Assembly: GCA_944326365.1 (NCBI GenBank)
Contig: CALVDR010000003.1
Span: 1 to 64,000 of the forward strand
DNA: 64,000 nucleotides
Reading direction: 5' to 3'
DNA from: an uncultured Bacteroidales bacterium
GTDB lineage: Bacteria > Bacteroidota > Bacteroidia > Bacteroidales > UBA932
Positions 1 through 64,000 of the stretch are shown here, one piece after another. The stretch's first letter is position 1. Each line of letters starts with the position of its first letter. The position numbers and the translations under genes are program-made. Under the pieces are notes generated by a model. That model did not search any database, was not told the origin of the DNA, and saw only the letters and a list, made by a program, of their open reading frames with translations.

Positions 1-76
1 ACGGATTCGTTTTACGAATCCTCTAAAAGAGGTAGTCCTCTGAAATTCACTACGTTCTTTTCATCGAACTCACGTT
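1..76 (+). repeat. Partial copy of the 210-290 bp MITE-like repeat (copy 0)
   Basis: This is the right-hand part of an interspersed element also present at 41298-41506 (same orientation) and 51842-52133 (inverted). It holds the small hairpin around the GATTCG/CGAATC arms, the CCTCT/AGAGG hairpin, and the right terminal repeat, which reads ATCGAACTCACGTT just before ATTT. The left part lies outside the window. The TAA stop codon of the adjoining minus-strand oxidoreductase gene is formed at the edge of this element, so the element abuts or defines that gene's 3' end. Confidence 0.85.
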
Positions 77-1331
77 ATTTATATCCGAGTTTGCGCTCGG
101 TACGGTCATTCCATTTGATGGTTTTCTCCACGGCCCGTTCCAGTGACGGAGTGATGTCCTTGCAGTTTTTGTGACAGCACATCTCCAGAGAATACATCCT
201 TCCTATGCAGAAATTGGTATGCTCGCATGCGCTGCAGTGATTTTCATCAGCTTCCATCTTGTTCACGAAGTCCGTGTCCTCCAGGACAGCCCGTCCCATC
301 TGGAGAAGCTGGAACCCGCTGTCTATCACCTTGTCTGCATCGGCTCTGGAAGTGACCCCGCCGACATATACCAGAGGCATGTCCGGCAGTGCCTGCCTGA
401 ATTTCAGGGAGTCTTCCAGAAAGAAAAGGTGTTTGAACGGAACTGTCGGTGACACGATACGCCCGCCTAAAAGGACTCCGAGTTTCAGCCACCACATTTT
501 CATCGGCATGTAATGTGCTATGGTCTTCACAGGGAAGCGTCCTCTCATGACGTACATCGGCGCCCTGCTCACGAAACCGCCCGAGAGTACGAGCGCATCA
601 GCACCGCATCTCTGGAGCTCCCTGGCCACTTCTATGCAATCGTCTGTTTCCATGCCGCCCTTGAAACCGTCCCGTGTATTCATTTTCACGAAAATGGCCA
701 CCTTGCCTTTCCCCGCGTCTGTAACAGCCTTCATGCAACGTTTCATGAATCTCATCCTGTTTTCCAGCGAGCCGCCGTATTCATCCTTCCTGTGGTTCGT
801 GTACGGAGACAGGAACTGTGATATGAGGTAGCCGTGTCCGGCGTGGATTTCCACGGCATCGAAACCTGCCTTTATGCAGAGTTCCACCGCTTTCCCGTAT
901 GCTTCTACCACTTCATCTATTTCCTTGTGCGTCATTCCGTGCACGAAAGTAGGGGAGTAGAGATTGAATCCGCTGCTTGCCCCGTAAGGGCGGCAGCCGC
1001 ATATGCGTCTGTGTGACATGTTTCCGCAGTGTCCGAGCTGTATTGAGGCCTTAGCGCCTTCTTTGTGGATGGCATCCGTGAGCTTTTTCAGTTCAGGTAC
1101 TATCTCTTCCCTCATCCAGAGCTGCCTTTCAAATGAAAGCCCGCTCTGGCAGACAGCAGCGTATGCTATGGTGGTCATGCCGATACCGCCTCTTGCGACA
1201 GCGGTATGGTAGTCGAACAATGACTGTGACGGCGAGTTGTTTTCGCACATCCCCTCGAAAGCGGCGGACCTGACTGTCCTGTTCCGAAGTTCAAGAGGTC
1301 CGATCTTGACAGGAGTAAATAAATCACTCAT
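75..1331 (-). CDS. NADH:flavin oxidoreductase, Old Yellow Enzyme family
   Basis: 418-residue TIM-barrel flavoenzyme of the OYE/2,4-dienoyl-CoA reductase family, expected to reduce alpha,beta-unsaturated carbonyl substrates with FMN and NAD(P)H. The family signature EIHAGHGYL (about 161-169) is followed by SQFLSP and the YGGSLENRMRF segment; these are the substrate and flavin-site motifs of the family. A cysteine cluster near the C-terminus (C366, C369, C375, C385, C386, C390) resembles, but does not exactly match, the [4Fe-4S] cluster of dienoyl-CoA reductase-type members. The second NAD(P)-binding domain of the long members is missing. It lies 30 bp downstream of the steroid-reductase-family gene on the same strand and is probably co-transcribed with it. 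That pairing suggests a steroid or bile-acid delta-4 reductase (5-beta type), which is inference. Its stop codon falls at the edge of a MITE-like repeat. Confidence 0.85.
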   Translation of the reverse strand: MSDLFTPVKIGPLELRNRTVRSAAFEGMCENNSPSQSLFDYHTAVARGGIGMTTIAYAAVCQSGLSFERQLWMREEIVPELKKLTDAIHKEGAKASIQLGHCGNMSHRRICGCRPYGASSGFNLYSPTFVHGMTHKEIDEVVEAYGKAVELCIKAGFDAVEIHAGHGYLISQFLSPYTNHRKDEYGGSLENRMRFMKRCMKAVTDAGKGKVAIFVKMNTRDGFKGGMETDDCIEVARELQRCGADALVLSGGFVSRAPMYVMRGRFPVKTIAHYMPMKMWWLKLGVLLGGRIVSPTVPFKHLFFLEDSLKFRQALPDMPLVYVGGVTSRADADKVIDSGFQLLQMGRAVLEDTDFVNKMEADENHCSACEHTNFCIGRMYSLEMCCHKNCKDITPSLERAVEKTIKWNDRTERKLGYK

Positions 1332-1361
1332 GATTGATTTGGTTCTTATTCGTATTTCCGA

Positions 1362-2141
1362 TTACCATATGAAAGGTATCAGATTCTTCTTCTTGAGTTC
1401 TTTGTATTCATCCCCGAACTCCTGCTCGTATTTTTCCGTCAGGGCCTTGGATCTCGGTGCCAGATTCGCGAAAGTCCAGACAGCGAACAGCAGGCCTGCA
1501 GGAGACCAGGTGAGAATGGCATAGCCCACCCATTCCGTGAGCTCCCCGAAATAGTTCGCGGATGTCACGTATTTGTACAGGCCTTTTTTAGGAATGTAAT
1601 GCTTCGTATCACCGGGTTTGCGCAGATGTCTGATCACGTGGTCCGAATCCAGGTTTATCAGCATTCCCGTAAGGAAAACCAGACCTCCGATGATGAACTG
1701 CGGGGATGACAGCCATTCCATAGTGTATTTGCCGGCAGGGGCGAATTCGAAAAGCCAGCTGCCTATGAAGTACGAATTGAGTCCGTTGAATGTCATGCCC
1801 ATGAGCATGATGAGGATCGGCATTTCGCTTTTCCCGCGCATGAGAAACGGAAAGATGAACGCCCTCTGGAAGTAATGCACCAGAAAGAATGCCGCCATTA
1901 TCAGCAGGACTGTCTTTTCATTGCCGGTGTCCCGTCCTGAAAGCAGGTAGTCGATGACATAGAGAAGCAGGAATATGAAAGCCGGAGATTCCATAATGAC
2001 CCATGCCGCCTTGTTGTTTATCTTCGGTCCCCAATGCGAGGCCGACAAATAGCCGTAGCCTGCCTTGAAGAAGAAAAGCGCTATGAAAACTATTATTGCC
2101 ATGGCAAACATGGCAGTCATCAATATATAATAGGTCTGCAT
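1362..2141 (-). CDS. Steroid 5-alpha-reductase family membrane protein
   Basis: 259-residue polytopic membrane protein with about six hydrophobic segments. The C-terminal half has the hallmarks of the 3-oxo-5-alpha-steroid 4-dehydrogenase family: YKYVTSANYFGELTEWVGYA (about 190-209), a hydrophobic span, then a basic tail with YKELKKKNLIPFIW at the very end, where NADPH-binding residues lie in the family. The expected reaction is NADPH-dependent reduction of a delta-4 double bond in a 3-oxo-steroid or similar polyprenoid lipid at the membrane. It precedes the OYE-family reductase on the same strand (30 bp gap). Human-gut Bacteroidales carry comparable 5-alpha/5-beta reductase pairs acting on bile acids and steroid hormones, so the same role is plausible but unproven here. 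Upstream on its strand there is a TAACTTTG element resembling a -7 box. Confidence 0.8.
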   Translation of the reverse strand: MQTYYILMTAMFAMAIIVFIALFFFKAGYGYLSASHWGPKINNKAAWVIMESPAFIFLLLYVIDYLLSGRDTGNEKTVLLIMAAFFLVHYFQRAFIFPFLMRGKSEMPILIMLMGMTFNGLNSYFIGSWLFEFAPAGKYTMEWLSSPQFIIGGLVFLTGMLINLDSDHVIRHLRKPGDTKHYIPKKGLYKYVTSANYFGELTEWVGYAILTWSPAGLLFAVWTFANLAPRSKALTEKYEQEFGDEYKELKKKNLIPFIW

Positions 2142-2206
2142 CTTCGGGTAAGGTTTAAATTCGCGTCAAAGTTAATAAACATTTTTCTCAAATCAGTTTT
2201 TTTGAT

Positions 2207-2214
2207 TAATTTTG
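2207..2214 (+). promoter_or_regulatory. Putative -7 element of the pyrG promoter
   Basis: TAATTTTG matches the Bacteroidota -7 consensus TAnnTTTG, 29 bp before the pyrG start codon. No clear TTTG -33 box sits at 19 bp; only a T-rich run is present there. Confidence 0.5.
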
Positions 2215-2243
2215 TCCCCCTGTAACGTATAAACAGATTTTCT

Positions 2244-3887
2244 ATGAATCCCAAGTATGTCTTCGTTTCAGGCGGTGTAGCATCCTCACTCGGAAAAGGT
2301 ATCATTTCAGCGTCTTTGGCCAAACTTCTGCAGGCCAGGGGATTGAGGGTGACGATACAGAAATTCGACCCTTATATAAATGTTGACCCGGGTACGTTGA
2401 ATCCTTATGAGCACGGGGAGTGCTACGTGACGGACGACGGAGCCGAGACAGACCTGGACCTCGGACATTACGAGCGTTTTCTCGGCGTGCATACTTCGAA
2501 GGCGAACAATGTCACTACCGGCAAGATATACAATACTGTCATAAACAAGGAGCGTGAAGGCGCGTATCTGGGCAAGACCGTGCAGATCGTCCCGCATATC
2601 ACCGACGAAATCAAGAGACGAATGCTGCTTCTCGGAAAGACAGGGAAGTACGATGTCATCATCACTGAAATCGGCGGTACGGTGGGAGACATGGAGTCCC
2701 AGCCTTTCGTGGAAGCCGTCCGCCAGCTTCAGTGGGAGCTTCCGGAGGAGGACTGCGTGACCATTCATCTGACTCTGGTGCCGTATCTGAGCGCCGCGAA
2801 GGAACTCAAGACCAAACCTACGCAGCATTCGGTCCAGCAGCTTCAGCAGAGCGGTGTCCAGCCTGATATCATAGTATGCCGCACCGAGCATCAGCTTACT
2901 CCTGAACTCAGGAAGAAAATCGCCCTTTTCTGCAACGTGAAGCCGGGTCATGTGATCCAGTCCATGGATGCCCCGTCCATATATTCCGTACCACTCAATA
3001 TGCAGGAGGAAAAACTCGACAAGCTGGTCATCGATCATTTCGGCATCAGAAATCTTCCGGAGCCAGATCTGACAGAGTGGAAGAAATTCCTGGACAAGCT
3101 TTTCCATCCGAAATCCGAGGTGAATATCGCACTGGTGGGAAAATATGTGGAACTGCAGGACGCATACAAGTCCATTCTGGAGTCCTTCGTACACGCAGGT
3201 GCCGCCAATGAATGCAAGGTCAATGTCCACAGCATTCACAGCGAGTTCCTGAACGCTTCGAACGTGGAAGAGAAACTTTCGCCGATGGACGGAATTCTGG
3301 TGGCTCCAGGATTCGGCGAAAGGGGACTTGAAGGGAAGATTCTGGCTGTGAAATACGCCAGGGAAAACAACGTGCCGTTTTTCGGGATATGCCTTGGCAT
3401 GCAGATGTGCGTGGTAGAGTTCGCACGTGACGTGCTCGGACTCAAGGATGCCGTTTCCACGGAAGTGAATCCGGCCACGAAATATCCTGTCATAGACTTG
3501 ATGGAAGACCAGAAAAGCACTACCATCAAGGGCGGAACCATGAGGCTCGGAGCCTATGACTGCAAACTTGACAGAAAATCGCTTGCATATAATATATATG
3601 GTACGGATATCATCTCCGAAAGGCACAGGCACAGATACGAGTTCAACAACGACTATCTGGACAGAATCGAAGCTGCCGGAATGAAGGCCACGGGAAAGAA
3701 TCCTGATACGGGGCTGGTGGAGATAGTGGAAATACCGTCGCATCCGTTCTTTATAGGGGTGCAGTTCCATCCTGAACTCAAGAGTACGCCGGAACATCCG
3801 CAACCGATATTCGTGGCATTCGTGAAAGCGTCCATGGCCTACAGGGACGGACATGGCCATCCTTCAGAAGTCAGCCAGGAGAAATGA
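2244..3887 (+). CDS. pyrG: CTP synthase
   Basis: 547 residues, normal length for PyrG. It makes CTP from UTP, ATP and glutamine in the cytoplasm. The N-terminal synthetase domain starts with YVFVSGGVASSLGKGI, the P-loop-like nucleotide site, and continues with DPYINVDPGTLNPYEHGE. The C-terminal class I glutamine amidotransferase domain (from about 290) has the nucleophile loop FFGICLGMQM (Cys near residue 382) and the HPEL motif near 510. The stop codon overlaps the start of the next gene (ATGA), so the glutaminyl cyclase is translationally coupled. A TAnnTTTG -7 element lies just upstream. Confidence 0.98.
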   Translation: MNPKYVFVSGGVASSLGKGIISASLAKLLQARGLRVTIQKFDPYINVDPGTLNPYEHGECYVTDDGAETDLDLGHYERFLGVHTSKANNVTTGKIYNTVINKEREGAYLGKTVQIVPHITDEIKRRMLLLGKTGKYDVIITEIGGTVGDMESQPFVEAVRQLQWELPEEDCVTIHLTLVPYLSAAKELKTKPTQHSVQQLQQSGVQPDIIVCRTEHQLTPELRKKIALFCNVKPGHVIQSMDAPSIYSVPLNMQEEKLDKLVIDHFGIRNLPEPDLTEWKKFLDKLFHPKSEVNIALVGKYVELQDAYKSILESFVHAGAANECKVNVHSIHSEFLNASNVEEKLSPMDGILVAPGFGERGLEGKILAVKYARENNVPFFGICLGMQMCVVEFARDVLGLKDAVSTEVNPATKYPVIDLMEDQKSTTIKGGTMRLGAYDCKLDRKSLAYNIYGTDIISERHRHRYEFNNDYLDRIEAAGMKATGKNPDTGLVEIVEIPSHPFFIGVQFHPELKSTPEHPQPIFVAFVKASMAYRDGHGHPSEVSQEK

Positions 3888-4654
3888 CGGCCATGAAACC
3901 GCGGGTCCAGTTTTCAGTATTCCTGCTTTCGGTTTTCCTGTCACTAGGATGTTCGGCCCAGGTGAAACAGTACCGGGTGAAAGTCGTGAATCAATATCCG
4001 CATGACGAGACTTCATATACCCAGGGCCTTTTCATGGTGGAAGGCCGGATGTACGAAAGTACTGGAACTTATGGAGGATCCACATTCAGGAAAGTGGACA
4101 TCCGCACCGGCGAGGCACTGCGCCGTCTGAACTTCGGGGATAAATATTTCGTGGAAGGATCCGTGGCATTGGGTGACAGCCTGTATATCCTGACATGGAC
4201 GAACAGGGTGGCTTTCATTTATGATCTGGACTCGCTGGAGTACATATCCACCCATGCATATCCGCGTCAGGGCTGGGGGCTCACCACCGACGGCCGCTCA
4301 CTGATCACAAGCGACGGCTCTTCCAGACTCTATTTTCTTGACCGGAACCTGAAGGTGACCGGATCGGTCAATGTCAGACTGCACGGAAAGCCTCTGAACT
4401 ATCTTAATGAGCTGGAATATATAGACGGGAAAATATGGGCCAATGTCTATATGACGAACATGATTGTGGTCATCGAGCCGTCTGACGGCAATGTGGAAGC
4501 AGTCATCGACTGTACCGGGCTGCTCCCTCAGAAGATGAGGAAACCTGATACCGATGTCCTGAACGGCATAGCCTACGACAGTCTGACCGGAAAAATATAT
4601 CTGACCGGCAAGAACTGGCCGCTCCTTTTCGAAATCGAACTTCAGGAAAAATAG
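3884..4654 (+). CDS. Glutaminyl-peptide cyclotransferase, plant/bacterial type, lipoprotein
   Basis: 256 residues, expected to form pyroglutamate from N-terminal glutamine on exported proteins. An N-terminal hydrophobic segment ends in the lipobox-like LSLGC (Cys about 23), suggesting a lipid-anchored periplasmic or surface protein. The mature part has the family hallmarks QYPHDETSYTQGLFM, STGTYGGSTFRKVD, ELEYIDGKIWANVY and LNGIAYDSLTGKIYLTGKNWPLLFEI, a five-bladed beta-propeller fold in known members. A second possible start is the methionine at residue 4. The start overlaps the pyrG stop by 4 bp. Many Bacteroidota exported proteins begin with Gln after signal cleavage, which fits the role. 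Confidence 0.9.
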   Translation: MTAMKPRVQFSVFLLSVFLSLGCSAQVKQYRVKVVNQYPHDETSYTQGLFMVEGRMYESTGTYGGSTFRKVDIRTGEALRRLNFGDKYFVEGSVALGDSLYILTWTNRVAFIYDLDSLEYISTHAYPRQGWGLTTDGRSLITSDGSSRLYFLDRNLKVTGSVNVRLHGKPLNYLNELEYIDGKIWANVYMTNMIVVIEPSDGNVEAVIDCTGLLPQKMRKPDTDVLNGIAYDSLTGKIYLTGKNWPLLFEIELQEK

Positions 4655-4696
4655 AGCCCCGCATTCTGTAACACGATAATACTTCCATATCAAGAC

Positions 4697-4873
4697 AAAA
4701 AAAAAGCCTGCATCACTGCGGGCTTTTTTCTGGTTAGTTAATAGTGTAAATTTTCTTGGCCTGTAAATAAAGGCTGCATTTGTGGTTAGTATTTTAACAG
4801 CTTAAAAATTTTAAGGCAGATGCCTAATGTCGTTTAAAGATTATAATGAAAAATTCATTATCGCCTTATGAAC
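4697..4873 (-). ncRNA. Putative small structured RNA
   Basis: A full promoter of the Bacteroidota type on the minus strand (4880-4910) points into this otherwise empty interval, and the intrinsic terminator at 4697-4730 ends it with a run of eight or nine T on that strand, giving a transcript of about 175 nt. Within it, on the minus strand, several small perfect stems are visible: TAATGA/TCATTA, AGGCA/TGCCT, CTTAAA/TTTAAG and GCCT/AGGC, then the terminator. Only very short reading frames occur (the longest is 13 codons, beginning MQPLFTGQ). I do not recognise the family; it does not show the long interrupted hairpin of 6S RNA. It could instead be the leader of a tiny peptide gene. Confidence 0.45.
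4705..4730. terminator. Bidirectional intrinsic terminator
   Basis: Stem AGCCTGC / GCGGGCT (one G-T pair) with a 6-nt loop, preceded by a long A run and followed by a T run. It can end the pyrG-cyclase transcript on the plus strand and the putative small RNA on the minus strand. Confidence 0.85.
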
Positions 4874-4879
4874 ATTACA

Positions 4880-4910
4880 CAAATGTAGCGATTATTTTCA
4901 TTTATGCAAA
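4880..4910 (-). promoter_or_regulatory. Minus-strand promoter for the putative small RNA
   Basis: On the minus strand, TTTG (4907-4910), a spacer of exactly 19 bp, then TACATTTG (4880-4887). This is the complete consensus for the primary sigma factor of Bacteroidota. It points away from trmD and into the intergenic region, where the only available target is the putative small RNA. The interval 4655-4970 holds this promoter, that RNA and the terminator; no protein gene is seen in it. Confidence 0.75.
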
Positions 4911-4970
4911 TAATTTTGATAAATTAAATCTGAATTAATTATTTTCGACCCGATTGTGTACGTATACACC

Positions 4971-5654
4971 TTAATTTTCTTCATTCAGAAGACCGGGTCT
5001 CAGTCTTCGGGTCCTCTCTATCGCCTGTTCATCCTGCCACTGTCTTATCAGTCTGGGATTCCCGCTCAGCAGCACTTCGGGGACTTTCCATCCGTTGAAC
5101 TCGGCTGGTCTCGTGTATATCGGGGCCGAGAGCAGTCCGTCCTGGTAGCAGTCGCTCAATGCAGAGGTCTCGTCCGTGATGGCGCCCGGCAGAAGCCTGA
5201 CTACGGCGTCGGCCACTATTGCGGCAGGGATTTCCCCTCCGCTCAATACATAGTCGCCTACCGTGATTTCCCTGGTGACCAGATGCTCCCTGATACGATG
5301 GTCCACACCTTTGTAATGCCCGCACAGTATTATGATGTTTTCCTTCAGCGAAAGCTCGTTCGCCATGTTCTGCGAGAACTGTTCTCCGTCAGGTGTCATA
5401 TAAATCACTTCGTCATAGACGCGTTCCTTCCTGAGGTCGTTTATCATGTTGAAGACAGGTTCCACCATCATGACCATTCCGGCATCTCCGCCATAGCTGT
5501 AGTCATCCACCTGCTGGCGGGGTCCCTTGCCGTACTCTCTCAGGTTATGTACATGGATTTCCACTATCCCTTTTTTTATGGCTCTGCCGACAATCGAGTG
5601 GCTGAGCGGACTTTCGAGCAGTTCCGGAACTACGGTGATGATATCTATGCGCAT
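4971..5654 (-). CDS. trmD: tRNA (guanine-N1)-methyltransferase
   Basis: 227 residues, the usual length. It methylates G37 next to the anticodon using S-adenosylmethionine. SPOUT-class features are visible: [13 protein letters not shown] at the N-terminus, [14 protein letters not shown], the knot region [17 protein letters not shown] (about 126-142) and [18 protein letters not shown] (about 152-169). The short C-terminal domain ends at ...[12 protein letters not shown]. It is encoded alone on the minus strand, not beside rimM or rplS as in many bacteria. Confidence 0.97.
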
Positions 5655-5709
5655 CGTCTGAATTCTCTGTAAAAATTTAAGTTTTGCAAAATTAACAAAT
5701 AAAATTTGA

Positions 5710-5717
5710 TATATTTG
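5710..5717 (+). promoter_or_regulatory. Putative -7 element before the DUF349 gene
   Basis: TATATTTG matches TAnnTTTG, 28 bp upstream of the start codon. A TTTG at 5683-5686 would give a 23-bp spacer, longer than usual. Confidence 0.55.
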
Positions 5718-5745
5718 CAGACTGAAAAATTAACTGCTTTGAACT

Positions 5746-7593
5746 ATGACTGAGGAAAAGAATCCGGAAGTATTGGCCGGTGAGGTGGAATTGATTGAGA
5801 ACGAAGAGACTGCACCGTCAGTAAACTATTCCGAGAAAAGTCTGGCCGAGCTTGCCGACCTGTTTATGGAGCTGGCCAGGAATCCTGACAGGATGAAGAT
5901 GAACAAGGAGGCGGAGGCCATCAAGTCCGCATTTTACAAGAATCTGATGAAAGAAAAGGCCGCTGCAGGAATCGCTCTTCCTGAAGACGGCGTGTCAGAA
6001 CCGTCGGATTCCGATACGGCGGAGCAGGAGGCGGCGGCAGGTCAGGAAGAGGAAGCCGGCAAGCAGCCGGAAATTTCCCCTGAAGAGGCCGGATCTGTTT
6101 CCGAGAATCCGTTCGCCGAAATAGAACGCGGATTCAAAGCCTTGTACAATGCATACAGAAAGGAACGTGCTGAATACAACAGGGAGCAGGAGAAGGAACG
6201 TGAGCATAATCTGGAGCTGAAGGAGGCTGTGATCAGGGATCTGAAAGCGCTTCTGGAGAAGCAGGAGGATGTGAACATGACTTTCCCTGAGTTCCGGGAA
6301 ATCCAGAACCGCTGGCGTGCCGTCGGTCCTGTGCCTGTGCAGAGTTTCAGAGATCTCAACGATACATATCAGCTTTATGTAGAGCAGTTCTACGATATGG
6401 TGAAGATCAACAGGGAGCTTCGTGATCTGGATTTCAAGAAGAATCTGGAAGTCAAGACCGGATTCTGCGAGCAGGCGGAGAAACTGGCCGAAAACGAAAA
6501 CGTGGTGGAAGCTTTCAAGGAACTGCAGAAACTCCACGAGCAGTGGAAAGAGTACGGCCCTGTGGCCAAAGAGTTCCGTGAGTCCATATGGGATCGTTTC
6601 AAGGCAGCTACGTCAGTCATAAACAAAAAATACCAGGCACATTTCGAAGGACTCAAGGAACAGCATGCCGAGAATCTGGCTGCGAAGACCGGACTGTGCG
6701 AAAAGGTGGAGGAGATAGCTTCAAAGGAGAACATTTCCGCTTCCGAATGGAATGTCCTGTCAAAGCAGATAGAAGAAATACAGAAGGAGTGGAAGACCAT
6801 AGGCTTTGCGACCAAGAAGGAGAACCAGAAGATTTATGACAGGTTCCGCGCAGCCTGCGACAAGTTCTTCGGCAGAAAGCGCGAGTTCTATGCCGGGTAT
6901 AAGGAGAACATAAATGCGAATCTGGAGAAGAAGATAGCTCTCTGCGAGGAGGCGGAAGCCCTCAAGTCCAGCACCGAGTGGAAAAAAACGGCAGCCAAGC
7001 TTATAGAACTTCAGAAACAGTGGAAGGAAATAGGTGCGGTTCCCCGCAAGAAGTCAGAACAGCTCTGGAAGAGATTCCGTGCGGCATGTGACGAGTTCTT
7101 CAACGAGAGGGACAAGAACGCCAAGCCGGAAAATGATTTTTACGGAAATCTCAAGGCAAAACAGCGTCTGGTCGAAGAAATCGGTGCATATGTTCTCTCC
7201 GGTGATGAGGATGCGGATACTGAAGCCATGAATGCATTCATGCAGAGATGGCAGGAGATAGGTTTCGTGCCGTTCAAGGAGAAGGATGCGATAGCCGGAA
7301 AGTACAAGGAGGCCATTCAGTCCAAGTTCGGCGAACTGGTTTCGAAATCCCGCAAGTCCGGCAGATATTCCAGGACTCCGAAGAGTGAAAAGGAGCGCCT
7401 GGTGCAGAAGTATCTGAAGAAGGAACAGGATATCACCACTTACGAGAACAACATAGGATTTTTCGCCATGTCCAAGAACTCCGAGCCGCTCATAAAGCAG
7501 ATGCAGGAGCGTATCGATCAGGCCAAGAAGGAACTTAAGGAACTGGAGGAACAGATCCGGGCTCTCGACAGTGAGTCATCCGGACAGGAATGA
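5746..7593 (+). CDS. DUF349 repeat protein
   Basis: 615-residue, highly charged, helix-rich cytoplasmic protein. After an acidic, low-complexity N-terminal part (about 1-130), it holds several tandem copies of the roughly 75-residue DUF349 unit, each with the pattern LCE.AE.L...W......L.ELQ.QWKEIG..P.K.SE.LW.RFRAACD.FF. (for example about 390-455). The C-terminus is a coiled-coil segment rich in Lys and Glu. DUF349 proteins are widespread in Bacteroidota; the function is not established. It has its own putative promoter and is 37 bp upstream of yidC on the same strand, so it may be co-transcribed with it. Confidence 0.9.
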   Translation: MTEEKNPEVLAGEVELIENEETAPSVNYSEKSLAELADLFMELARNPDRMKMNKEAEAIKSAFYKNLMKEKAAAGIALPEDGVSEPSDSDTAEQEAAAGQEEEAGKQPEISPEEAGSVSENPFAEIERGFKALYNAYRKERAEYNREQEKEREHNLELKEAVIRDLKALLEKQEDVNMTFPEFREIQNRWRAVGPVPVQSFRDLNDTYQLYVEQFYDMVKINRELRDLDFKKNLEVKTGFCEQAEKLAENENVVEAFKELQKLHEQWKEYGPVAKEFRESIWDRFKAATSVINKKYQAHFEGLKEQHAENLAAKTGLCEKVEEIASKENISASEWNVLSKQIEEIQKEWKTIGFATKKENQKIYDRFRAACDKFFGRKREFYAGYKENINANLEKKIALCEEAEALKSSTEWKKTAAKLIELQKQWKEIGAVPRKKSEQLWKRFRAACDEFFNERDKNAKPENDFYGNLKAKQRLVEEIGAYVLSGDEDADTEAMNAFMQRWQEIGFVPFKEKDAIAGKYKEAIQSKFGELVSKSRKSGRYSRTPKSEKERLVQKYLKKEQDITTYENNIGFFAMSKNSEPLIKQMQERIDQAKKELKELEEQIRALDSESSGQE

Positions 7594-7630
7594 CAACATT
7601 ATTAATGCTACACAGACGTTGAAAAGATAG

Positions 7631-9499
7631 ATGGATAAGAATTCTATAATCGGCTTCGTGCTGATAGGGGTGATTTTCTTCGGATTCACCTGGTATCAGT
7701 CAAACCAATATCAGAAACAGAGGGAGTATCAGGCCCAGCTTGACTCGATAGCTTATGCGGAACAGGCAGCCCTGATGGCGGAGCAGGATTCCATAGCACG
7801 CGCATCAGGAATCATGGCAGCCGAATCCGGGACAGCGGCTTCTTCAGGTCAGAAGAAGTATCTCGATTCACTGCTGAACAGCCGCAGCAATGCCGAAGCC
7901 GGCTATGTGACTCTGGCAAACGACAAGCTTGAACTGGTCCTGAGTACGAAGGGGGCACAGCCTTATTCGGCCAGGCTCAATGACTACAGGACTTATGACA
8001 GTACCGATCTGTACCTTATCAAACCGGGCTACAGCGATTATAACATAGCTGTCTTCGCAGGGGAGAACATCAATACCCGCGAAGTGGTCTTCGATGTGGC
8101 CGAGACTACGGATTCATCGGTCGTTATGCGCCTTCCGTTCCGGAACGGCGGCTATCTCGAACAGAAGTACATCCTTCCGGAGGACAGCTACATGGTCAGG
8201 AACGAGATGTCTTTCGTAAATGCGGAGGGTCTCATACCGAGGAAGATAAACAGTTTCGACATAGACTGGAACGTCATCATTCCGAGGCTTGAGAAAGGCT
8301 ATACGAACGAGAAGCAGTATTCGAAGCTCGACTATTATTTTTCCGGTGAGAAGAAACCGGAACAGCTCGGCCGGGGCGGGCGCAATGCCAGTGAGAGCAT
8401 AGTGTCGAAAGTGAAGTGGTTCGCTTTCCAGCAGCAGTTCTTCTCTGCCATCATGACTGCGGAAAACGAATTTTCATCTGCGGATTTCAGCATACGGTTC
8501 TATGATGAGAAGGATCCCGACAGGAATCTGATGATGTGCAATGCCCGCATTCAGTCGGAACTCAGACTGGAGAACGGGAATGTCACCATACCTTTCGATT
8601 TCTATTTCGGCCCGAACCATTACCGTACGTTGAAGGACTATGACCGGAAATATGAAAAGATAATACCACTGGGAGGTAGTGTCATAGGTCTGATAAGCCG
8701 TGGCGTGATCATCCCTACATTCAATTTCCTGGGCAAATTCATCCACAACTACGGTATCATCATCCTGATCATGACCATCCTGATCAAGATCGTGGTTTCC
8801 CCGCTGACGATGAAGTCATACAAGTCTTCGGCGAAAATGAATATCCTGAAGCCGGAGATAGACAAGCTCAACGAGAAATACCCGAAACAGGAGGATGCAC
8901 TGAAGAAGCAGCAGGCCATGATGGATCTGTACAGGAGAGCCGGTATCAGCCCTATGGGAGGCTGTCTGCCGATGCTTCTGCAGCTGCCTATCCTGTATGC
9001 CATGTTCCGTTTCTTCCCTGCTTCCATCGAGCTCCGGCAGCAGAAGTTCCTGTGGGCGGATGACCTGAGCGCATATGATTCCATTCTGGATCTGCCTTTC
9101 AATATTCCGCTGTATGGCGACCATGTATCGCTTTTCGCCCTGCTCATGGCAGTTTCGATGTTCCTGTATTCGAAGATGACATCGAACCAGATGTCGAATG
9201 ATCCGAGCATGGCCGGAATGAAGTTCATGAGTGTCTGGCTGATGCCGCTGATGATGCTTTTCATCTGTAACAATCTCTCCAGCGGACTTAGCTACTACTA
9301 TCTGCTTTCGAACCTCATCACCATGCTTCAGACCTGGTTCGTGAGACGTTATCTTGTGGATGAGAAGAAGATTCATGCTCAGCTGGCAGCTTCCGCAGGC
9401 AAGCCTCTTCCGAAGTCGAAGTGGCAGCAGAGACTGGAGGAAGCCCAGAAGATGCAGCAGCAGGCGCTCAAGGAACAGCAGAAGCGCAGCAGACGATAA
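7631..9499 (+). CDS. yidC: Membrane protein insertase YidC
   Basis: 622 residues. It inserts and folds inner-membrane proteins, alone or with SecYEG. It has an N-terminal transmembrane segment (IGFVLIGVIFFGFTWY), a large periplasmic beta-rich domain (about 60-340) as in Gram-negative YidC, then the conserved 60KD_IMP core with PLTMKSYKSSAKM (about 393-405) and four further membrane helices including GCLPMLLQLPILYAMFRFFP. The C-terminus is a long basic tail rich in Lys, Arg and Gln, suited to ribosome contact. The YggS-type gene follows after 14 bp. Confidence 0.97.
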   Translation: MDKNSIIGFVLIGVIFFGFTWYQSNQYQKQREYQAQLDSIAYAEQAALMAEQDSIARASGIMAAESGTAASSGQKKYLDSLLNSRSNAEAGYVTLANDKLELVLSTKGAQPYSARLNDYRTYDSTDLYLIKPGYSDYNIAVFAGENINTREVVFDVAETTDSSVVMRLPFRNGGYLEQKYILPEDSYMVRNEMSFVNAEGLIPRKINSFDIDWNVIIPRLEKGYTNEKQYSKLDYYFSGEKKPEQLGRGGRNASESIVSKVKWFAFQQQFFSAIMTAENEFSSADFSIRFYDEKDPDRNLMMCNARIQSELRLENGNVTIPFDFYFGPNHYRTLKDYDRKYEKIIPLGGSVIGLISRGVIIPTFNFLGKFIHNYGIIILIMTILIKIVVSPLTMKSYKSSAKMNILKPEIDKLNEKYPKQEDALKKQQAMMDLYRRAGISPMGGCLPMLLQLPILYAMFRFFPASIELRQQKFLWADDLSAYDSILDLPFNIPLYGDHVSLFALLMAVSMFLYSKMTSNQMSNDPSMAGMKFMSVWLMPLMMLFICNNLSSGLSYYYLLSNLITMLQTWFVRRYLVDEKKIHAQLAASAGKPLPKSKWQQRLEEAQKMQQQALKEQQKRSRR

Positions 9500-9513
9500 C
9501 GCTTGAAGATATT

Positions 9514-10191
9514 ATGGAAAACAGTATTGCATCAGCAATAGCGAAACTGAAAGAGGAACTGCCATCAAATGTAAAATTGGTGGCAGTTTCCAAATTCCAC
9601 CCGGCTGAAGCCGTGATGGAGGCCTATTCTGCCGGACAAAGGGTCTTTGGCGAGAGCCGTCCGCAGGAACTTGCCGCGAAGGCGGCCGTCCTCCCGGCAG
9701 ATATTTCATGGCATTTCATAGGGCATCTCCAGACGAACAAGCTGAAGCTGGTCCTGCCTGTAGCTGCCATGGTAGAGTCTGTCGACAGCCTGCATCTTCT
9801 GGAAGCAGTCGACAGATGGGGGAGGGAAAATGACAGGATCATCAGTGTGCTTCTGGAAATGCATATAGCATCGGAGACGACGAAACAGGGATTTTCATCG
9901 GATGAGATTCTCGAAGTCGCATCCCGGGCTTCCTGTTTCCCCAATGTCAGGATATGCGGCCTTATGGGTATGGCCACTTTTACGGATGATGAGACTGTAA
10001 TCCGGAAAGATTTTGCTAAATTAGTGACTTTAAGGGATGAAATCAGGTCCGAAATGGATAAATTCCCAGGATTGCCCGATGATTTCGGCATATTGTCATT
10101 CGGCATGACGCATGATTACCGCATTGCGGTGGAGATGGGCGCCGATATTGTCCGGATAGGGACACTTATATTCGGAGAACGGAATTACTGA
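9514..10191 (+). CDS. YggS/PROSC family pyridoxal-phosphate homeostasis protein
   Basis: 225 residues from the ATG chosen here; the frame runs further upstream into yidC, but homologues start near this methionine. Fold-type III PLP-binding protein without known catalysis, involved in vitamin B6 and amino-acid homeostasis. Visible motifs are LVAVSKFHP, containing the PLP lysine (about residue 24), then FGESRPQELAAKA, WHFIGHLQTNKLK (about 67-79), and near the C-terminus LSFGMTHDYRIAVEMGADIVRIGTLIFG, the phosphate-binding end. It lies 14 bp after yidC. Immediately after its stop codon begins a run of four short repeats. Confidence 0.93.
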   Translation: MENSIASAIAKLKEELPSNVKLVAVSKFHPAEAVMEAYSAGQRVFGESRPQELAAKAAVLPADISWHFIGHLQTNKLKLVLPVAAMVESVDSLHLLEAVDRWGRENDRIISVLLEMHIASETTKQGFSSDEILEVASRASCFPNVRICGLMGMATFTDDETVIRKDFAKLVTLRDEIRSEMDKFPGLPDDFGILSFGMTHDYRIAVEMGADIVRIGTLIFGERNY

Positions 10192-10276
10192 TATTGCCCG
10201 TAGGGCACAAGGATATCGTCCTGACGGTACAAGAGTATTGCCCGCAGGGCAGGAATATTGTCCGTAAGGACCCGGA
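10190..10276 (+). repeat. Four tandem 22-bp hairpin repeats
   Basis: Four units of 21-22 bp begin at about 10190, 10212, 10234 and 10255, each of the form ATATTG(CCC/TCC)...(GGG/GGA)C. Three contain a small stem (GCCC-GTA-GGGC, GCCC-GCA-GGGC, GTCC-GTAA-GGAC), and the second a weaker GTCCTGACGGTAC. The arms change together between units (GCCC with GGGC, GTCC with GGAC), so the paired form seems to be maintained. The first unit overlaps the TGA stop of the YggS-type gene. The repeats fill most of the gap to fbp. Confidence 0.8.
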
Positions 10277-10299
10277 AAAAACTTTAACCGACATATCTG

Positions 10300-12291
10300 A
10301 TGGATACAGAGAAGATTACAGAGGAGGATATCAGGGAGAACATCAAGTACCTTCAGCTCCTTTCGCTGAATTTCCCGACTATCGCGCTGGCAAGTACGGA
10401 AATAATAAACCTTGAGGCCATACTGAACCTGCCTAAGGGTACCGAGCATTTTCTGGCTGACCTTCATGGTGAAAACGAGGCTTTCGAACATGTGCTGAGA
10501 AATGCTTCGGGCGCGATCAAGAGAAAGGTGAACGAGATATTCGGGAATGCGCTGTATGAAACGGAGAAGAAGGAACTGTGCACCCTGATTTATTATCCGG
10601 AACAGAAACTGCAGCTTATCAAGGAGTCTGTCCCGGATATCAGTTCGTGGTACAGCGTGACCTTGAACAGGCTTGTGAAAGTGTGCCAGAACGTATCTTC
10701 GAAGTATACCAGGTCGAAGGTGCGGAAGGCCCTGCCGGAGGAATTTTCATATATCATCCAGGAACTGCTGCATGAGAGCAGTATGGATCCGAACAAGCAG
10801 GCTTACATAAACGTGATCATCAGCACCATAATAGATACGGACAGGGCGGATGATTTCATCATAGCCATGTGCAATCTGATCCAGCAGCTTACTATCGATT
10901 CACTGCATATCCTGGGCGATATTTTCGACAGGGGACCGGGGCCTCATATCATTCTCGATACATTGTGCGACTATCATCATTTCGATATACAGTGGGGGAA
11001 CCATGATATATTGTGGATGGGGGCGGCTTCCGGAAACGATGCGTGTATCGCAAACGTGATCAGACTGGCGATGAGGTATGCGAACCATGCCGTGCTGGAG
11101 GACGGCTACGGCATAAACCTGCTGCCGCTGGCTACTTTCGCCATGGAGGCTTATGCCGCGGATCCGTGCATTTCATTCGGCCCGAGAATAGAGGACGAGG
11201 CCCAGAAGGTGGATGACAAGACCATGCGTCTGCTGGCTCAGATGCATAAGGCCATCAGTGTGATCCAGTTCAAGCTGGAGGCGGGGATCATAAAGCGCCG
11301 TCCGGAGTTCGGAATGGATGACAGGCTTCTGCTGGAACATATCGACCTGGAGCGCAAGGTTTTCGTGTCGGATGGAAAGGACTACGGGATGAAAGACTGC
11401 TTTTTCCCTACTCTCGATCCGGCAGACCCTTACAAGCTTACGCCTGAAGAAAGGGAAGTGGTGGAAAAGCTTCACAATTCCTTCATCCGCAGCGAGAAGC
11501 TCCGCAAGCATATAAAATGTATTTTCAGGTACGGCTGCATGTACAATGTCTGCAATTCGAACCTGCTTTTCCACGCTTCCATGCCGCTGAACGAGGACGG
11601 CACCCTGAAGGAAATAGAAATCATGGGGACGAAATACAAGGGCCGTGAACTTCTCTCCAGAGTGGGGCAGCTCATAAGGAAGGCTTATTTCGCCGACAAG
11701 AATGATCCCGAGAGGAGTTTCGCCCTGGATTACGTGTGGTATCTGTGGTGCGGAAAGGATTCACCTGCATTCGACAAGAGCAAGATGGCGACTTTCGAAC
11801 GCTATTTCCTGGAGGACAAGGAGCTGCACAAGGAGGAAAAGGGCGCATATTATACCCTGAGGAACGACGAGTCCGTGTGCGACCGGATTCTGGATGAGTT
11901 CGGAGTGACAGGGGAGCACAGGCATATCATCAACGGTCATGTGCCGGTAAAGGCTGCAAAGGGAGAAAAGCCGGTCAGAGCGAACGGAAAGCTTATGGTT
12001 ATCGACGGAGGTTTCTCGAAGGCTTACCATCCCGAGACCGGGATTGCGGGCTACACCCTGGTATATCATTCCCGCGGTTTCCAGCTCGTTCAGCATGAAC
12101 CGTTTTCATCTACGCAGAAGGCCATTGAGGAAGGCCAGGATATCAAATCCACCACGCAGCTTGTGGAGCTGAGCAGCCAGAGGATGATGGTGAAGGATAC
12201 TGACAAGGGCCGTGAACTTATGGTCCAGATCCGGGATCTGAAGAAACTTCTGATGGCTTACCGCCTGGGCATCATCAAGGAGCGCTCCTGA
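10300..12291 (+). CDS. fbp: Fructose-1,6-bisphosphatase, class III
   Basis: 663 residues, typical for the class III enzyme of Firmicutes and Bacteroidota. It hydrolyses fructose-1,6-bisphosphate to fructose-6-phosphate for gluconeogenesis. It belongs to the metallophosphoesterase superfamily: HILGDIFDRGPGPHIILD (about 203-220) with the GDxxDRG metal motif and QWGNHDILWMG (about 231-241) with GNHD. Further metal and substrate residues lie in the HRHIINGHVPVKAAKGEKP and VIDGGFSKAYHPETGIAGYTL segments near 545-585. No promoter consensus is obvious; the upstream gap is occupied by the 22-bp repeats. Confidence 0.96.
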   Translation: MDTEKITEEDIRENIKYLQLLSLNFPTIALASTEIINLEAILNLPKGTEHFLADLHGENEAFEHVLRNASGAIKRKVNEIFGNALYETEKKELCTLIYYPEQKLQLIKESVPDISSWYSVTLNRLVKVCQNVSSKYTRSKVRKALPEEFSYIIQELLHESSMDPNKQAYINVIISTIIDTDRADDFIIAMCNLIQQLTIDSLHILGDIFDRGPGPHIILDTLCDYHHFDIQWGNHDILWMGAASGNDACIANVIRLAMRYANHAVLEDGYGINLLPLATFAMEAYAADPCISFGPRIEDEAQKVDDKTMRLLAQMHKAISVIQFKLEAGIIKRRPEFGMDDRLLLEHIDLERKVFVSDGKDYGMKDCFFPTLDPADPYKLTPEEREVVEKLHNSFIRSEKLRKHIKCIFRYGCMYNVCNSNLLFHASMPLNEDGTLKEIEIMGTKYKGRELLSRVGQLIRKAYFADKNDPERSFALDYVWYLWCGKDSPAFDKSKMATFERYFLEDKELHKEEKGAYYTLRNDESVCDRILDEFGVTGEHRHIINGHVPVKAAKGEKPVRANGKLMVIDGGFSKAYHPETGIAGYTLVYHSRGFQLVQHEPFSSTQKAIEEGQDIKSTTQLVELSSQRMMVKDTDKGRELMVQIRDLKKLLMAYRLGIIKERS

Positions 12292-12298
12292 AGATCAG

Positions 12299-13468
12299 TC
12301 AATCGTTTTCCAGGTTAGCGACCATGTCGGCCGCGACAGCTGCGGATGCCCCGGCATTTCCGAGAGCTTCCCTGATACAGGCATACTCGTCGAGCATTTT
12401 TGATCTGTATGCCTTGTTTTCTATGAGAGCCCTGACTTCATCCACGAGATTCCCGGCGGAACAGTCATCCTGAATCAGTTCCTTGAAGGCAAGCCTGTCT
12501 ATGATAAGGTTTCCGAGACTTATGTATTTCACCTTTATCAAGTGTCTGGCTATCATGATTGTGAGTTTGCTGCCTATATAGCCGACCACCTGGGGCGTTC
12601 CGAGCAGCACGGTTTCCAGGGATGCCGTACCGGAGTTGACCACAGCGGCCTCCGCATGCCGTATGATGGATCTGGTCTCTCCGAAAAGGACTTTCACTCC
12701 CGTCTCTTCGTAGCTCCCTTTCAGATACCGTGCATAGTCTTCCATGTTTCTGGCTGGAGCTCCGGCTATCAGGAACTGGTAGTCCCTGTATTCCGGGAGT
12801 CTTCTCATTCTGGCGGCGAACTCTGTCAGCACCGGCATCATGGTGCTTATTTCCCCCTTTCTTGAACCTGCCAGCATGGCTATCACAGGCCTGTCCTGCA
12901 GGGAATTCCTTTCGAGAAAGTCCTGGCGTGTCTCATTCATGGCACCGGATGCCGCTATCGAGTCCACAAGAGGGTTCCCGAGATATACTGCCTCTACTCC
13001 CTTTTCCCTGAAATACGGTATTTCGAACGGAAATATGATATAGAGCCGGTCGACGTATTCTTTGAGTTTCCTGATTCTGCCCTCTCTGGAAGCCCAGACT
13101 TTCGGGGCGATGTAGTAGAAAGTCCTGATACCATGCCTGTGGGCGAATTCAGCTATCTTGAAATTGAATCCCGGATAGTCTATGAGAATGACCACGTCAG
13201 GTTTCCAGGCAAGTATGTCCTTTTTGCATTTTCCTATGTTGCCGAGGAGTTTCCCCGCATGAGTGAAAACTTCCCAGAATCCCATGATCGCCCCCTCGCG
13301 GTAGTGCCGCACCAGTCCGCCTTCCCTGCAAGGGCGGTAAACGGCATTCATCATGTCGCCTCCCCAGAACCGGATTTCAGCTCCCGGGTCCTCGGAATAA
13401 AGACCTTTCATCAGATTCGAACCATGCAGGTCGCCGGAGGCTTCTCCGGCAATGATGTAGTATTTCAT
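12299..13468 (-). CDS. lpxB: Lipid-A-disaccharide synthase
   Basis: 389 residues. GT19-family glycosyltransferase that joins UDP-2,3-diacylglucosamine and lipid X to make the lipid A disaccharide at the inner membrane. The N-terminus MKYYIIAGEASGDLHGSNLM carries the EASGDxxG motif. DVVILIDYPGFNFKIAEFAHRHGI (about 90-113), YYIAPKVWASREGRIRKLK and AMLAGSRKGEI (about 197-207) are typical, as is VVNSGTASLETVLLGTPQVVGY near 277-298. It shares the strand with surE, 57 bp downstream of it, a pairing common in Bacteroidota. It ends convergently 7 bp from fbp. Confidence 0.97.
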   Translation of the reverse strand: MKYYIIAGEASGDLHGSNLMKGLYSEDPGAEIRFWGGDMMNAVYRPCREGGLVRHYREGAIMGFWEVFTHAGKLLGNIGKCKKDILAWKPDVVILIDYPGFNFKIAEFAHRHGIRTFYYIAPKVWASREGRIRKLKEYVDRLYIIFPFEIPYFREKGVEAVYLGNPLVDSIAASGAMNETRQDFLERNSLQDRPVIAMLAGSRKGEISTMMPVLTEFAARMRRLPEYRDYQFLIAGAPARNMEDYARYLKGSYEETGVKVLFGETRSIIRHAEAAVVNSGTASLETVLLGTPQVVGYIGSKLTIMIARHLIKVKYISLGNLIIDRLAFKELIQDDCSAGNLVDEVRALIENKAYRSKMLDEYACIREALGNAGASAAVAADMVANLEND

Positions 13469-13525
13469 GCTTTTTTATGGGCGATTTTCGATATAACAAA
13501 AATGTTAATTATTATAACAATAATG

Positions 13526-14329
13526 TTATCTGTGTTGACAATCAATAATATTTTCAATTTCAAGATTCCTCAGCCTGTCGGCTTCGGAATAATCCGTGCA
13601 GTCGATTCCATGAGGGACAACGGTGATGTATCCTTTCCTGTTCAGCCTGTGGTCGGCATTTTCAGGGTTGTGAGGATCATCCTGAAATTCCCCTGTAATG
13701 ACGAAAAGTTCTTCTCCCGGTCCGGCAGCTGAGGGACCTTCGTAGCGCATGAATTCCCTTATCCATCTTCCCCGGCCCTGGACCGCGATTCTTACACCAC
13801 GGACAGCCATGCCGTTTTCGGGGAAGTTGATATTGTAATATATTCCCGGTCTTTCCGGCTGATTTCCGAGAAGTTTCCTGAAAATTTCGGGGAAGTATTT
13901 TTCTACAGAGGTGAAATCCGCATCGGGATCGCATGTATCCAGAGAGACTCCGATGGCGGGAATGCCGCACAGGGCCGCTTCCGCTGCCGCGCCCAGAGTC
14001 CCTGAATAGCATACTGCGGAAGCCGCATTCGTGCCGTGGTTTATCCCGGAAACCACGACGTCAGGCTTTTCTTCAGAAAAAACCGTATTCAGGGCGAGCT
14101 TGACGCAGCTGGCCGGAGTGGCGTCGAGATACGACCACTTCACTCCGTCTTTCATTCCCATATTCCTGTATGCCAGCGGGCGTCCTCCCATCGACACGGC
14201 CATGGACATTCCCGACTGCGGACTTTTGGGTGCAAGGACTGTCACGTCTCCGGATTCTTTCAGAATCGAAGCCATCACTGCAATGCCTTTCGCCATGTAT
14301 CCGTCATCATTCGTAAGCAATATCTTCAT
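13526..14329 (-). CDS. surE: 5'/3'-nucleotidase SurE
   Basis: 267 residues from the methionine of MKILLTNDDGYMAKGI. An in-frame upstream ATG at 14359 would add ten residues, but the family begins at MKILLTNDDG. It dephosphorylates nucleoside monophosphates using a metal ion. The NDDG motif (about 7-10) supplies the acidic metal ligands. Also present are APKSPQSGMSMAVS (about 47-60), the metal-site segment VVSGINHGTNAASAVCYSGTLGAAAEA (about 95-121) and NINFPENGM. It is followed by lpxB on the same strand. Confidence 0.95.
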   Translation of the reverse strand: MKILLTNDDGYMAKGIAVMASILKESGDVTVLAPKSPQSGMSMAVSMGGRPLAYRNMGMKDGVKWSYLDATPASCVKLALNTVFSEEKPDVVVSGINHGTNAASAVCYSGTLGAAAEAALCGIPAIGVSLDTCDPDADFTSVEKYFPEIFRKLLGNQPERPGIYYNINFPENGMAVRGVRIAVQGRGRWIREFMRYEGPSAAGPGEELFVITGEFQDDPHNPENADHRLNRKGYITVVPHGIDCTDYSEADRLRNLEIENIIDCQHR

Positions 14330-14427
14330 GAAGATTCTGTTCTGATTCTTTTCATACAAAGATACTCAGGTTGTTTGAATTTTTCAAAAAAAAATTCGCA
14401 GACATTATGATTATTCATATTTTTTCT

Positions 14428-14435
14428 TAATTTTG
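14428..14435 (+). promoter_or_regulatory. gapA: Putative -7 element of the gap promoter
   Basis: TAATTTTG fits the TAnnTTTG consensus, with about 90 bp of leader before the gap start codon. A long leader is common for strongly expressed genes. No exact TTTG -33 box is seen at 19 bp. Confidence 0.5.
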
Positions 14436-14495
14436 CAAAGATTTTGAAAAGCGGCTGTTTCCGGCGGCTTACAGGTGGCGGATCAGGCGTATTGA

Positions 14496-15524
<1,029 letters not shown>

Positions 15525-15548
15525 TTTGAAGGATACTCCAAGTTATCA

Positions 15549-15581
15549 AGCAGGGCCGCAGACCAGCGGTCCTGCTTTTTT
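15549..15581 (+). terminator. Intrinsic terminator after gap
   Basis: An 11-bp stem (AGCAGGGCCGC / GCGGTCCTGCT, one G-T pair) with a 6-nt loop and a T6 tail, beginning 25 bp after the gap stop codon. Confidence 0.9.
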
Positions 15582-15643
15582 ACGGTTATCCGGCAGACCG
15601 CTTTGCCGGAACGGGGAAAAACAGTATCGGTTATATCTGAATT

Positions 15644-16834
15644 ATGGCAGAAAGGGCGACGGAAAAACTCTGGAACAGCAATTATCTGAAGATATGGACA
15701 GGAAATTTCCTGCTTAACTTTTCTTTTACCCTTATCGTGCCGCTGCTGCCGCTGTATCTGAGCGAGACTTTCGGGGCAAGCAACGACACGATAGGCATGG
15801 CATTGGCCGGATATACGTTGATGGCCCTGATCATAAGGCCTTTCAGCGGATATGTGGTGGACAATTATCCCAGGAAAACGGTCCTGCTGATCTGCAATTT
15901 CCTGTTCTTCCTGCTTTTCTTCGGATATATCATAGCAGGAACGCTGACTATGTTCACGATATTCAGGACATTGCACGGAGCGCCTTTCGGCTCCACTACC
16001 GTAGCTGCCAGTACCGTGGCCATAGATGTCCTTCCATCCTCACGCAGGACAGAGGGCATCGGTTACTACGGGCTCAGCAACAACCTGGCGACAGCCCTCG
16101 GCCCTGTACTCGCCATCTACATGCTGCAGGCATTCAGGGGCGATTTCCATGCCCTGTTCTGGCTTTCCACTGCTTTTTCCCTGGCCGGACTCCTGATAGA
16201 CGCATCGATAAAGCTTCCGGTCAGAGAATTCAAGCCGGAGAAAAAGGTGATATCCCTGGACAGGTTTTTCCTCCTGAAAGGGTGGCGTGAAGCCCTCGCC
16301 ATAGTCACCTATGCATTCAGCTATGGTGTCATCTCCACTTATGTGGCGATATACGGCAAGGAAGAACTCGGAATGACTGGAGGGACAGGCATATTCTTCT
16401 CCCTCTTTGCCGTAGGACTGATAGTGTCACGTCTTACCGGAGCGAAGGCCCTGCGTGAAAACAGAGTGAGCTACAATGCTTCGGTAGGAGTCATAGCTTC
16501 CATGCTGGGATATCTGTTGTTTGCGGCCGTGCATAGTCCTGCCGGCTATTTCGCATCCGCTTTCGTCATCGGTCTCGGAAACGGACACATGTATCCGGCC
16601 TTCCAGAACATGTTCATAAACCTCGCCGAAAACAGCCAGAGAGGGACGGCGAATTCCTCCATACTGACTTCATGGGATGCAGGTGTCGGTCTGGGAGTCC
16701 TGTGCGGCGGTGTCATATCCGAACATGCCGGCTATCATTCCGCATTTTGGGCGGCGCTTGCAGTGAATGCTGCGGGGGTAGCCTGGTATTTCATGCAGAC
16801 CAGAAGACATTTCGAACAGAATAAACTGCGCTGA
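15644..16834 (+). CDS. Major facilitator superfamily transporter
   Basis: 396 residues with about twelve hydrophobic segments, an MFS permease of the drug/metabolite-export type. After membrane segment 2 there is IRPFSGYVVDNYPRKTVLL (about 65-83), the loop 2-3 motif A variant. RTLHGAPFGSTTVAASTVAIDVLPSSRRTEGIGYYGL (about 108-144) covers the motif B/C region. The substrate cannot be read from the sequence. It is transcribed after the gap terminator, so it probably has its own promoter, which I do not identify. An earlier in-frame start was not preferred. Confidence 0.9.
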   Translation: MAERATEKLWNSNYLKIWTGNFLLNFSFTLIVPLLPLYLSETFGASNDTIGMALAGYTLMALIIRPFSGYVVDNYPRKTVLLICNFLFFLLFFGYIIAGTLTMFTIFRTLHGAPFGSTTVAASTVAIDVLPSSRRTEGIGYYGLSNNLATALGPVLAIYMLQAFRGDFHALFWLSTAFSLAGLLIDASIKLPVREFKPEKKVISLDRFFLLKGWREALAIVTYAFSYGVISTYVAIYGKEELGMTGGTGIFFSLFAVGLIVSRLTGAKALRENRVSYNASVGVIASMLGYLLFAAVHSPAGYFASAFVIGLGNGHMYPAFQNMFINLAENSQRGTANSSILTSWDAGVGLGVLCGGVISEHAGYHSAFWAALAVNAAGVAWYFMQTRRHFEQNKLR

Positions 16835-16863
16835 TTTTCCATTGGAATTCTAATTTAATTCAT

Positions 16864-16871
16864 TATCTTTG
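16864..16871 (+). promoter_or_regulatory. Putative -7 element of the rubrerythrin promoter
   Basis: TATCTTTG matches TAnnTTTG, 42 bp before the start codon. A TTGG at the expected -33 position is a near match to TTTG. Confidence 0.6.
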
Positions 16872-16913
16872 TCAAACGTAATCAAATTTTAATAATTCTA
16901 AATTGGAAACACA

Positions 16914-17456
16914 ATGAAAGATCTGAAAGGAACCAAGACGGAAGCCAATCTTCAGGCTGCGTTTGCCGGTGAGTCACAGGCCAGAAACAAATACACCTAC
17001 TATGCTTCAAAAGCAAAGAAAGACGGTTATGTGCAGATAGCTTCCATTTTCGAAGAGACTGCAAACAACGAGAAGGAGCATGCCAAGATATGGTTCAAGC
17101 TTCTTCATGGGGGAGACATACCTTCCACTGACGCGAACCTTCTCGATGCTGCTGAAGGCGAAAACTACGAATGGACCGACATGTATGCCGGTTTCGCCAA
17201 GGAAGCCCGTGAGGAAGGCTTCCCTGAGATAGCCGTTCTTTTCGAAAAGGTAGGAGCCATCGAAAAAATGCACGAAGAGCGCTACCGCAAGCTTCTGGCA
17301 AACGTGAAAGACGGTCTCGTCTTCTCGAAGGACCAGGATATGGTATGGGAATGCTCGAACTGCGGCCATATCGTCATCGGCAAGAAAGCTCCTGAGATGT
17401 GCCCTGTCTGCAAGCATCCCAAGAGCTATTTCAAGATTCATTCAGAGAACTATTGA
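16914..17456 (+). CDS. rbr: Rubrerythrin
   Basis: 180 residues. Non-haem iron peroxidase protecting anaerobes from hydrogen peroxide. The ferritin-like diiron domain has [19 protein letters not shown] (about 16-34) and [19 protein letters not shown] (about 46-64), with the third and fourth ligands in [25 protein letters not shown] (about 102-126). The C-terminal rubredoxin-like domain has two CxxC pairs, [22 protein letters not shown] (about 145-166). The TGA stop overlaps the ATG of the nhaC-type gene by one base, so the two are co-transcribed. Confidence 0.97.
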
Positions 17457-18931
17457 TGCCGCGGACTCCTTCATGGGCAGTATCCACTATCCCGTTCATA
17501 GTGCTGGTAGTGGTGCTGGTATTCGTGATCAGGATTTTCGGGGCAGATTCATTGTCCGGCGGAAGTCAGGTGGCCTTGCTCCTGGCTTCCGCTGTCATAG
17601 TGCTGATAGCCATGTGCTTCTACGGCGTGCCGTGGGAGACTCTTGAAAATTCGATACTGGAAAACATACGTTCGGTCGGTACGGCTTTGCTGATACTTCT
17701 GCTCATAGGGGCCATAGCAGGAACGTGGATGGTAAGCGGGGTAGTCCCGACCTTGATCTGCTACGGAATGCAGGTGATCATTCCGTCCGTCTTTCTGGCT
17801 GCCGCATGTATCATCAGCGCTTTGGTGTCAGTCATGACCGGAAGTTCCTGGACTACCATTGCGACGGTGGGAGTCGCCTTGATAGGAATCGGTACGGCTT
17901 ACGGGTTCGATCCGGGCTGGTCGGCCGGGGCCATCATTTCCGGCGCATATTTCGGAGACAAGATTTCACCTCTCTCGGATACCACCGTGCTGGCCTCTTC
18001 ATCCTCAGGGACACCGTTGTTTACCCATATCAGGTATATGATGGTCACGACTGTGCCTTCGATGCTTATATCCGTGCTGGTATTTCTGGTTGCGAGCCTG
18101 CTGCATCATTCTCCTGACAGCGTGCAGACGGGAGAATTTTCGGCCGTTCTGAAGTCGACATTCAATATCTCGCCCTGGCTGCTGGCTGTGCCTGTCCTGA
18201 CCGGAATCCTGATAGTGAAGAAAGTTCCGGCCCTTCTCACCCTTTTCCTTGCCGCGCTGATGGCAGGGGTTGCAGCCATTCTCGCCCAGCCACACATCGT
18301 CAATGAGGTGGCTACGGGAATCCATGGCGGATATTCCGGTTCTCTCTCCGCCCACGACGCCTTCAAGGGGCTGATGCTTTCCGTATATGGCCCTACGTCG
18401 GTGACTACGGGCAATGCCGGACTCGATGCACTTATTTCTACAAGGGGAATGACAGGTATGCTGAATACCATATTCCTGATAATATGTTCCGTCACTTTCG
18501 GCGGCCTTCTGACAGGGAGCGGGATGCTGCAGGCGCTGACAGCCGTCCTGACCAGACATATTTCAGGAAGGACCGGCATAGTTTCATCCACAGTGGGAAC
18601 CGGACTTTTCTGCAACATGACTACCGGAGACCAGTATCTGTCCATAATCCTCACCAGCAGTCTGTACAGGAAACTGTATGAAAGCAAGGGGTACGAGAAA
18701 CGCCTTCTGAGCCGGTCCGTAGAAGATTCGGCTACCGTGACCTCAGTGCTGATTCCATGGAATTCATGCGGCATGACCCAGTCCACGGTATTGAAAGTGC
18801 CTACTCTGGATTATCTCCCGTATTGCCTGTTCAATCTGATTTCCCCTCTGATGTCCGTCACGGTCGCGTTGATAGGCTACAGGATATACAGGCATTGCAC
18901 AGGTGAAAGTGAACCTGCTATTTCGAAGTAA
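17456..18931 (+). CDS. nhaC: Na+/H+ antiporter NhaC family
   Basis: 491 residues from the ATG overlapping the rubrerythrin stop; the frame runs 19 codons further upstream, inside rubrerythrin, and that part looks non-native. Polytopic inner-membrane protein exchanging sodium for protons or carrying related substrates such as malate or lactate. Family features are MTGSSWTTIATVGVALIGIG and GAIISGAYFGDKISPLSDTTVLASS in the first half, and a matching inverted half with TGDQYLSIILTSSLY and SRSVEDSATVTSVLIPWNSCG. The last 14 bp overlap the convergent pssA gene. Confidence 0.92.
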   Translation: MPRTPSWAVSTIPFIVLVVVLVFVIRIFGADSLSGGSQVALLLASAVIVLIAMCFYGVPWETLENSILENIRSVGTALLILLLIGAIAGTWMVSGVVPTLICYGMQVIIPSVFLAAACIISALVSVMTGSSWTTIATVGVALIGIGTAYGFDPGWSAGAIISGAYFGDKISPLSDTTVLASSSSGTPLFTHIRYMMVTTVPSMLISVLVFLVASLLHHSPDSVQTGEFSAVLKSTFNISPWLLAVPVLTGILIVKKVPALLTLFLAALMAGVAAILAQPHIVNEVATGIHGGYSGSLSAHDAFKGLMLSVYGPTSVTTGNAGLDALISTRGMTGMLNTIFLIICSVTFGGLLTGSGMLQALTAVLTRHISGRTGIVSSTVGTGLFCNMTTGDQYLSIILTSSLYRKLYESKGYEKRLLSRSVEDSATVTSVLIPWNSCGMTQSTVLKVPTLDYLPYCLFNLISPLMSVTVALIGYRIYRHCTGESEPAISK

Positions 18932-19643
18932 GCAGGTTCACCAGATTCATGATGACATAGATGACGAAAGAAAGGAGGATGATCAGGGACCAGTCAAGTC
19001 CCAGAAGGGCTACCAGTACCGTGCACACGCAGAATATGCCGATAAAGGCTATTCTCATCCTGTACTGGGGAGATTCGGTTTTCGCCCCTTTCTTGAACTT
19101 CATGGAGAACATGGGTATCCTGCTTACCATCAGCGCACACAGTATGACTGTGGAAAGTATGATGAATACAGGGCTTGCAGGCCATCCGGACATCATGCTT
19201 TGAGGACTGACGCTGATATAGTAGACGAACGAGCCTGTTATCATGGCGCAGGCAGGAGTGGCGAGTCCCCTGAAGTTCTCGGTCTGGGACTCGTCTATGT
19301 TGAATTTGGCCAGTCTCAAGGCGGAAAATACCACCAGAAGGAGTGGTACGAATGTCAGGAGGCAATTTGCATCCGCTTCCCTTGCCAGTTCGTGCAACAT
19401 TATGGCCGGCAGCAATCCGAAACTTATCAGATCTGCCAGCGAGTCAAGTTCTTTCCCGATAGGGGAGAATGCATTGAGCATTCTGGCACACAGGCCGTCG
19501 CAGAAGTCGCACAGGGCTGCGCCGAGCATGAGTATAAAGGAGAGTTCCAGTCTCCCTTCGAAAGCGCAAATCACACCTATGGCCCCGCACAGGAGGTTCA
19601 TAGATGTGATTGTATTAGGCAAATGTCTTAAGATTTTCATCAC
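18918..19643 (-). CDS. pssA: CDP-diacylglycerol-serine O-phosphatidyltransferase
   Basis: 241 residues, integral membrane enzyme making phosphatidylserine from CDP-diacylglycerol and serine. The CDP-alcohol phosphatidyltransferase signature is intact: CDFCDGLCARMLNAFSPIGKELDSLADLISFG (about 46-77), giving D-G-x2-A-R-x8-G-x3-D-x3-D. Several hydrophobic helices follow. Its product feeds Psd (39263-39925), and its substrate comes from CdsA (38363-39193), both also in this window. It lies 3 bp downstream of the C1 peptidase gene on the same strand, and its 3' end overlaps the antiporter gene. Confidence 0.95.
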   Translation of the reverse strand: MMKILRHLPNTITSMNLLCGAIGVICAFEGRLELSFILMLGAALCDFCDGLCARMLNAFSPIGKELDSLADLISFGLLPAIMLHELAREADANCLLTFVPLLLVVFSALRLAKFNIDESQTENFRGLATPACAMITGSFVYYISVSPQSMMSGWPASPVFIILSTVILCALMVSRIPMFSMKFKKGAKTESPQYRMRIAFIGIFCVCTVLVALLGLDWSLIILLSFVIYVIMNLVNLLTSK

Positions 19644-19646
19644 GGA

Positions 19647-20837
19647 CTATTTGATGCCGAGTTTCTTTCTGATATCCTTCGGGATAGCGTTCTTGTTGAC
19701 CACGATATTCAGAGTCTTGTATCTGACGAACGCGTCTGATACATACCAGATGCCGTTATATTTTCCCGTATCCCCCCATGAATTCTTGACCATGAAGAAG
19801 TTTGTCCCGTTCTGATCCTGTGCCAGGCCGAATATGTGCATTCCATGGTCATCGGTAGTGGTCTTCCTGTCGTATCCGTCCTGTCTCATTTCCTGGGTGA
19901 TGACTTTCTCTTCCTTGTTCTCAGGCTGGGCTTCGGCCTTTTCTTCAGACTTTCCTACCCATTTTTCCTGGTCGGAACCTGCTGAAGGTTTCTTGTCCAC
20001 GTCAGGAACTGTGCCGATGCCGTTTCTCGTGAATCCGGATTCGCTGACATCGGAACCCCAAGCGATGGTATAACCGTTTTCAATGGCGTTGTACATCACT
20101 TCCATGAATTCATCGATAGGAAGATTGTAGGATGCGTCCCATCTCCAGTTGTCACAAACCTCGATGATGAAAGGCTCATAGAACGGATGATGTGTGAATG
20201 AGGTCAGGGAGACATAGTCGTCAGGGTTGATCCCGAGGAAATCCCTGTAGCTCTCAGGGGTATATGTCACTCCTTCCACTTCGAACGATTCCGGAATCTC
20301 ACCGAGATATGCGGCGAGAATACCGTCAAGACCGTTTACCCATGCGGTGGTAAGCACCCTGTTAGGATTCTTCACGATGGCGTCCACATAGCCTTTCAGG
20401 CCTTCGTCCATTTCGAAATGTTCAGGCTTCTCGGTGCCGTAGTTCAGTCCCGGCATCACATCCTGCGGTACGATTCCGTAGTCCTTTATTACATGCAGCA
20501 CATCACCGAACGAACTGCCGGCAGCGAAATTCAGATGGCCGTCCAGGCGGACATACTTGATACCTCTGTCATGGTAAGACTTTGAAACCACGAACATCTC
20601 CGACAGGTCCACTGTATCTCCTTTTTCCTTCAATATTTCTGATTCGAGAAAGGAAAGTGCCGAAAAACACCAGCATGTGCCGGAGCGGTACTGGTCCTTT
20701 ACGGAAGTGACCGGATTCTCCTTGATGACGGTGAATTCGTATTCACCTTTCTTCTTCTCCGAACTGTCGTTCTCCTGTGCGAAACCCGGCAGCAAAGCCA
20801 GGGCGAAAGCAAAACTTAATGCAAATTTCTTCATCAT
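19647..20837 (-). CDS. C1 family peptidase, bleomycin hydrolase-like, exported
   Basis: 396 residues from the first methionine of MMKKFALSFAFALALLPGFAQE; an in-frame ATG seven codons earlier would spoil the signal peptide. The signal suggests periplasmic or surface location, unlike cytosolic bleomycin hydrolase. Papain-clan active site: DQYRSGTCWCFSALSFLESE (Cys near 55), DDHGMHIFGLAQD with the catalytic His, and MVKNSWGDTGKYNGIWYVSD with the Asn. The length and spacing fit the C1B (PepC/bleomycin hydrolase) family, a group of aminopeptidases common in Bacteroidales. A low-complexity Lys/Glu/Ser stretch at about 290-315 is an insertion. pssA follows after 3 bp. Confidence 0.92.
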   Translation of the reverse strand: MMKKFALSFAFALALLPGFAQENDSSEKKKGEYEFTVIKENPVTSVKDQYRSGTCWCFSALSFLESEILKEKGDTVDLSEMFVVSKSYHDRGIKYVRLDGHLNFAAGSSFGDVLHVIKDYGIVPQDVMPGLNYGTEKPEHFEMDEGLKGYVDAIVKNPNRVLTTAWVNGLDGILAAYLGEIPESFEVEGVTYTPESYRDFLGINPDDYVSLTSFTHHPFYEPFIIEVCDNWRWDASYNLPIDEFMEVMYNAIENGYTIAWGSDVSESGFTRNGIGTVPDVDKKPSAGSDQEKWVGKSEEKAEAQPENKEEKVITQEMRQDGYDRKTTTDDHGMHIFGLAQDQNGTNFFMVKNSWGDTGKYNGIWYVSDAFVRYKTLNIVVNKNAIPKDIRKKLGIK

Positions 20838-20963
20838 GCAATGCAAAATCGTTAACAATAAAAATTTTTCAAATGTGCAAAATGCAAATCATACAAAGAT
20901 ATGAATTTTTCGTGAAAAAGCATATCTTTACGTCCGTTATCACAGTTCTGGAAAGGACGTAAT

Positions 20964-21659
20964 ATGAATTTTCCGGTCATGAAAGTCGAAAAGGTGATAT
21001 TGTACATACATGGAATGGGCGGAGGCGGAGACAGCAGGATTCCCTCCATATTGAACGGACATATCGGCGGAGTCGTAGTACGCACGTATGATTTTGACCC
21101 GGAAAGGGCAGGCCGTCAGATTTCGGCGTGGGTGGACGAACTGAAGCCGTCGCTGATAATAGGGGAGTCTCTCGGGTCCTTGAATGCCATCAGGATAAAA
21201 GGATTGCCGCATATTCTGGTGTCCCCTTCGCTCAACGCGCCCTTATACTTCGGATATCTTGCATTTCTGACACGTATTCCCGGCGTGACTGCTCTTCTGG
21301 ACCGTATATACAGGCCGTGCGAAGGTGACAGGCAGAAACTGCACTTTACCTTCGGTACCATGCGCAAATATCTGCCTCTCAGGAAAGAGGCACTGAAGAA
21401 CAGCCCTTCCTGCGGAGGCAAGGATTATTTTTTCGCCTTTTTCGGAACCCGTGACCATTACCGGAGGTCCGGAATAGTGAGCATAAGGACTTACCGGAAG
21501 TATTTCGGCGACAGCTATGCGGTATACTGCGGAACGCATTTCATGGAAGAGGAATTCATCGTTTCGATGCTTGTTCCCAAAATCAAAGAGGTGCTTGGCA
21601 TCAGTCAGGCAGCCAGGCACCTCTTTTCCGAAACTCCGTTCCCTTCTATTCGTATCTGA
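20964..21659 (+). CDS. Small alpha/beta hydrolase
   Basis: 231 residues. It starts with a short strand VILYIHGMGGGGDSR (HG oxyanion motif) and has the nucleophile elbow LIIGESLGSLNAIR (G-x-S-x-G variant GESLG, Ser near 69). A late histidine in YCGTHFMEEEF near 195 could be the catalytic His. This resembles the YqiA/UPF0227-type esterase group loosely, so I do not assign a substrate. It is divergent from the C1 peptidase. Its 3' end overlaps the 3' end of the convergent ABC permease gene by 14 bp. Confidence 0.75.
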   Translation: MNFPVMKVEKVILYIHGMGGGGDSRIPSILNGHIGGVVVRTYDFDPERAGRQISAWVDELKPSLIIGESLGSLNAIRIKGLPHILVSPSLNAPLYFGYLAFLTRIPGVTALLDRIYRPCEGDRQKLHFTFGTMRKYLPLRKEALKNSPSCGGKDYFFAFFGTRDHYRRSGIVSIRTYRKYFGDSYAVYCGTHFMEEEFIVSMLVPKIKEVLGISQAARHLFSETPFPSIRI

Positions 21660-22866
21660 GAGCGTCTATCGGGTCCAGGTTCGCGGCTTTTCTGGCCGGA
21701 TACCACCCGAAGAATATCCCGATGACGGTGCATACCGTGAAAGAAAGGACTACGCTCGACACCATGACGGATACCGGCCAGTGGACCAGATATTTCATCG
21801 CCATACATGCCGCTCCTCCGAGCAATATGCCTGTTATGCCTCCTGTGACGCTGATAAGCACAGCTTCGATCAGGAATTGCGCCATGATGTCTATTCCCCG
21901 TGCTCCCACTGACATCCGCAGACCTATTTCCTTGGTCCTTTCCGTGACGGAGACATACATGATGTTCATGATGCCGATGCCTCCTACCAGCAGGGATATT
22001 CCTGCTATACAGGCCAGCAGGGTGGTGAGGAGGTTGGTCGTCATGTCCATCATGTCGCTCAGTTCCTTCTGGCTTCTGATCATGAAGTCATCCTCTTCAC
22101 CATCTTTCAGCCGGTGTTCCCTTCTGAGTATGGTGCGTATCTCATCCGTGGCATAACTTGTCATGTCCTCGGTAAGCGCCGAGGCGAAGATCCCGTTGAA
22201 GTGTGTCACGGCGAGCATCCTCTTCATGACAGTGGTATAAGGAGCCAGGACGATGTCATCCTGGTCCATGCCCATGGAGTTGTAGCCTTTGGATTCGAGA
22301 ACACCTATCACCTTAAGCGGAACCTGGTTGAATCTTATTGTCTTGCCTATGGGGTCATCCGTGTCGGGGAACAGATTGTCCACTATGGTCTTTCCTATCA
22401 CGCAGACTTTAGCAGAAGACCTGATGTCGGCTTCAGTGAACATGCTTCCGTCTTCCACTGTGAGCTGGCGGATGGCGATGTAGTCAATGTCTGTACCCGT
22501 AACCGATGACGGATAGTTGTTGTTCCCGCATACCAGCTGGCCCGAGGCAGTGGCGTACGGGCTGATCCCGGCCAGAAACATGCATTCGTCTTTCAACGCT
22601 TCATAGTTCTGCACTTTGAGTGTCTGCATTTCCGACGGATCTCTCCTCACCCCGCCTCTGCGGTCTCCGCCGGGATGAACCATGATGATGTTCGAGCCCA
22701 TGTCGGAAATCTCTTTCTGGATACTTTGCTTTGTACCCTGTCCGAGAGCTATCATGGTGATCACCGCCGCCACTCCGATGATGATGCCGAGCATGGTCAG
22801 AAAGGCCCTCATCTTGTTGTTGGCCAGGGCTTTCAATGATATTTTGAATAAATTGGTCCAGTTCAT
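21646..22866 (-). CDS. ABC transporter permease, MacB/FtsX type
   Basis: 406 residues. It has an N-terminal membrane helix (MRAFLTMLGIIIGVAAVITMIALGQG, about 18-43), a MacB_PCD periplasmic domain (about 45-270), then three C-terminal membrane segments of the FtsX domain with LLVGGIGIMNIMYVSVTERTKEIGLRMSVGARG (about 290-322), the family signature. Type VII ABC transporters couple ATP use in the cytoplasm to motions in the periplasm and send substrates such as macrolides, peptides or lipids through a TolC duct. It is the last gene of the four-gene minus-strand operon TolC, MacA-like, ATPase, permease. Confidence 0.95.
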   Translation of the reverse strand: MNWTNLFKISLKALANNKMRAFLTMLGIIIGVAAVITMIALGQGTKQSIQKEISDMGSNIIMVHPGGDRRGGVRRDPSEMQTLKVQNYEALKDECMFLAGISPYATASGQLVCGNNNYPSSVTGTDIDYIAIRQLTVEDGSMFTEADIRSSAKVCVIGKTIVDNLFPDTDDPIGKTIRFNQVPLKVIGVLESKGYNSMGMDQDDIVLAPYTTVMKRMLAVTHFNGIFASALTEDMTSYATDEIRTILRREHRLKDGEEDDFMIRSQKELSDMMDMTTNLLTTLLACIAGISLLVGGIGIMNIMYVSVTERTKEIGLRMSVGARGIDIMAQFLIEAVLISVTGGITGILLGGAACMAMKYLVHWPVSVMVSSVVLSFTVCTVIGIFFGWYPARKAANLDPIDALRYE

Positions 22867-22881
22867 TGCTGTGAAATCTCC

Positions 22882-23628
22882 TTAATCGTCCTCGTCTTTA
22901 GGCAGGGACTTGTACGTCTCTTCCGCTGAAAGGATATTGCCGTTTACGGCATCTTCTATGATATGCCCGTCCCGGAGCCTGATGTTGCGGCTGCTGTAGT
23001 TCGAGATATCGGGATTATGCGTCACGAAGATGATGGTCCTGCCTTCCTGATGCAGTTTCTGGAACAGCATGAGAATCTCGTAGGAAGTCCTGGTGTCCAG
23101 GTTTCCCGTGGCTTCGTCCGCCAGTATCACTGCAGGGTTGTTCACCAGCGCGCGGGCTATCGCCACCCTCTGCATCTGTCCCCCGGACATCTGGTTCGAC
23201 TTGTGTTCCATCCTGTCTTCCAGCCCCACGGCTATCAGCGCCTCTTCTGCCCGTTTCCGTCTTTCTGCGGCGCTGACGTCCGGATTGTACATGAGCGGCA
23301 GTTCCACGTTCTCGGCTGCAGTGGTCTTGGCCAGAAGGTTGTAGTTCTGGAACACGAACCCTATCTTCCTGTTCCTGAGTATGGCCCTCTGCGACTTGCT
23401 CATGCTCTTGACCGGTATCCCGTCCAGAAGATATTCGCCGGAGGTAGGTGTGTCCAGACATCCCAATATATTCAGCAAGGTGGACTTGCCTGAACCGGAT
23501 GTCCCCATGATAGTGACGAATTCTCCTTCGGAAATGGCAAAAGACACTCCGCGCAGTGCATGGACCGTCTCGTCACCCACGATGAAGTCGCGGCGGATGT
23601 CTTTCAGTTCTATGACATATTTACCCAT
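22882..23628 (-). CDS. ABC transporter ATP-binding protein, MacB/LolD type
   Basis: 248 residues. Walker A GTSGSGKST at 42-50, Q-loop FVFQNYNLL near 91-99, signature MSGGQ at 147-151 and Walker B VILADE at 167-172, then the His switch in IIFVTHNPD. The separate permease gene follows by 15 bp, so here the MacB function is split over two polypeptides, as in many Bacteroidota. It powers the tripartite efflux pump encoded by this operon. Confidence 0.96.
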   Translation of the reverse strand: MGKYVIELKDIRRDFIVGDETVHALRGVSFAISEGEFVTIMGTSGSGKSTLLNILGCLDTPTSGEYLLDGIPVKSMSKSQRAILRNRKIGFVFQNYNLLAKTTAAENVELPLMYNPDVSAAERRKRAEEALIAVGLEDRMEHKSNQMSGGQMQRVAIARALVNNPAVILADEATGNLDTRTSYEILMLFQKLHQEGRTIIFVTHNPDISNYSSRNIRLRDGHIIEDAVNGNILSAEETYKSLPKDEDD

Positions 23629-23639
23629 GGCCGATACGG

Positions 23640-24833
23640 TTATTTGCGTGGCGGACCCGGCATGAATGAAGCGCCTTTGCCGGCTTTCGGCATCTTGTTG
23701 TCTATGATTCTGACTTCGGTGACCACTTCCGTACCTTCACTGATACCTCCCGTGATTTCAGTGTTGGTCCCGTCGCTCAGGCCTGTCGTCACCTTATGTG
23801 CGGTGAATACATCCCCGTCCTTTGTCCAGACCTTCCATTGTCCATCGCAGTCCTTGATTTCCGTGCCTTTTTTCATCAGCTCCTTTACAGGCATGAATCT
23901 GAGAGCCTTGGCAGGGACGGAGAGAACCCCGGATTTTTCCTGGGTGTATATGTTGATATTGGCGGTAAGCCTCGGCTTGAGCTTGAGATCGGGGTTTTCG
24001 GCGGAAATCACGACTTCATATGTGACTACGCTTTCGGTAGTGGTGCTGGTCACGGATGATGAGGAACTGGAACTTCCGAGCCTTATCTGCTCGACCCTCC
24101 CTTCGAAGATGTCATCCGGGAAAGCATCCACGGTGAAAGTGACACGCTGCCCGTCAGCCACTCCTCCTATGTCCGCTTCATCCACGTCTGCCACAACCTG
24201 CATTTTCGTCAGGTCGGCGGCAATGGTGAAGAGGGTAGGGGTCTCGAAGCCGGCTGCCACGGTCTGCCCTTCTTCCACGGCCCTGTCTATCACCACTCCG
24301 TCTATCGGGGAAGTGATGGTGGCATAGCCGAGATTCCTTTCGGCCTTTGCGAGGGCGGCCTTGCTGCTGTTGTACGCGCTTTCAGCCATGCGGTAGTTGT
24401 ATTCCGAAAGTTCGAAATCCGTGTCGCTTACCAGCCCTTTTTCATGCAGCTTCACATTCCTTTCGTAGTTCTTTTTCTGATATTCGTATTCTGCCTCGCT
24501 GCCCTGGTATGAGGCCTTGGCCGATGCCAGGTCGCTTTCGAGAGTGACTTTGTCCATCTCGGCTATCAGCTGGCCCTCCTTCACAGTGGAGTTGTAGTCG
24601 GCATACAGCTTGTCGATGATTCCTGACACCTGCGTACCGACCTGCACTTCCGTTACAGGTTCTATGGTGCCTGTCGCAGTCACATATCTGGCAATATCCC
24701 CCATGCATGCTGCAGCGGTTTCGAAAACGATTTCCCTCTGCTGTCTTTTCCTGCCTGTCAATATCACTGCCGCCGCTACAGCTGCCACTGCCACTGCCGC
24801 AAGTATGATATTTCTTGTAGTCTTGCTTTTCAT
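23640..24833 (-). CDS. Periplasmic adaptor (MacA/HlyD family)
   Basis: 397 residues. An N-terminal membrane anchor (about 8-26) is followed by a membrane-fusion-protein fold. GTIEPVTEVQVGTQVSGIIDKLYADYNSTVKEGQLIAEMD (about 55-95) is the first half of the lipoyl domain. Next come a coiled-coil hairpin (about 98-165) and the second lipoyl half ATITSPIDGVVIDRAVEEGQTVAAGF (about 171-196). A serine run in the beta-barrel part (about 253-258) is unusual low complexity. It bridges the inner-membrane ABC transporter and the TolC-like channel. It is 13 bp from the TolC gene upstream and 11 bp from the ATPase gene downstream. Confidence 0.95.
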   Translation of the reverse strand: MKSKTTRNIILAAVAVAAVAAAVILTGRKRQQREIVFETAAACMGDIARYVTATGTIEPVTEVQVGTQVSGIIDKLYADYNSTVKEGQLIAEMDKVTLESDLASAKASYQGSEAEYEYQKKNYERNVKLHEKGLVSDTDFELSEYNYRMAESAYNSSKAALAKAERNLGYATITSPIDGVVIDRAVEEGQTVAAGFETPTLFTIAADLTKMQVVADVDEADIGGVADGQRVTFTVDAFPDDIFEGRVEQIRLGSSSSSSSVTSTTTESVVTYEVVISAENPDLKLKPRLTANINIYTQEKSGVLSVPAKALRFMPVKELMKKGTEIKDCDGQWKVWTKDGDVFTAHKVTTGLSDGTNTEITGGISEGTEVVTEVRIIDNKMPKAGKGASFMPGPPRK

Positions 24834-24846
24834 ATTCTTATTCGGT

Positions 24847-26217
24847 TTATTCCATCGTTATGGTGCCCTCTGCGTAGAACTGGAGCAGTTTCGTATTCAG
24901 AATGGCCATGTACTTGGCCTGGAGAAGCTGCTGCTGCGCGCTCAGGTAATTGTTTTTCTCGGTAAGAAGTTCTACAGTGTTTTTCATGCCCAGACCGAAC
25001 TGTTCATTCACGAGAGAGTAGCTGATTTCAGTACTCCTGACGTTGTCCTGCGCTGCCGTGAACTGCTGCTGCGCACTGTAGGCATCGAGCCATATGCCCT
25101 CGATAGTCTTGTAAAGGTCCTTTTTGGCTGCCGTGAGTTCAAGCTGGCTGTATGTGTACTGGAGCTTCGCTTTCTGCACTGACGACTTGGTCTGTCTGTT
25201 GTTGAATATCGGCACGCTGACTGTCAGCCCGGCGGAATTGTTCCATCCGTTCTTGAGCTGTTCAGCGAAAGTGAAGTCCGTGCCGCTTGTATGGTTTGTC
25301 CCTATGCCGGCAGACAGCGAGACAGACGGGTAGTAGCCTGAACGTGAGAGTCTGACGCCCATTTCCGATGACTCCACTGCAAGTTCGGCTGCCTTGATTT
25401 CCGGTCTGGAAACGAGGGCAGACTCGTAGACTTCCATCTTGTCAGGAAGGGCGGCTGCAGCTGCCGTATCCGACAGACTGTCGATCGCTATTTCCATCTC
25501 TTCCCCCGGTTCGAGTTCCAGGAGCTGTTTCAGCTGGAGTTTGTAGTCCGCCAGCGAATTTTCCGATACCACCAGCTGGTAGCGGTCGTTGCTGACCTGA
25601 GCCTGGAGCTGCGCGTAATCCGGAGCTGAAATGCTGCCGGCGTCGAGGAGCTCCTTTCCTCGCTCACATTGCGCGATGCTCACTTCCAGAGTGTTCCGGT
25701 TCACCTTCACCGATTCGTCCGCATAGAGAATCTGCACGTATGCGCTGGCGATGGCTTCCAGAATGCTGTTTGTCTGGGTCTGGCTGTCCAGTTCCGATTG
25801 CTCGTAGGCGATCTCGTTCTGCTTCAATGTCTTCCGTATCCGTCCGCCGTTGAACAGGGTCCACTGCGCGTTCAGTCCGTAGCTGCCGGTGTAGCTCGTG
25901 CTGCTGTTGCTCGTCAGGATTTCCGTACCGCTGATAGTAGTGGTGTTGTCCTGAAACGGCCTGTTGAATACGGTCTGTGAAGCGGAAAACGAAAGGCTCG
26001 GGAACATGTTCCCTTTCGCTGCCATGATATCCGCGGCCGCACTTTCCGTGTTCAGTCTGCTTTGTCTGATAGTGATGTTGTTTTCTATGGCGTAACCGAT
26101 GCAGTCCTCCAGTGTCCAGACCTTGGGCGAAGCGGGAATGCTGTCCTGAGCCATGGCTGAAAGGGACGTCACCAGCGCCAGACAGGCGGTGAGCCCGTTT
26201 TTTGACAATGAATTCAT
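24847..26217 (-). CDS. TolC family outer-membrane efflux protein
   Basis: 456 residues with a cleavable signal peptide (NGLTACLALVTSLSAMAQ). Two repeated outer-membrane efflux domains rich in long alternating helices are visible, starting with WTLEDCIGYAIENNITIRQSRLN (about 34-56) and continuing to LVNEQFGLGMKNTVELLTEKNNYLSAQQQLLQAKY near the C-terminus. It forms the trimeric exit duct. It is the first gene of the operon; a hairpin-rich gap of about 260 bp separates it from the aminotransferase gene. Confidence 0.95.
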   Translation of the reverse strand: MNSLSKNGLTACLALVTSLSAMAQDSIPASPKVWTLEDCIGYAIENNITIRQSRLNTESAAADIMAAKGNMFPSLSFSASQTVFNRPFQDNTTTISGTEILTSNSSTSYTGSYGLNAQWTLFNGGRIRKTLKQNEIAYEQSELDSQTQTNSILEAIASAYVQILYADESVKVNRNTLEVSIAQCERGKELLDAGSISAPDYAQLQAQVSNDRYQLVVSENSLADYKLQLKQLLELEPGEEMEIAIDSLSDTAAAAALPDKMEVYESALVSRPEIKAAELAVESSEMGVRLSRSGYYPSVSLSAGIGTNHTSGTDFTFAEQLKNGWNNSAGLTVSVPIFNNRQTKSSVQKAKLQYTYSQLELTAAKKDLYKTIEGIWLDAYSAQQQFTAAQDNVRSTEISYSLVNEQFGLGMKNTVELLTEKNNYLSAQQQLLQAKYMAILNTKLLQFYAEGTITME

Positions 26218-26373
26218 AAACCTCCGATAAAATCAAGCCGCCTTTATCCTCAAAAACTCTGCCATATTGTACGGCTTCCGCCAAAACTCGACCAACGTCA
26301 GGAAATAATCGCCGGAATTTCTCCGGCTTCCGCCAATCCGTGTTTCTGTCTATGAAAATATGGCATAAGAAAA

Positions 26374-26411
26374 TGGGTCAAAAGGTTCCTGAAATTCCAC
26401 CTTTTGACCCA
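26374..26411 (-). terminator. Strong hairpin, possible terminator of the aminotransferase transcript
   Basis: Perfect 13-bp inverted repeat TGGGTCAAAAGGT / ACCTTTTGACCCA with a 12-nt loop, about 70 bp downstream of the aminotransferase stop. The T content after it on the minus strand is moderate, so termination is likely rather than certain. The rest of 26218-26478 shows a repeated CGGCTTCCGCCAA and two smaller hairpins but no gene. Confidence 0.55.
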
Positions 26412-26478
26412 CTCTCTTTCTTCGGAAACGGAGGTTTCCGGAAAGCCATAAGACTTCACCGGAGAAATGCCGTTCCGG

Positions 26479-27681
26479 CTACAGCGTCCTGCCGGGATAC
26501 TGCTTCAGGCCTTCTTCGAGACAGTCGAGAGCCTTGACCATCTCCGGAACCTCGAGAACGTATGAGATACGCGCGTGGTTCAGCCCCTTGCCCGGAGTCT
26601 TGTAGAATGAGGCTGCAGGCGTGATCATGGTAGTCTCGTTGTTCAGCCTGAATGTCTCCAGCATCCATCTGGCGAATTTTTCGGTGTCATCCACAGGAAG
26701 TTCCGCGATGGTGTAGAATGCACCCATAGGCTTAGGCGTGAATACGCCTTCGATGCTGTTCAGCCTGTCGATCATGTAGTCTCTCCTGCGTATGTACTCT
26801 TCGCGCACTTCCTTGAAGTATTCCTGCGGAGTGTCCAGAGCGCCTATGGCAGCATGCTGTCCGAGAACAGGAGGGCAAAGCCTTGCCTGGGCATACTTCA
26901 TGGCTGCGGTCATCACGTCCTTGTTGTGTGATACGATGCAGCCGATACGTACACCGCAGAGATTGTATCTCTTAGATACGGAATCAACCAGAATCACATT
27001 CTGTTCGAGTCCCGGGATATTCATGGCAGAGAAATGAGGCTCGTCAGAATATGTGAACTCCCTGTAAACCTCATCCGAGATGAGGAAGAGGTCGTGCTTG
27101 CGGGCGATTTCTCCGATGGCGAGCATGTTCTCTTTTGAGTACAGGGTGCCGCACGGGTTGCCCGGGTTGCAGATGAGGATAGCCTTTGTCCTGTCTGTGA
27201 TGGCTTTCTCGAAGAGTTCTATGTCGGGAACCTGGAATCCTTTCCTTATGTCGGTAGGGATAGGCTTGAGGGTGATGCCGTTCATGAAGGCGAAAGTATT
27301 GTAGTTCGTGTAGAACGGTTCGAGTACGATGACTTCGTCGCCCTCGTTGCATGCGATTTCGAGAGCCATGTTCACGCCCTCGCTTCCTGCGACGGTAACG
27401 ATGAGCTCGGGGACTTCGATATCTATTCCTATACCTTTATAATATCTGTTCACGAGTCCTTCGCGGAGTTCGATGAGTCCTGCGGAATTCGTGTATGAGA
27501 CGTTTTTCAGTTTCAGATTCCTTACAGCCTCCAGGGCGCAATCCGGTGACTTGATGTCCGGCTGTCCTATGTTCAGATGATAGACTTTCACGCCCTGCTT
27601 CTTTGCGGCATCAGAAAGGGGAACGAGTTTTCTGATGGCAGAGGCAGGCATCTGCTGAGCTTTCAATGAAATACTTGCCAT
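26479..27681 (-). CDS. Class I/II aminotransferase, aspartate aminotransferase type
   Basis: 400 residues from the ATG of MASISLKAQQMPASAIRKL; the same frame is open for a further 178 codons upstream, but that part is antisense to the next gene and has no family resemblance. PLP-dependent fold type I transaminase. VYHLNIGQPDIKSPD (about 34-48), the ILICNPGNPCGTLYSKEN segment (about 165-182) with the PLP-ring Asn, LISDEVYREFTYSD (about 195-208), and the Schiff-base lysine in LVDSVSKRYNLCGVRIG (about 226-242) are present. Substrate is not resolved. A TACCTTTG -7 element lies at 27723-27730 on the same strand, facing the promoter of the divergent lipoprotein gene. Confidence 0.93.
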   Translation of the reverse strand: MASISLKAQQMPASAIRKLVPLSDAAKKQGVKVYHLNIGQPDIKSPDCALEAVRNLKLKNVSYTNSAGLIELREGLVNRYYKGIGIDIEVPELIVTVAGSEGVNMALEIACNEGDEVIVLEPFYTNYNTFAFMNGITLKPIPTDIRKGFQVPDIELFEKAITDRTKAILICNPGNPCGTLYSKENMLAIGEIARKHDLFLISDEVYREFTYSDEPHFSAMNIPGLEQNVILVDSVSKRYNLCGVRIGCIVSHNKDVMTAAMKYAQARLCPPVLGQHAAIGALDTPQEYFKEVREEYIRRRDYMIDRLNSIEGVFTPKPMGAFYTIAELPVDDTEKFARWMLETFRLNNETTMITPAASFYKTPGKGLNHARISYVLEVPEMVKALDCLEEGLKQYPGRTL

Positions 27682-27722
27682 AATATAATTCGTTTTAGTT
27701 GTTTTGCCGAGTCTGCATCTTA

Positions 27723-27730
27723 CAAAGGTA
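27723..27730 (-). promoter_or_regulatory. Putative -7 element of the aminotransferase promoter
   Basis: TACCTTTG on the minus strand, 42 bp before the start codon. No clear -33 TTTG. The same octamer occurs on the opposite strand at 27763-27770, so the two divergent genes have mirrored promoters within 50 bp. Confidence 0.55.
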
Positions 27731-27762
27731 GCAAATAATTCTGATTTATTGAGATAATTGTT

Positions 27763-27770
27763 TACCTTTG
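27763..27770 (+). promoter_or_regulatory. Putative -7 element for the lipoprotein gene
   Basis: TACCTTTG lies only about 10 bp before the first ATG at 27781. The transcript would be almost leaderless, or translation may begin at the in-frame ATG at 27790 instead. Confidence 0.5.
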
Positions 27771-27780
27771 TCATCACCAA

Positions 27781-29085
27781 ATGAAGAAAATGTTGAAATG
27801 CATAGCATATTTTAATGCATTGGTGTTTCCAGTGCTGCTCTCGGTCTCCTGCGGCAGGGAAGAAACCGTTGCATTCCGGCCTTTGGATCTTGTGGAGACG
27901 GCGGTATCGGATACCGCGTCGCCTGCCGCTGCGTGCCTTCGCGGATATGCGGATCTCGGGAATGCGGGAGCCATCGCTGTTTTCGGCGGTTTCGAAGAGA
28001 CGGCGGTATTGGCCGAAAAGCTTCTGACATGCGACAAATTTGACAACATAGATGCCAAAGAGCGTCCTGACGGACTTCCGGATTTTTCCGGAGAAACGGT
28101 CATGCCTGTTTTCGATGCCGTGAATGCCCCGTATACGGATTACATGGCAGCGGCGAACGAGGATTTCATAAGGGAACTCGCAGTCAAGGGTTTCCTTTCG
28201 ATGATATCGGGGCATTGTGCGTCAAGCGCGTTCGATCATGGCAGTTCGGCTTCCAAACCGCGTGCAAAAATGGTGATATTTTCATCTTCCGTGATGTCGG
28301 AGTTCGGAATCCATGATATAGATTGTCTGACTGCGGCTGCAGGTATCTCCACAGGTGTCCTTGACCCCGTCACCTCGGCCGTGAAACATGTTTTCAGACA
28401 TGCGGACACTCTTTCGAATATCGGCGTATGGGCGGAGAGCAATGTGGTTTCTTCAGGAGTGTACGGAAATGTGTTCAGGGATATAAGATCGGCATGCTGG
28501 GACAGGCATTCTCATGAATACCGTGACTGGGCCCGGACTTCGGAAATCGTATGCCTTTCGCCTGAGCCTGGGTCTGATGCCGGTGAAAGCGTGCGCCGAT
28601 TCTTCGATGCATATCTTTCCGCAGACTATCATACTCCGCTTTCCGGGGTGATACTGGACGATTTTACCCGTTCTTCCGAGGTGGATTCACTGAATGCCGC
28701 ACTTGACGGAATATTGATGTCGGAAACCAGGGAGTCGGAAATTTACAGGCAGCTGATTGTTCCCGGATTCAGGTTCATAAGTCCGGTAGAGACTCTGGCG
28801 GAGGATTGCTACAGGTGGCTCAGGGAAAACGGTCGTTTCACGCATCTGGTCGCTTTGCCGGGGATGTCCGGCTACATGACGGTGGTCTCATCCGAGGTCC
28901 AGGGAGGATATCTTGACAAGGACGGATGGCTGGACCCTGAATTCAAGTACAACAGGGCGCCAGGTTCCGGTGTCGAGACTTTCAGATTCATTCCATTGAG
29001 TCAGAGCTATTTCAGCGATGCTGCCATGGAAAGAATGAAAGAGTTGGCCCCTGAAACTTATAAAAGATTGATTTATGTATATTGA
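27781..29085 (+). CDS. Hypothetical lipoprotein
   Basis: 434 residues, not recognised. A hydrophobic N-terminus ends in LLSVSCG, a good lipobox with Cys at about 24, so the mature protein is probably lipid-anchored in the envelope. The rest looks globular with mixed charge and no repeats, metal-binding clusters or further membrane segments. FSSSVMSEFGIHDIDCL and GVILDDFTRSSEVDSL are distinctive segments but match nothing I know. The in-frame ATG at 27790 is an alternative start. Its end overlaps the exonuclease gene by 11 bp, implying translational coupling. A role linked to that gene is possible but not shown. Confidence 0.75.
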   Translation: MKKMLKCIAYFNALVFPVLLSVSCGREETVAFRPLDLVETAVSDTASPAAACLRGYADLGNAGAIAVFGGFEETAVLAEKLLTCDKFDNIDAKERPDGLPDFSGETVMPVFDAVNAPYTDYMAAANEDFIRELAVKGFLSMISGHCASSAFDHGSSASKPRAKMVIFSSSVMSEFGIHDIDCLTAAAGISTGVLDPVTSAVKHVFRHADTLSNIGVWAESNVVSSGVYGNVFRDIRSACWDRHSHEYRDWARTSEIVCLSPEPGSDAGESVRRFFDAYLSADYHTPLSGVILDDFTRSSEVDSLNAALDGILMSETRESEIYRQLIVPGFRFISPVETLAEDCYRWLRENGRFTHLVALPGMSGYMTVVSSEVQGGYLDKDGWLDPEFKYNRAPGSGVETFRFIPLSQSYFSDAAMERMKELAPETYKRLIYVY

Positions 29086-29701
29086 CAGCATATCATCTGA
29101 AGAATTGCAACAGCTGGAATACGCCAGTTTTCCCGGAAAAATCAGTGTCATCGATTCTCCTGGGGCCGAGTTCAACAGGGCGGTGAATTATCTGAGGTCA
29201 CAGAAAATCCTCGGCTTCGATACCGAGACCAGACCTTGTTTCTCATCCGACCAGCCACGGTATGGAGTGGCACTTCTCCAGCTTTCCGGGCCTGAAAAAG
29301 CGTATCTGTTCAGAATAAACCGCATGGGTATGAACAGGAGACTGTGCAATCTGCTGTCGAATGAAAAGATCGTCAAAGTAGGGGCTGCAGTCAGGGATGA
29401 TATCAGAGGGCTGCAGAAATACAACGATTTTACTCCCAAGTCTTTCGTGGACCTGCAGTCAATGGTAGGAGACTACGGTATCAGGGACAAGAGTGTCAAG
29501 AAAATGACGGCCATCATACTCGGGTTCAGGATATCCAAGACACAGCAGCTTTCGAACTGGGAGGCGGAAGTTCTTTCCGAGTCCCAGGAGAAATATGCCG
29601 CTACCGATGCGTGGGTGTGCCGGGAGATGTACATAAAGCTGCTCCGTTCGGAGAAAGTCTCTTTTCCCGGGATCGGATCCTGTGTGCCTGACGGCAAATA
29701 A
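29075..29701 (+). CDS. 3'-5' exonuclease domain protein (RNase D/WRN exonuclease-like)
   Basis: 208 residues. DEDD-superfamily exonuclease fold: GFDTETRPCF (about 48-57) supplies the first Asp-Glu pair, VGAAVRDDIRGLQ near 101-113 the second Asp region, and KYAATDAWVCREMY near 172-185 the YxxTDA motif III with the last Asp. The HRDC domain of true RNase D is absent, so it is a single-domain exonuclease, common in Bacteroidota beside an RlmI-like methyltransferase. It overlaps the lipoprotein gene by 11 bp and precedes the methyltransferase by 21 bp. Confidence 0.88.
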   Translation: MYIDSISSEELQQLEYASFPGKISVIDSPGAEFNRAVNYLRSQKILGFDTETRPCFSSDQPRYGVALLQLSGPEKAYLFRINRMGMNRRLCNLLSNEKIVKVGAAVRDDIRGLQKYNDFTPKSFVDLQSMVGDYGIRDKSVKKMTAIILGFRISKTQQLSNWEAEVLSESQEKYAATDAWVCREMYIKLLRSEKVSFPGIGSCVPDGK

Positions 29702-29722
29702 TCTGTTTTACTGACAATTGTT

Positions 29723-30922
29723 ATGGACAAGGTTTTTCTGAAGAGAGGAAGGGAGGAGTCAGTCCTCCGTTTTCATCCGTGGGTGTTTTCCGGTGCGATT
29801 TCCCGGGTACAGGGGAATCCGGCCGAAGGGGATGTGGTAGCCGTCTATTCTCATGAAGGGACTTTGCTGGCCTGCGGACATTGGCAGATAGGTTCCATTG
29901 CCGTCAGGATTCTGAGTTTCGATTCAGATGTCCTGCAGCCTGATTTCTGGGAGAAGATGATTTCCAGGGCATTGGAAGTCAGGAAGACTGTGGGGCTGGC
30001 AGGCAGGACAGGCGGGCAGACGGACTGCTATCGTCTGGTGCATGGCGAAGGGGATAATCTTCCAGGGCTGATCATCGACTATTATGACGGCGTCTGCGTG
30101 ATGCAGGCCCATTCAGCCGGAATGTTCCGTGCCAGAAAACGGATAGCGGAAGCATTGGAAAAGGTTTACGGGGACGGACTGAAGGCTGTGTATGACAAGA
30201 GCTCGGGTACGGCTCCGTTCAAGGCCGGGCTGGATCTTGTGGACGGTTATCTGTACAGAAAACCGGGATTCGACGATGACCAGCAGATAGTGAAGGAGAA
30301 CGGGCACAGGTTTCTGGTGAACTGGACGTCAGGACAGAAGACAGGCTTTTTCCTGGACCAGAGGGAGAACCGTGCCATGGTAGGCAGATATGCGGCAGGC
30401 AGGAGGGTGCTGAATCTTTTCTGCTATACAGGCGGTTTTTCGATATATGCTCTGGCTGCCGGCGCTGAATCCGTGGTTTCTGTGGACAGCTCGAAGAAAG
30501 CCATGGAGATGGTGGACAGGAATGTCGCGTTGAACGGTTTCGATGCTTCGAAGCATACGGGGCTGTGCTGCGATGCCATAGATTACCTGAAAGAGGTCGG
30601 GGAGGGGAAATACGATCTGATGATAGTGGATCCTCCGGCTTTCGCCAAACACAGGGGTGCCTTGAAAAATGCATTGAGGGCTTATCAGAGGCTGAATGCC
30701 GCAGCCATTTCGAAAGTGGCCCATGGCGGACTGGTCTTTACGTTCAGCTGTTCACAGGTAGTGGACAAGGAGGCTTTCGCCCTGGCTGTCTTTTCCGCTG
30801 CCGCCCAGACAGGACGCAGTGTCCGGATTCTGGACAGGCTTAACCAGCCGGCTGACCATTCGGTCAATATTTACCACCCGGAGGGGGAATATCTGAAAGG
30901 TTTGCTTCTGTATGTAGAATAA
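29723..30922 (+). CDS. Class I SAM-dependent rRNA methyltransferase, RlmI-like
   Basis: 399 residues. An N-terminal PUA domain (about 1-80; FHPWVFSGAISRVQG) is followed by an EEHEE-like linker and a Rossmann methyltransferase domain. NWTSGQKTGFFLDQRENR (about 200-217), VLNLFCYTGGFSIYALAAGAESVVSVDSS (motif I-II, about 229-257) and DLMIVDPPAFAKHRGAL (motif IV DPPxF, about 299-315) match the RlmI/K family, which makes 5-methylcytosine in 23S rRNA. A late FTFSCSQVV segment holds the conserved cysteine. It is likely co-transcribed with the exonuclease gene. Confidence 0.92.
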   Translation: MDKVFLKRGREESVLRFHPWVFSGAISRVQGNPAEGDVVAVYSHEGTLLACGHWQIGSIAVRILSFDSDVLQPDFWEKMISRALEVRKTVGLAGRTGGQTDCYRLVHGEGDNLPGLIIDYYDGVCVMQAHSAGMFRARKRIAEALEKVYGDGLKAVYDKSSGTAPFKAGLDLVDGYLYRKPGFDDDQQIVKENGHRFLVNWTSGQKTGFFLDQRENRAMVGRYAAGRRVLNLFCYTGGFSIYALAAGAESVVSVDSSKKAMEMVDRNVALNGFDASKHTGLCCDAIDYLKEVGEGKYDLMIVDPPAFAKHRGALKNALRAYQRLNAAAISKVAHGGLVFTFSCSQVVDKEAFALAVFSAAAQTGRSVRILDRLNQPADHSVNIYHPEGEYLKGLLLYVE

Positions 30923-30925
30923 AAT

Positions 30926-30956
30926 TTTGCAGATTCACGGAAAATATCTATATTTG
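30926..30956 (+). promoter_or_regulatory. Promoter of tRNA-Cys
   Basis: TTTG (30926-30929), 19-bp spacer, TATATTTG (30949-30956): an exact match to the Bacteroidota primary promoter consensus, 27 bp upstream of the tRNA. Confidence 0.85.
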
Positions 30957-30983
30957 CAATCCTGTTCAGGGAAAATACAAAAT

Positions 30984-31054
30984 GGTGCTATGGCCGAGTG
31001 GTTAGGCAATGGTCTGCAAAACCATGTACAGCAGTTCGATTCTGCTTGGCACCT
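30984..31054 (+). tRNA. tRNA-Cys (GCA)
   Basis: 71-nt cloverleaf. The acceptor stem is GGTGCTA/TGGCACC, the anticodon stem ATGGT/ACCAT with loop CTGCAAA gives anticodon GCA, and the T arm is GCAG-TTCGATT-CTGC. The discriminator base is T, unpaired, and CCA is not encoded. It has its own promoter and terminator. Confidence 0.95.
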
Positions 31055-31068
31055 CTACTTTATGACGC

Positions 31069-31108
31069 CAAGGGTGACCAAAAGGATTTTTGGCCACCCT
31101 TGATTTTT
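31069..31108 (+). terminator. Intrinsic terminator after tRNA-Cys
   Basis: A 14-bp stem with one mismatch (CAAGGGTGACCAAA / TTTGGCCACCCTTG) and a 6-nt loop, ending in a T5 run. It lies just before the wzi start codon. Confidence 0.9.
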
Positions 31109-31117
31109 AAGGAAAAG

Positions 31118-32638
31118 ATGAAGAAAATATTTACCGCGGCCCTGACTTTGATTGCGGCCGGATATCTTGATGCCGGAGCACAGACTTTTGGACTGGACTG
31201 GGACGTGGCCCTTTACGGGGCCGGAGCGACATCCGAAGCCCTTCCTTTCTGGGCTGTGACGAACAGGCATGGCATCGTTCCTGATTCGCACAGCGGTTTC
31301 ATCGTGGCCGGAACAGACTTCGTATATTCTTCAAAGCCTGGTGTCGAGGTGTATGCCGGACTGAAATTTTCCGGTTCGGTGACTCCTGCCGGACTGGCAG
31401 GGGTGAGTGCGGCACCGGCTATGAAAGGCTATGCTTCCATGAATGGCGGCAGGCAGACTGCACGGTGGGACGGTATGCTGAATGAGCTGTATGCCGGTGT
31501 AGGTTGGAAAATGCTCCGTCTGGACCTCGGGATGATAGACAGACCTGTGGAATATGGCGGACTTTCGCTTACCGGCGGAGATATTGTCTGGTCCGGAAAT
31601 ACCCGTAGCCTGCCGGGGTACAATCTTCAGGTAAACTATTTCGATATTCCCGGCACTAAGGGGATTTTTGCCGTAAAGGCCAATTATGCCGACTACAAGA
31701 TGCTGGATGACAGGTATGTGGACGGCCCCATGCTCCACAACAAGTCCCTGTTTTTCAAATTCCGCCTTGCACGCAGGCTTCATCTGCAGCTCGGACTTGA
31801 ACAGTGGTCCATGTGGGCCGGCAATTCGCCTGACAATGGTCCCCAGCCTGCCACATTCAATGATTATCTGAGAGTCGTATGCGGAATGAGCGGAGGCAGC
31901 GATGCCACTGAAAGCGACCGGATAAATGTGCTCGGGGATCACAGAGGACGGGAACTGATCCAGCTTGACTGGGCAGGGGATTCCTTCACTCTGTCTTTTG
32001 CACATGACATTCCCTTTGACGACGGTTCCGGAATGGGATTCCAGAATTTTCCGGACGGTGTGAATACTCTTTTCCTCTCGTTCAGGAACAGGGACAGGTG
32101 GGTGACTGATATCCTGTACGAGTTCGTGTATACGAAATGGCAGTCCGGACCGTATCATGACACCGGTGATGATCCTGACCGTCAGGATGAAGAGTGGCAT
32201 ATACTTGGCGGCTGCGACAACTACTTCAACAACGGTGAATACAAGTCCGGCTGGACGTATTACGGAAAGACCGCAGGACTTCCCCTGTTCACGCCCAAAC
32301 CTGTGTCAGCCGACGGAATCGTACTCGGAGTGTGCAACAACAGGGTAGTGGCCCATCATTTTGGTCTGGGCGGAAAGCTCGCCAGGAAAATCCCGTACAG
32401 GTTCAAGGCGACATATTCGAAGAACTTCGGCCAGTACTATCAGTCCGTAAGCCTTTTCGAAACTGCACCATGGCAGGTTTCCCTTGCTCTGGAAGTGGAC
32501 GTGCCACGGCTCTTCAGAAACTTGCCGGTAAGTTTCTCGATAGGGGCATACGGCGATACCGGTGAATTGTATGAGGACAGTTTCGGCCTGATATTGAAAC
32601 TGTCGTATGGCGGACAATGGAATCACAGGAAATCATGA
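31118..32638 (+). CDS. wzi: Wzi-like capsule assembly outer-membrane protein
   Basis: 506 residues from MKKIFTAALTLIAAGYLDAGAQ, a clear signal peptide; the open frame extends back through the terminator and tRNA but that is not coding. The mature protein is rich in alternating aromatic beta-strands typical of an outer-membrane barrel. Segments such as GMIDRPVEYGGLSLTGGDIVWSGNTRSLPGYNLQ and LGLEQWSMWAGNSPDNGPQP fit the capsule assembly Wzi family, which tethers capsule or other polysaccharide to the outer surface. Its stop overlaps the epimerase start (ATGA), and the dehydrogenase follows in the same way: a three-gene polysaccharide unit. Confidence 0.85.
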   Translation: MKKIFTAALTLIAAGYLDAGAQTFGLDWDVALYGAGATSEALPFWAVTNRHGIVPDSHSGFIVAGTDFVYSSKPGVEVYAGLKFSGSVTPAGLAGVSAAPAMKGYASMNGGRQTARWDGMLNELYAGVGWKMLRLDLGMIDRPVEYGGLSLTGGDIVWSGNTRSLPGYNLQVNYFDIPGTKGIFAVKANYADYKMLDDRYVDGPMLHNKSLFFKFRLARRLHLQLGLEQWSMWAGNSPDNGPQPATFNDYLRVVCGMSGGSDATESDRINVLGDHRGRELIQLDWAGDSFTLSFAHDIPFDDGSGMGFQNFPDGVNTLFLSFRNRDRWVTDILYEFVYTKWQSGPYHDTGDDPDRQDEEWHILGGCDNYFNNGEYKSGWTYYGKTAGLPLFTPKPVSADGIVLGVCNNRVVAHHFGLGGKLARKIPYRFKATYSKNFGQYYQSVSLFETAPWQVSLALEVDVPRLFRNLPVSFSIGAYGDTGELYEDSFGLILKLSYGGQWNHRKS

Positions 32639-33717
32639 GGATTCTGGTGACAGGTGCTGCCGGATTCATAGGTGCGAATCTGGTCATCTCCCTGCTGGAA
32701 AAAACGGGGGCGGAAGTGCTCGGACTCGACAGCATGAATGATTACTATGACGTTTCGCTGAAAGAGTACAGGCTCCGGTGCATAGAAAAGGCTGCAGGCG
32801 GTTCCCCGGGCTCTTCATGGCGTTTTGTAAAAGGAGACATAGCCGACAAAAGGCTGCTTGCGGATATTTTCGCGGAATTCAGACCGGAAATAGTGGTCAA
32901 CCTCGCTGCCCAGGCCGGTGTGAGGTACAGCATCACTAATCCTGACTCATATATAGAGTCGAATATCATCGGGTTCTATAATATATTGGAAGCATGCCGC
33001 CATTCCAGAGACGATGGAGAAGCGGGTGTCAGGCATCTGATATATGCTTCCAGTTCTTCCGTATATGGAGAAGGGACCAAAGTCCCGTATTCGACTGAAG
33101 ACAGGACTGATTTTCCCGTATCGCTCTATGCGGCGACGAAAAAGAGCGATGAAATACTGGCGTATGCATATTCGAAACTGTATGGCATACCTGCCACAGG
33201 TCTTCGGTTTTTTACGGTCTACGGTCCGGCAGGGCGGCCGGACATGGCTTATTTCGGTTTTACGGACAAACTTGTTTCCGGCAGCAGTATCAAGGTGTTC
33301 AACTACGGACGCTGTCTGAGGGATTTCACCTATATTGATGACATCGTGGACGGGATCATGCTTGTCCTGGACCATGCTCCGGAGCGGAAAACAGGGAATG
33401 ACGGACTGCCGCTTCCTCCGTACAAAATCTATAACATCGGCAAAGGCAGACCGGAAAGACTGACGGATTTCCTGGATATTCTCTGTCAGGAACTTGTCCG
33501 CGCGGGGCTCCTTCCGGATGATTTCGATCCGGATGCCCATACCGAGTATGTCCCCATGCAGCCCGGTGACGTCCCTGTGACTTTTGCCGATACGGAAGAT
33601 CTGGCACGGGATTTTCACTACACTCCGGCTACTGATCTCCGTACCGGTCTGAGACGCTTCGCGGAATGGTACAGGGATTTTTATAAAACGGGTGGAAAAG
33701 ATATTTTGGAAAAATGA
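32635..33717 (+). CDS. NAD-dependent epimerase, UDP-glucuronate 4-epimerase type
   Basis: 360 residues from the ATG overlapping the wzi stop; an ATG six codons earlier is not favoured because the Rossmann strand starts at [16 protein letters not shown]. Extended short-chain dehydrogenase fold: GxxGxxG (about 8-14), [17 protein letters not shown] (about 34-50), typical of UDP-GlcA 4-epimerases, SSSVYGE with the catalytic Ser/Thr region, and YAATKKSDE with the YxxxK pair (about 168-172). It interconverts UDP-glucuronate and UDP-galacturonate. Together with the adjoining UDP-glucose dehydrogenase this gives UDP-Glc to UDP-GlcA to UDP-GalA. Confidence 0.9.
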
Positions 33718-35033
33718 AAGAGAAGATAGCCATAGCAGGTACAGGATATGTCGGAATGTCGATGGCGGTATTGTTTGCCAGACATCACAGGGTCACGGCA
33801 GTGGATATACTTCCTGAAAAGGTCCGGCTCATAAACGGCCGCAAGTCTCCGGTCCAGGACGATTACATAGAAAGATATCTGCGCGAGAAGGAACTGGACC
33901 TGACCGCCACACTGGACGGTGACGCTGCCTATGGCGATGCGGACTGGGTGATCATTGCCGCACCCACGAATTATGACAGCAAGCGGAATTTCTTCGACAC
34001 GAGCCATGTGGAAGAAGTCATTGACAAGGTATTGTCAGTGAATCCCGATGCCGTGATGGTCATCAAGAGTACGATACCGGTAGGATATTGCCGCTGGCTT
34101 TATGTGAAATATGCTGAAAGGTTCAGGACCGCTCCGGAACTTGAAGGAAAAAGGCTGAGACTGCTTTTCTCCCCGGAATTCCTTCGCGAGAGCAAGGCTT
34201 TGTATGACAATCTGTACCCTTCCAGAATCATTGTCGGCTATCCGAAGCCTGACTCGGGAACGGAGGAGGAGAAGCAGGCAGTCAGGGAAGTGGCCTGGAG
34301 CGGCCTGGAAGACGCAGCGCACAGATTCGCCGCTCTTCTGCAGGAAGGAGCCGAGACAGAGGATGTCCCTACATTGTTCATGGATCTGAAGGAAGCCGAG
34401 GCAGTGAAACTGTTTGCGAACACCTACCTTGCTCTCCGGGTCTCGTATTTCAACGAACTGGATACTTATGCGGAACTCAAGGGCCTGGATACGGGTGCGA
34501 TCATAGAGGGTGTCTGCCTGGATCCGAGAATAGGAAACCATTACAACAACCCTTCTTTCGGCTACGGAGGCTATTGTCTTCCGAAAGACGCGAAGCAGCT
34601 CCTGGCGAACTACAAGGACGTGCCGGAGAATCTGATAGAAGCCATAGTCGAAAGCAACCGTACCAGAAAGGACTTCATAGCCGACCGTGTCCTCGAAAAG
34701 GCCGGATATTACACTGCGAACAGTGCATATGACCAGTCACGCGAGCGCAATGTCGTGGTGGGGGTATACAGGCTTACCATGAAGGCCCACTCCGACAATT
34801 TCCGCCAGAGTTCCATACAGGGAGTGATGAAGCGCATCAAGGCCAGAGGGGCTACGGTGATAGTATACGAACCGACGCTGGATGACGGGACTACATTTTT
34901 CGGAAGTCTGGTAGTGAATGATCTCGGCAGGTTCAAGGCCATGAGCCGCTGCATCATTGCAAACAGATATGATCCCTCTCTGGATGACGTGAAGGATAAG
35001 GTTTATACCAGGGATATTTTCCGCAGGGACTGA
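33714..35033 (+). CDS. ugd: UDP-glucose 6-dehydrogenase family
   Basis: 439 residues. It oxidises UDP-glucose to UDP-glucuronate with two NAD. The N-terminal Rossmann motif is [19 protein letters not shown] (about 4-22), with [17 protein letters not shown] [11 protein letters not shown] near 115-125, [16 protein letters not shown] (about 148-163), [20 protein letters not shown] (about 229-248) and the catalytic cysteine in [18 protein letters not shown] (about 281-298). A C-terminal UDP-binding domain completes the enzyme. Its start overlaps the epimerase stop by ATGA. It ends convergently 7 bp from birA. Confidence 0.95.
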
Positions 35034-35040
35034 ACAGCCG

Positions 35041-35895
35041 TCATTCATCATGCGGTATGATGTAGGCTATTTCCTTGAAGCCGAATTCCCTGACGGAGCC
35101 GTCCGCGAGCATTACTTTCAGGAGTCCGGAACCGGAAATCCCCGTGACAGTCCCCTCGAACACTCCCTGACGCACGTTTTCCCCGGATATATCAGTCATG
35201 AGCGGCTGCACGAAAGGATTTGCGGGAAGATATGCAGGCCTTCCTGAAAGATCGGCAAACCAGGTTTTCTCGCCGCGTCGGTACATTCCGGATTCGTATA
35301 TTTCCCTGAGCCTGTCAGCCGGCAGTTCCAGAAGTTCCAGACTCGCGCAAAACTCATCCATGAACTCTTCGAGCAATGCCCTTATGTCATATTCCTTTCC
35401 TGTCAGAAGCTTCATTGATACAGGATTCGGCAGTTCCGGAGGAAACGCGGTCTGGTTCACGTTCATCCCTATCCCTACCACGGAAGTACTGAGATTTCCG
35501 CCATTCAGGGAATTTTCCACCAGCATGCCTGAAATTTTCCGGTTTCCGACATAAATGTCGTTCGGCCATTTTATTCTGGCATCAATGCCTTTCCCTTGCA
35601 GGAAACGGCATTGTGCCAATGTCGCCGTCTCGCTCAGCCTGAACTGGTCTGCAGCCGGAATCCCTGTATTCGCGCTTTCATCCGGTGCGGATGCCAGCGG
35701 GAAACGGAGAAAAACGGAAAAGGTCAGGTTCTCGCCATGGGCAGCCTGCCATGAATTCCCCCTTTGTCCGCGGCCGGCAGTCTGGTAAGATGCTGCTATG
35801 ACTGACAAATTGTCAAGGCTGTCAGCCATTCTTATCGCTTCATTGTTAGTGGAATCGAGTTCTTCGTACCACTTGATTGCATACATTTTTTTCAT
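35041..35895 (-). CDS. birA: Biotin-[acetyl-CoA-carboxylase] ligase
   Basis: 284 residues. It attaches biotin to carboxylase carrier domains. The ligase motif GRGQRGNSWQA (about 41-51) and the KWPNDIYVGNRKISGMLVE segment (about 109-127) with catalytic Lys are clear, and a short C-terminal SH3-like domain follows (about 230-280). No N-terminal helix-turn-helix domain is present, so it is the monofunctional class I form without repressor activity. The start could also be the Met at residue 4. Confidence 0.93.
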   Translation of the reverse strand: MKKMYAIKWYEELDSTNNEAIRMADSLDNLSVIAASYQTAGRGQRGNSWQAAHGENLTFSVFLRFPLASAPDESANTGIPAADQFRLSETATLAQCRFLQGKGIDARIKWPNDIYVGNRKISGMLVENSLNGGNLSTSVVGIGMNVNQTAFPPELPNPVSMKLLTGKEYDIRALLEEFMDEFCASLELLELPADRLREIYESGMYRRGEKTWFADLSGRPAYLPANPFVQPLMTDISGENVRQGVFEGTVTGISGSGLLKVMLADGSVREFGFKEIAYIIPHDE

Positions 35896-35911
35896 TGGTG
35901 CAGATTTTGAT

Positions 35912-35919
35912 TATCTTTG
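35912..35919 (+). promoter_or_regulatory. Putative -7 element of the rsfS-ftsH-cdsA operon
   Basis: TATCTTTG matches TAnnTTTG, 43 bp before the rsfS start codon. The -33 region is T-rich without an exact TTTG at 19 bp. Confidence 0.6.
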
Positions 35920-35962
35920 CGCCTTATAAATTCTATTTTGTAAAATTAAGATAAAAAACCGG

Positions 35963-36319
35963 ATGGATAACAAAGAAATCAAGGTCATTGCTGATGCGAT
36001 GCTGGAAAAAAAAGGCGCAGATGTCGTGTCACTGGACCTTAGACCGATCGGAACAGCTATTTCCGACTACTTCATAGTGTGCAATGCCGATTCTACGACA
36101 AACGTCAATGCCATAGCCGACAACATAGAGGACAGGATGATAGAAAAATGCGGGAGAAAAGTGCTCCGTTCGCAAGGGAAAGAGAATTCTTTCTGGATCA
36201 TACTGGACTACGGCGACATAGTGGTCCATGTTTTCCAGACCGAGTACAGGGAATTCTACAGGCTGGAGGCGTTGTGGGCCGATGCGGAAAGGACGGAATT
36301 TTCGGATAGTCAGGAATAG
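35963..36319 (+). CDS. rsfS: Ribosome silencing factor
   Basis: 118 residues. Iojap/RsfS family protein that binds ribosomal protein L14 and blocks subunit joining in starvation. Family motifs visible are KKGADVVSLDLRPIGTAISDYFIVCNADS (about 17-45), IADNIEDRM and the C-terminal WIILDYGDIVVHVFQTEYREFYRLEALWADAE (about 74-105). It lies 31 bp upstream of ftsH in the same operon. Confidence 0.96.
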   Translation: MDNKEIKVIADAMLEKKGADVVSLDLRPIGTAISDYFIVCNADSTTNVNAIADNIEDRMIEKCGRKVLRSQGKENSFWIILDYGDIVVHVFQTEYREFYRLEALWADAERTEFSDSQE

Positions 36320-36350
36320 CCGGGCTGTACAGATAATCTTCGATAAGGAA

Positions 36351-38351
36351 ATGGATAACGGAAACAATACTTTCAACGACAATAACGGTCAGGGAAACGA
36401 CCGGCGTAAAACCGTAAACTTCAAGTTCAATTTCTCCTGGATATACATGCTGCTGATGCTAGTCATCGTCTGGATGTTTTTCAACCAGGGCGGGGCGAAT
36501 CCGCAGAAGATAGAATGGGAAGACGTGAAGGAGCAGATTCTGGCAGGTGATGTCAAGGAGATCGCTTTTGTCAGAAACGACTTTGAGGGGAAAGTGACCA
36601 TAAAGCCGGACAGACTGGAAAAATATGCCGACAAGTTCGGAGGGAATATCCCTTCCAAGTCGCCGCATTTCATATTTCTGGTTTCCGCCAGTTTCAATCC
36701 GGAGGAGACTTTCGGCGAACTGAATGATTCCCTTCCTGAAAGCGACCGTTTCAGGCTGGTGATAGAAAACAACAACAAGGTCTGGGGGTCGGTGCTCGAG
36801 TGGATACTTTTCCCTCTGCTTCTGATTCTGATGTGGGTCTTCATGTTCCGCGGTTTCAACCGCAATGTCGGCCCGGGCGGACCCGGCGGTATTTTCAATG
36901 TGGGGAAATCTACCGGAAAACTGGCAGAAAAGAACAGTATCACGGTGACATTCAAGGATGTGGCAGGTCTGTACGGTGCCAAGGAGGAAGTGATGGAAAT
37001 CGTGGACTTCCTGAAAAACCCGAAGAAATATACCGCGCTCGGAGGCAAGATCCCGAAGGGAGCCCTTCTGGTCGGGCCTCCAGGTACAGGAAAGACCTTG
37101 CTGGCCAAGGCTGTGGCAGGGGAGGCGAATGTGCCTTTCTTCTCCATTTCCGGTTCGGATTTCGTGGAGATGTTCGTGGGTGTGGGAGCATCCAGGGTGA
37201 GAGACCTGTTCCGCCAGGCCAAGGAGAAGGCTCCGTGCATAGTCTTCATAGATGAGATAGATGCAGTGGGCCGCGCCAGAAGCAAGAACGTGGGATTTTC
37301 TTCGAATGACGAGAGGGAGAACACCCTGAACCAGCTGCTTACGGAGATGGACGGTTTCGACTCGAACTCTGGCGTCATAATACTGGCTGCCACGAACAGG
37401 GCCGATATTCTGGACAAGGCCCTGCTCCGTGCCGGACGTTTCGACAGGCAGATCTATGTGGACCTTCCTGATCTGAAGGAGCGCGAGGAAATATTCAAGG
37501 TCCATCTGAAAGGACTGAAACTGGCGCCTGACTTCGACGTGGAGTTTCTGGCCAAGCATACTCCGGGCTTCTCCGGTGCCGATATAGCGAATGTCTGCAA
37601 TGAGTCCGCGCTTACAGCTGCAAGAAAGAACAAGACAGAGATCGACAGGCAGGATTTCCTGGATTCGGTGGACAGGATCATAGGAGGACTTGAGAGAAAG
37701 AACAAGATCATCACTCCGGAAGAGAAGAAGTCCATAGCGCATCATGAGGCCGGACATGCCACTGTCAGCTGGCTGCTTCCGAATGCGAATCCTCTGTTCA
37801 AGGTGACGATCGTGCCGCGCGGACAGGCTTTGGGTGCGGCGTGGTATCTTCCTGAAGAACGGCAGCTCGAAACCAGGGAGCAGATGATGGATCAGATGTG
37901 CTCACTGATAGGGGGACGTGTGGCTGAGGAAATAGTGAACGGGCAGCCGTCTACAGGGGCGCTGAACGATCTCGAACGTCTGACCAAGTCAGCATATGCG
38001 ATGGTCGTATACTATGGCATGAGCGATAAGATCGGAACGGTATCCTACTATGACTCTACCGGGTCGAGAGGTTATGAACTGAGCAAGCCTTACAGTGAAA
38101 AGACTGCCGAACTCATCGATGAGGAAGTGAAGGCCCTGATAAACAGGATTCATGACAGGACATACAGGATTCTGACGGAGAACAAGGATAAATTCCTGGA
38201 ACTTGCCGCTCTGCTGCTCGAAAAAGAGGTCATTTTCGCGGATGACATGGAGCGTATATTCGGGCCGAGGGCCAATGCTTCCGGTGCCGGAATGGCGGAA
38301 GAAAAGGTTTCTGCTGAAGCCGAAGAAAAGGCGGAAGAATCCGAGTCTTAA
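36351..38351 (+). CDS. ftsH: ATP-dependent zinc metalloprotease FtsH
   Basis: 666 residues from the ATG at 36351; the frame extends 41 codons upstream within rsfS but that part is not family-like. Membrane-bound AAA+ protease degrading misfolded membrane proteins and short-lived regulators. Order of parts: an Asn-rich N-terminus, membrane helix 1 (about 30-44), a periplasmic domain, helix 2 (about 151-167), a Gly-rich linker, Walker [10 protein letters not shown] (242-250), Walker B IVFIDEID (about 297-304), the second region of homology ending RAGRFDR, and the zinc motif HEAGH (465-469). The C-terminus is acidic and repetitive (Ala/Glu/Lys). cdsA follows after 11 bp. Confidence 0.98.
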
Positions 38352-38362
38352 ACTGAACTTCT

Positions 38363-39193
38363 ATGAAGAATTTGATAATCAGGACATTGACAGGGATAGG
38401 CTTTGTCGCCGTAGTCATAGCCTGCATATTGTGGAACAAATATTCCTTTGCCGTACTGATGGTGGGACTGATGACGGTGATGATGCTGGAGTTCTACCGG
38501 ATGACGATGAGGGGGGAGTATGTCTTTTCCCAGGTGCTGTCCATTCTGGCAGCGACAGTGATGTTTGCCGTGACTTTTCTGTACAGGGGGTTCAATTTTC
38601 CCGGTAGGCTGGTTATCCTGGCTGTCATCCCTGTGTTCGTGATGATGATCAACTCCCTGTATGTAAAGGACAAGACTGATTTCGGAAAGTTCGCGAATCT
38701 TTACACGGCCCTGTTGTACATAGCCGTACCGATGGCCATGACAAATCTTGTGGCATTCCCTCATCTGGGACAATATGACGGTATCCTTCTCCTTAGCTTT
38801 TTCATCATCATCTGGGTTTCGGATATCGGAGGCTATCTCTTCGGGATGTCCATAGGCCAGAAATTCGGAAAGAAGCTTTTCCCGGAGATTTCGCCGAAGA
38901 AGTCATGGGCCGGTTTCTGGGGAGGCCTTTTCCTGGCTGTATGCGCAGGGGTAGCATTGCATTATGCCGGTCTTTTGAAATATCCGCTCTGGCACTGTAT
39001 CATATTGGCTGTGCTCATGAATATTTTCGGAGTTTACGGGGATCTGATAGAGTCGCAGTGGAAACGGTATTATGCCGTGAAGGATTCAGGGACTATCATG
39101 CCGGGACATGGCGGCATTCTGGACAGGCTCGACAGCGCGCTTCTGGCCTTGCCGCTAGGCATCATGTATCTGATGGTCGTGAATATACTTTGA
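38363..39193 (+). CDS. cdsA: Phosphatidate cytidylyltransferase
   Basis: 276 residues with about eight membrane segments. It makes CDP-diacylglycerol, precursor of all phospholipid head-group classes. The C-terminal signature is present: ISPKKSWAGFWGGLF (about 176-190) and GDLIESQWKRYYAVKDSGTIMPGHGGILDRLDS (about 227-259), the last part being the CDS family hallmark. It belongs to the rsfS-ftsH operon and lies just before psd, which has its own -7 element. Confidence 0.95.
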   Translation: MKNLIIRTLTGIGFVAVVIACILWNKYSFAVLMVGLMTVMMLEFYRMTMRGEYVFSQVLSILAATVMFAVTFLYRGFNFPGRLVILAVIPVFVMMINSLYVKDKTDFGKFANLYTALLYIAVPMAMTNLVAFPHLGQYDGILLLSFFIIIWVSDIGGYLFGMSIGQKFGKKLFPEISPKKSWAGFWGGLFLAVCAGVALHYAGLLKYPLWHCIILAVLMNIFGVYGDLIESQWKRYYAVKDSGTIMPGHGGILDRLDSALLALPLGIMYLMVVNIL

Positions 39194-39231
39194 AACGGAC
39201 AAGATTATTTCGGCTATTCGGTAAAATTTCA

Positions 39232-39239
39232 TAACTTTG
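39232..39239 (+). promoter_or_regulatory. Putative -7 element of the psd promoter
   Basis: TAACTTTG matches TAnnTTTG, 23 bp before the psd start. The -33 region is not an exact match. Confidence 0.5.
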
Positions 39240-39262
39240 CAGGTTGATAATCATTACTCATT

Positions 39263-39925
39263 ATGACTGTACATAGAGGCGGTTGGAGAATAATTCTCGC
39301 GGTGTGGGTGGCTTGTAGTTTGCTGGTCTGGCTGATTCTGCATTTTATAAGCTGTCTGTACGTCTCTATTCCTCTGGTCGCGGTCCTTATTTTCTTCATG
39401 GGGTTCGTGCTCTATTTTTTCCGCATTCCTTCCCGGACGCTTCCCGAAGGAGACGGCCTGGTGACGGCAGTCGCTGACGGGGAGATTGTCGTAATAGACC
39501 GGGTATATGAACCGGAATTCCTGAAGAGGGAATGCATCCAGGTTTCCATTTACATGGATTTTTTCAATGTCCATGTGAATTTCTGGCCTGTAAGCGGGAC
39601 AGTTTCCTACTACAAGTATCATCCGGGCAGATATTTCCTGGCTTTCCTGCCGAAGGCGTCGGAACTGAACGAACACACTTCCGTATGTGTGAATACGGAG
39701 TACGGCGATGTCTTCTTCAAGCAGCTGGCCGGTACTTTCTGCAGAAGGATAGAATGCTATGCGGAAGTGGGGAAACCGGAGAGCAGGGGGAAACAGTGCG
39801 GAATCATCAAGTTCGGCTCCAGAATAGATATTTACCTGCCTCTTGATGCAGACATAAAGGTGAGCCTGGGAGAAGAAGTAAGGGCCTGTGAGACGGTCAT
39901 TGCTGTGTTGGAAAAAAACAGATAG
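39263..39925 (+). CDS. psd: Phosphatidylserine decarboxylase, short (PSD-A) type
   Basis: 220 residues. Pyruvoyl enzyme converting phosphatidylserine to phosphatidylethanolamine. Two N-terminal membrane segments (about 10-55), then FRIPSRTLPEGDGLVTAVADGEIV, VSIYMDFFNVHVNFWPVSG (about 95-113) and the self-cleavage site IKFGSRIDIYLP (Gly-Ser near 195), from which the pyruvoyl group arises. The short length and the GSR site match the PSD-A group. PssA and CdsA in the same window supply its substrate route. Confidence 0.95.
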   Translation: MTVHRGGWRIILAVWVACSLLVWLILHFISCLYVSIPLVAVLIFFMGFVLYFFRIPSRTLPEGDGLVTAVADGEIVVIDRVYEPEFLKRECIQVSIYMDFFNVHVNFWPVSGTVSYYKYHPGRYFLAFLPKASELNEHTSVCVNTEYGDVFFKQLAGTFCRRIECYAEVGKPESRGKQCGIIKFGSRIDIYLPLDADIKVSLGEEVRACETVIAVLEKNR

Positions 39926-39954
39926 GAGATACGTCAAGGTGACGTCTGATATTT

Positions 39955-41292
39955 ATGGAAGAAATTTTTATAATCATTCTGCTGATTCTTTTGAACGGTG
40001 TTTTCGCGATGTCGGAAATCGCCATCATTTCTGCAAGAAAATCCAGTCTGCAGGCTGATGCGAACAAAGGAAGCAAGGCTGCACGGACCGCACTTAACCT
40101 CGCGCAGGATCCGGACAGGTTCCTTTCAGCCGTGCAGGTCGGCATAACCCTTATCGGAATCCTGACCGGTATTTTTTCCGGAAACAAGATAGCCGCAGAG
40201 TTTTCCGCAGTGCTTCAGAAAGCCGGGATGACAGCTGCGGCCGCATCGGCACTGGCCCAGACCATCATAGTGATACTCGTGATGTTCCTCACCCTGATTT
40301 TCGGAGAACTTGTCCCCAAGCGTATAGCCATGAGCGCTTCCGAGAGGGTTTCGAAAATAGTGGCCGGACCGATGAAATTCATCTCGATGATAGCCGCTCC
40401 TTTCGTATGGCTGCTGGCCAAAACCACTTCGCTGGTGACTAAAATGCTGGGAATCAGGTATCAGGAGACCAAAGTTACAGAAGAGGAGATCAAGTCCATC
40501 ATCCAGGAGGGAACCGACGAGGGGGAAGTTTCGCCGGTGGAACAGGATCTGGTAGAGAGAGTCTTTGCTTTGGGAGACCTTAAGGTGAGCACCATCATGA
40601 CCCACAGGGCAGACATAGTATGGCTGGACCTTGAGATGACGGACCAGGAGATCAGAGAGACTATCGAGTCCAATATCTTCGAGGAATATCCGGTGGTGGA
40701 AGATGATCTCGACCATGTGGTCGGGGTGCTCTCCCTAAAGGAATATGTGCTGAATATAGGCAAGGAGGGCAGTCTGGATCTCAGGAAAATGATGAAGGAG
40801 CCGGAGTATTTCCATGAGAACATGAATGTCTACTCCGTGCTTGAGCAGATGAAGCAGAAGAAGATCAGCAGGGCGCTGGTATGCGACGAATTCGGTTCAT
40901 GCTCCGGTATCATCACCCTCAAGGATATAATGGAAGCCCTTGTGGGCAATATCAATGATGACCACGAAGACCCTGATATCGTGGCAAGGGCCGACAATGA
41001 CGGCTGGCTGGTGGACGGCATGTGTCCGATGTACGATTTCCTGAGACACTTTGACATCGAAGATTCCATGGAGGATTTCGAATATACTACTGTCGCCGGA
41101 CTGATTCTCGATGAACTGGATCATATGCCTGTAGCCGGCGAAAAGGTGACATGGCGGGATTTCTGCTTCGAAGTCGTGGATATGGACGGGGCCAGAATAG
41201 ACAAGGTGATAGTCAAGAAGGAGACGCCGGAATCCGGTGAAAAAGAGCCAGGTCAGGATGTTCCGGCGGCAGGTCAGATTGCCGCCAAATAA
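39955..41292 (+). CDS. CNNM/CorC-type membrane protein with CBS domains (TlyC/hemolysin family)
   Basis: 445 residues. It has an N-terminal DUF21 (CNNM transmembrane) domain with about four membrane segments and the motif LILLNGVFAMSEIAIISARKSSL (about 7-29), then a CBS pair (about 208-335; DRADIVWLD- and ALVCDEFGSCSGIITLKDIMEALVGNI-like parts) and a C-terminal CorC_HlyC domain (TVAGLILDELDHMPVAGEKV, about 379-398). Such proteins take part in Mg2+/Co2+ efflux or homeostasis; the older name haemolysin is not supported. The stop codon is 5 bp before MITE-like copy A. Confidence 0.92.
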   Translation: MEEIFIIILLILLNGVFAMSEIAIISARKSSLQADANKGSKAARTALNLAQDPDRFLSAVQVGITLIGILTGIFSGNKIAAEFSAVLQKAGMTAAAASALAQTIIVILVMFLTLIFGELVPKRIAMSASERVSKIVAGPMKFISMIAAPFVWLLAKTTSLVTKMLGIRYQETKVTEEEIKSIIQEGTDEGEVSPVEQDLVERVFALGDLKVSTIMTHRADIVWLDLEMTDQEIRETIESNIFEEYPVVEDDLDHVVGVLSLKEYVLNIGKEGSLDLRKMMKEPEYFHENMNVYSVLEQMKQKKISRALVCDEFGSCSGIITLKDIMEALVGNINDDHEDPDIVARADNDGWLVDGMCPMYDFLRHFDIEDSMEDFEYTTVAGLILDELDHMPVAGEKVTWRDFCFEVVDMDGARIDKVIVKKETPESGEKEPGQDVPAAGQIAAK

Positions 41293-41297
41293 TATTT

Positions 41298-41506
41298 AAC
41301 GTCAGTTCGACGAATTATTTTACTTAGTACCAGAGACTTCGTCGAACTGACGTTACGATTTCTTCGAAATCTCCTTCCTTTTACGTGTCACCCCTCCTAA
41401 ATCCTCCCCTTCATATGGGAGGACTTGCCTACGGATTCGTTCCACGAATCCTCTAAAAGAGGTAGTTCTCTGAAATTCACTGCGTTCTTTTCATCGAACT
41501 CACGTT
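41298..41506 (+). mobile_element. MITE-like repeat, copy A (209 bp)
   Basis: Bounded by inverted termini: left AACGTCAGTTCGACGAA, right reading TTCATCGAACTCACGTT. ATTT flanks both ends. Inside are several small perfect or near-perfect hairpins: a long one from GTCAGTTCGACGAA to TTCGTCGAACTGAC (41303-41352 region), GATTTC-TTC-GAAATC, CCTCCCC...GGGAGG, GATTCG/CGAATC and CCTCT/AGAGG. There is no reading frame. It matches copy B in reverse complement, apart from a central stretch where B is about 85 bp longer. It lies between the CNNM-type gene and ispG and fills nearly all of that 241-bp gap. Confidence 0.85.
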
Positions 41507-41533
41507 ATTTAGGCTGAAAAGGTGGAATTCTTT

Positions 41534-42865
41534 TCAGTTGCCTTCAATCAGTTCGAGCAGCCTGTCTATAGCCTCGTTCTCCGGAATGTGTTTCAGTACA
41601 GGGGTCTTTTTCCTGTAGATAGTGACTTTGTGTCCACCTTCGCCCACATAGCCCCAGTCCGCATCGGCCATTTCTCCGGGGCCGTTCACTATACAGCCCA
41701 TCACTGCTATCACCATGCCTTTCAGATGGGATGTACGCCGTTTCACCTCGTTGAATGTTTCTTCAAGGTTGTACATGGTACGCCCGCATCCGGGACATGC
41801 CACGTATTCTGGCTTGTAGAAACGTCTTCTGGCCGCCTGGAGAAGTTCGTCAGAGAAGTATGCGGCTTCCTCACTCCCGTCAAGACGGATTTCGGAGCCG
41901 TCCGCTGCACGGTAGCTTCCCCTGAATTCCACATCATCGATTTTTCTGTCAAGAAGCATCTTTCCGAAGTCGCAGGCCATGTCAAGCATGAACCGTTCGC
42001 GGGACGGAGCCTCGTAGACAGCAGTGGCTTTGCCGCCTTCGATATTCAGACTGACCATCGATGAATGCAGTCTGTGACCGTACCTGTCAGCCAGATACTG
42101 AGCCACCGGTATTTCGTTGACGGGATCTTCAGTCAGTGACACCCTTATGGTGTCTCCGATGCCTTCCGACAGCAGGGCGGAGATGCCTGCCGCTGATTTT
42201 ATTCTTCCCGAGTCACCGTTTCCCGCTTCCGTCACCCCGAGGTGAAGAGGATAGGCCATCCCTCTTTCCTCCATGGCCCTGGCCAGAAGCCTGTATGCTT
42301 CGACCATGACTATGGTATTGCTGGCTTTCAGAGAAACCACTACATCATGAAAGTCATTTTCTTCACACAGCCCGAGCCATTCCATTGCGGCCTCCTTCAT
42401 GGCCAGAGAGGTGTTCCCGTACAGTGTCGTGATCCTGTCCCCGAGAGAACCGTGGTTCAGTCCTATCCTGATGGCTGTGCCGTGCTCTTTGCAGACCTTC
42501 ACCAGTCTGGCGAACTGTTCTTTCGCACGGTCGAAATCCTTGTGGAAATTTCCAGGGTTAATCCTTACCTTTTCCACCGTTTCTGCGGCTGCTATGGCTA
42601 TTTCGGACGAGAAATGTACATCAGCCACCAGCGGCGTGTCTATTCCGCATTCCCTGAGTCTTTCCCTTACCGCGGCGAGGGCCTGCACATCGTCCAGTGT
42701 GGGGACAGTAAGCCGGATAAGTCCGGCTCCTGCTTCATACAGCCTTTTGCACTGGGCTACGGAAGCGTCTATGTCCGATGTACGGGTATTGCACATCGAC
42801 TGTACTACGATGGGATGTCCGCCTCCTATGATGACATTCCCGACTTTGACTTCTCTTGTCTGCAT
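41534..42865 (-). CDS. ispG: 4-hydroxy-3-methylbut-2-enyl diphosphate synthase, insert-bearing form
   Basis: 443 residues. Iron-sulphur enzyme of the MEP isoprenoid pathway, reducing MEcPP to HMBPP. The N-terminal TIM barrel is clear (VGNVIIGGGHPIVVQSMCNTRT; VADVHFSSEIAI; KVRINPGNF). The C-terminal domain has the [4Fe-4S] cysteines in VACPGCGRTMYNLEETF (about 355-371) and VMGCIVNGPGEMADADWGYVG (about 391-411). Between the barrel and the cluster domain sits an extra segment of roughly 90 residues (about 265-350). The insert-bearing IspG of plants and many Bacteroidota is around 600 residues, so this copy seems to have a much reduced middle domain. Confidence 0.94.
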   Translation of the reverse strand: MQTREVKVGNVIIGGGHPIVVQSMCNTRTSDIDASVAQCKRLYEAGAGLIRLTVPTLDDVQALAAVRERLRECGIDTPLVADVHFSSEIAIAAAETVEKVRINPGNFHKDFDRAKEQFARLVKVCKEHGTAIRIGLNHGSLGDRITTLYGNTSLAMKEAAMEWLGLCEENDFHDVVVSLKASNTIVMVEAYRLLARAMEERGMAYPLHLGVTEAGNGDSGRIKSAAGISALLSEGIGDTIRVSLTEDPVNEIPVAQYLADRYGHRLHSSMVSLNIEGGKATAVYEAPSRERFMLDMACDFGKMLLDRKIDDVEFRGSYRAADGSEIRLDGSEEAAYFSDELLQAARRRFYKPEYVACPGCGRTMYNLEETFNEVKRRTSHLKGMVIAVMGCIVNGPGEMADADWGYVGEGGHKVTIYRKKTPVLKHIPENEAIDRLLELIEGN

Positions 42866-42906
42866 GGTTCAGTCAGTTGTTATTCCGAAAGAATTCCTTT
42901 TTATAA

Positions 42907-43884
42907 TCATTGTATTCCGGTTTCTGAAGCCCCGCTTTCCGCAGGTACGTTCGATTGTATCGTCCTGATGAGTCCGAGATGCTCCCTGGCTTCCTGTCTT
43001 AGTGCATGTTTGGTCTTTCCTACACGTTTCGTGAGCTGGAAGTGCACTCCCACGGAAAATATGAAATTTGCCGGATAGGCATATCTGTAATAGTACTGGC
43101 TGTAGTAGTCAGGCTTGTACAGAGAGCCGAAAGAATGTTTGTACATGGCGGTGAAGTGCACTTCCACCGGGTCGAATATGAAAGCGAAACCTGCACCTCC
43201 CTTGATGCCGTAGTCCAGTCTCAGGTCCGTGTCCAGAAAGGAGCTCCTTATTTCGTCCGGCACACCTTCCCCGAATCTTTGTATGCTCAGCCTGTAGCCT
43301 CCGTACAGCCCCAGATTCACCATCAGCTTCATTTTCCAGAAGTCGAAATGGCAATGTGCCATCACAGGCACTTCCACCACCTGCATCAGGGCACCTGTAG
43401 CACCTTCCACGGTAGGAGTATATCCTTCATCATCCTCTTCGAACTGATAGCCCTCCTGACCATAGAATATGCCGGCCTGAATGCCGAAATACGGCATATA
43501 GCCGAACATTTTTCCGTAGCGGGTATACAGGAATCCGAAATTTACCGGCACGAAGCGGAATTTCTGCTGCATGCTCGGATTCCAGCTCACCTGGCTGATT
43601 CCCATCCCGTACTGGAATCCTATCATAGTATAGTCATTGATAGGAATATCCCTGTTCAGATCCAGGCTGTCCAGAAAGCCGTCGCTCAGAGAGTCTATCT
43701 CCAGCGTCACCATATCCAGTCCTGTGGTATCTTTCGTGACCGTGGCTTCCGTATTTTCTTCTTCTTCGACAGACATACCCTGAGGCAGCTGTGCCATCGC
43801 CTCATGCATGTCTGTCAATGCCGGTACCGCTGCCGCGGCCAACAGACAAAATACCTTCCGAAGTTTTTTCATCTGCACTTTCAT
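42907..43884 (-). CDS. Outer-membrane beta-barrel protein
   Basis: 325 residues with an N-terminal signal peptide (MKKLRKVFCLLAAAAVPALTD; the start could be the Met at residue 5). The body is a series of alternating strands rich in Tyr, Phe and Gly (FQYGMGISQVSWNPSMQ, FVPVNFGFLYTRYGKMFGYMPYFGIQAGIFYG, MKLMVNLGLYGGYRLSI), as in small Bacteroidota porin-like or PorT-like barrels. The last 40 residues are basic and hydrophilic. No exact function can be given. Its start overlaps the stop of the upstream Ig-like lipoprotein gene by 4 bp, so the two are translated together and may act together in the envelope. Confidence 0.8.
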   Translation of the reverse strand: MKVQMKKLRKVFCLLAAAAVPALTDMHEAMAQLPQGMSVEEEENTEATVTKDTTGLDMVTLEIDSLSDGFLDSLDLNRDIPINDYTMIGFQYGMGISQVSWNPSMQQKFRFVPVNFGFLYTRYGKMFGYMPYFGIQAGIFYGQEGYQFEEDDEGYTPTVEGATGALMQVVEVPVMAHCHFDFWKMKLMVNLGLYGGYRLSIQRFGEGVPDEIRSSFLDTDLRLDYGIKGGAGFAFIFDPVEVHFTAMYKHSFGSLYKPDYYSQYYYRYAYPANFIFSVGVHFQLTKRVGKTKHALRQEAREHLGLIRTIQSNVPAESGASETGIQ

Positions 43885-45686
43885 TTGAACATTTCCCCTA
43901 CATCAATGCTCTGCTCAAGTTCTGTCATCTCGGGTATTTCGAGAAATGCGGTCCCGTCATCCAGCTTGAAGAACTTGACTTTTTCCGGCTGCTTGTGCTC
44001 CAGAAGGTTTCCCGTGTCTACGAGTCCGTTCCTGTTCAGGTCTTCGGTCAGCCTTATGGAATATTTCCCTGTCTTGATGTACGGGAAAAGCAGGGTGGTA
44101 TCTTTTTCCACTATGAAGGACCTGATGGTCTGGTCCCGCTTTTCATTGAGCAGGTCGATGATGTATTTGTTGTGTACATTGTCCAGTACCAGGTTCAGGG
44201 AACTGAGCTTGTCATCGTTCGGAAGCATCACTTTCACTTCGGAACTGTCATTGTAGAACCCGTTTATATCCTTGAACTTGTGCTGCGGCACTTTCAGGAA
44301 GTACTCATAGCCTGGCAGCAGTCTTGACGTAGGTCTCACTACATATTTTCTGAGATTCAGGCTGTCCTGTACCACCGTATACGTGTCTGTGAACTCCTGC
44401 TGCTTCGGATTCAGATAGCGGAATTCCAGGGAATCGAAGGCGGACTCCACCAGCGGATACTTGAATTCTATCTCGAATCCGTACTGTTCTACCGTTTCAG
44501 GCTGGGCCGTGATAGTGAAGACAGTGGTGGTATCCTCTTTCTTGATATCTTTTCTCGAACTTTTGGCCACGGCCATTTCCCGCGGCTTTGCCAGCTTGAC
44601 TTCTTCTACGGTAGGCACCAGATTCCCGAGAGTGTCGGTCTTCAGGTAGTCCACGTTCAGGAAAAGGGTGTCCGGCAGGGGATTCGGGTCATTGACCCAT
44701 ATTTCGAGACTGTCCTGTTCGAGGTTGAACTGCGTGATGAGCCTGTCGGCAGGTATTCCGGTCATCCATATGGAGTCTATCTGTGCATACGGAGCCATGA
44801 ACGTGATATAGGCCGTCCTTTCCCCTATGCGCTCCTTGTTCATGATCATCTGTTTCGAAGGCACTTCCTTGAAAAGGTTCAGTTCGTATTCGGTCTTTCT
44901 GGCCTGACAGGCGACAGTGTCCGTCATGATGTATTTCTGCAGCTCCGGTATCGAATCATTGACCTTCTGCGAAGGTCTTATAAGGGTATCGATGAACGCC
45001 ACCTGCTCCTGATCGGCTTCGTAGATGTTGTTGTTGTTCATGTCCATGATAGCGTACATCCTGTAGACGGTGTCCTGTATGTTTCTGAGACAGAAGAATC
45101 CCCAGTCATCGGTCTTGATGGCCGCATCGGGCCTGCGCTTGAAGATGGCGGAATCCGAATGGTCCTTGTAAAGCATTACTGTCGCACCTTTTACTGGCAT
45201 GAGTGTATTGCAGTCCTGCACCAGGCCGGTCACCATCATGGAATCTATGTGTTTCCCGGTGGAAAAGACCAGCGCGTAGCCGGGATACATGTTGCCTTCA
45301 TTGTTGTCGGCTATGGCGTTGGTGACATCCAGCACATAAGTCTTGTTCGAGTCGAGATCGGACTCGAATGTCACTATGACGCTCTTGTTCCTGAGCCTGT
45401 ATTTCGGGGTTTTCTCCAGTGGCGGTGAAAGGAAGAGGCTCTGGGCATCCTTCACGACCACGAACTCGTCGAATGTCAGGGATATCTGCGTCTTGTGCCT
45501 GGTCACCATGGTATCGCCGGGCAGCGGCCAGTATTTCAGAAGTACCGGAGGAATGGTGTCTTTCGGCCCTCCGCTCGGCGGTGTCGTGGTATTCGCGCAT
45601 GACGGGGAGAATACCAGCACCCCTATGGCAGCGAGGACTGTCAGGAGGGGGAGATATTGTGATAAAAATCTTTTCATCGGATTCAC
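43881..45686 (-). CDS. Ig-like domain lipoprotein
   Basis: 601 residues. Lipobox-like VLVFSPSCA places the lipid-anchored Cys at about 30, followed by TTTPPSGGPKDTIPPVLL, the start of an SbsA-type Ig-like domain (Big_5; about 45-140, with ISLTFDEFVVV and SNKTYVLDVTNAIADNNEGN). The remainder is further beta-rich modules including SALPG-free stretches such as DWGFFCLRNIQDTVYRMYAIMDMNNNNIYE. This family of long exported lipoproteins is common in Bacteroidota; the role is unknown. It is translationally coupled to the beta-barrel gene downstream (ATGA). Confidence 0.82.
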   Translation of the reverse strand: MNPMKRFLSQYLPLLTVLAAIGVLVFSPSCANTTTPPSGGPKDTIPPVLLKYWPLPGDTMVTRHKTQISLTFDEFVVVKDAQSLFLSPPLEKTPKYRLRNKSVIVTFESDLDSNKTYVLDVTNAIADNNEGNMYPGYALVFSTGKHIDSMMVTGLVQDCNTLMPVKGATVMLYKDHSDSAIFKRRPDAAIKTDDWGFFCLRNIQDTVYRMYAIMDMNNNNIYEADQEQVAFIDTLIRPSQKVNDSIPELQKYIMTDTVACQARKTEYELNLFKEVPSKQMIMNKERIGERTAYITFMAPYAQIDSIWMTGIPADRLITQFNLEQDSLEIWVNDPNPLPDTLFLNVDYLKTDTLGNLVPTVEEVKLAKPREMAVAKSSRKDIKKEDTTTVFTITAQPETVEQYGFEIEFKYPLVESAFDSLEFRYLNPKQQEFTDTYTVVQDSLNLRKYVVRPTSRLLPGYEYFLKVPQHKFKDINGFYNDSSEVKVMLPNDDKLSSLNLVLDNVHNKYIIDLLNEKRDQTIRSFIVEKDTTLLFPYIKTGKYSIRLTEDLNRNGLVDTGNLLEHKQPEKVKFFKLDDGTAFLEIPEMTELEQSIDVGEMFK

Positions 45687-45746
45687 GTTAAAAATTCAAG
45701 TGGCGGCGATGCCTCAAAGGTCGTGCCTGAATCATGGAAATACGGG

Positions 45747-47975
45747 TCAGAGGTCTGTCCTGACCACGCTTTGGATGCCTTCTATTTTTCCGAGCCTGCG
45801 GATGAGTTTTTCCAGGTCATCCTTGTCATGGACATAGAGGTCTATATAGCCGTCGAACACTTCGTCTTCCGTGTTCAGGTACATTCTGCGCATGTTTACG
45901 TTCATCACCAGTGAGATGTATCTGGAAATCTCGTTGATGATGCCGATACGGTCATAGCCTTTCAATGAAAGTCTCACCAGAAAGGCCTGGTCCACATCCT
46001 GTTCCCACTGGGTCTTGACTATGCGGTCTCCGTGCTTGGCAGCTATGCTGTTCGCCACGCTGCAGGATTTCTTGTGGACGGTGATAGTCCCGTCAGATGC
46101 CAGGAATCCCACTACGCTGTCCCCTGGAATAGGATTGCAGCAGTTTGCGATGACGTATTTGTGAGCGGCATCGGTCTTGTCGTTGATGACATATTTGCTG
46201 TCTTTCTTGTCCTTGCTTTTGAACCACGGGAAAGACCAGCGTCCGCCCTGTCTGTCATCTTCCTTTTTGAGTATCTGGTCCAGGTTGCCGAGCTTCAGTA
46301 TGCCGGCTCCTATCCTGAAGAAGAGTTCGTCGCGGTCGCCCTCGAATATCTCGTACCCTTCGAGAAGCCTGGCGATGGTCTTGTCCGTCATTTTGTAGCC
46401 CAGAGTGGCCAGCTGCTCTTCAAGCATGCTCCTGCCGACACGGATGCTCTCCTGACGTTCGCCCTTGAAATAGTCGATGACTATGCCCTTTGCCTTTCTG
46501 GTGACGAGGAACTGCAGCCAGGCCCTTTTCGGTTTCTCGTTTTCAGCAGTGATGATTTCCACCTGGTCACCGGATTTGAGTACATATGAAAGAGGGACGA
46601 GTTTCATGTTCACCTTGGCCGCTATGGCCTTGTTCCCTATTTCAGTGTGTATCATATAGGCGAAATCGAGGGCCGTGGCACCTTTCTGTATGCTTTTCTG
46701 TTCACCCTTCGGAGTGAATACGAAGATATCCGATGTCGTCAGGTCGTTGTGTATGATGTCCAGGAGTTCGAGCGCGTTCACATCCGGATTCACGATGATT
46801 TCCTTCACCTTGCTTATCCACTTGTCCATCTCGCTCTCGTTCTCGCTCACGAAACCGTCCTTCTTGTATGCCCAGTGCGCCGCGATGCCTTTTTCCGCGA
46901 TGTCATTCATCCTTTGGGTACGGATCTGTACTTCTATCCAGATGCCGGAATGGCTCATCAGCGTGCAGTGCAGTGCTTCGTAGCCGTTGTTCTTCGGATG
47001 CTTTACCCAGTCGCGTATCCTGTCGCTCTTGTATTTGTATATGCCTGTAATGATGGAGAACACATGGTAGCACTGGTCCCTTTCCGCGTCCTTGGTACAG
47101 CCCTGACCCGGGTTGAAGATGATTCTCACGGCGTACAGGTCATATATCTGCTCGAAGGTGATGCCTTTGGTCACTATTTTGTGCCATATCGAATAAGGTG
47201 TCTTGACTCTCTTCTTGATTTCGAAATCGAATCCGGCCTTTTTCAGGGCTTCATCAATGGGCCTGATGAATTCGTCGATTTCCTTTTCCTTGTCGGAGAT
47301 GTTCCTGTTTATCTTTTCAGTGATTTCGTTGAAGGCCTCAGGCTCCTTGTATCTGAGCCAGATGTCTTCCATCTCTGATTTCACTTCATAAAGACCCAGC
47401 CTGTGCGCCAGAGGTATGAAGATGAACATCGTTTCCGACAGTATCTTGTCCCGCTTGTATTCCGGCATGAATTCTATCGTGCGGCAGTTGTGCAGCCTGT
47501 CTGCCAGTTTGATCAGAACGACACGCACATCGTCGTTGAGTGTCAGAAGGATGCGTTTGAAGTTTTCAGCCTGGATGCTTTTCTTCTCGGCCTTGTCTTC
47601 GTTGTCGAGTACTGTCTTGATCTTCGTCAGACCGTCCACCAGAGACGCTATCTTTTCTCCGAACAGGCTGCTGATATCCTCTACTGTATATTCAGTGTCT
47701 TCCACGACGTCATGCAGAAGGGCTGCGGCGATCGACTTGTAGCCCAGTCCGATATTGCTCACGACGATTTTTGCCACGGCTATCGGATGGAGTATGTACG
47801 GTTCTCCAGACCGTCTCCGGACCCCTTTGTGGGCTTCATTCGCGAAGTCGAACGCTTTCTGTACGATGTCGAGTTCATTCTGGTCGGCGCATCTTTTCCT
47901 TGCGGCCTCCTTGAGGTCTGCATAATCCCGTGCGATGATGTCGAAATCTTCTTTTGTGAATTCAGATACAGGCAT
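45747..47975 (-). CDS. spoT: Bifunctional (p)ppGpp synthetase/hydrolase, RelA/SpoT family
   Basis: 742 residues. It makes and degrades the stringent-response alarmone. The HD hydrolase domain is intact (HPIAVAKIV, then HDVVEDTEYT with His-Asp at 88-89; KLADRLHNCRTIEF). The synthetase domain has YAVRIIFNPGQG, YEALHCTLMSHSGIWIEVQIRTQRMNDIAEKGIAAHWAYK (about 335-374). A TGS domain (DIFVFTPKGEQKSIQKGATALDFAYMIHTEIG, about 414-445) and a C-terminal ACT domain (about 665-740) follow. Since both catalytic parts look complete, it is probably the main Rsh enzyme. It is a single gene with about 60 bp to its downstream neighbour. Confidence 0.96.
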   Translation of the reverse strand: MPVSEFTKEDFDIIARDYADLKEAARKRCADQNELDIVQKAFDFANEAHKGVRRRSGEPYILHPIAVAKIVVSNIGLGYKSIAAALLHDVVEDTEYTVEDISSLFGEKIASLVDGLTKIKTVLDNEDKAEKKSIQAENFKRILLTLNDDVRVVLIKLADRLHNCRTIEFMPEYKRDKILSETMFIFIPLAHRLGLYEVKSEMEDIWLRYKEPEAFNEITEKINRNISDKEKEIDEFIRPIDEALKKAGFDFEIKKRVKTPYSIWHKIVTKGITFEQIYDLYAVRIIFNPGQGCTKDAERDQCYHVFSIITGIYKYKSDRIRDWVKHPKNNGYEALHCTLMSHSGIWIEVQIRTQRMNDIAEKGIAAHWAYKKDGFVSENESEMDKWISKVKEIIVNPDVNALELLDIIHNDLTTSDIFVFTPKGEQKSIQKGATALDFAYMIHTEIGNKAIAAKVNMKLVPLSYVLKSGDQVEIITAENEKPKRAWLQFLVTRKAKGIVIDYFKGERQESIRVGRSMLEEQLATLGYKMTDKTIARLLEGYEIFEGDRDELFFRIGAGILKLGNLDQILKKEDDRQGGRWSFPWFKSKDKKDSKYVINDKTDAAHKYVIANCCNPIPGDSVVGFLASDGTITVHKKSCSVANSIAAKHGDRIVKTQWEQDVDQAFLVRLSLKGYDRIGIINEISRYISLVMNVNMRRMYLNTEDEVFDGYIDLYVHDKDDLEKLIRRLGKIEGIQSVVRTDL

Positions 47976-47997
47976 GTTGTCGTTTTTTCAAGTGTTA

Positions 47998-48945
47998 TTA
48001 TTCAATATTGTAGCTGTCCACGTGCTGGTAGGCGTAGGACAGTTCGGCTCCGAAGAGAATGATGAACCATCCGAAATTCATCCAGAACATGAAAAGCGGA
48101 ATCGCGGCTACTGCTCCGTATACCATGTTCAGCCTGGTGACGAAAAGCTGGGTCTCCAGGTACAGGTACTGCAGGACAGTGAAGGCCAGCGCTGATATGG
48201 CGGCCGCTCTGAGCGCATTCGAGTACATGACCTTGTAGTTCGGTATGAACTTGTACATGGCCGAAAAGGTCAGAGTCGCCACTATGTAGAACAGCACCCA
48301 CGCCAGCACGGACGCTATCGATTCGAAATACGCCACCCCGAGTCCTATGCCTTTCAACATGTTGCTGTATACGATGGAACCGGAAAAGAAAAGCATGATC
48401 ACGAAAGGTGCTATGAACAGTATCGCGATATAGAAAGATATTCTCTTGAATATGTTTCTTGATTTCTTCACCCTCCAGACATTGTTGAATACCCTTTCCA
48501 CAGATATCATCATCCAGAAGACAAGCCATACGAAAAGCAGGGCGCTCACCAGTCCCATCGTGCTGGACTGCGCGGTGTCTATGATATTGTTCGCGAAACC
48601 GAGGACCATGTCTATGGTTTCCTGCGAATTGGTGAAATACTCGTACAGCAGTTCTTTCAGCTTGTCTGCCAGCCCGAGACCTCCTGTGATGGCGAAAATC
48701 ACGGCCAGGAACGGCACTGCCGACATCGTCCCGAAAAAGCTCAGGGCGACTGCCTGGAATCCTATCTTTTCGGCGGAAAAGGTCTTGATGGTGATTATCA
48801 GGACCTTGAGATACTTGATACTTCTGGCTTTGGCACGCGAAAAATCCTCGATATCCAGATTCCAGATATCTTCCGTGATGAAACGCTTCACGCGTCCGAG
48901 TATGTCAAGAGGATTTTTCATCGTCATCAGCCGTATTCCCCGCAT
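47998..48945 (-). CDS. YihY/BrkB family membrane protein
   Basis: 315 residues with about six membrane helices. The family region includes FSAEKIGFQAVALSFFGTMSAVPFLAVIFAITGG (about 58-91), a middle segment SVERVFNNVWRVKKSRNIFKRISFYI and the end FGWFIILFGAELSYAYQHV. The name ribonuclease BN once given to this family was an error; the function is unknown. Possible starts are Met 1, 7 and 9; the last (MKNPLDILGRVKRF) is plausible. It lies 6 bp after the thioesterase gene on the same strand. Confidence 0.9.
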   Translation of the reverse strand: MRGIRLMTMKNPLDILGRVKRFITEDIWNLDIEDFSRAKARSIKYLKVLIITIKTFSAEKIGFQAVALSFFGTMSAVPFLAVIFAITGGLGLADKLKELLYEYFTNSQETIDMVLGFANNIIDTAQSSTMGLVSALLFVWLVFWMMISVERVFNNVWRVKKSRNIFKRISFYIAILFIAPFVIMLFFSGSIVYSNMLKGIGLGVAYFESIASVLAWVLFYIVATLTFSAMYKFIPNYKVMYSNALRAAAISALAFTVLQYLYLETQLFVTRLNMVYGAVAAIPLFMFWMNFGWFIILFGAELSYAYQHVDSYNIE

Positions 48946-48951
48946 GAGCCG

Positions 48952-49320
48952 TCATTTCCCGGCCAGCTTGTTCATGAATCTTTCCTGGTCTATGATGAAT
49001 CTTTCATGAAGCCCCTCGCCGACAGTCCCTTCCGCATCACTGACCAGGACTCTGAATGTGAGTTTCCGTCCGTCCATACCGGTCAGTCCGGCCTCGCAGG
49101 TCAGCTCGGTCCCCGGCAGGCAGGCTTTCAGATGCGAAATCTCCAGCCGCGTACCCACGGTGTCATGGCCATTCTCCTTCGCAAGTCCGAACGCGGTCTT
49201 CTCCATCAATGCTATCATCGATGGCGTCGAAAATACCGGCAGCCCACCGGACCCTACCTTGTCGGCTGTCTCTGCTTCGGTCACCGTATGCTTCGAAATC
49301 TTTTTTTCTCCAATTTCCAT
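48952..49320 (-). CDS. Hotdog-fold thioesterase, fluoroacetyl-CoA thioesterase-like
   Basis: 122 residues from the ATG at 49320 (MEIGEKKISKHTV); an open extension of 26 codons upstream has no family resemblance. The sequence HTVTEAETADKVGSGGLPVFSTPSMIALMEKTAFGLAKENGHDTVGTRLEISHLKACLPGTELTCEA matches the FlK-like thioesterase group, including the PSMIALMEKTA helix with its Glu and the TVGTRLEISHLK strand. It is expected to hydrolyse a small acyl-CoA; the substrate is not readable. It precedes the YihY gene and follows ligA on the same strand. Confidence 0.88.
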   Translation of the reverse strand: MEIGEKKISKHTVTEAETADKVGSGGLPVFSTPSMIALMEKTAFGLAKENGHDTVGTRLEISHLKACLPGTELTCEAGLTGMDGRKLTFRVLVSDAEGTVGEGLHERFIIDQERFMNKLAGK

Positions 49321-49429
49321 ATTATATCCTTTTCTGATTGTCTTTTTTCCGCCGTTACCGGCAATGTCCGTGTGTTCCCGGAATCTCCCTGCCTGCATGG
49401 ATTATTCTTCCGTGCCTGCGGCAATGCTG

Positions 49430-51826
<2,397 letters not shown>

Positions 51827-51841
51827 TTAAAATAAATATTT

Positions 51842-52133
51842 AACGTGAGTTCGATGAAAAGAACGGAGTGAATTTCAGAGAACTACCTCTTTTAGAGGAT
51901 TCGTTATACGAATCCGGCAGTAAGTTCTCCCCTACGGGAGGCCTAAAAAATCCCCCTAATAGGGGGCTGGGGGTTAAGACGGATCCAGTCTTTCGAAGAA
52001 AGACGTAATTGGGTGACTCAGTCACCCAATTTAAGAGGGGTGACACGTAAAAGGAAAGGGATTTCGAAGAAATCTTAACGTCAGTTCGACGAAGTCTCTG
52101 GTACTTAGTATAATGATTCGTCGAACTGACGTT
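51842..52133 (-). mobile_element. MITE-like repeat, copy B (292 bp)
   Basis: Reverse-orientation copy of the element at 41298-41506. Termini AACGTGAGTTCGATGAA (left) and TTCGTCGAACTGACGTT (right), flanked on each side by ATTT. It carries the same end hairpins, and in the centre an extra stretch of about 85 bp made of further hairpins: GTCTTTC-GAA-GAAAGAC, TGGGTGACT/AGTCACCCA, CCCCCTA...TAGGGGG and CTCCCCTACGGGAG. No reading frame. The rest of the 566-bp gap between ligA and pfp (51587-51841, 52134-52152) is A/T-rich upstream sequence of ligA with TAnnTTTG-like octamers on both strands (51667-51674, 51710-51717), but no gene. Confidence 0.85.
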
Positions 52134-52152
52134 ATTTAAGTATTAAGGTATT

Positions 52153-53388
52153 ATGAAAGATGCAGTAATTATTCTCTGCGGCGGCGGTCCTGCCCCGGGA
52201 ATGAATTCGGTTTCAATGAGTGTGGCCAAGACTTTTCTGTCAAAAGGTTTCAGGGTTATAGGCCTTCATGGCGGTTATTCGGGACTTTTCAGCAAGAATG
52301 CGCGTACAGAGGATCTCGATTTCTTCAAGGCTGACCGTTATTTCAACAGGGGAGGCTCTTATCTGGAGATGAGCCGGTTCAAACCTACCGACAAGGATTT
52401 CGAGGAGAACTTCAATCTCGATCTTTTCAAGGAGAACAACATCAAGCTGCTCGTGACCATCGGAGGCGATGATACGGCTTCTACTGCAAACAGGATTTCC
52501 AAGTTCCTGGCTGCAAAGAATTATCCTATCGCCAATATCCACTGTCCGAAGACTATCGACAACGACCTTCCTCTGCCGAACAATACTCCGACTTTCGGAT
52601 ACAATTCTGCAAAGAATGAGGGTGCCCATCTGGCCAGGACCATCTACGAGGATGCACGTACTTCAGGCAACTGGCTGCTGATTTCTGCCATGGGACGTAC
52701 TTGCGGAAGTCTTGCACTCGGAATAGGCGAGGCTACACATTGCCCTATGACCATCATTCCAGAGATGTTCAACAAGACTGACATCAGCCTGGAGAAAATC
52801 ATAAAGCTGACTATTTCAGCCATCATCAAGAGGAAGATCATGGGTGTGAACTACGGTACCGTAGTGGCAGCCGAGGGACTTTTCCACGATGAGGGCGTGG
52901 CCAAGGAGGCTGCAGCTGCAGGCGTTCATTTCACTTATGACGAGCACGGACATCCCGAGCTCGGAAAAATATCAAAGGCCGTCCTTTTCAACGACCTTCT
53001 GGAGAAGGAACTGAAGAAAATCGGCCTGAAGGTGAAGACCCGTCCTGTGGAGATCGGATATGATGTCCGCTGCCAGGATCCGGTTGCTTACGACCTGACA
53101 TACTGTACGGAGCTCGCCATGGGTGTTTACCAACTCTACAGCGAGGGCAAGACAGGATGTATGGTGTATGTGGATGCCTACGGCAATGTTTCTCCGCTTT
53201 ATCTGTCTGACCTCCAGGACCCTGCTACAGGCAAGATCCCTCCGAGAGTAGTGGATATCAACAGCGGTACTGCCCAGAATTACTACAACTACATCGCCCA
53301 CTATGTCACTGAGGCTGACTACGAGGCTGCAAAGGCGTTTGTTTCAGATCCTGAGGCTTACGATTTCAAAAAGATCCTGAACTGGTAA
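52153..53388 (+). CDS. pfp: 6-phosphofructokinase, PPi-dependent type
   Basis: 411 residues. It phosphorylates fructose-6-phosphate in glycolysis. The motif ILCGGGPAPGMNSVSMSV (about 7-24) starts the nucleotide/PPi site. GGDDT (104-108) has Asp where ATP enzymes have Gly (GGDGS), and PKTIDND (132-138) has Lys where ATP enzymes have Gly. These two changes are the known determinants of pyrophosphate use. MGRTCGSLALGIGEA (about 180-194) is the substrate segment. With the class III FBPase at 10300-12291 this gives a reversible PPi step and a hydrolytic step. It is followed by a clear terminator and then by foreign-looking DNA. Confidence 0.95.
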   Translation: MKDAVIILCGGGPAPGMNSVSMSVAKTFLSKGFRVIGLHGGYSGLFSKNARTEDLDFFKADRYFNRGGSYLEMSRFKPTDKDFEENFNLDLFKENNIKLLVTIGGDDTASTANRISKFLAAKNYPIANIHCPKTIDNDLPLPNNTPTFGYNSAKNEGAHLARTIYEDARTSGNWLLISAMGRTCGSLALGIGEATHCPMTIIPEMFNKTDISLEKIIKLTISAIIKRKIMGVNYGTVVAAEGLFHDEGVAKEAAAAGVHFTYDEHGHPELGKISKAVLFNDLLEKELKKIGLKVKTRPVEIGYDVRCQDPVAYDLTYCTELAMGVYQLYSEGKTGCMVYVDAYGNVSPLYLSDLQDPATGKIPPRVVDINSGTAQNYYNYIAHYVTEADYEAAKAFVSDPEAYDFKKILNW

Positions 53389-53433
53389 ATGAAAATGTAG
53401 ACTAAAGTCGCACATTTGCATACAAATGATTGA

Positions 53434-53467
53434 AGAAGAGTTGTTTCGGCAGCTCTTCTTTTTTTTG
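53434..53467 (+). terminator. Intrinsic terminator after pfp
   Basis: A 10-bp stem (AGAAGAGTTG / CAGCTCTTCT, one G-T pair), 6-nt loop and a T8 tail, 45 bp after the pfp stop codon. It marks the last clearly native signal before the island. Confidence 0.9.
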
Positions 53468-53512
53468 TTTGTATGACGATTGTTATCATTAACTATCAAT
53501 GTTTTCACTGTT

Positions 53513-53531
53513 TTTGTACCGTATTTGTACC
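53513..53531 (+). repeat. Two direct TTTGTACC repeats at the island edge
   Basis: TTTGTACC occurs at 53513-53520 and 53524-53531, an 11-bp period, just beyond the pfp terminator. Such short phased repeats are often recombinase arm sites or operator half-sites; no integrase gene is seen next to them, so the role is open. Confidence 0.4.
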
Positions 53532-53598
53532 AAAAGTGAATTCAGAGAGCAAACTCGTAGGACGGAGTGTAGGGAAATGTGAAGTAATATAGAAGGTT

Positions 53599-53638
53599 TG
53601 AAACATTCTGAAACATTCTGAAACACGATGAAACACTT
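53599..53638 (+). repeat. Four 10-bp iteron-like repeats
   Basis: Consecutive units TGAAACATTC, TGAAACATTC, TGAAACACGA, TGAAACACTT. A 10-bp period places them on one face of the helix, like operator or replication-initiator sites of mobile elements. They lie 40 bp upstream of the zinc-ribbon frame. Confidence 0.65.
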
Positions 53639-53677
53639 TTTCATGTCCCGTACTCGGACACACTAAAGAACAAAACA

Positions 53678-54076
53678 ATGTTTCAAAAAACGTGTAAACA
53701 GTGCGGAACAGTTTTTAAGACGACCCGTTATCCGACGGTCTTCTGTTCTCAGAGCTGCTATTTCAAATTCAAGCGGGCTGAGGCTAACAAGAAACGGCTT
53801 GAGCAAATTCAGACGTATGACAAATCTTTGGGGGCATTCCTGAAGGACGGGTACATTTATTTCCATAAGACATGTGCCTGCTGCGGTCGAGAGTACATTA
53901 CTCGGTTTATCAATGGCAAGGAAAGGAAGTCAAAGAATCCTTCGAATACCGCAACAGAACTGCGGTCGTTCTCCGGTATGCACTTCAGTGTGCTCAAATC
54001 GTTCGATGTGCACTTCTTGGTGAAGCGGGACCGAAGGACATATCCGCCAGAGTCGTTCCTGAATCCGATGGCATAG
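53678..54076 (+). CDS. Zinc-ribbon protein, probably truncated
   Basis: 132-residue frame. The first 85 residues look real: two cysteine pairs CKQCGTVF and CSQSC (about 6-27) form a zinc ribbon, then a basic helix, and a further CACCGREYI pair (about 71-79). From about residue 82 onward the sequence is simply the antisense of the primase-remnant gene on the other strand and looks non-native (Arg/Ser-rich). The two remnants therefore seem to meet near 53900-53920, as after a deletion or recombination. A small DNA-binding protein of a mobile element is the likeliest origin. It follows the iteron-like repeats. Confidence 0.4.
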   Translation: MFQKTCKQCGTVFKTTRYPTVFCSQSCYFKFKRAEANKKRLEQIQTYDKSLGAFLKDGYIYFHKTCACCGREYITRFINGKERKSKNPSNTATELRSFSGMHFSVLKSFDVHFLVKRDRRTYPPESFLNPMA

Positions 54077-54552
54077 AACTGTCTGCCCCGTATTCCGACT
54101 ATGCTGTATATGACTTCCGTGCAGAAAGATTCAAGAGTTTCAAGACTGATCCCTCTTTCTTCGGCATAACTGATCAGACTCCTGTTCCTGAATCCGCTCC
54201 TGGAGGATATAATGTCAATTCTGCTTGCTTTTCCCTTTTCCTTCTGATGGCTGTATTGGGATAAGGCGATAAAGTCTTTCCTCATGGATGCCAAAAAATC
54301 GTATGCCTGTGACCTGCTGCACCCGGCAAGTCTTGTCACTATGTCTATGATCCCACCTCCTTCGCCTGTCCCGAAATCATACCAGGTATTATTGTTTGGA
54401 TTGATATGGAAAGACGGAGTGCACTCCTCCCGGAAGGGGGAGTAGAACATGTTCCCTCGGCTGTGCTCAGTGGCCTTGCCAAAATGGGACAGTATAAGTT
54501 CTATGGGGGTCTGAAGCAGTATCCTCTTCTCTTCTTCTGTAAAAGCAGGCAT
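53857..54552 (-). pseudogene. Truncated CHC2/Toprim primase-like gene of a mobile element
   Basis: 231 residues from MPAFTEEEKRILLQTPIELILSHFGK. NMFYSPFREECTPSFHINPNNNTWYDFGTGEGGGIIDIVTRL matches the DnaG-type zinc-finger fold used by Bacteroidota mobile-element primases, though the zinc ligands are mostly gone. LISYAEERGISLETLESFC and YAIGFRNDSGGYVLRSRF are also typical, and the Toprim domain begins at SVAVFEGFFDFLSLPLIN. After that only about 16 unrelated residues follow before the stop. The rest of the Toprim domain (normally about 60 or more residues) is missing, so the gene is 3'-truncated and likely inactive. It is divergent from the double-HTH regulator. Confidence 0.7.
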
Positions 54553-54582
54553 TATTGATGTATTGTAAAGTAAAATCAAATG

Positions 54583-54613
54583 TTTGTAAAAACTCATCAA
54601 AAAGTTATCTTTG
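54583..54613 (+). promoter_or_regulatory. Promoter of the double-HTH gene
   Basis: TTTG (54583-54586), 19-bp spacer, TATCTTTG (54606-54613): a full match to the Bacteroidota consensus. It leaves about 100 nt of leader to the preferred ATG at 54722, or about 20 nt to a GTG at 54641. Confidence 0.8.
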
Positions 54614-54721
54614 TGAAGATTCATCTGAGAATCAACGCAAGTGTTAATAAAAACAGAGGTAAAGTTAATAGAAAATGATATTATTTCAAAATATTTACTT
54701 GCCTTAATAAGCATCGAAGAG

Positions 54722-55213
54722 ATGGAGAACAAAAAAGCAAGGAATGTCCGCAGCGGTTCCTATCCGCTGAAGAATCTGAAGTTTCTGTATGATTTTGCGG
54801 CAGAAATGAATCTGACCGTCGGCGATCTGGCTGCCAGGATGGGGCTTTCAAGGCAGTCTGTGTACTACTGGTTCAAGAAGGACGACGTGAAGATATCCAA
54901 TATCTACAGGCTGTTTGATGTGCTCGGTTATGAGATCCGGTTCAGCCTGACAGATATGAAAGAGGAGACAAACCCAAATGTGAAGGTGACATCCAAACTA
55001 TATTCTCCGGAAACGCCTAAGAATCTGGATTTTCTTACCATAGCTCTCAATCAGTATCGTATCAACAAGACCGACCTTTGCCGGGACCTGAATCTTGGTG
55101 CGACTACGATTTATTCATGGCAGGTTCATGATGACTGCTTCATGTCGTATATCTTCAGAATTGCTGAGCTGAGGGGATTGAGGTTGAATATAGATATTAG
55201 ACCTAAAAATTAA
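54722..55213 (+). CDS. Transcriptional regulator with two helix-turn-helix units
   Basis: 163 residues from ATG 54722 (MENKKARNVRSGSYPLKN); the frame can start at a GTG at 54641, which would add 27 hydrophobic residues that look unlike a DNA-binding protein. HTH 1 lies at about 31-50 (LTVGDLAARMGLSRQSVYYW) and HTH 2 at about 114-133 (INKTDLCRDLNLGATTIYSW). The two halves resemble each other (each has a leading helix, HTH, then a short strand, EIRFSLT and RLNIDIR), suggesting internal duplication, so a single chain could bind two adjacent sites. It is transcribed towards the downstream cluster, 112 bp before the DUF1848 gene, and may regulate it. Confidence 0.75.
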   Translation: MENKKARNVRSGSYPLKNLKFLYDFAAEMNLTVGDLAARMGLSRQSVYYWFKKDDVKISNIYRLFDVLGYEIRFSLTDMKEETNPNVKVTSKLYSPETPKNLDFLTIALNQYRINKTDLCRDLNLGATTIYSWQVHDDCFMSYIFRIAELRGLRLNIDIRPKN

Positions 55214-55325
55214 TTCAATAATCCAAATAGTCAATTATCTGTTAAATTGTCGCGAAATTACATTGTGTATATAAAGACAACAGTGCCAGAAAATAAAAAT
55301 TGATTCACATAATTTAAATACTCCT

Positions 55326-56357
55326 ATGGAAACGAAAGAAAGGATTACAATCAAGCGCGAAAATGGTGAACTTGTAGAGGCTCAAGCTCCTGTTATCGTA
55401 TCTGCCAGCCGTAGTACAGATATTCCCGGTTTCTATAGTGATTGGTTCCTCCACCGTTTAAAGGTAGGATACTCATCCTGGACAAATCCTTTTAACGGAG
55501 TCAGAAGTTACGTCTCATACCAGAATACAAGGCTTATTGTTTTCTGGTCAAAGAATCCAAAGCATTTGTTGGATGAAAATGGCCTGATAGATTACCTTAA
55601 CAAAAAAGGCATCAATTGCTATGTCCAGTTTACACTTAACGATTATGTAGAAGAGAAACTTGAACGTGGAGTACCATCCGTTGATGAGCGGATAGAAACG
55701 TTCAAGTCCCTAGTTGACAAACTTGGATATGGAAAAGTTATTTGGCGTTTTGATCCTTTGATTTTGACAGATAAAATCAGTATTGAAGATCTGCTTCGAA
55801 AGATTAAAAACATTGGGGATAGACTTAAAGGATATACTGAGAAATTAGTATTCAGTTATGCCGATATTGCCGCCTATAAAAAGGTTAAGGCCAACCTTGA
55901 AGCGAATGAAGTCCACTATCGTGAATTTTCAGAAGATGACATGATCCGCTTTGCATCCGGTTTGCAGCGATTGAACGAAAACTGGGGATATACATTGGCC
56001 ACCTGTGGAGAGAAGATTGATATTGAAAAGTATGGCATAATACACAACAAGTGCGTTGATGATGACCTGATGATTAAGTACTTCTCTGATGATGCCAAAC
56101 TGATGGAATTTCTCGGAGTGGAAGTTCAAGGTGTTGATTTGTTTACTGGGACAAAGACAATCATAAAGAAGAAAAATAATAAGGACAAGGGCCAGAGACA
56201 GTTCTGCGGCTGTATAGTCAGCAAGGATATAGGTGAATACAACACCTGTGCTCACCTTTGTGAATACTGTTACGCGAACAGCTCTAAGGAATCAGCTTTA
56301 CGGAATCTGCAAATTCACAGACGTAATCCGTTCGCAGAGACTATAAAGGGTATATGA
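55326..56357 (+). CDS. DUF1848 protein with radical-SAM-like cysteine cluster
   Basis: 343 residues. VIVSASRSTDIPGFYSDWFLHRLKVGYSSWTNPFNG (about 23-58), VFWSKNPKHLLDENG (about 72-86), VIWRFDPLIL (about 138-147) and FSYADIAAYKKV are the conserved blocks of DUF1848. Near the C-terminus there is a cysteine cluster, C294, C296, C308, C312, C315, in which C-x3-C-x2-C followed by Tyr has the spacing of the radical-SAM [4Fe-4S] motif but at the opposite end of the protein. A TIM-barrel with an iron-sulphur site is likely; chemistry and substrate are unknown. The stop is 1 bp from the start of the 1717-residue gene, so the two are expressed as a unit. Confidence 0.85.
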   Translation: METKERITIKRENGELVEAQAPVIVSASRSTDIPGFYSDWFLHRLKVGYSSWTNPFNGVRSYVSYQNTRLIVFWSKNPKHLLDENGLIDYLNKKGINCYVQFTLNDYVEEKLERGVPSVDERIETFKSLVDKLGYGKVIWRFDPLILTDKISIEDLLRKIKNIGDRLKGYTEKLVFSYADIAAYKKVKANLEANEVHYREFSEDDMIRFASGLQRLNENWGYTLATCGEKIDIEKYGIIHNKCVDDDLMIKYFSDDAKLMEFLGVEVQGVDLFTGTKTIIKKKNNKDKGQRQFCGCIVSKDIGEYNTCAHLCEYCYANSSKESALRNLQIHRRNPFAETIKGI

Positions 56358-56358
56358 T

Positions 56359-59300
56359 ATGACCTATAAGGATGAAATAACTGCTCTAGGTGAAATCTCT
56401 TTTGATAAAATCAGAAGAGTCGCTTACAATTATGTAATGACCCTTTCAGATAAGGAACGGGATTTACTATTTGAATCGTTGAATCATGGAGTTGATTTGC
56501 TTTCTTCAGATGCCCAAATGAAACTCTATATCTATTCGTTTGGAAAGATGCATCAGGCAAAGGTAAACCGAGCTCTTCAGAGTCTAAGCCTGTCTGTATT
56601 TACAAGCAATGATTTCGACATCGTTGATTGGGGCTGCGGTCAAGGTCTTGCAACAGTTTGTTTTTTCGATTTTCTAAAAGCAAAGCATATCTCGAATCGA
56701 GCGCAAAACATCACATTGATTGAGCCGTCGGATGCTGCCAGGGAGAGAGCGGAGATACATGTGAGAACATATACGGAAAAACATCAAAAGGTTAATTGTA
56801 TAGGGAAATACATTGATGATGTCTCTAAAGAGGATATAAAGTCGATAAGCCCAGTAACATTCCATTTTTTCTCGAATATCCTTGACATCAGCAGCATTGA
56901 CCTTAAACTTCTTTCTGAAAAAGTAGGAGCAAACATTCAAGGACAACACTATGTGGTCTGTATCGGTCCAATGAATAGCGGGAACCGAAGGCTGGATAGA
57001 TTTTACGAGTATTTCAATGCTCCCGAAACGTTCTTGAATGAAACTCAGTCAGAGTATAGATATTCTGCAAACAGTAGTCCTTGTTCTTACAACATCAAGG
57101 TGTTCAAACTGGAGAATAATCAGGTTAATGTTGTTGCTGAAGATTATTATCCTGACGTGCAGTTTTATGCAGGATATCAGCTTGACGCTGTTCGTGAAGC
57201 TATGAAAACTGATGATGAGGAATTTAATGAAAAGGTCAGAGGACTGTATAAATATCTTTCAAGTTTTGAGGTAGCCGCACCATTTGATTTTGGAGCTGGT
57301 GTATATGATGATGTGAATCCAATTTTGGCTGTCTTAAACAATATTATCACAAGAGGCTTGCCTACGAAAAGCAGCCCATTTATTGAAGCAGCTTTTGAGA
57401 AATTAGGCAATAAGAAGCAAAATGATAGTCTTGGCGCATTAAACTACAATGCAGATCATCTCGATGCTCAAGAGTTGTTTATAGCCCTTCATTCTATAGA
57501 TTCCAGATTTATCCTAAATTCGGACAATTATAATAAATCAGTACTGGAAAGCGATTTTGAGAAGAACTTCATAACTACATTCGCACCACAATTTTTCAGA
57601 CAAATATTTCAGCCCCAACGAAGCTTGGTGTCTTTTACAGGAGACAGTGTGCATCATTCACAGAGAGTCGATTTCGCTTGCCAATACCCATATGAGACAA
57701 CCGATTCGAATGGGGATACTCTTAAGGGATGTGTCGTTGAACTTGATGGCATTCAATATCATTCAAACGAGAAGAACAGATTACAAGATAAGGAACGTGC
57801 GGAAGAGTTATACCAGAAAGGTTGGAAATGTATCAGGATTAATGATTATACTCAAGTCGACAAAGACTTAAAGGCTCTGAATAACGATTATTTCAGAACT
57901 GTCAACAAGGCTTGCAAAAAGGAATTTAACAAGAGTTGGAAAAGGACTCTACAGATGGCTCTGACTCCAATAGGAGTTGCTCGTGTCGAGAAGACAATAC
58001 TTGAAGCTATCATGACCGGCAAGATGGACTTGAATAAATCGGATTGGAATATCCTTGCTGTTGAGCGGGATGTTCCATGTGTCGCTCTTGCATTGAGGAA
58101 TCTCACTCAAATGTTCAACAATCTGACATGTCTCAGTGAGGACTACAAGGCATTAAAATTTCCGACAATCCATCTTGATATCATAAGTTCCTATGAGTTC
58201 ATTGATTCACCATTGCATACATATGATGGAGGAGTCTCATCAGTTGAACTTAATTTGTTAGATTCAGAAAACAAGTTGGACAAATCGATACAATATGATG
58301 TCATTCTTGATATTGCAGTTCTAAGACGCTCTGGGTTAGAGGTTAAGGCTTTCAGCAAATTCAAATGCCCTAGCAAGTGTTATTTCTGCATCCGTTCCTC
58401 ACATTATGTCAGGGGAGAAAGACACATATACACTACTGATCCGATAACTTATCAGCCGCTTGTAACCAAGGATTCACAAGGAAACTATTTGGATATACCA
58501 GACAGGAAGGAACTCCTGCAGTATTTCTTGCAGTTACTTTTCAGAAAGGTGAATTTTCGCCCTGGGCAGCTCCCGATACTTAGTAGAGCATTGCAGAATA
58601 AGAGCGTCATCGGACTTCTTCCAACAGGCGGTGGTAAATCTTTGACCTATCAATTGGCTTCTATGCTTCAGCCGGGTGTCACAATAGTTGTTGACCCGCT
58701 GAGATCACTTATGGCAGACCAGTATGGAGGACTGTTGAAGGCTGGTATTGACACTTGTACATATATCAATTCTACCATTAATGCGTCAGATAAGGAACGC
58801 CGTGCATCAATGATGGAAACGTCAAAGATACAGTTTGTTTTCCTTTCACCTGAACGTCTTTGTACATATGCATTTCGTGAGAAACTGCGTAATATGCATC
58901 AATTAGGTGTGTATTTTACATATGGAGTGATAGATGAGGTGCATTGTGTATCAGAATGGGGGCATGATTTTAGATTTACCTATCTGCATTTGGGAAGGAA
59001 TCTATACCAATATGTACTCCCCAAACAGACAGATAAGGAACGGCATCTGACATTGTTCGGTCTGACAGCCACAGCCTCATTTGATGTGTTAGCTGATGTT
59101 GAAAGGGAACTTTCCGGAGAGGGTGCTTTTGAACTTGATTCTGATACGATAGTACGCGACGAGAATACAAACCGGTTGGAACTTCAGTATAAGATAGAAA
59201 AAGTGCCGGTGCGGTATGAAGATGATCAATATTATAATCAGAAAGGTTATGTGGATTCCAGCCTTCCTCGTGCTGTAATGATTTCCGACAAATGGTCCGT

Positions 59301-61512
59301 CTATCAATCTAAAAAGGAATATTTAAAGGAATATCTGGCCAAGATTCCTGAGTATATTGACGACCTTCAGAAAGATGATTCGCTAGATGTTATTAAGAAC
59401 CGTTTCAATGAGCGTCAGAATATTACGGGTACAATTGATGCTGATTTAAAGACAAATCTACCTGAAGATTTTTTTGAAGAGAACGAACTGTATGAACAAG
59501 CCGGAATAGTGTTCTGTCCACATAAGAAGAGTACAGGACTTTCAGTAATGGAGATTTATCATTCCTTGCATGAGGATATACAGGACATCGGCACATTCAT
59601 GGGAAGCGGTGATGGTGATGATGCAGATGAAATAGATAGGGAGTCATTCAAGAATCTAGATTTATTTAGGGAAAACGAACTTCCGTTGATGGTGGCGACC
59701 AAGGCTTTCGGAATGGGGATTGACAAGCCTAATGTCAGATTTACTGTGAATATGAATTATTCCAGTTCACTTGAAAGCTTCGTGCAGGAAGCTGGACGTG
59801 CAGGTCGTGATAGAAAGATGGCTCTGTCTACAATTCTATTGTCAGACTATCGGTTGGTAAGCATCAAGAAGTCGTGCTCCGTCGACAGGTTTCCACTTAT
59901 GATAATAAAAGGGAAATGGTTTCGTGATGGAGATTTACAGGAAATCTTGGATTATTACGGAATCGATCTTGACGAGAGTGACCTTATTTATTATTCACCT
60001 GATAAGGATATGGTCAAATTGCGTTGTGATGTTTGCAACGTACGTTATGCATTCAAATTATGCGGCTCAACTTGTACAAGGTGTAATAAAGGTCCATGCC
60101 TGGTTAGGTGTAGTGAGTACAACCGATGTCAACTTCGACAAGTACCAGATGAAGGGCGTGGATATGTATATGCCGAGGAACTTAAGGAAGTGCTTCGTGC
60201 AAACGGTCTTACAATATCTCCGAGACATTTCGAGTACCAAAATGTCGACTATGAGACCGTGATGTATTTCTACAACAACAACTTCAAAGGGACTCTCATA
60301 GAGATGAGGACTATGATGGAGTTGTTGAATGATTGCGATACAGACATCTTCTATGGCAATGATGCTGAACTGAAAGATACTGTGCCAGTTCGTCATTTCC
60401 TACAAAATGTGCTGAAAGCTGAAGTTGATACAGAAATCGTCGCATTAATATCTGCGATATCTATTTATGAGACCAACGTAAATGGCCTTACAGAGAAGGT
60501 TAAGATACTAAAGTTTGACGGTGACAGGCGAGCGGTGAAGAATATTGAGAATCAGAACGAATTCTGGGTTGAAAAAAAGGATTTGTCGCCATATCGTGAG
60601 AAAGCCGATGTAGCAAAGGCAATTTACAGAATGTGCTGTATAGGTTTGATTGATGACTTCACAGAAGATTACGGGAAGAAAGTATATCGCGTCGTTGCTA
60701 GAAGAAAACCGGATGGGTCATATTATAAGGCACTTCAGACATTCCTGGAAAGGTATTATACAAAAGAAAAGGCAGCCGAAATGGCCACACATATTCCAGA
60801 ATCAGGAGGTGATAATGAAGTACACAATTGTCTGGCTTATCTGACTGAGTTTATTTATGACAAAATAGCTGTCAAGAGGAAACAGGCAATTGATGATATT
60901 CGCACATTCTGTATTGAGGGAACAAGTTATGGTCGGGATTGGAAAAGGGCAAATGAGGAGTTGAAAGACTTCATATATTATTACTTCAACTCCAAGTTCG
61001 CTAGATCGGATTATAAGACGGAAGCAGGAGAGCCATTTTCTCTGACTAATGAGTCAAACAGAGGCCGTAGTTGGTCATATGATATGCTCTTCAAATATAT
61101 GAGGGTTATTGATGATGATGTTGTAGGAACCAGTTCGCCTAAAGATAATATCAAGCACCTTCAAGGTGCAGTCCGACTGATCCGTCGTGCTGTAACTGAC
61201 AGTAATCCAGTTCTTGATTTCTTGAATGTCTATTGCCTCTTATATCTTAAGGTTGGAAATAACAAGAATCTTCAAGAAGAACTTCAGAATAGCTACGTCA
61301 GAGGCTACAGGGCATTCTATAATAACTCTGCCGATAAAACCTCATTCTATAAAATGATGGCCAAATTTAAAAAGGACCTGAATGCTCGTGGAAGGAATGT
61401 CGTTTCAAAGCAAGAACTCGAAATGCTAAAGGAATGGGATCTGGCCAGCGAGATAGATATCCATGCAGACTGGGCAAGTGCCTTTAAGAGAAAATATGCT
61501 GATAACAAATAA
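56359..61512 (+). CDS. Giant fusion: methyltransferase-like domain, PD-(D/E)XK nuclease, RecQ-type helicase
   Basis: 1717 residues. Domains in order: (1) an N-terminal part with a class I methyltransferase-like Rossmann fold, motif I DIVDWGCGQGLATV (87-100) and LIEPSD (120-125), but no NPPY-type catalytic motif; (2) a middle region with an MTES_1575/DUF559-like nuclease, RVDFA (Asp 438), VVELDGIQYHS (459-469) and DKERAEELYQKGWKCIRI (477-494), the usual acid, E-x-D, His and terminal RxxxL..GW..IRI pattern; (3) a linker with a CPSKCYFC cluster (670-677); (4) a RecQ helicase, motif 0 FRPGQ (733-737), Walker A LPTGGGKS (754-761), DEVHC (859-863), VSEWGHDFR (864-872), LTATAS (902-907), FGMGIDKPNVRF (1117-1128), QEAGRAGRD (1143-1151); (5) eight cysteines C1223-C1257 like a RecQ zinc module; (6) a long C-terminus of unknown fold. 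I know no family with this exact layout. A DNA-targeting defence enzyme is the best guess. Confidence 0.85.
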   Translation: MTYKDEITALGEISFDKIRRVAYNYVMTLSDKERDLLFESLNHGVDLLSSDAQMKLYIYSFGKMHQAKVNRALQSLSLSVFTSNDFDIVDWGCGQGLATVCFFDFLKAKHISNRAQNITLIEPSDAARERAEIHVRTYTEKHQKVNCIGKYIDDVSKEDIKSISPVTFHFFSNILDISSIDLKLLSEKVGANIQGQHYVVCIGPMNSGNRRLDRFYEYFNAPETFLNETQSEYRYSANSSPCSYNIKVFKLENNQVNVVAEDYYPDVQFYAGYQLDAVREAMKTDDEEFNEKVRGLYKYLSSFEVAAPFDFGAGVYDDVNPILAVLNNIITRGLPTKSSPFIEAAFEKLGNKKQNDSLGALNYNADHLDAQELFIALHSIDSRFILNSDNYNKSVLESDFEKNFITTFAPQFFRQIFQPQRSLVSFTGDSVHHSQRVDFACQYPYETTDSNGDTLKGCVVELDGIQYHSNEKNRLQDKERAEELYQKGWKCIRINDYTQVDKDLKALNNDYFRTVNKACKKEFNKSWKRTLQMALTPIGVARVEKTILEAIMTGKMDLNKSDWNILAVERDVPCVALALRNLTQMFNNLTCLSEDYKALKFPTIHLDIISSYEFIDSPLHTYDGGVSSVELNLLDSENKLDKSIQYDVILDIAVLRRSGLEVKAFSKFKCPSKCYFCIRSSHYVRGERHIYTTDPITYQPLVTKDSQGNYLDIPDRKELLQYFLQLLFRKVNFRPGQLPILSRALQNKSVIGLLPTGGGKSLTYQLASMLQPGVTIVVDPLRSLMADQYGGLLKAGIDTCTYINSTINASDKERRASMMETSKIQFVFLSPERLCTYAFREKLRNMHQLGVYFTYGVIDEVHCVSEWGHDFRFTYLHLGRNLYQYVLPKQTDKERHLTLFGLTATASFDVLADVERELSGEGAFELDSDTIVRDENTNRLELQYKIEKVPVRYEDDQYYNQKGYVDSSLPRAVMISDKWSVYQSKKEYLKEYLAKIPEYIDDLQKDDSLDVIKNRFNERQNITGTIDADLKTNLPEDFFEENELYEQAGIVFCPHKKSTGLSVMEIYHSLHEDIQDIGTFMGSGDGDDADEIDRESFKNLDLFRENELPLMVATKAFGMGIDKPNVRFTVNMNYSSSLESFVQEAGRAGRDRKMALSTILLSDYRLVSIKKSCSVDRFPLMIIKGKWFRDGDLQEILDYYGIDLDESDLIYYSPDKDMVKLRCDVCNVRYAFKLCGSTCTRCNKGPCLVRCSEYNRCQLRQVPDEGRGYVYAEELKEVLRANGLTISPRHFEYQNVDYETVMYFYNNNFKGTLIEMRTMMELLNDCDTDIFYGNDAELKDTVPVRHFLQNVLKAEVDTEIVALISAISIYETNVNGLTEKVKILKFDGDRRAVKNIENQNEFWVEKKDLSPYREKADVAKAIYRMCCIGLIDDFTEDYGKKVYRVVARRKPDGSYYKALQTFLERYYTKEKAAEMATHIPESGGDNEVHNCLAYLTEFIYDKIAVKRKQAIDDIRTFCIEGTSYGRDWKRANEELKDFIYYYFNSKFARSDYKTEAGEPFSLTNESNRGRSWSYDMLFKYMRVIDDDVVGTSSPKDNIKHLQGAVRLIRRAVTDSNPVLDFLNVYCLLYLKVGNNKNLQEELQNSYVRGYRAFYNNSADKTSFYKMMAKFKKDLNARGRNVVSKQELEMLKEWDLASEIDIHADWASAFKRKYADNK

Positions 61513-61525
61513 AATACTATAAGTT

Positions 61526-62290
61526 ATGGATAATGCTAATATCCTGGCCACACTGGCCAAATTAGAAGAGAGTATCAAAGGGATTGATTCTGCAAAAAAG
61601 CAGGTTGACGATGTAATCAAAGGTTATGGCGATGCCAAGAAAGCCTTTGATGTATTAGCGAAGTCTATGTCTGGAGTCAAAACAAATGTTGATTCTGTCC
61701 TGAAAGCAGTCAAAGAAAAAGCCGATTCTTTAGATGCTGAATCTAAAGCAATCTCAACCGAATTCAAAACTGGTTGTGATCGTTCTTTCACAGAAGCAAA
61801 GAAGTCACTGGAGTCTGTTAATGAAATTTTTGAAAAAGGGGTGAGTAGCTCAGTATCCCGATTGAATGATACTATTGAGGCTCTCGGAGGCTGTGTGTCG
61901 TCTTTGAATAAACTGACGGATGTTATTACTTCTGCTATGGCAAAAGTAGATTTACTTCATGAAGAATTGAAGAAAACAAAATCGGGGGTAGTTTCTGAAG
62001 TGAGAAGTAAAAGTGATGAGACTAAGTCAAAATTAGACGGGAAAATAAATGAGTTGTCTGGATTGATTGAGACGAAGGCTTCTGAGATAATTGAGTTGGA
62101 AGGAAAGCAAAATTCGACACTTTCTAGTATTATGTCTTCTATTAATTCCTTAAAAAGGGAACAAGAGAGCAGTCAGATATTACTTAATTCCATTCTAAAG
62201 AAGCAAAAGTTAGTTATTAAAATAATAGCAATAATTACTTTGATAGTCGTTATAGCTGGCATACTATTATACTATAAGGTAATAGCGTAA
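61526..62290 (+). CDS. Tail-anchored coiled-coil protein
   Basis: 254 residues, not recognised. Nearly the whole chain (about 1-225) is heptad-like, rich in Lys, Glu, Ser, Leu and Val, predicting a long coiled coil with few Pro or Gly. A single hydrophobic helix closes the protein (VIKIIAIITLIVVIAGILLYYKV, about 230-252), preceded by KKQK, so the coil should be cytoplasmic and the C-terminus in the inner membrane. It starts 13 bp after the giant helicase-fusion gene, on the same strand, and is probably part of the same transcript. It could be a membrane effector or a scaffold; no enzymatic motif is seen. Confidence 0.75.
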   Translation: MDNANILATLAKLEESIKGIDSAKKQVDDVIKGYGDAKKAFDVLAKSMSGVKTNVDSVLKAVKEKADSLDAESKAISTEFKTGCDRSFTEAKKSLESVNEIFEKGVSSSVSRLNDTIEALGGCVSSLNKLTDVITSAMAKVDLLHEELKKTKSGVVSEVRSKSDETKSKLDGKINELSGLIETKASEIIELEGKQNSTLSSIMSSINSLKREQESSQILLNSILKKQKLVIKIIAIITLIVVIAGILLYYKVIA

Positions 62291-62336
62291 TATTCAGGCG
62301 GTATTATAGTATTAGCATTTATTAAATATTATAAAT

Positions 62337-63641
62337 ATGACCAGAGTATATAAAAGCAACTTTAGATTCGTTGCCAATCGATACGAAGAATGGCAAGGTG
62401 GCAGATGCATCTCAAGGGGGGAGATTGATACTGAAATCTTGGCCGAAGTGTCTGGGAACACCATTCACTTTGAACTTGATGATATTGCTGATTTGAGAAT
62501 TCTCCAATCTTTTGATTTTTATTGTGGAAATGTAGATTCAGCTGATTTAGGCGACCGTATTCAGTATTCATATGCTACCTCGGATTTCAATCCCATTGTC
62601 CCTATGGTTTGTCACCTCTTTTATTCTGGCAACCGAATTGAATATGTTCGTTTTGCTATGACCAATCCTGACAGATTGATTGAGTTTTATGGAGAAATGG
62701 TCGAACTGGGACAACCATCTACAGGGAGTCGTTCCCAGTCTTCTGCAAATACTTCAGTTACTGCTGAAGAAGTAATGGAGGATCTTGATGACCGTGGGAT
62801 GCTCAATGTAGACACATTGATGGAAAAGGCAATTATACTGTACAATAACAATGCAGATGCCAATAGCATTAAAAAGACTGAAGCAGTATCCGAAGCTCTT
62901 AAATTATTTGTGGAGGCATGTAATCTTGAACGCGATGCAGTGGAAGATGGAGATAAGGATTACTCAATCTGGATGCCAAAAATACTCTTGTATATAGCAC
63001 TTTGCAATTATAAGCTTAATAATATCAATTCAGCGTATTACATTGCGAAAAAGGCATTGGCTGAAATTGACACAGTTGAAGAGCATTCTATTATTTCAGG
63101 CATCCCTAGAGAGATATATGGAGAATCTACCATTAAGGAACTCATCAGTATTATTGAAAATGATCATTGGGATGATGTTGATGAGGACATGGATGTCGAT
63201 GATGTAGATGAAACAGAGGTTGATCTTGATAATTTCTATAATCTTAAACGAAAAATAGAGCGAGAATCCAATGCTGTGGGAAATCCTGAGGCTCAGAGAA
63301 TAATTCAGCTTGTTGAAGTAGTTAGCAAGGTTCAGAGTCAATTTTGGGAAGCATGTTCTCATACTGGTGATAATACGCAAAAGTTCCAGCTTCATGAACT
63401 CTTAAACGTCATTAAAAATGCATTGTATTATTCATGGGAAAAGTTAGGATGTGGACATCATAGCGATTTTTGGGAAGAAGGTGATTCTATGTTTGATTAT
63501 ATGATGTTTGAGATGGGACCAGAAGAACGCATTAAAGCTATCATTAATATGCTTGAAGAATCTTCTCCTTTTGCTTTAGTGGAAAGGAATTCGGCAATAA
63601 CCAACGGATTACTTTCGGTATTTAGAAAAGTTGTTTTATAG
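62337..63641 (+). CDS. Unrecognised acidic protein with helical-repeat-like middle
   Basis: 434 residues, family unknown. The N-terminal 130 residues look beta-rich (FRFVANRYEEWQGGRCISRGEIDTEILAEVSGNTIHFEL). The middle (about 150-265) has paired helices of the TPR kind (ALKLFVEACNLERDAVEDGD, MPKILLYIALCNYKLNNINSAYYIAKKALAEI). A very acidic stretch lies at about 278-298, and a further helical part follows (about 300-434). Conspicuous residues are the ACSHTGDN and LGCGHHSDFWEEG segments (Cys/His near 345 and 375), which might bind metal. It lies 46 bp after the coiled-coil gene in the same array. Confidence 0.7.
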   Translation: MTRVYKSNFRFVANRYEEWQGGRCISRGEIDTEILAEVSGNTIHFELDDIADLRILQSFDFYCGNVDSADLGDRIQYSYATSDFNPIVPMVCHLFYSGNRIEYVRFAMTNPDRLIEFYGEMVELGQPSTGSRSQSSANTSVTAEEVMEDLDDRGMLNVDTLMEKAIILYNNNADANSIKKTEAVSEALKLFVEACNLERDAVEDGDKDYSIWMPKILLYIALCNYKLNNINSAYYIAKKALAEIDTVEEHSIISGIPREIYGESTIKELISIIENDHWDDVDEDMDVDDVDETEVDLDNFYNLKRKIERESNAVGNPEAQRIIQLVEVVSKVQSQFWEACSHTGDNTQKFQLHELLNVIKNALYYSWEKLGCGHHSDFWEEGDSMFDYMMFEMGPEERIKAIINMLEESSPFALVERNSAITNGLLSVFRKVVL

Positions 63642-63658
63642 TTTAATATACTTCAGGT

Positions 63659-63976
63659 ATGAAAAAAATTCGCCTTAATCCACAAATCCTGTCGACGATG
63701 TTCATTGGTTTTAACAGGCATTTATTTACTGCTCCTAAACAAGGTGATATGTATAGCGTTGATGAAGACAACCATGATTGTACTATTTATTTCACGGAAG
63801 ATTTTTGGGAAAAGTATGTTTCAGAATTGCAATCAGCATATCTACAAGGCAAGTTTGCGGCAAGTAATGCTAATAGCGATTGGACAACTCTTCTCCATAT
63901 GATACAAAGAGCATCTGATAGTGTACTTCCATCTAATGCTGCAGATTATTACAATAGCATAAAAATGTTTTTGTAG
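63659..63976 (+). CDS. Small hypothetical protein
   Basis: 105 residues, complete, not recognised. A basic N-terminus (MKKIRLNPQIL) is followed by a mixed strand and helix body (YSVDEDNHDCTIYFTEDFWEKYVSEL) and a helical C-terminus. There is no signal peptide, membrane segment or metal motif. It starts 17 bp after the preceding gene and ends 24 bp from the right edge, so it is part of the same array; whether the array continues cannot be seen. Confidence 0.6.
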   Translation: MKKIRLNPQILSTMFIGFNRHLFTAPKQGDMYSVDEDNHDCTIYFTEDFWEKYVSELQSAYLQGKFAASNANSDWTTLLHMIQRASDSVLPSNAADYYNSIKMFL

Positions 63977-64000
63977 CCAGAATTTTTAAAGTACTATTGT

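Follow-up and report, generated by a model that had tools for sequence, protein, structure and literature searches.

Which of the genes packed together near the end of this stretch of bacterial DNA belong together, and what might they do as a set? The window, meaning the whole 64,000-nucleotide stretch that was analysed, closes with an A/T-rich island that carries these genes (53389–64000, no strand assigned). Its G+C content of 39.2%, against 50.6% across positions 1–53388 of the window, bears out the view of the initial annotation that this is foreign DNA. In a genome of the same genus (G842) the flanking genes are separated by 1861 bp, which contain a 550-aa gene and a 62-aa open reading frame (ORF); in the window they are 10.9 kb apart. 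Because the G+C content in the L002 sequence returns to about 50% past the window end, and the next large ORF there is a 1002-aa gene on the opposite strand, the island is likely to end near 64.0–64.3 kb, stopping before 64275. Folded by themselves, the window's final 24 bases form no hairpin. Mobile-element remnants are also present on the island. Five plus-strand ORFs of 343, 1717, 254, 434 and 105 aa follow one another at gaps of 1, 13, 46 and 17 bp, just as had been described from the sequence, and they are preceded, again in agreement with that description, by the gene for a 190-aa double helix-turn-helix regulator (54641–55213, plus strand), whose HTH_26 and Phage_CI_repr matches both exceed their Pfam cut-offs. 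This regulator may control the operon.

The largest gene (56359–61512, plus strand) encodes a 1717-aa protein that the initial annotation called a giant nuclease-helicase fusion. That name holds for its predicted nuclease and its RecQ helicase, but it overlooks a methyltransferase-like (MT) domain at residues 1–262 (56359–57144). In an AlphaFold2 model of residues 1–715 (mean pLDDT 84.8) searched with Foldseek, this domain matches the class-I SAM methyltransferase fold, with many methyltransferase rows, and a glycine-rich SAM motif is present at residues 90–96 (motif I, DWGCGQG, 56626–56646; invariant residues across 17 sequences); the assignment is a match at the level of fold. At the motif-IV position the domain has HFFSNILD. 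Since the best structural match is a mitoribosomal small-subunit assembly intermediate (8csp chain 7, E 2.7e-6, probability 1.00), RNA is as possible a substrate as DNA. The putative PD-(D/E)XK-type nuclease domain spans residues 386–525 (57514–57933; RVDF at 436, ELDG at 461, H468); in the window protein it matches MTES_1575 (E 2e-5) and DUF559 below the Pfam cut-off, and PF18741 is listed in the pre-computed annotation of many homologues. The helicase core occupies residues 720–1170 (58516–59868; TGGGKS at 756, DEVH at 859, QEAGRAGRD at 1143), is of the RecQ-type SF2 class, carries DEAD and Helicase_C matches above their Pfam cut-offs, and matches RecQ1/RecQ in the PDB. We regard it as RecQ-like and not RecQ itself, because it scores below the cut-offs of both TIGR01389 (2.2e-69; 234 bits against an equivalog cut-off of 640) and TIGR00614 (199.2 of 219.8 bits). 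A cysteine cluster at C1223–C1257 (60025–60129) probably binds zinc, and a conserved C-terminal domain at residues 1406–1646 (60574–61296) matched no Pfam family. Searched against viral contigs, the single fusion sequence found no match, and its alignment found only the contigs of L083 and L084, through the MT part. Plasmid matches span 42–52% of the fusion at 30–37% identity. A profile comparison of the MT with the C-terminal methyltransferase of NERD-helicase proteins gave a probability of 75.7, which is only suggestive.

Directly upstream, the 343-aa protein (55326–56357, plus strand) is a clear DUF1848 member in Pfam (300.9 bits against a cut-off of 30.5). Near its C-terminal end it carries a radical-SAM-type Fe-S motif, CxxxCxxC (C308, C312, C315; 56247–56270), which is invariant in 35 of 35 aligned DUF1848 sequences; positions 5–20 of Pfam Radical_SAM align with residues 306–324 at E 0.004, below the cut-off. 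The protein is predicted to be a circularly permuted enzyme, a radical-SAM-type barrel with its cysteine motif placed C-terminally. In the fold comparison radical-SAM rows stand ahead of other barrels by a modest margin, and families absent from the alignment listing are not thereby excluded. Among the folds matched by the model are Elp3 and RlmN, both nucleic-acid-modifying enzymes. By sequence there was no credible match in the PDB (best E 0.27), whereas the PADLOC model RTasDUF1848 matches the window protein at 4.2e-32. The name DUF1848 is absent from the 5.39 million papers searched, supplementary files and subscription papers lying outside the reach of the search.

The third gene (61526–62290, plus strand) encodes a 254-aa coiled-coil protein with a single hydrophobic segment from about residue 226, a predicted C-terminal membrane segment that supports tail anchoring and so sustains, as a prediction, the membrane-anchored coiled coil proposed earlier. 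Of 66 loci that could be assessed, the window among them, 64 have such a coiled-coil gene after the fusion; they are drawn from the best 80 of 576 fusion matches and leave out fusion ORFs of at most 1200 aa or with no downstream ORF. The last two genes, for proteins of 434 aa (62337–63641) and 105 aa (63659–63976), both on the plus strand, rarely accompany the other three and are accessories or passengers. Relatives of the 434-aa gene occur at only three loci besides the window among those best 80, at 28–34% identity; at E ≤ 1e-5 four of the order's 393 genomes have the gene, its own included, and in the other three its contig has no MT match. We therefore rejected the five-gene unit that had been suggested. 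The core consists of three genes, encoding DUF1848, the fusion and the tail-anchored coiled coil.

Co-occurrence of DUF1848 and the fusion in relatives had been put forward as a check, and it is conserved. The loci surveyed are the best 80 of 576 fusion matches plus the window, and after six were dropped (L017, L039, L064 and L071, truncated at the 5′ end; L070 and L046, with no or too little upstream DNA) 75 were assessable. This sample favours MT-positive loci, because the MT motif was one of the two patterns of the contig scan and only the best 80 of 576 matches were kept. The MT is present in 63 of the 75 loci and a partner gene in 62 of those 63 (DUF1848 in 52, an AlkB-family gene in nine, both in one); the sole exception among the best 80 of 576, L081, is truncated. 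The 12 MT-less loci in the same best 80 of 576 all bear the nuclease, and a partner is present at none of them; the contrast with the MT loci gives Fisher 5e-13. The MT stands without the nuclease in 43 of the 63 MT loci from these best 80 of 576, and 42 of those 43 have a partner. The DUF1848 or AlkB partner thus depends on the MT and not on the nuclease or the type of helicase, although on the RecQ tree the joint absence of MT and partner amounts to one independent comparison and not many. Distances among DUF1848 proteins at 50 loci from the best 80 of 576 follow those of the MT (Mantel r 0.32; partial 0.26 given RecQ), whereas their correlation with RecQ distances (r 0.22) falls to a partial −0.12 given the MT. 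In 47 of 50 loci from this same best 80 of 576 DUF1848 lies upstream, the intergenic distance being −31 to 16 nt at 42 of the 47, and the order DUF1848, fusion, coiled coil is repeated in many genera with near-zero gaps. An in-frame DUF1848-MT fusion was seen twice (L023; L112/L130). The earlier picture of a radical-chemistry partner to a nuclease-helicase as the core finds no support in these counts, since the partner tracks the MT and AlkB substitutes for it in other lineages.

In those lineages the AlkB-family gene occupies the place of DUF1848. Of the ten members, the two that were scanned match PF13532 (L020, 2.5e-33; L014, 2.4e-32) and the others were recognised by profile; the nearest PDB entries are human ALKBH3 and ALKBH2 (best 3.6e-47). 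All ten sequences share H127, D129, H184, R196 and R202, in keeping with the 2OG-Fe(II) fold and its residue pattern HxD...H...R.

A search for the MT made independently of RecQ, over 393 genomes of the order, gave matches in 20, and 16 of these 20 have a same-strand DUF1848 gene no more than 4 kb away. The 16 include the window and the contig of L014 itself, leaving 14 new cases, and the MT proteins beside DUF1848 carry RecQ, an SF1 helicase, Sel1/LRR repeats or nothing else. Two weak matches counted in the 20, L107 (E 2e-7) and L126 (E 3e-8), look like ordinary Rsm22-type proteins. G741, with no DUF1848 match, has one MT copy in which both the motifs and the Walker A are broken and a second that by eye deviates at SN-LD; in L138 the MT is intact and DUF1848 is found on another contig only. 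At L135 the MT that adjoins DUF1848 is broken in motif I. By the motif test 3 of 92 MT rows are degenerate (L134, L135 and the short piece of L137, which has no aligned residues); by eye, L136 and the second MT of G776 deviate as well. The operon of L174 places an ADP-ribosyltransferase/glycohydrolase protein beside DUF1848 and the MT, possibly another writer-eraser pair in a related operon. DUF1848 itself is present in 74 of the 393 genomes, against 20 for the MT, and often stands alone, so it must have other uses as well. Most of the viral DUF1848 loci found have no adjoining MT, which would fit phage-carried antidotes.

Nearness to known defence genes, also proposed as a check, is seen in some relatives as linkage to BREX. 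Of the nine BREX-length PglZ genes in 48 genomes, four are no more than 10 kb from a fusion where about 0.05 would be expected, an expectation that rises to 0.27 when all 52 PglZ-domain matches are counted. PglZ and BrxL stand beside the relatives L016, L020, L021 and L028, and three of the four BREX-linked loci belong to one AlkB lineage. N6_Mtase shows a weak excess, with three cases within 10 kb (L008, L014, L078) against 0.74 expected, given 144 matches across 171 Mb and flanks totalling 0.88 Mb. A PADLOC scan of the 121 nearest neighbours (126 before five leftover system pieces were dropped) returned 223 families; with no control and no matches per neighbour given, this figure is not read as enrichment.

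The initial annotation did not recognise the set as a named system, and indeed no NCBIfam model scores above its cut-off for the island proteins, the strong PADLOC matches being the helicase core and DUF1848. We did not find the gene set described in the searched literature, supplementary and subscription material aside and as far as titles and the starts of abstracts show, nor in the excerpts on BREX, YprA helicases and phosphorothioation. In proposed logic it resembles DarTG, with a base-modifying and a mark-removing enzyme, and a phage is reported to encode a mimic of the DarTG antitoxin (PMC11481870). DarTG, however, pairs an ADP-ribosyltransferase with a macrodomain, and no island protein has a Pfam or PADLOC match named DarT or DarG, whereas this set pairs a methyltransferase-like domain with a radical-SAM or AlkB-type protein, reversal being only proposed, and adds a fusion to nuclease and RecQ helicase and a membrane-anchored third protein. 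PsyrTA/RqlHI is a RecQ-like helicase toxin with a partner. It shares a RecQ-family helicase operon with this set, and PADLOC PsyrT matches the helicase part (1.1e-49), but no island protein has a named PsyrA match in PADLOC, and the MT and nuclease domains, the DUF1848/AlkB partner and the third membrane gene set the two apart. The helicase likewise matches DpdF models (1.8e-64, PADLOC), but DpdF reaches 113.7 bits against an NCBIfam cut-off of 550 and no other Dpd gene matches; membership in Dpd or PsyrTA was rejected, the match being confined to the helicase core. Zorya is similar in layout only, a membrane coiled coil with a helicase-nuclease; no protein of the MotA/MotB type is named, and in PADLOC there is no ZorB-named match and only a weak ZorA match (E 0.004) over the coiled coil. 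DRT, the source of the RTasDUF1848 model, has a DUF1848 homologue and so gave an earlier sign of DUF1848 in defence loci, but Pfam, PADLOC and NCBIfam find no reverse transcriptase on the island. No island protein has a Pfam, PADLOC or NCBIfam match named PglX, PglZ, BrxL or BrxC, and the BrxHI helicase match is weak (E 0.01, PADLOC). Type I/IIG restriction was rejected, as the MT has HFFSNILD and no NPPY/DPPY-type motif of base-amino methylases, and Pfam found no DNA methylase family in the fusion. The pair ASCC3-ALKBH3 resembles the AlkB-type relatives alone in joining an AlkB-type dealkylase to an SF2 helicase; its helicase is Ski2-like, in contrast to a RecQ helicase in a bacterial operon with a methyltransferase domain and a membrane anchor.

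Our preferred reading, held tentatively and somewhat more apt to be wrong than right, is that the three-gene core may act in toxin-antidote defence by reversible marking, with a logic like that of DarTG but with methylation. It starts from the domain order, the conserved gene order, the exchange of DUF1848 for AlkB and the dependence of the partner on the MT, all observed in the loci. It also draws on the methyltransferase and radical-SAM folds, the nuclease and the membrane anchor, which are predicted from sequence or models. In this scheme the helicase would unwind DNA that is invading or replicating and expose its strands, on which the MT would put blocking methyl marks, while the predicted nuclease would cut; the cell's own nucleic acid would be cleared of the marks by DUF1848 or, in relatives, by AlkB. 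We suppose that the MT writes and the partner erases one same mark, that unerased marks would be toxic, that the anchor may keep the complex at the membrane and that the target would be phage or plasmid DNA. The mark might be a lesion of the N1-methyladenine/N3-methylcytosine type, because the AlkB partner resembles ALKBH2/ALKBH3. Loose passengers on a mobile island with no joint function would account for the mobile-element remnants and for the genes at 62337–63976, which are not conserved with the rest, but the repetition of the DUF1848-fusion-coiled coil order across many genera at near-zero gaps makes this highly improbable.

The remaining alternatives give the partner a different task. 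It might strip protective modifications off phage DNA and so expose the DNA to destruction by the RecQ helicase-nuclease, an idea in keeping with a partner type suited to nucleic-acid demodification, with one protein holding both nuclease and helicase, and with the BREX linkage; the partner should then track the nuclease, and instead, among the best 80 of 576, it is found at 0 of 12 MT-less nuclease loci and 42 of 43 nuclease-less MT loci, so we think this decidedly unlikely. Sequential hypermodification, in which the MT methylates and DUF1848/AlkB oxidises or elaborates the product into a self mark or an altered RNA while nuclease and helicase attack unmarked invaders, would explain the same MT-partner pairing, the DUF1848-MT fusions and the presence of Elp3 and RlmN among the matched folds. 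Against it stand the lack at motif IV (HFFSNILD) of the NPPY/DPPY type of base-amino DNA methylases, the 43 of 63 MT loci in the best 80 of 576 with no nuclease, and the fact that ALKBH2/3-like enzymes are known as mark removers; we consider it unlikely, though not strikingly so. The set might instead couple a helicase to the repair of alkylated nucleic acid, as a bacterial counterpart of ASCC3-ALKBH3 with no role in defence. The AlkB partner is indeed closest to ALKBH3, PMC7608686 provides the precedent of the ASCC3 helicase supplying single-stranded DNA to AlkBH3, and lone DUF1848 genes occur in chromosomes and phages. Yet repair leaves the MT domain unexplained though the partner depends on it, and it sits poorly with the sparse spread (20 of 393 genomes), the foreign island and the BREX linkage, which leaves it with little probability. 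Reversible marking could, more doubtfully, define a new immune class based on reversible nucleic-acid methylation, in which RecQ SF2 or UvrD-like SF1 helicases, either fused to a METTL17/Rsm22-like MT or encoded alongside one, would place methyl lesions that block replication on exposed strands, a circularly permuted radical-SAM demethylase (DUF1848) or an ALKBH3-like AlkB would serve as the dedicated antidote that clears them from self, and lone phage DUF1848 proteins would act as counter-antidotes.

DUF1848 gains a functional frame from these findings, as it belongs with a methyltransferase domain and is exchangeable for AlkB. Because this exchange indicates specific nucleosides, the prediction is cheap to test. 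Should DUF1848 indeed use radical chemistry to strip base methylation, it would represent a demethylase of a new kind. If the MT writes toxic methyl lesions, these would be a further reversible anti-invader chemistry besides ADP-ribosylation and classical restriction, and the DUF1848 genes of phages would be testable counter-defences.

The five same-strand open reading frames claimed in the initial annotation were all reproduced by ORF calling, with their coordinates and gaps. The operon they form is one member of a recurrent gene system. Its core comprises a DUF1848 gene (55326-56357, + strand), a 1717-aa fusion protein (56359-61512, +) and a coiled coil with a predicted tail anchor (61526-62290, +). 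Profiles and a structure model recovered both the nuclease and the helicase previously assigned to the fusion, but also a class-I methyltransferase-like domain (MT, residues 1-262) that had been missed. The AF2 model of residues 1-715 has a mean pLDDT of 84.8 and a pTM of 0.66. The best Foldseek match of MT is chain 7 of 8csp, a human mitochondrial small-subunit assembly intermediate (E 2.7e-6, probability 1.00), probably METTL17 (Rsm22 family); numerous SAM methyltransferases rank below it. Across 17 diverse sequences, D90, W91, C93, G94, Q95, H169, F171, S172, N173 and D176 are invariant. Many relatives lack the PD-(D/E)XK-type domain found at residues 386-525. The RecQ-family helicase occupies residues 720-1170 and has all its motifs intact; a cysteine cluster comes next, and then a conserved C-terminal domain.

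The operon lies on an island with a G+C content of 39.2%, versus 50.6% in the remainder of the window, bounded by a phosphofructokinase-like gene (52153-53388; named by eye) and a 1002-aa gene that lies past the window end. These flanking genes are 10.9 kb apart here and 1861 bp apart in a same-genus genome, where a single 550-aa gene separates them. A DnaG-like CHC2 zinc-finger ORF before the operon (53857-54732, - strand), which overlaps a 132-aa ORF on the opposite strand, is probably mobile-element debris marking the left end of the island, and a regulator with two HTH domains sits ahead of the operon. The 434-aa protein encoded within 62337-63976 belongs to a family of 179 relatives (E <= 0.001) that lacks a significant Pfam match and is rare among the 393 genomes of the order-wide sample; shorter relatives lie upstream of DUF1848 in two loci (L043, L044).

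Gene order is well preserved among the 80 loci ranked best of 576 candidates in a genome-contig scan. By record title these loci are mainly from Bacteroidota, with others from Eggerthellaceae, Lachnospiraceae, Desulfovibrio and elsewhere, many being metagenome assemblies that are possibly misbinned. Where the fusion exceeds 1200 aa and an ORF follows, window included, the gene directly 3' of it encodes 110-400 aa and a hydrophobic segment at the C-terminus in 64 of 66 loci (exceptions, L003 and L004). DUF1848 is upstream of the fusion in 47 of the 50 loci, again from these 80 plus the window, that have DUF1848, a full RecQ core and MT, and in 42 of those 47 the gap is -31 to 16 nt. A version with DUF1848 downstream occurs in L015 and in the BREX-linked L016; by eye, a VWA-like gene separates the coiled coil from DUF1848 there, and an exonuclease-III-like gene follows DUF1848 (L015:7334-7927 and 9025-9789).

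The DUF1848 position can be filled by another enzyme. Ten of the best 80 loci carry an AlkB-family gene of 204-231 aa, which occupies this position in nine; the tenth, L014, has both genes. PF13532 was confirmed for the AlkB proteins of L020 and L014, and the nearest solved structures are human ALKBH3 and ALKBH2. Outside the 80 loci, G076, a genome from the phylum-wide MT search, also has AlkB at the DUF1848 position. The partner changed at least five times on the RecQ tree. The window's own genome, searched for the AlkB family, gave no PF13532 match.

We asked which domain the partner follows in 75 assessable loci (from the best 80 of 576, plus the window), a set in which MT-positive loci are favored, as an MT motif was one of the two patterns of the scan. 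All 20 loci with both domains have DUF1848, and those with MT but no nuclease have DUF1848 (32), AlkB (nine), both (one) or neither (one). The 12 loci with the nuclease but no MT have no partner; they form a single clade, and the tree gives only one independent pair. Given these counts, the partner follows MT rather than the nuclease. In 50 loci, DUF1848 distances track those of MT (Mantel r 0.32, P 0.0001; partial 0.26 given RecQ) more closely than those of RecQ (r 0.22, P 0.0037; partial -0.12 given MT).

Independent support for the link between MT and partner comes from the order-wide MT search, which found matches in 20 of 393 genomes, and in 16 of them a same-strand DUF1848 gene lies no more than 4 kb away. 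Fourteen of these cases are new, since one is the window and another (G720) is L014's own contig. In the remaining four genomes, the two genes lie on separate contigs (two), DUF1848 is absent (one) or the match is weak and Rsm22-like (one). The phylum-wide search matched five of 395 genomes: the window, G076 (AlkB), G374 (DUF1848), G284, with no partner in the stretch covered, and G005, whose match is weak and Rsm22-like. In our view, this pairing argues against a partner that chiefly serves the nuclease.

The architectures of MT proteins beside DUF1848 in the 16 genomes are diverse: RecQ fusions (window, G720), an SF1-helicase fusion (G676, with a similar broken gene in G397), proteins with Sel1 or leucine-rich repeats (G626 and G738 by Pfam, G679 and G576 by eye), a 613-aa protein of unclear make-up (G592), a lone 253-aa MT (G419) and an in-frame DUF1848-MT-LRR fusion (G776). 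A second natural fusion of DUF1848 with MT occurs in L023. At L130:6494-9190 (-), L133:4421-8173 (-) and L139:8313-9920, MT is likewise linked to Sel1 repeats or to leucine-rich repeats of the BspA type, with DUF1848 either adjacent or in the same protein, and these repeat-bearing proteins give no helicase match. A four-gene operon encodes DUF1848, an SF1 helicase, a protein of ~550-590 aa and an MT protein of ~500 aa that carries MT in its C-terminal half; it is complete in G548, G600 and G458, has its DUF1848 cut by the contig start in G561 and G411, and is found at L173:2293-7674, L174:203-5506 (-) and L175:460-5992 (-). Its third protein (G600; L174) combines an ADP-ribosyltransferase with a glycohydrolase, matching 2CompART and 2CompARG, and the operon appears to be a sister system that has two pairs of writer and eraser. 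Elsewhere (L024:5054-9940, L180:453-5390), DUF1848 adjoins NERD nuclease-SF1 helicase proteins of ~1630 aa with a C-terminal methyltransferase-like stretch of their own (DIGCGP, YFFSNV), which on sequence may be another helicase-methyltransferase partner of DUF1848. At L141:3673-7573, the gene after DUF1848 encodes 954 aa and combines MT with an FGE-sulfatase (sulfatase-modifying-factor-like) domain.

Orphan MT copies are few. G741 has no DUF1848 match and two MT copies: one, with motifs DWQCGQ and FTDVLEQ, has ANGSKT in place of TGGGKS, and the other has SNLPGM in place of SNxLD. The sole partnerless MT locus among the 75, L081, encodes a truncated fusion. Counter-cases are L138, where MT is intact and DUF1848 lies only on another contig, and L135, where motif I is broken although DUF1848 adjoins. 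Such cases are too few to prove that MT is harmful without its partner, but we lean towards that view.

Some loci lie near defense genes. In L016, L020, L021 and L028, PglZ and BrxL are no more than 10 kb away from the fusion, and in L020 and L028 a PglX-like gene and PglZ flank the AlkB-fusion-coiled-coil trio. Of nine BREX-length PglZ genes (open frame >=800 aa) in 48 genomes, four are within 10 kb of the fusion, versus ~0.05 expected (0.88 of 171 Mb); the expectation rises to 0.27 when the other 43 hits, of 513-614 aa, are included to give 52. N6_Mtase shows a weak excess at this distance (three, L008, L014 and L078, versus 0.74 expected). An RT-associated DUF1848 is already among the PADLOC models. 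DUF1848 relatives occur in 18 viral loci; among the BLAST matches listed, one to MT lies alongside in L086 and L087, whose contigs are those of L083 and L084, and in no other locus; one of seven phage records (MT836254.1) has an MT match after DUF1848, and in L085 an SF1-helicase-like ORF, seen by eye, follows DUF1848 before the contig ends. DUF1848 is also present in very large viral contigs (L094 and LR756501.1; 673 and 735 kb), possibly as a phage counter-antidote or repair enzyme.

The pairing of MT with its partner agrees well with a scheme in which both enzymes act on the same mark. Because of this fit, and because the helicase is fused to a predicted methyltransferase, we propose that the helicase would guide MT, as a writer, onto exposed strands, and that DUF1848 or AlkB would be the eraser, serving as an antidote in the manner of DarTG. 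E. coli AlkB is reported to demethylate 1-meA and 3-meC, and ALKBH3 to target single-stranded DNA, with strands supplied by the ASCC3 helicase (PMC5304225, PMC4517488, PMC7608686); there the helicase supplies strands for the demethylase, whereas in the window it is fused to the predicted methyltransferase. DarTG is reported to ADP-ribosylate DNA reversibly (PMC5179494) and to have a phage-encoded antitoxin mimic (PMC11481870); the likeness lies in the proposed logic of writer and eraser-antidote. We infer the substrate, toxicity and antiphage effect of the gene set, with m1A and m3C as first candidates for the methylated nucleoside, and we put forward the writer-eraser mechanism tentatively, at somewhat less than even chances. 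The gene system itself is real, recurrent and unnamed in the sources searched, and its role is likely to be in defense.
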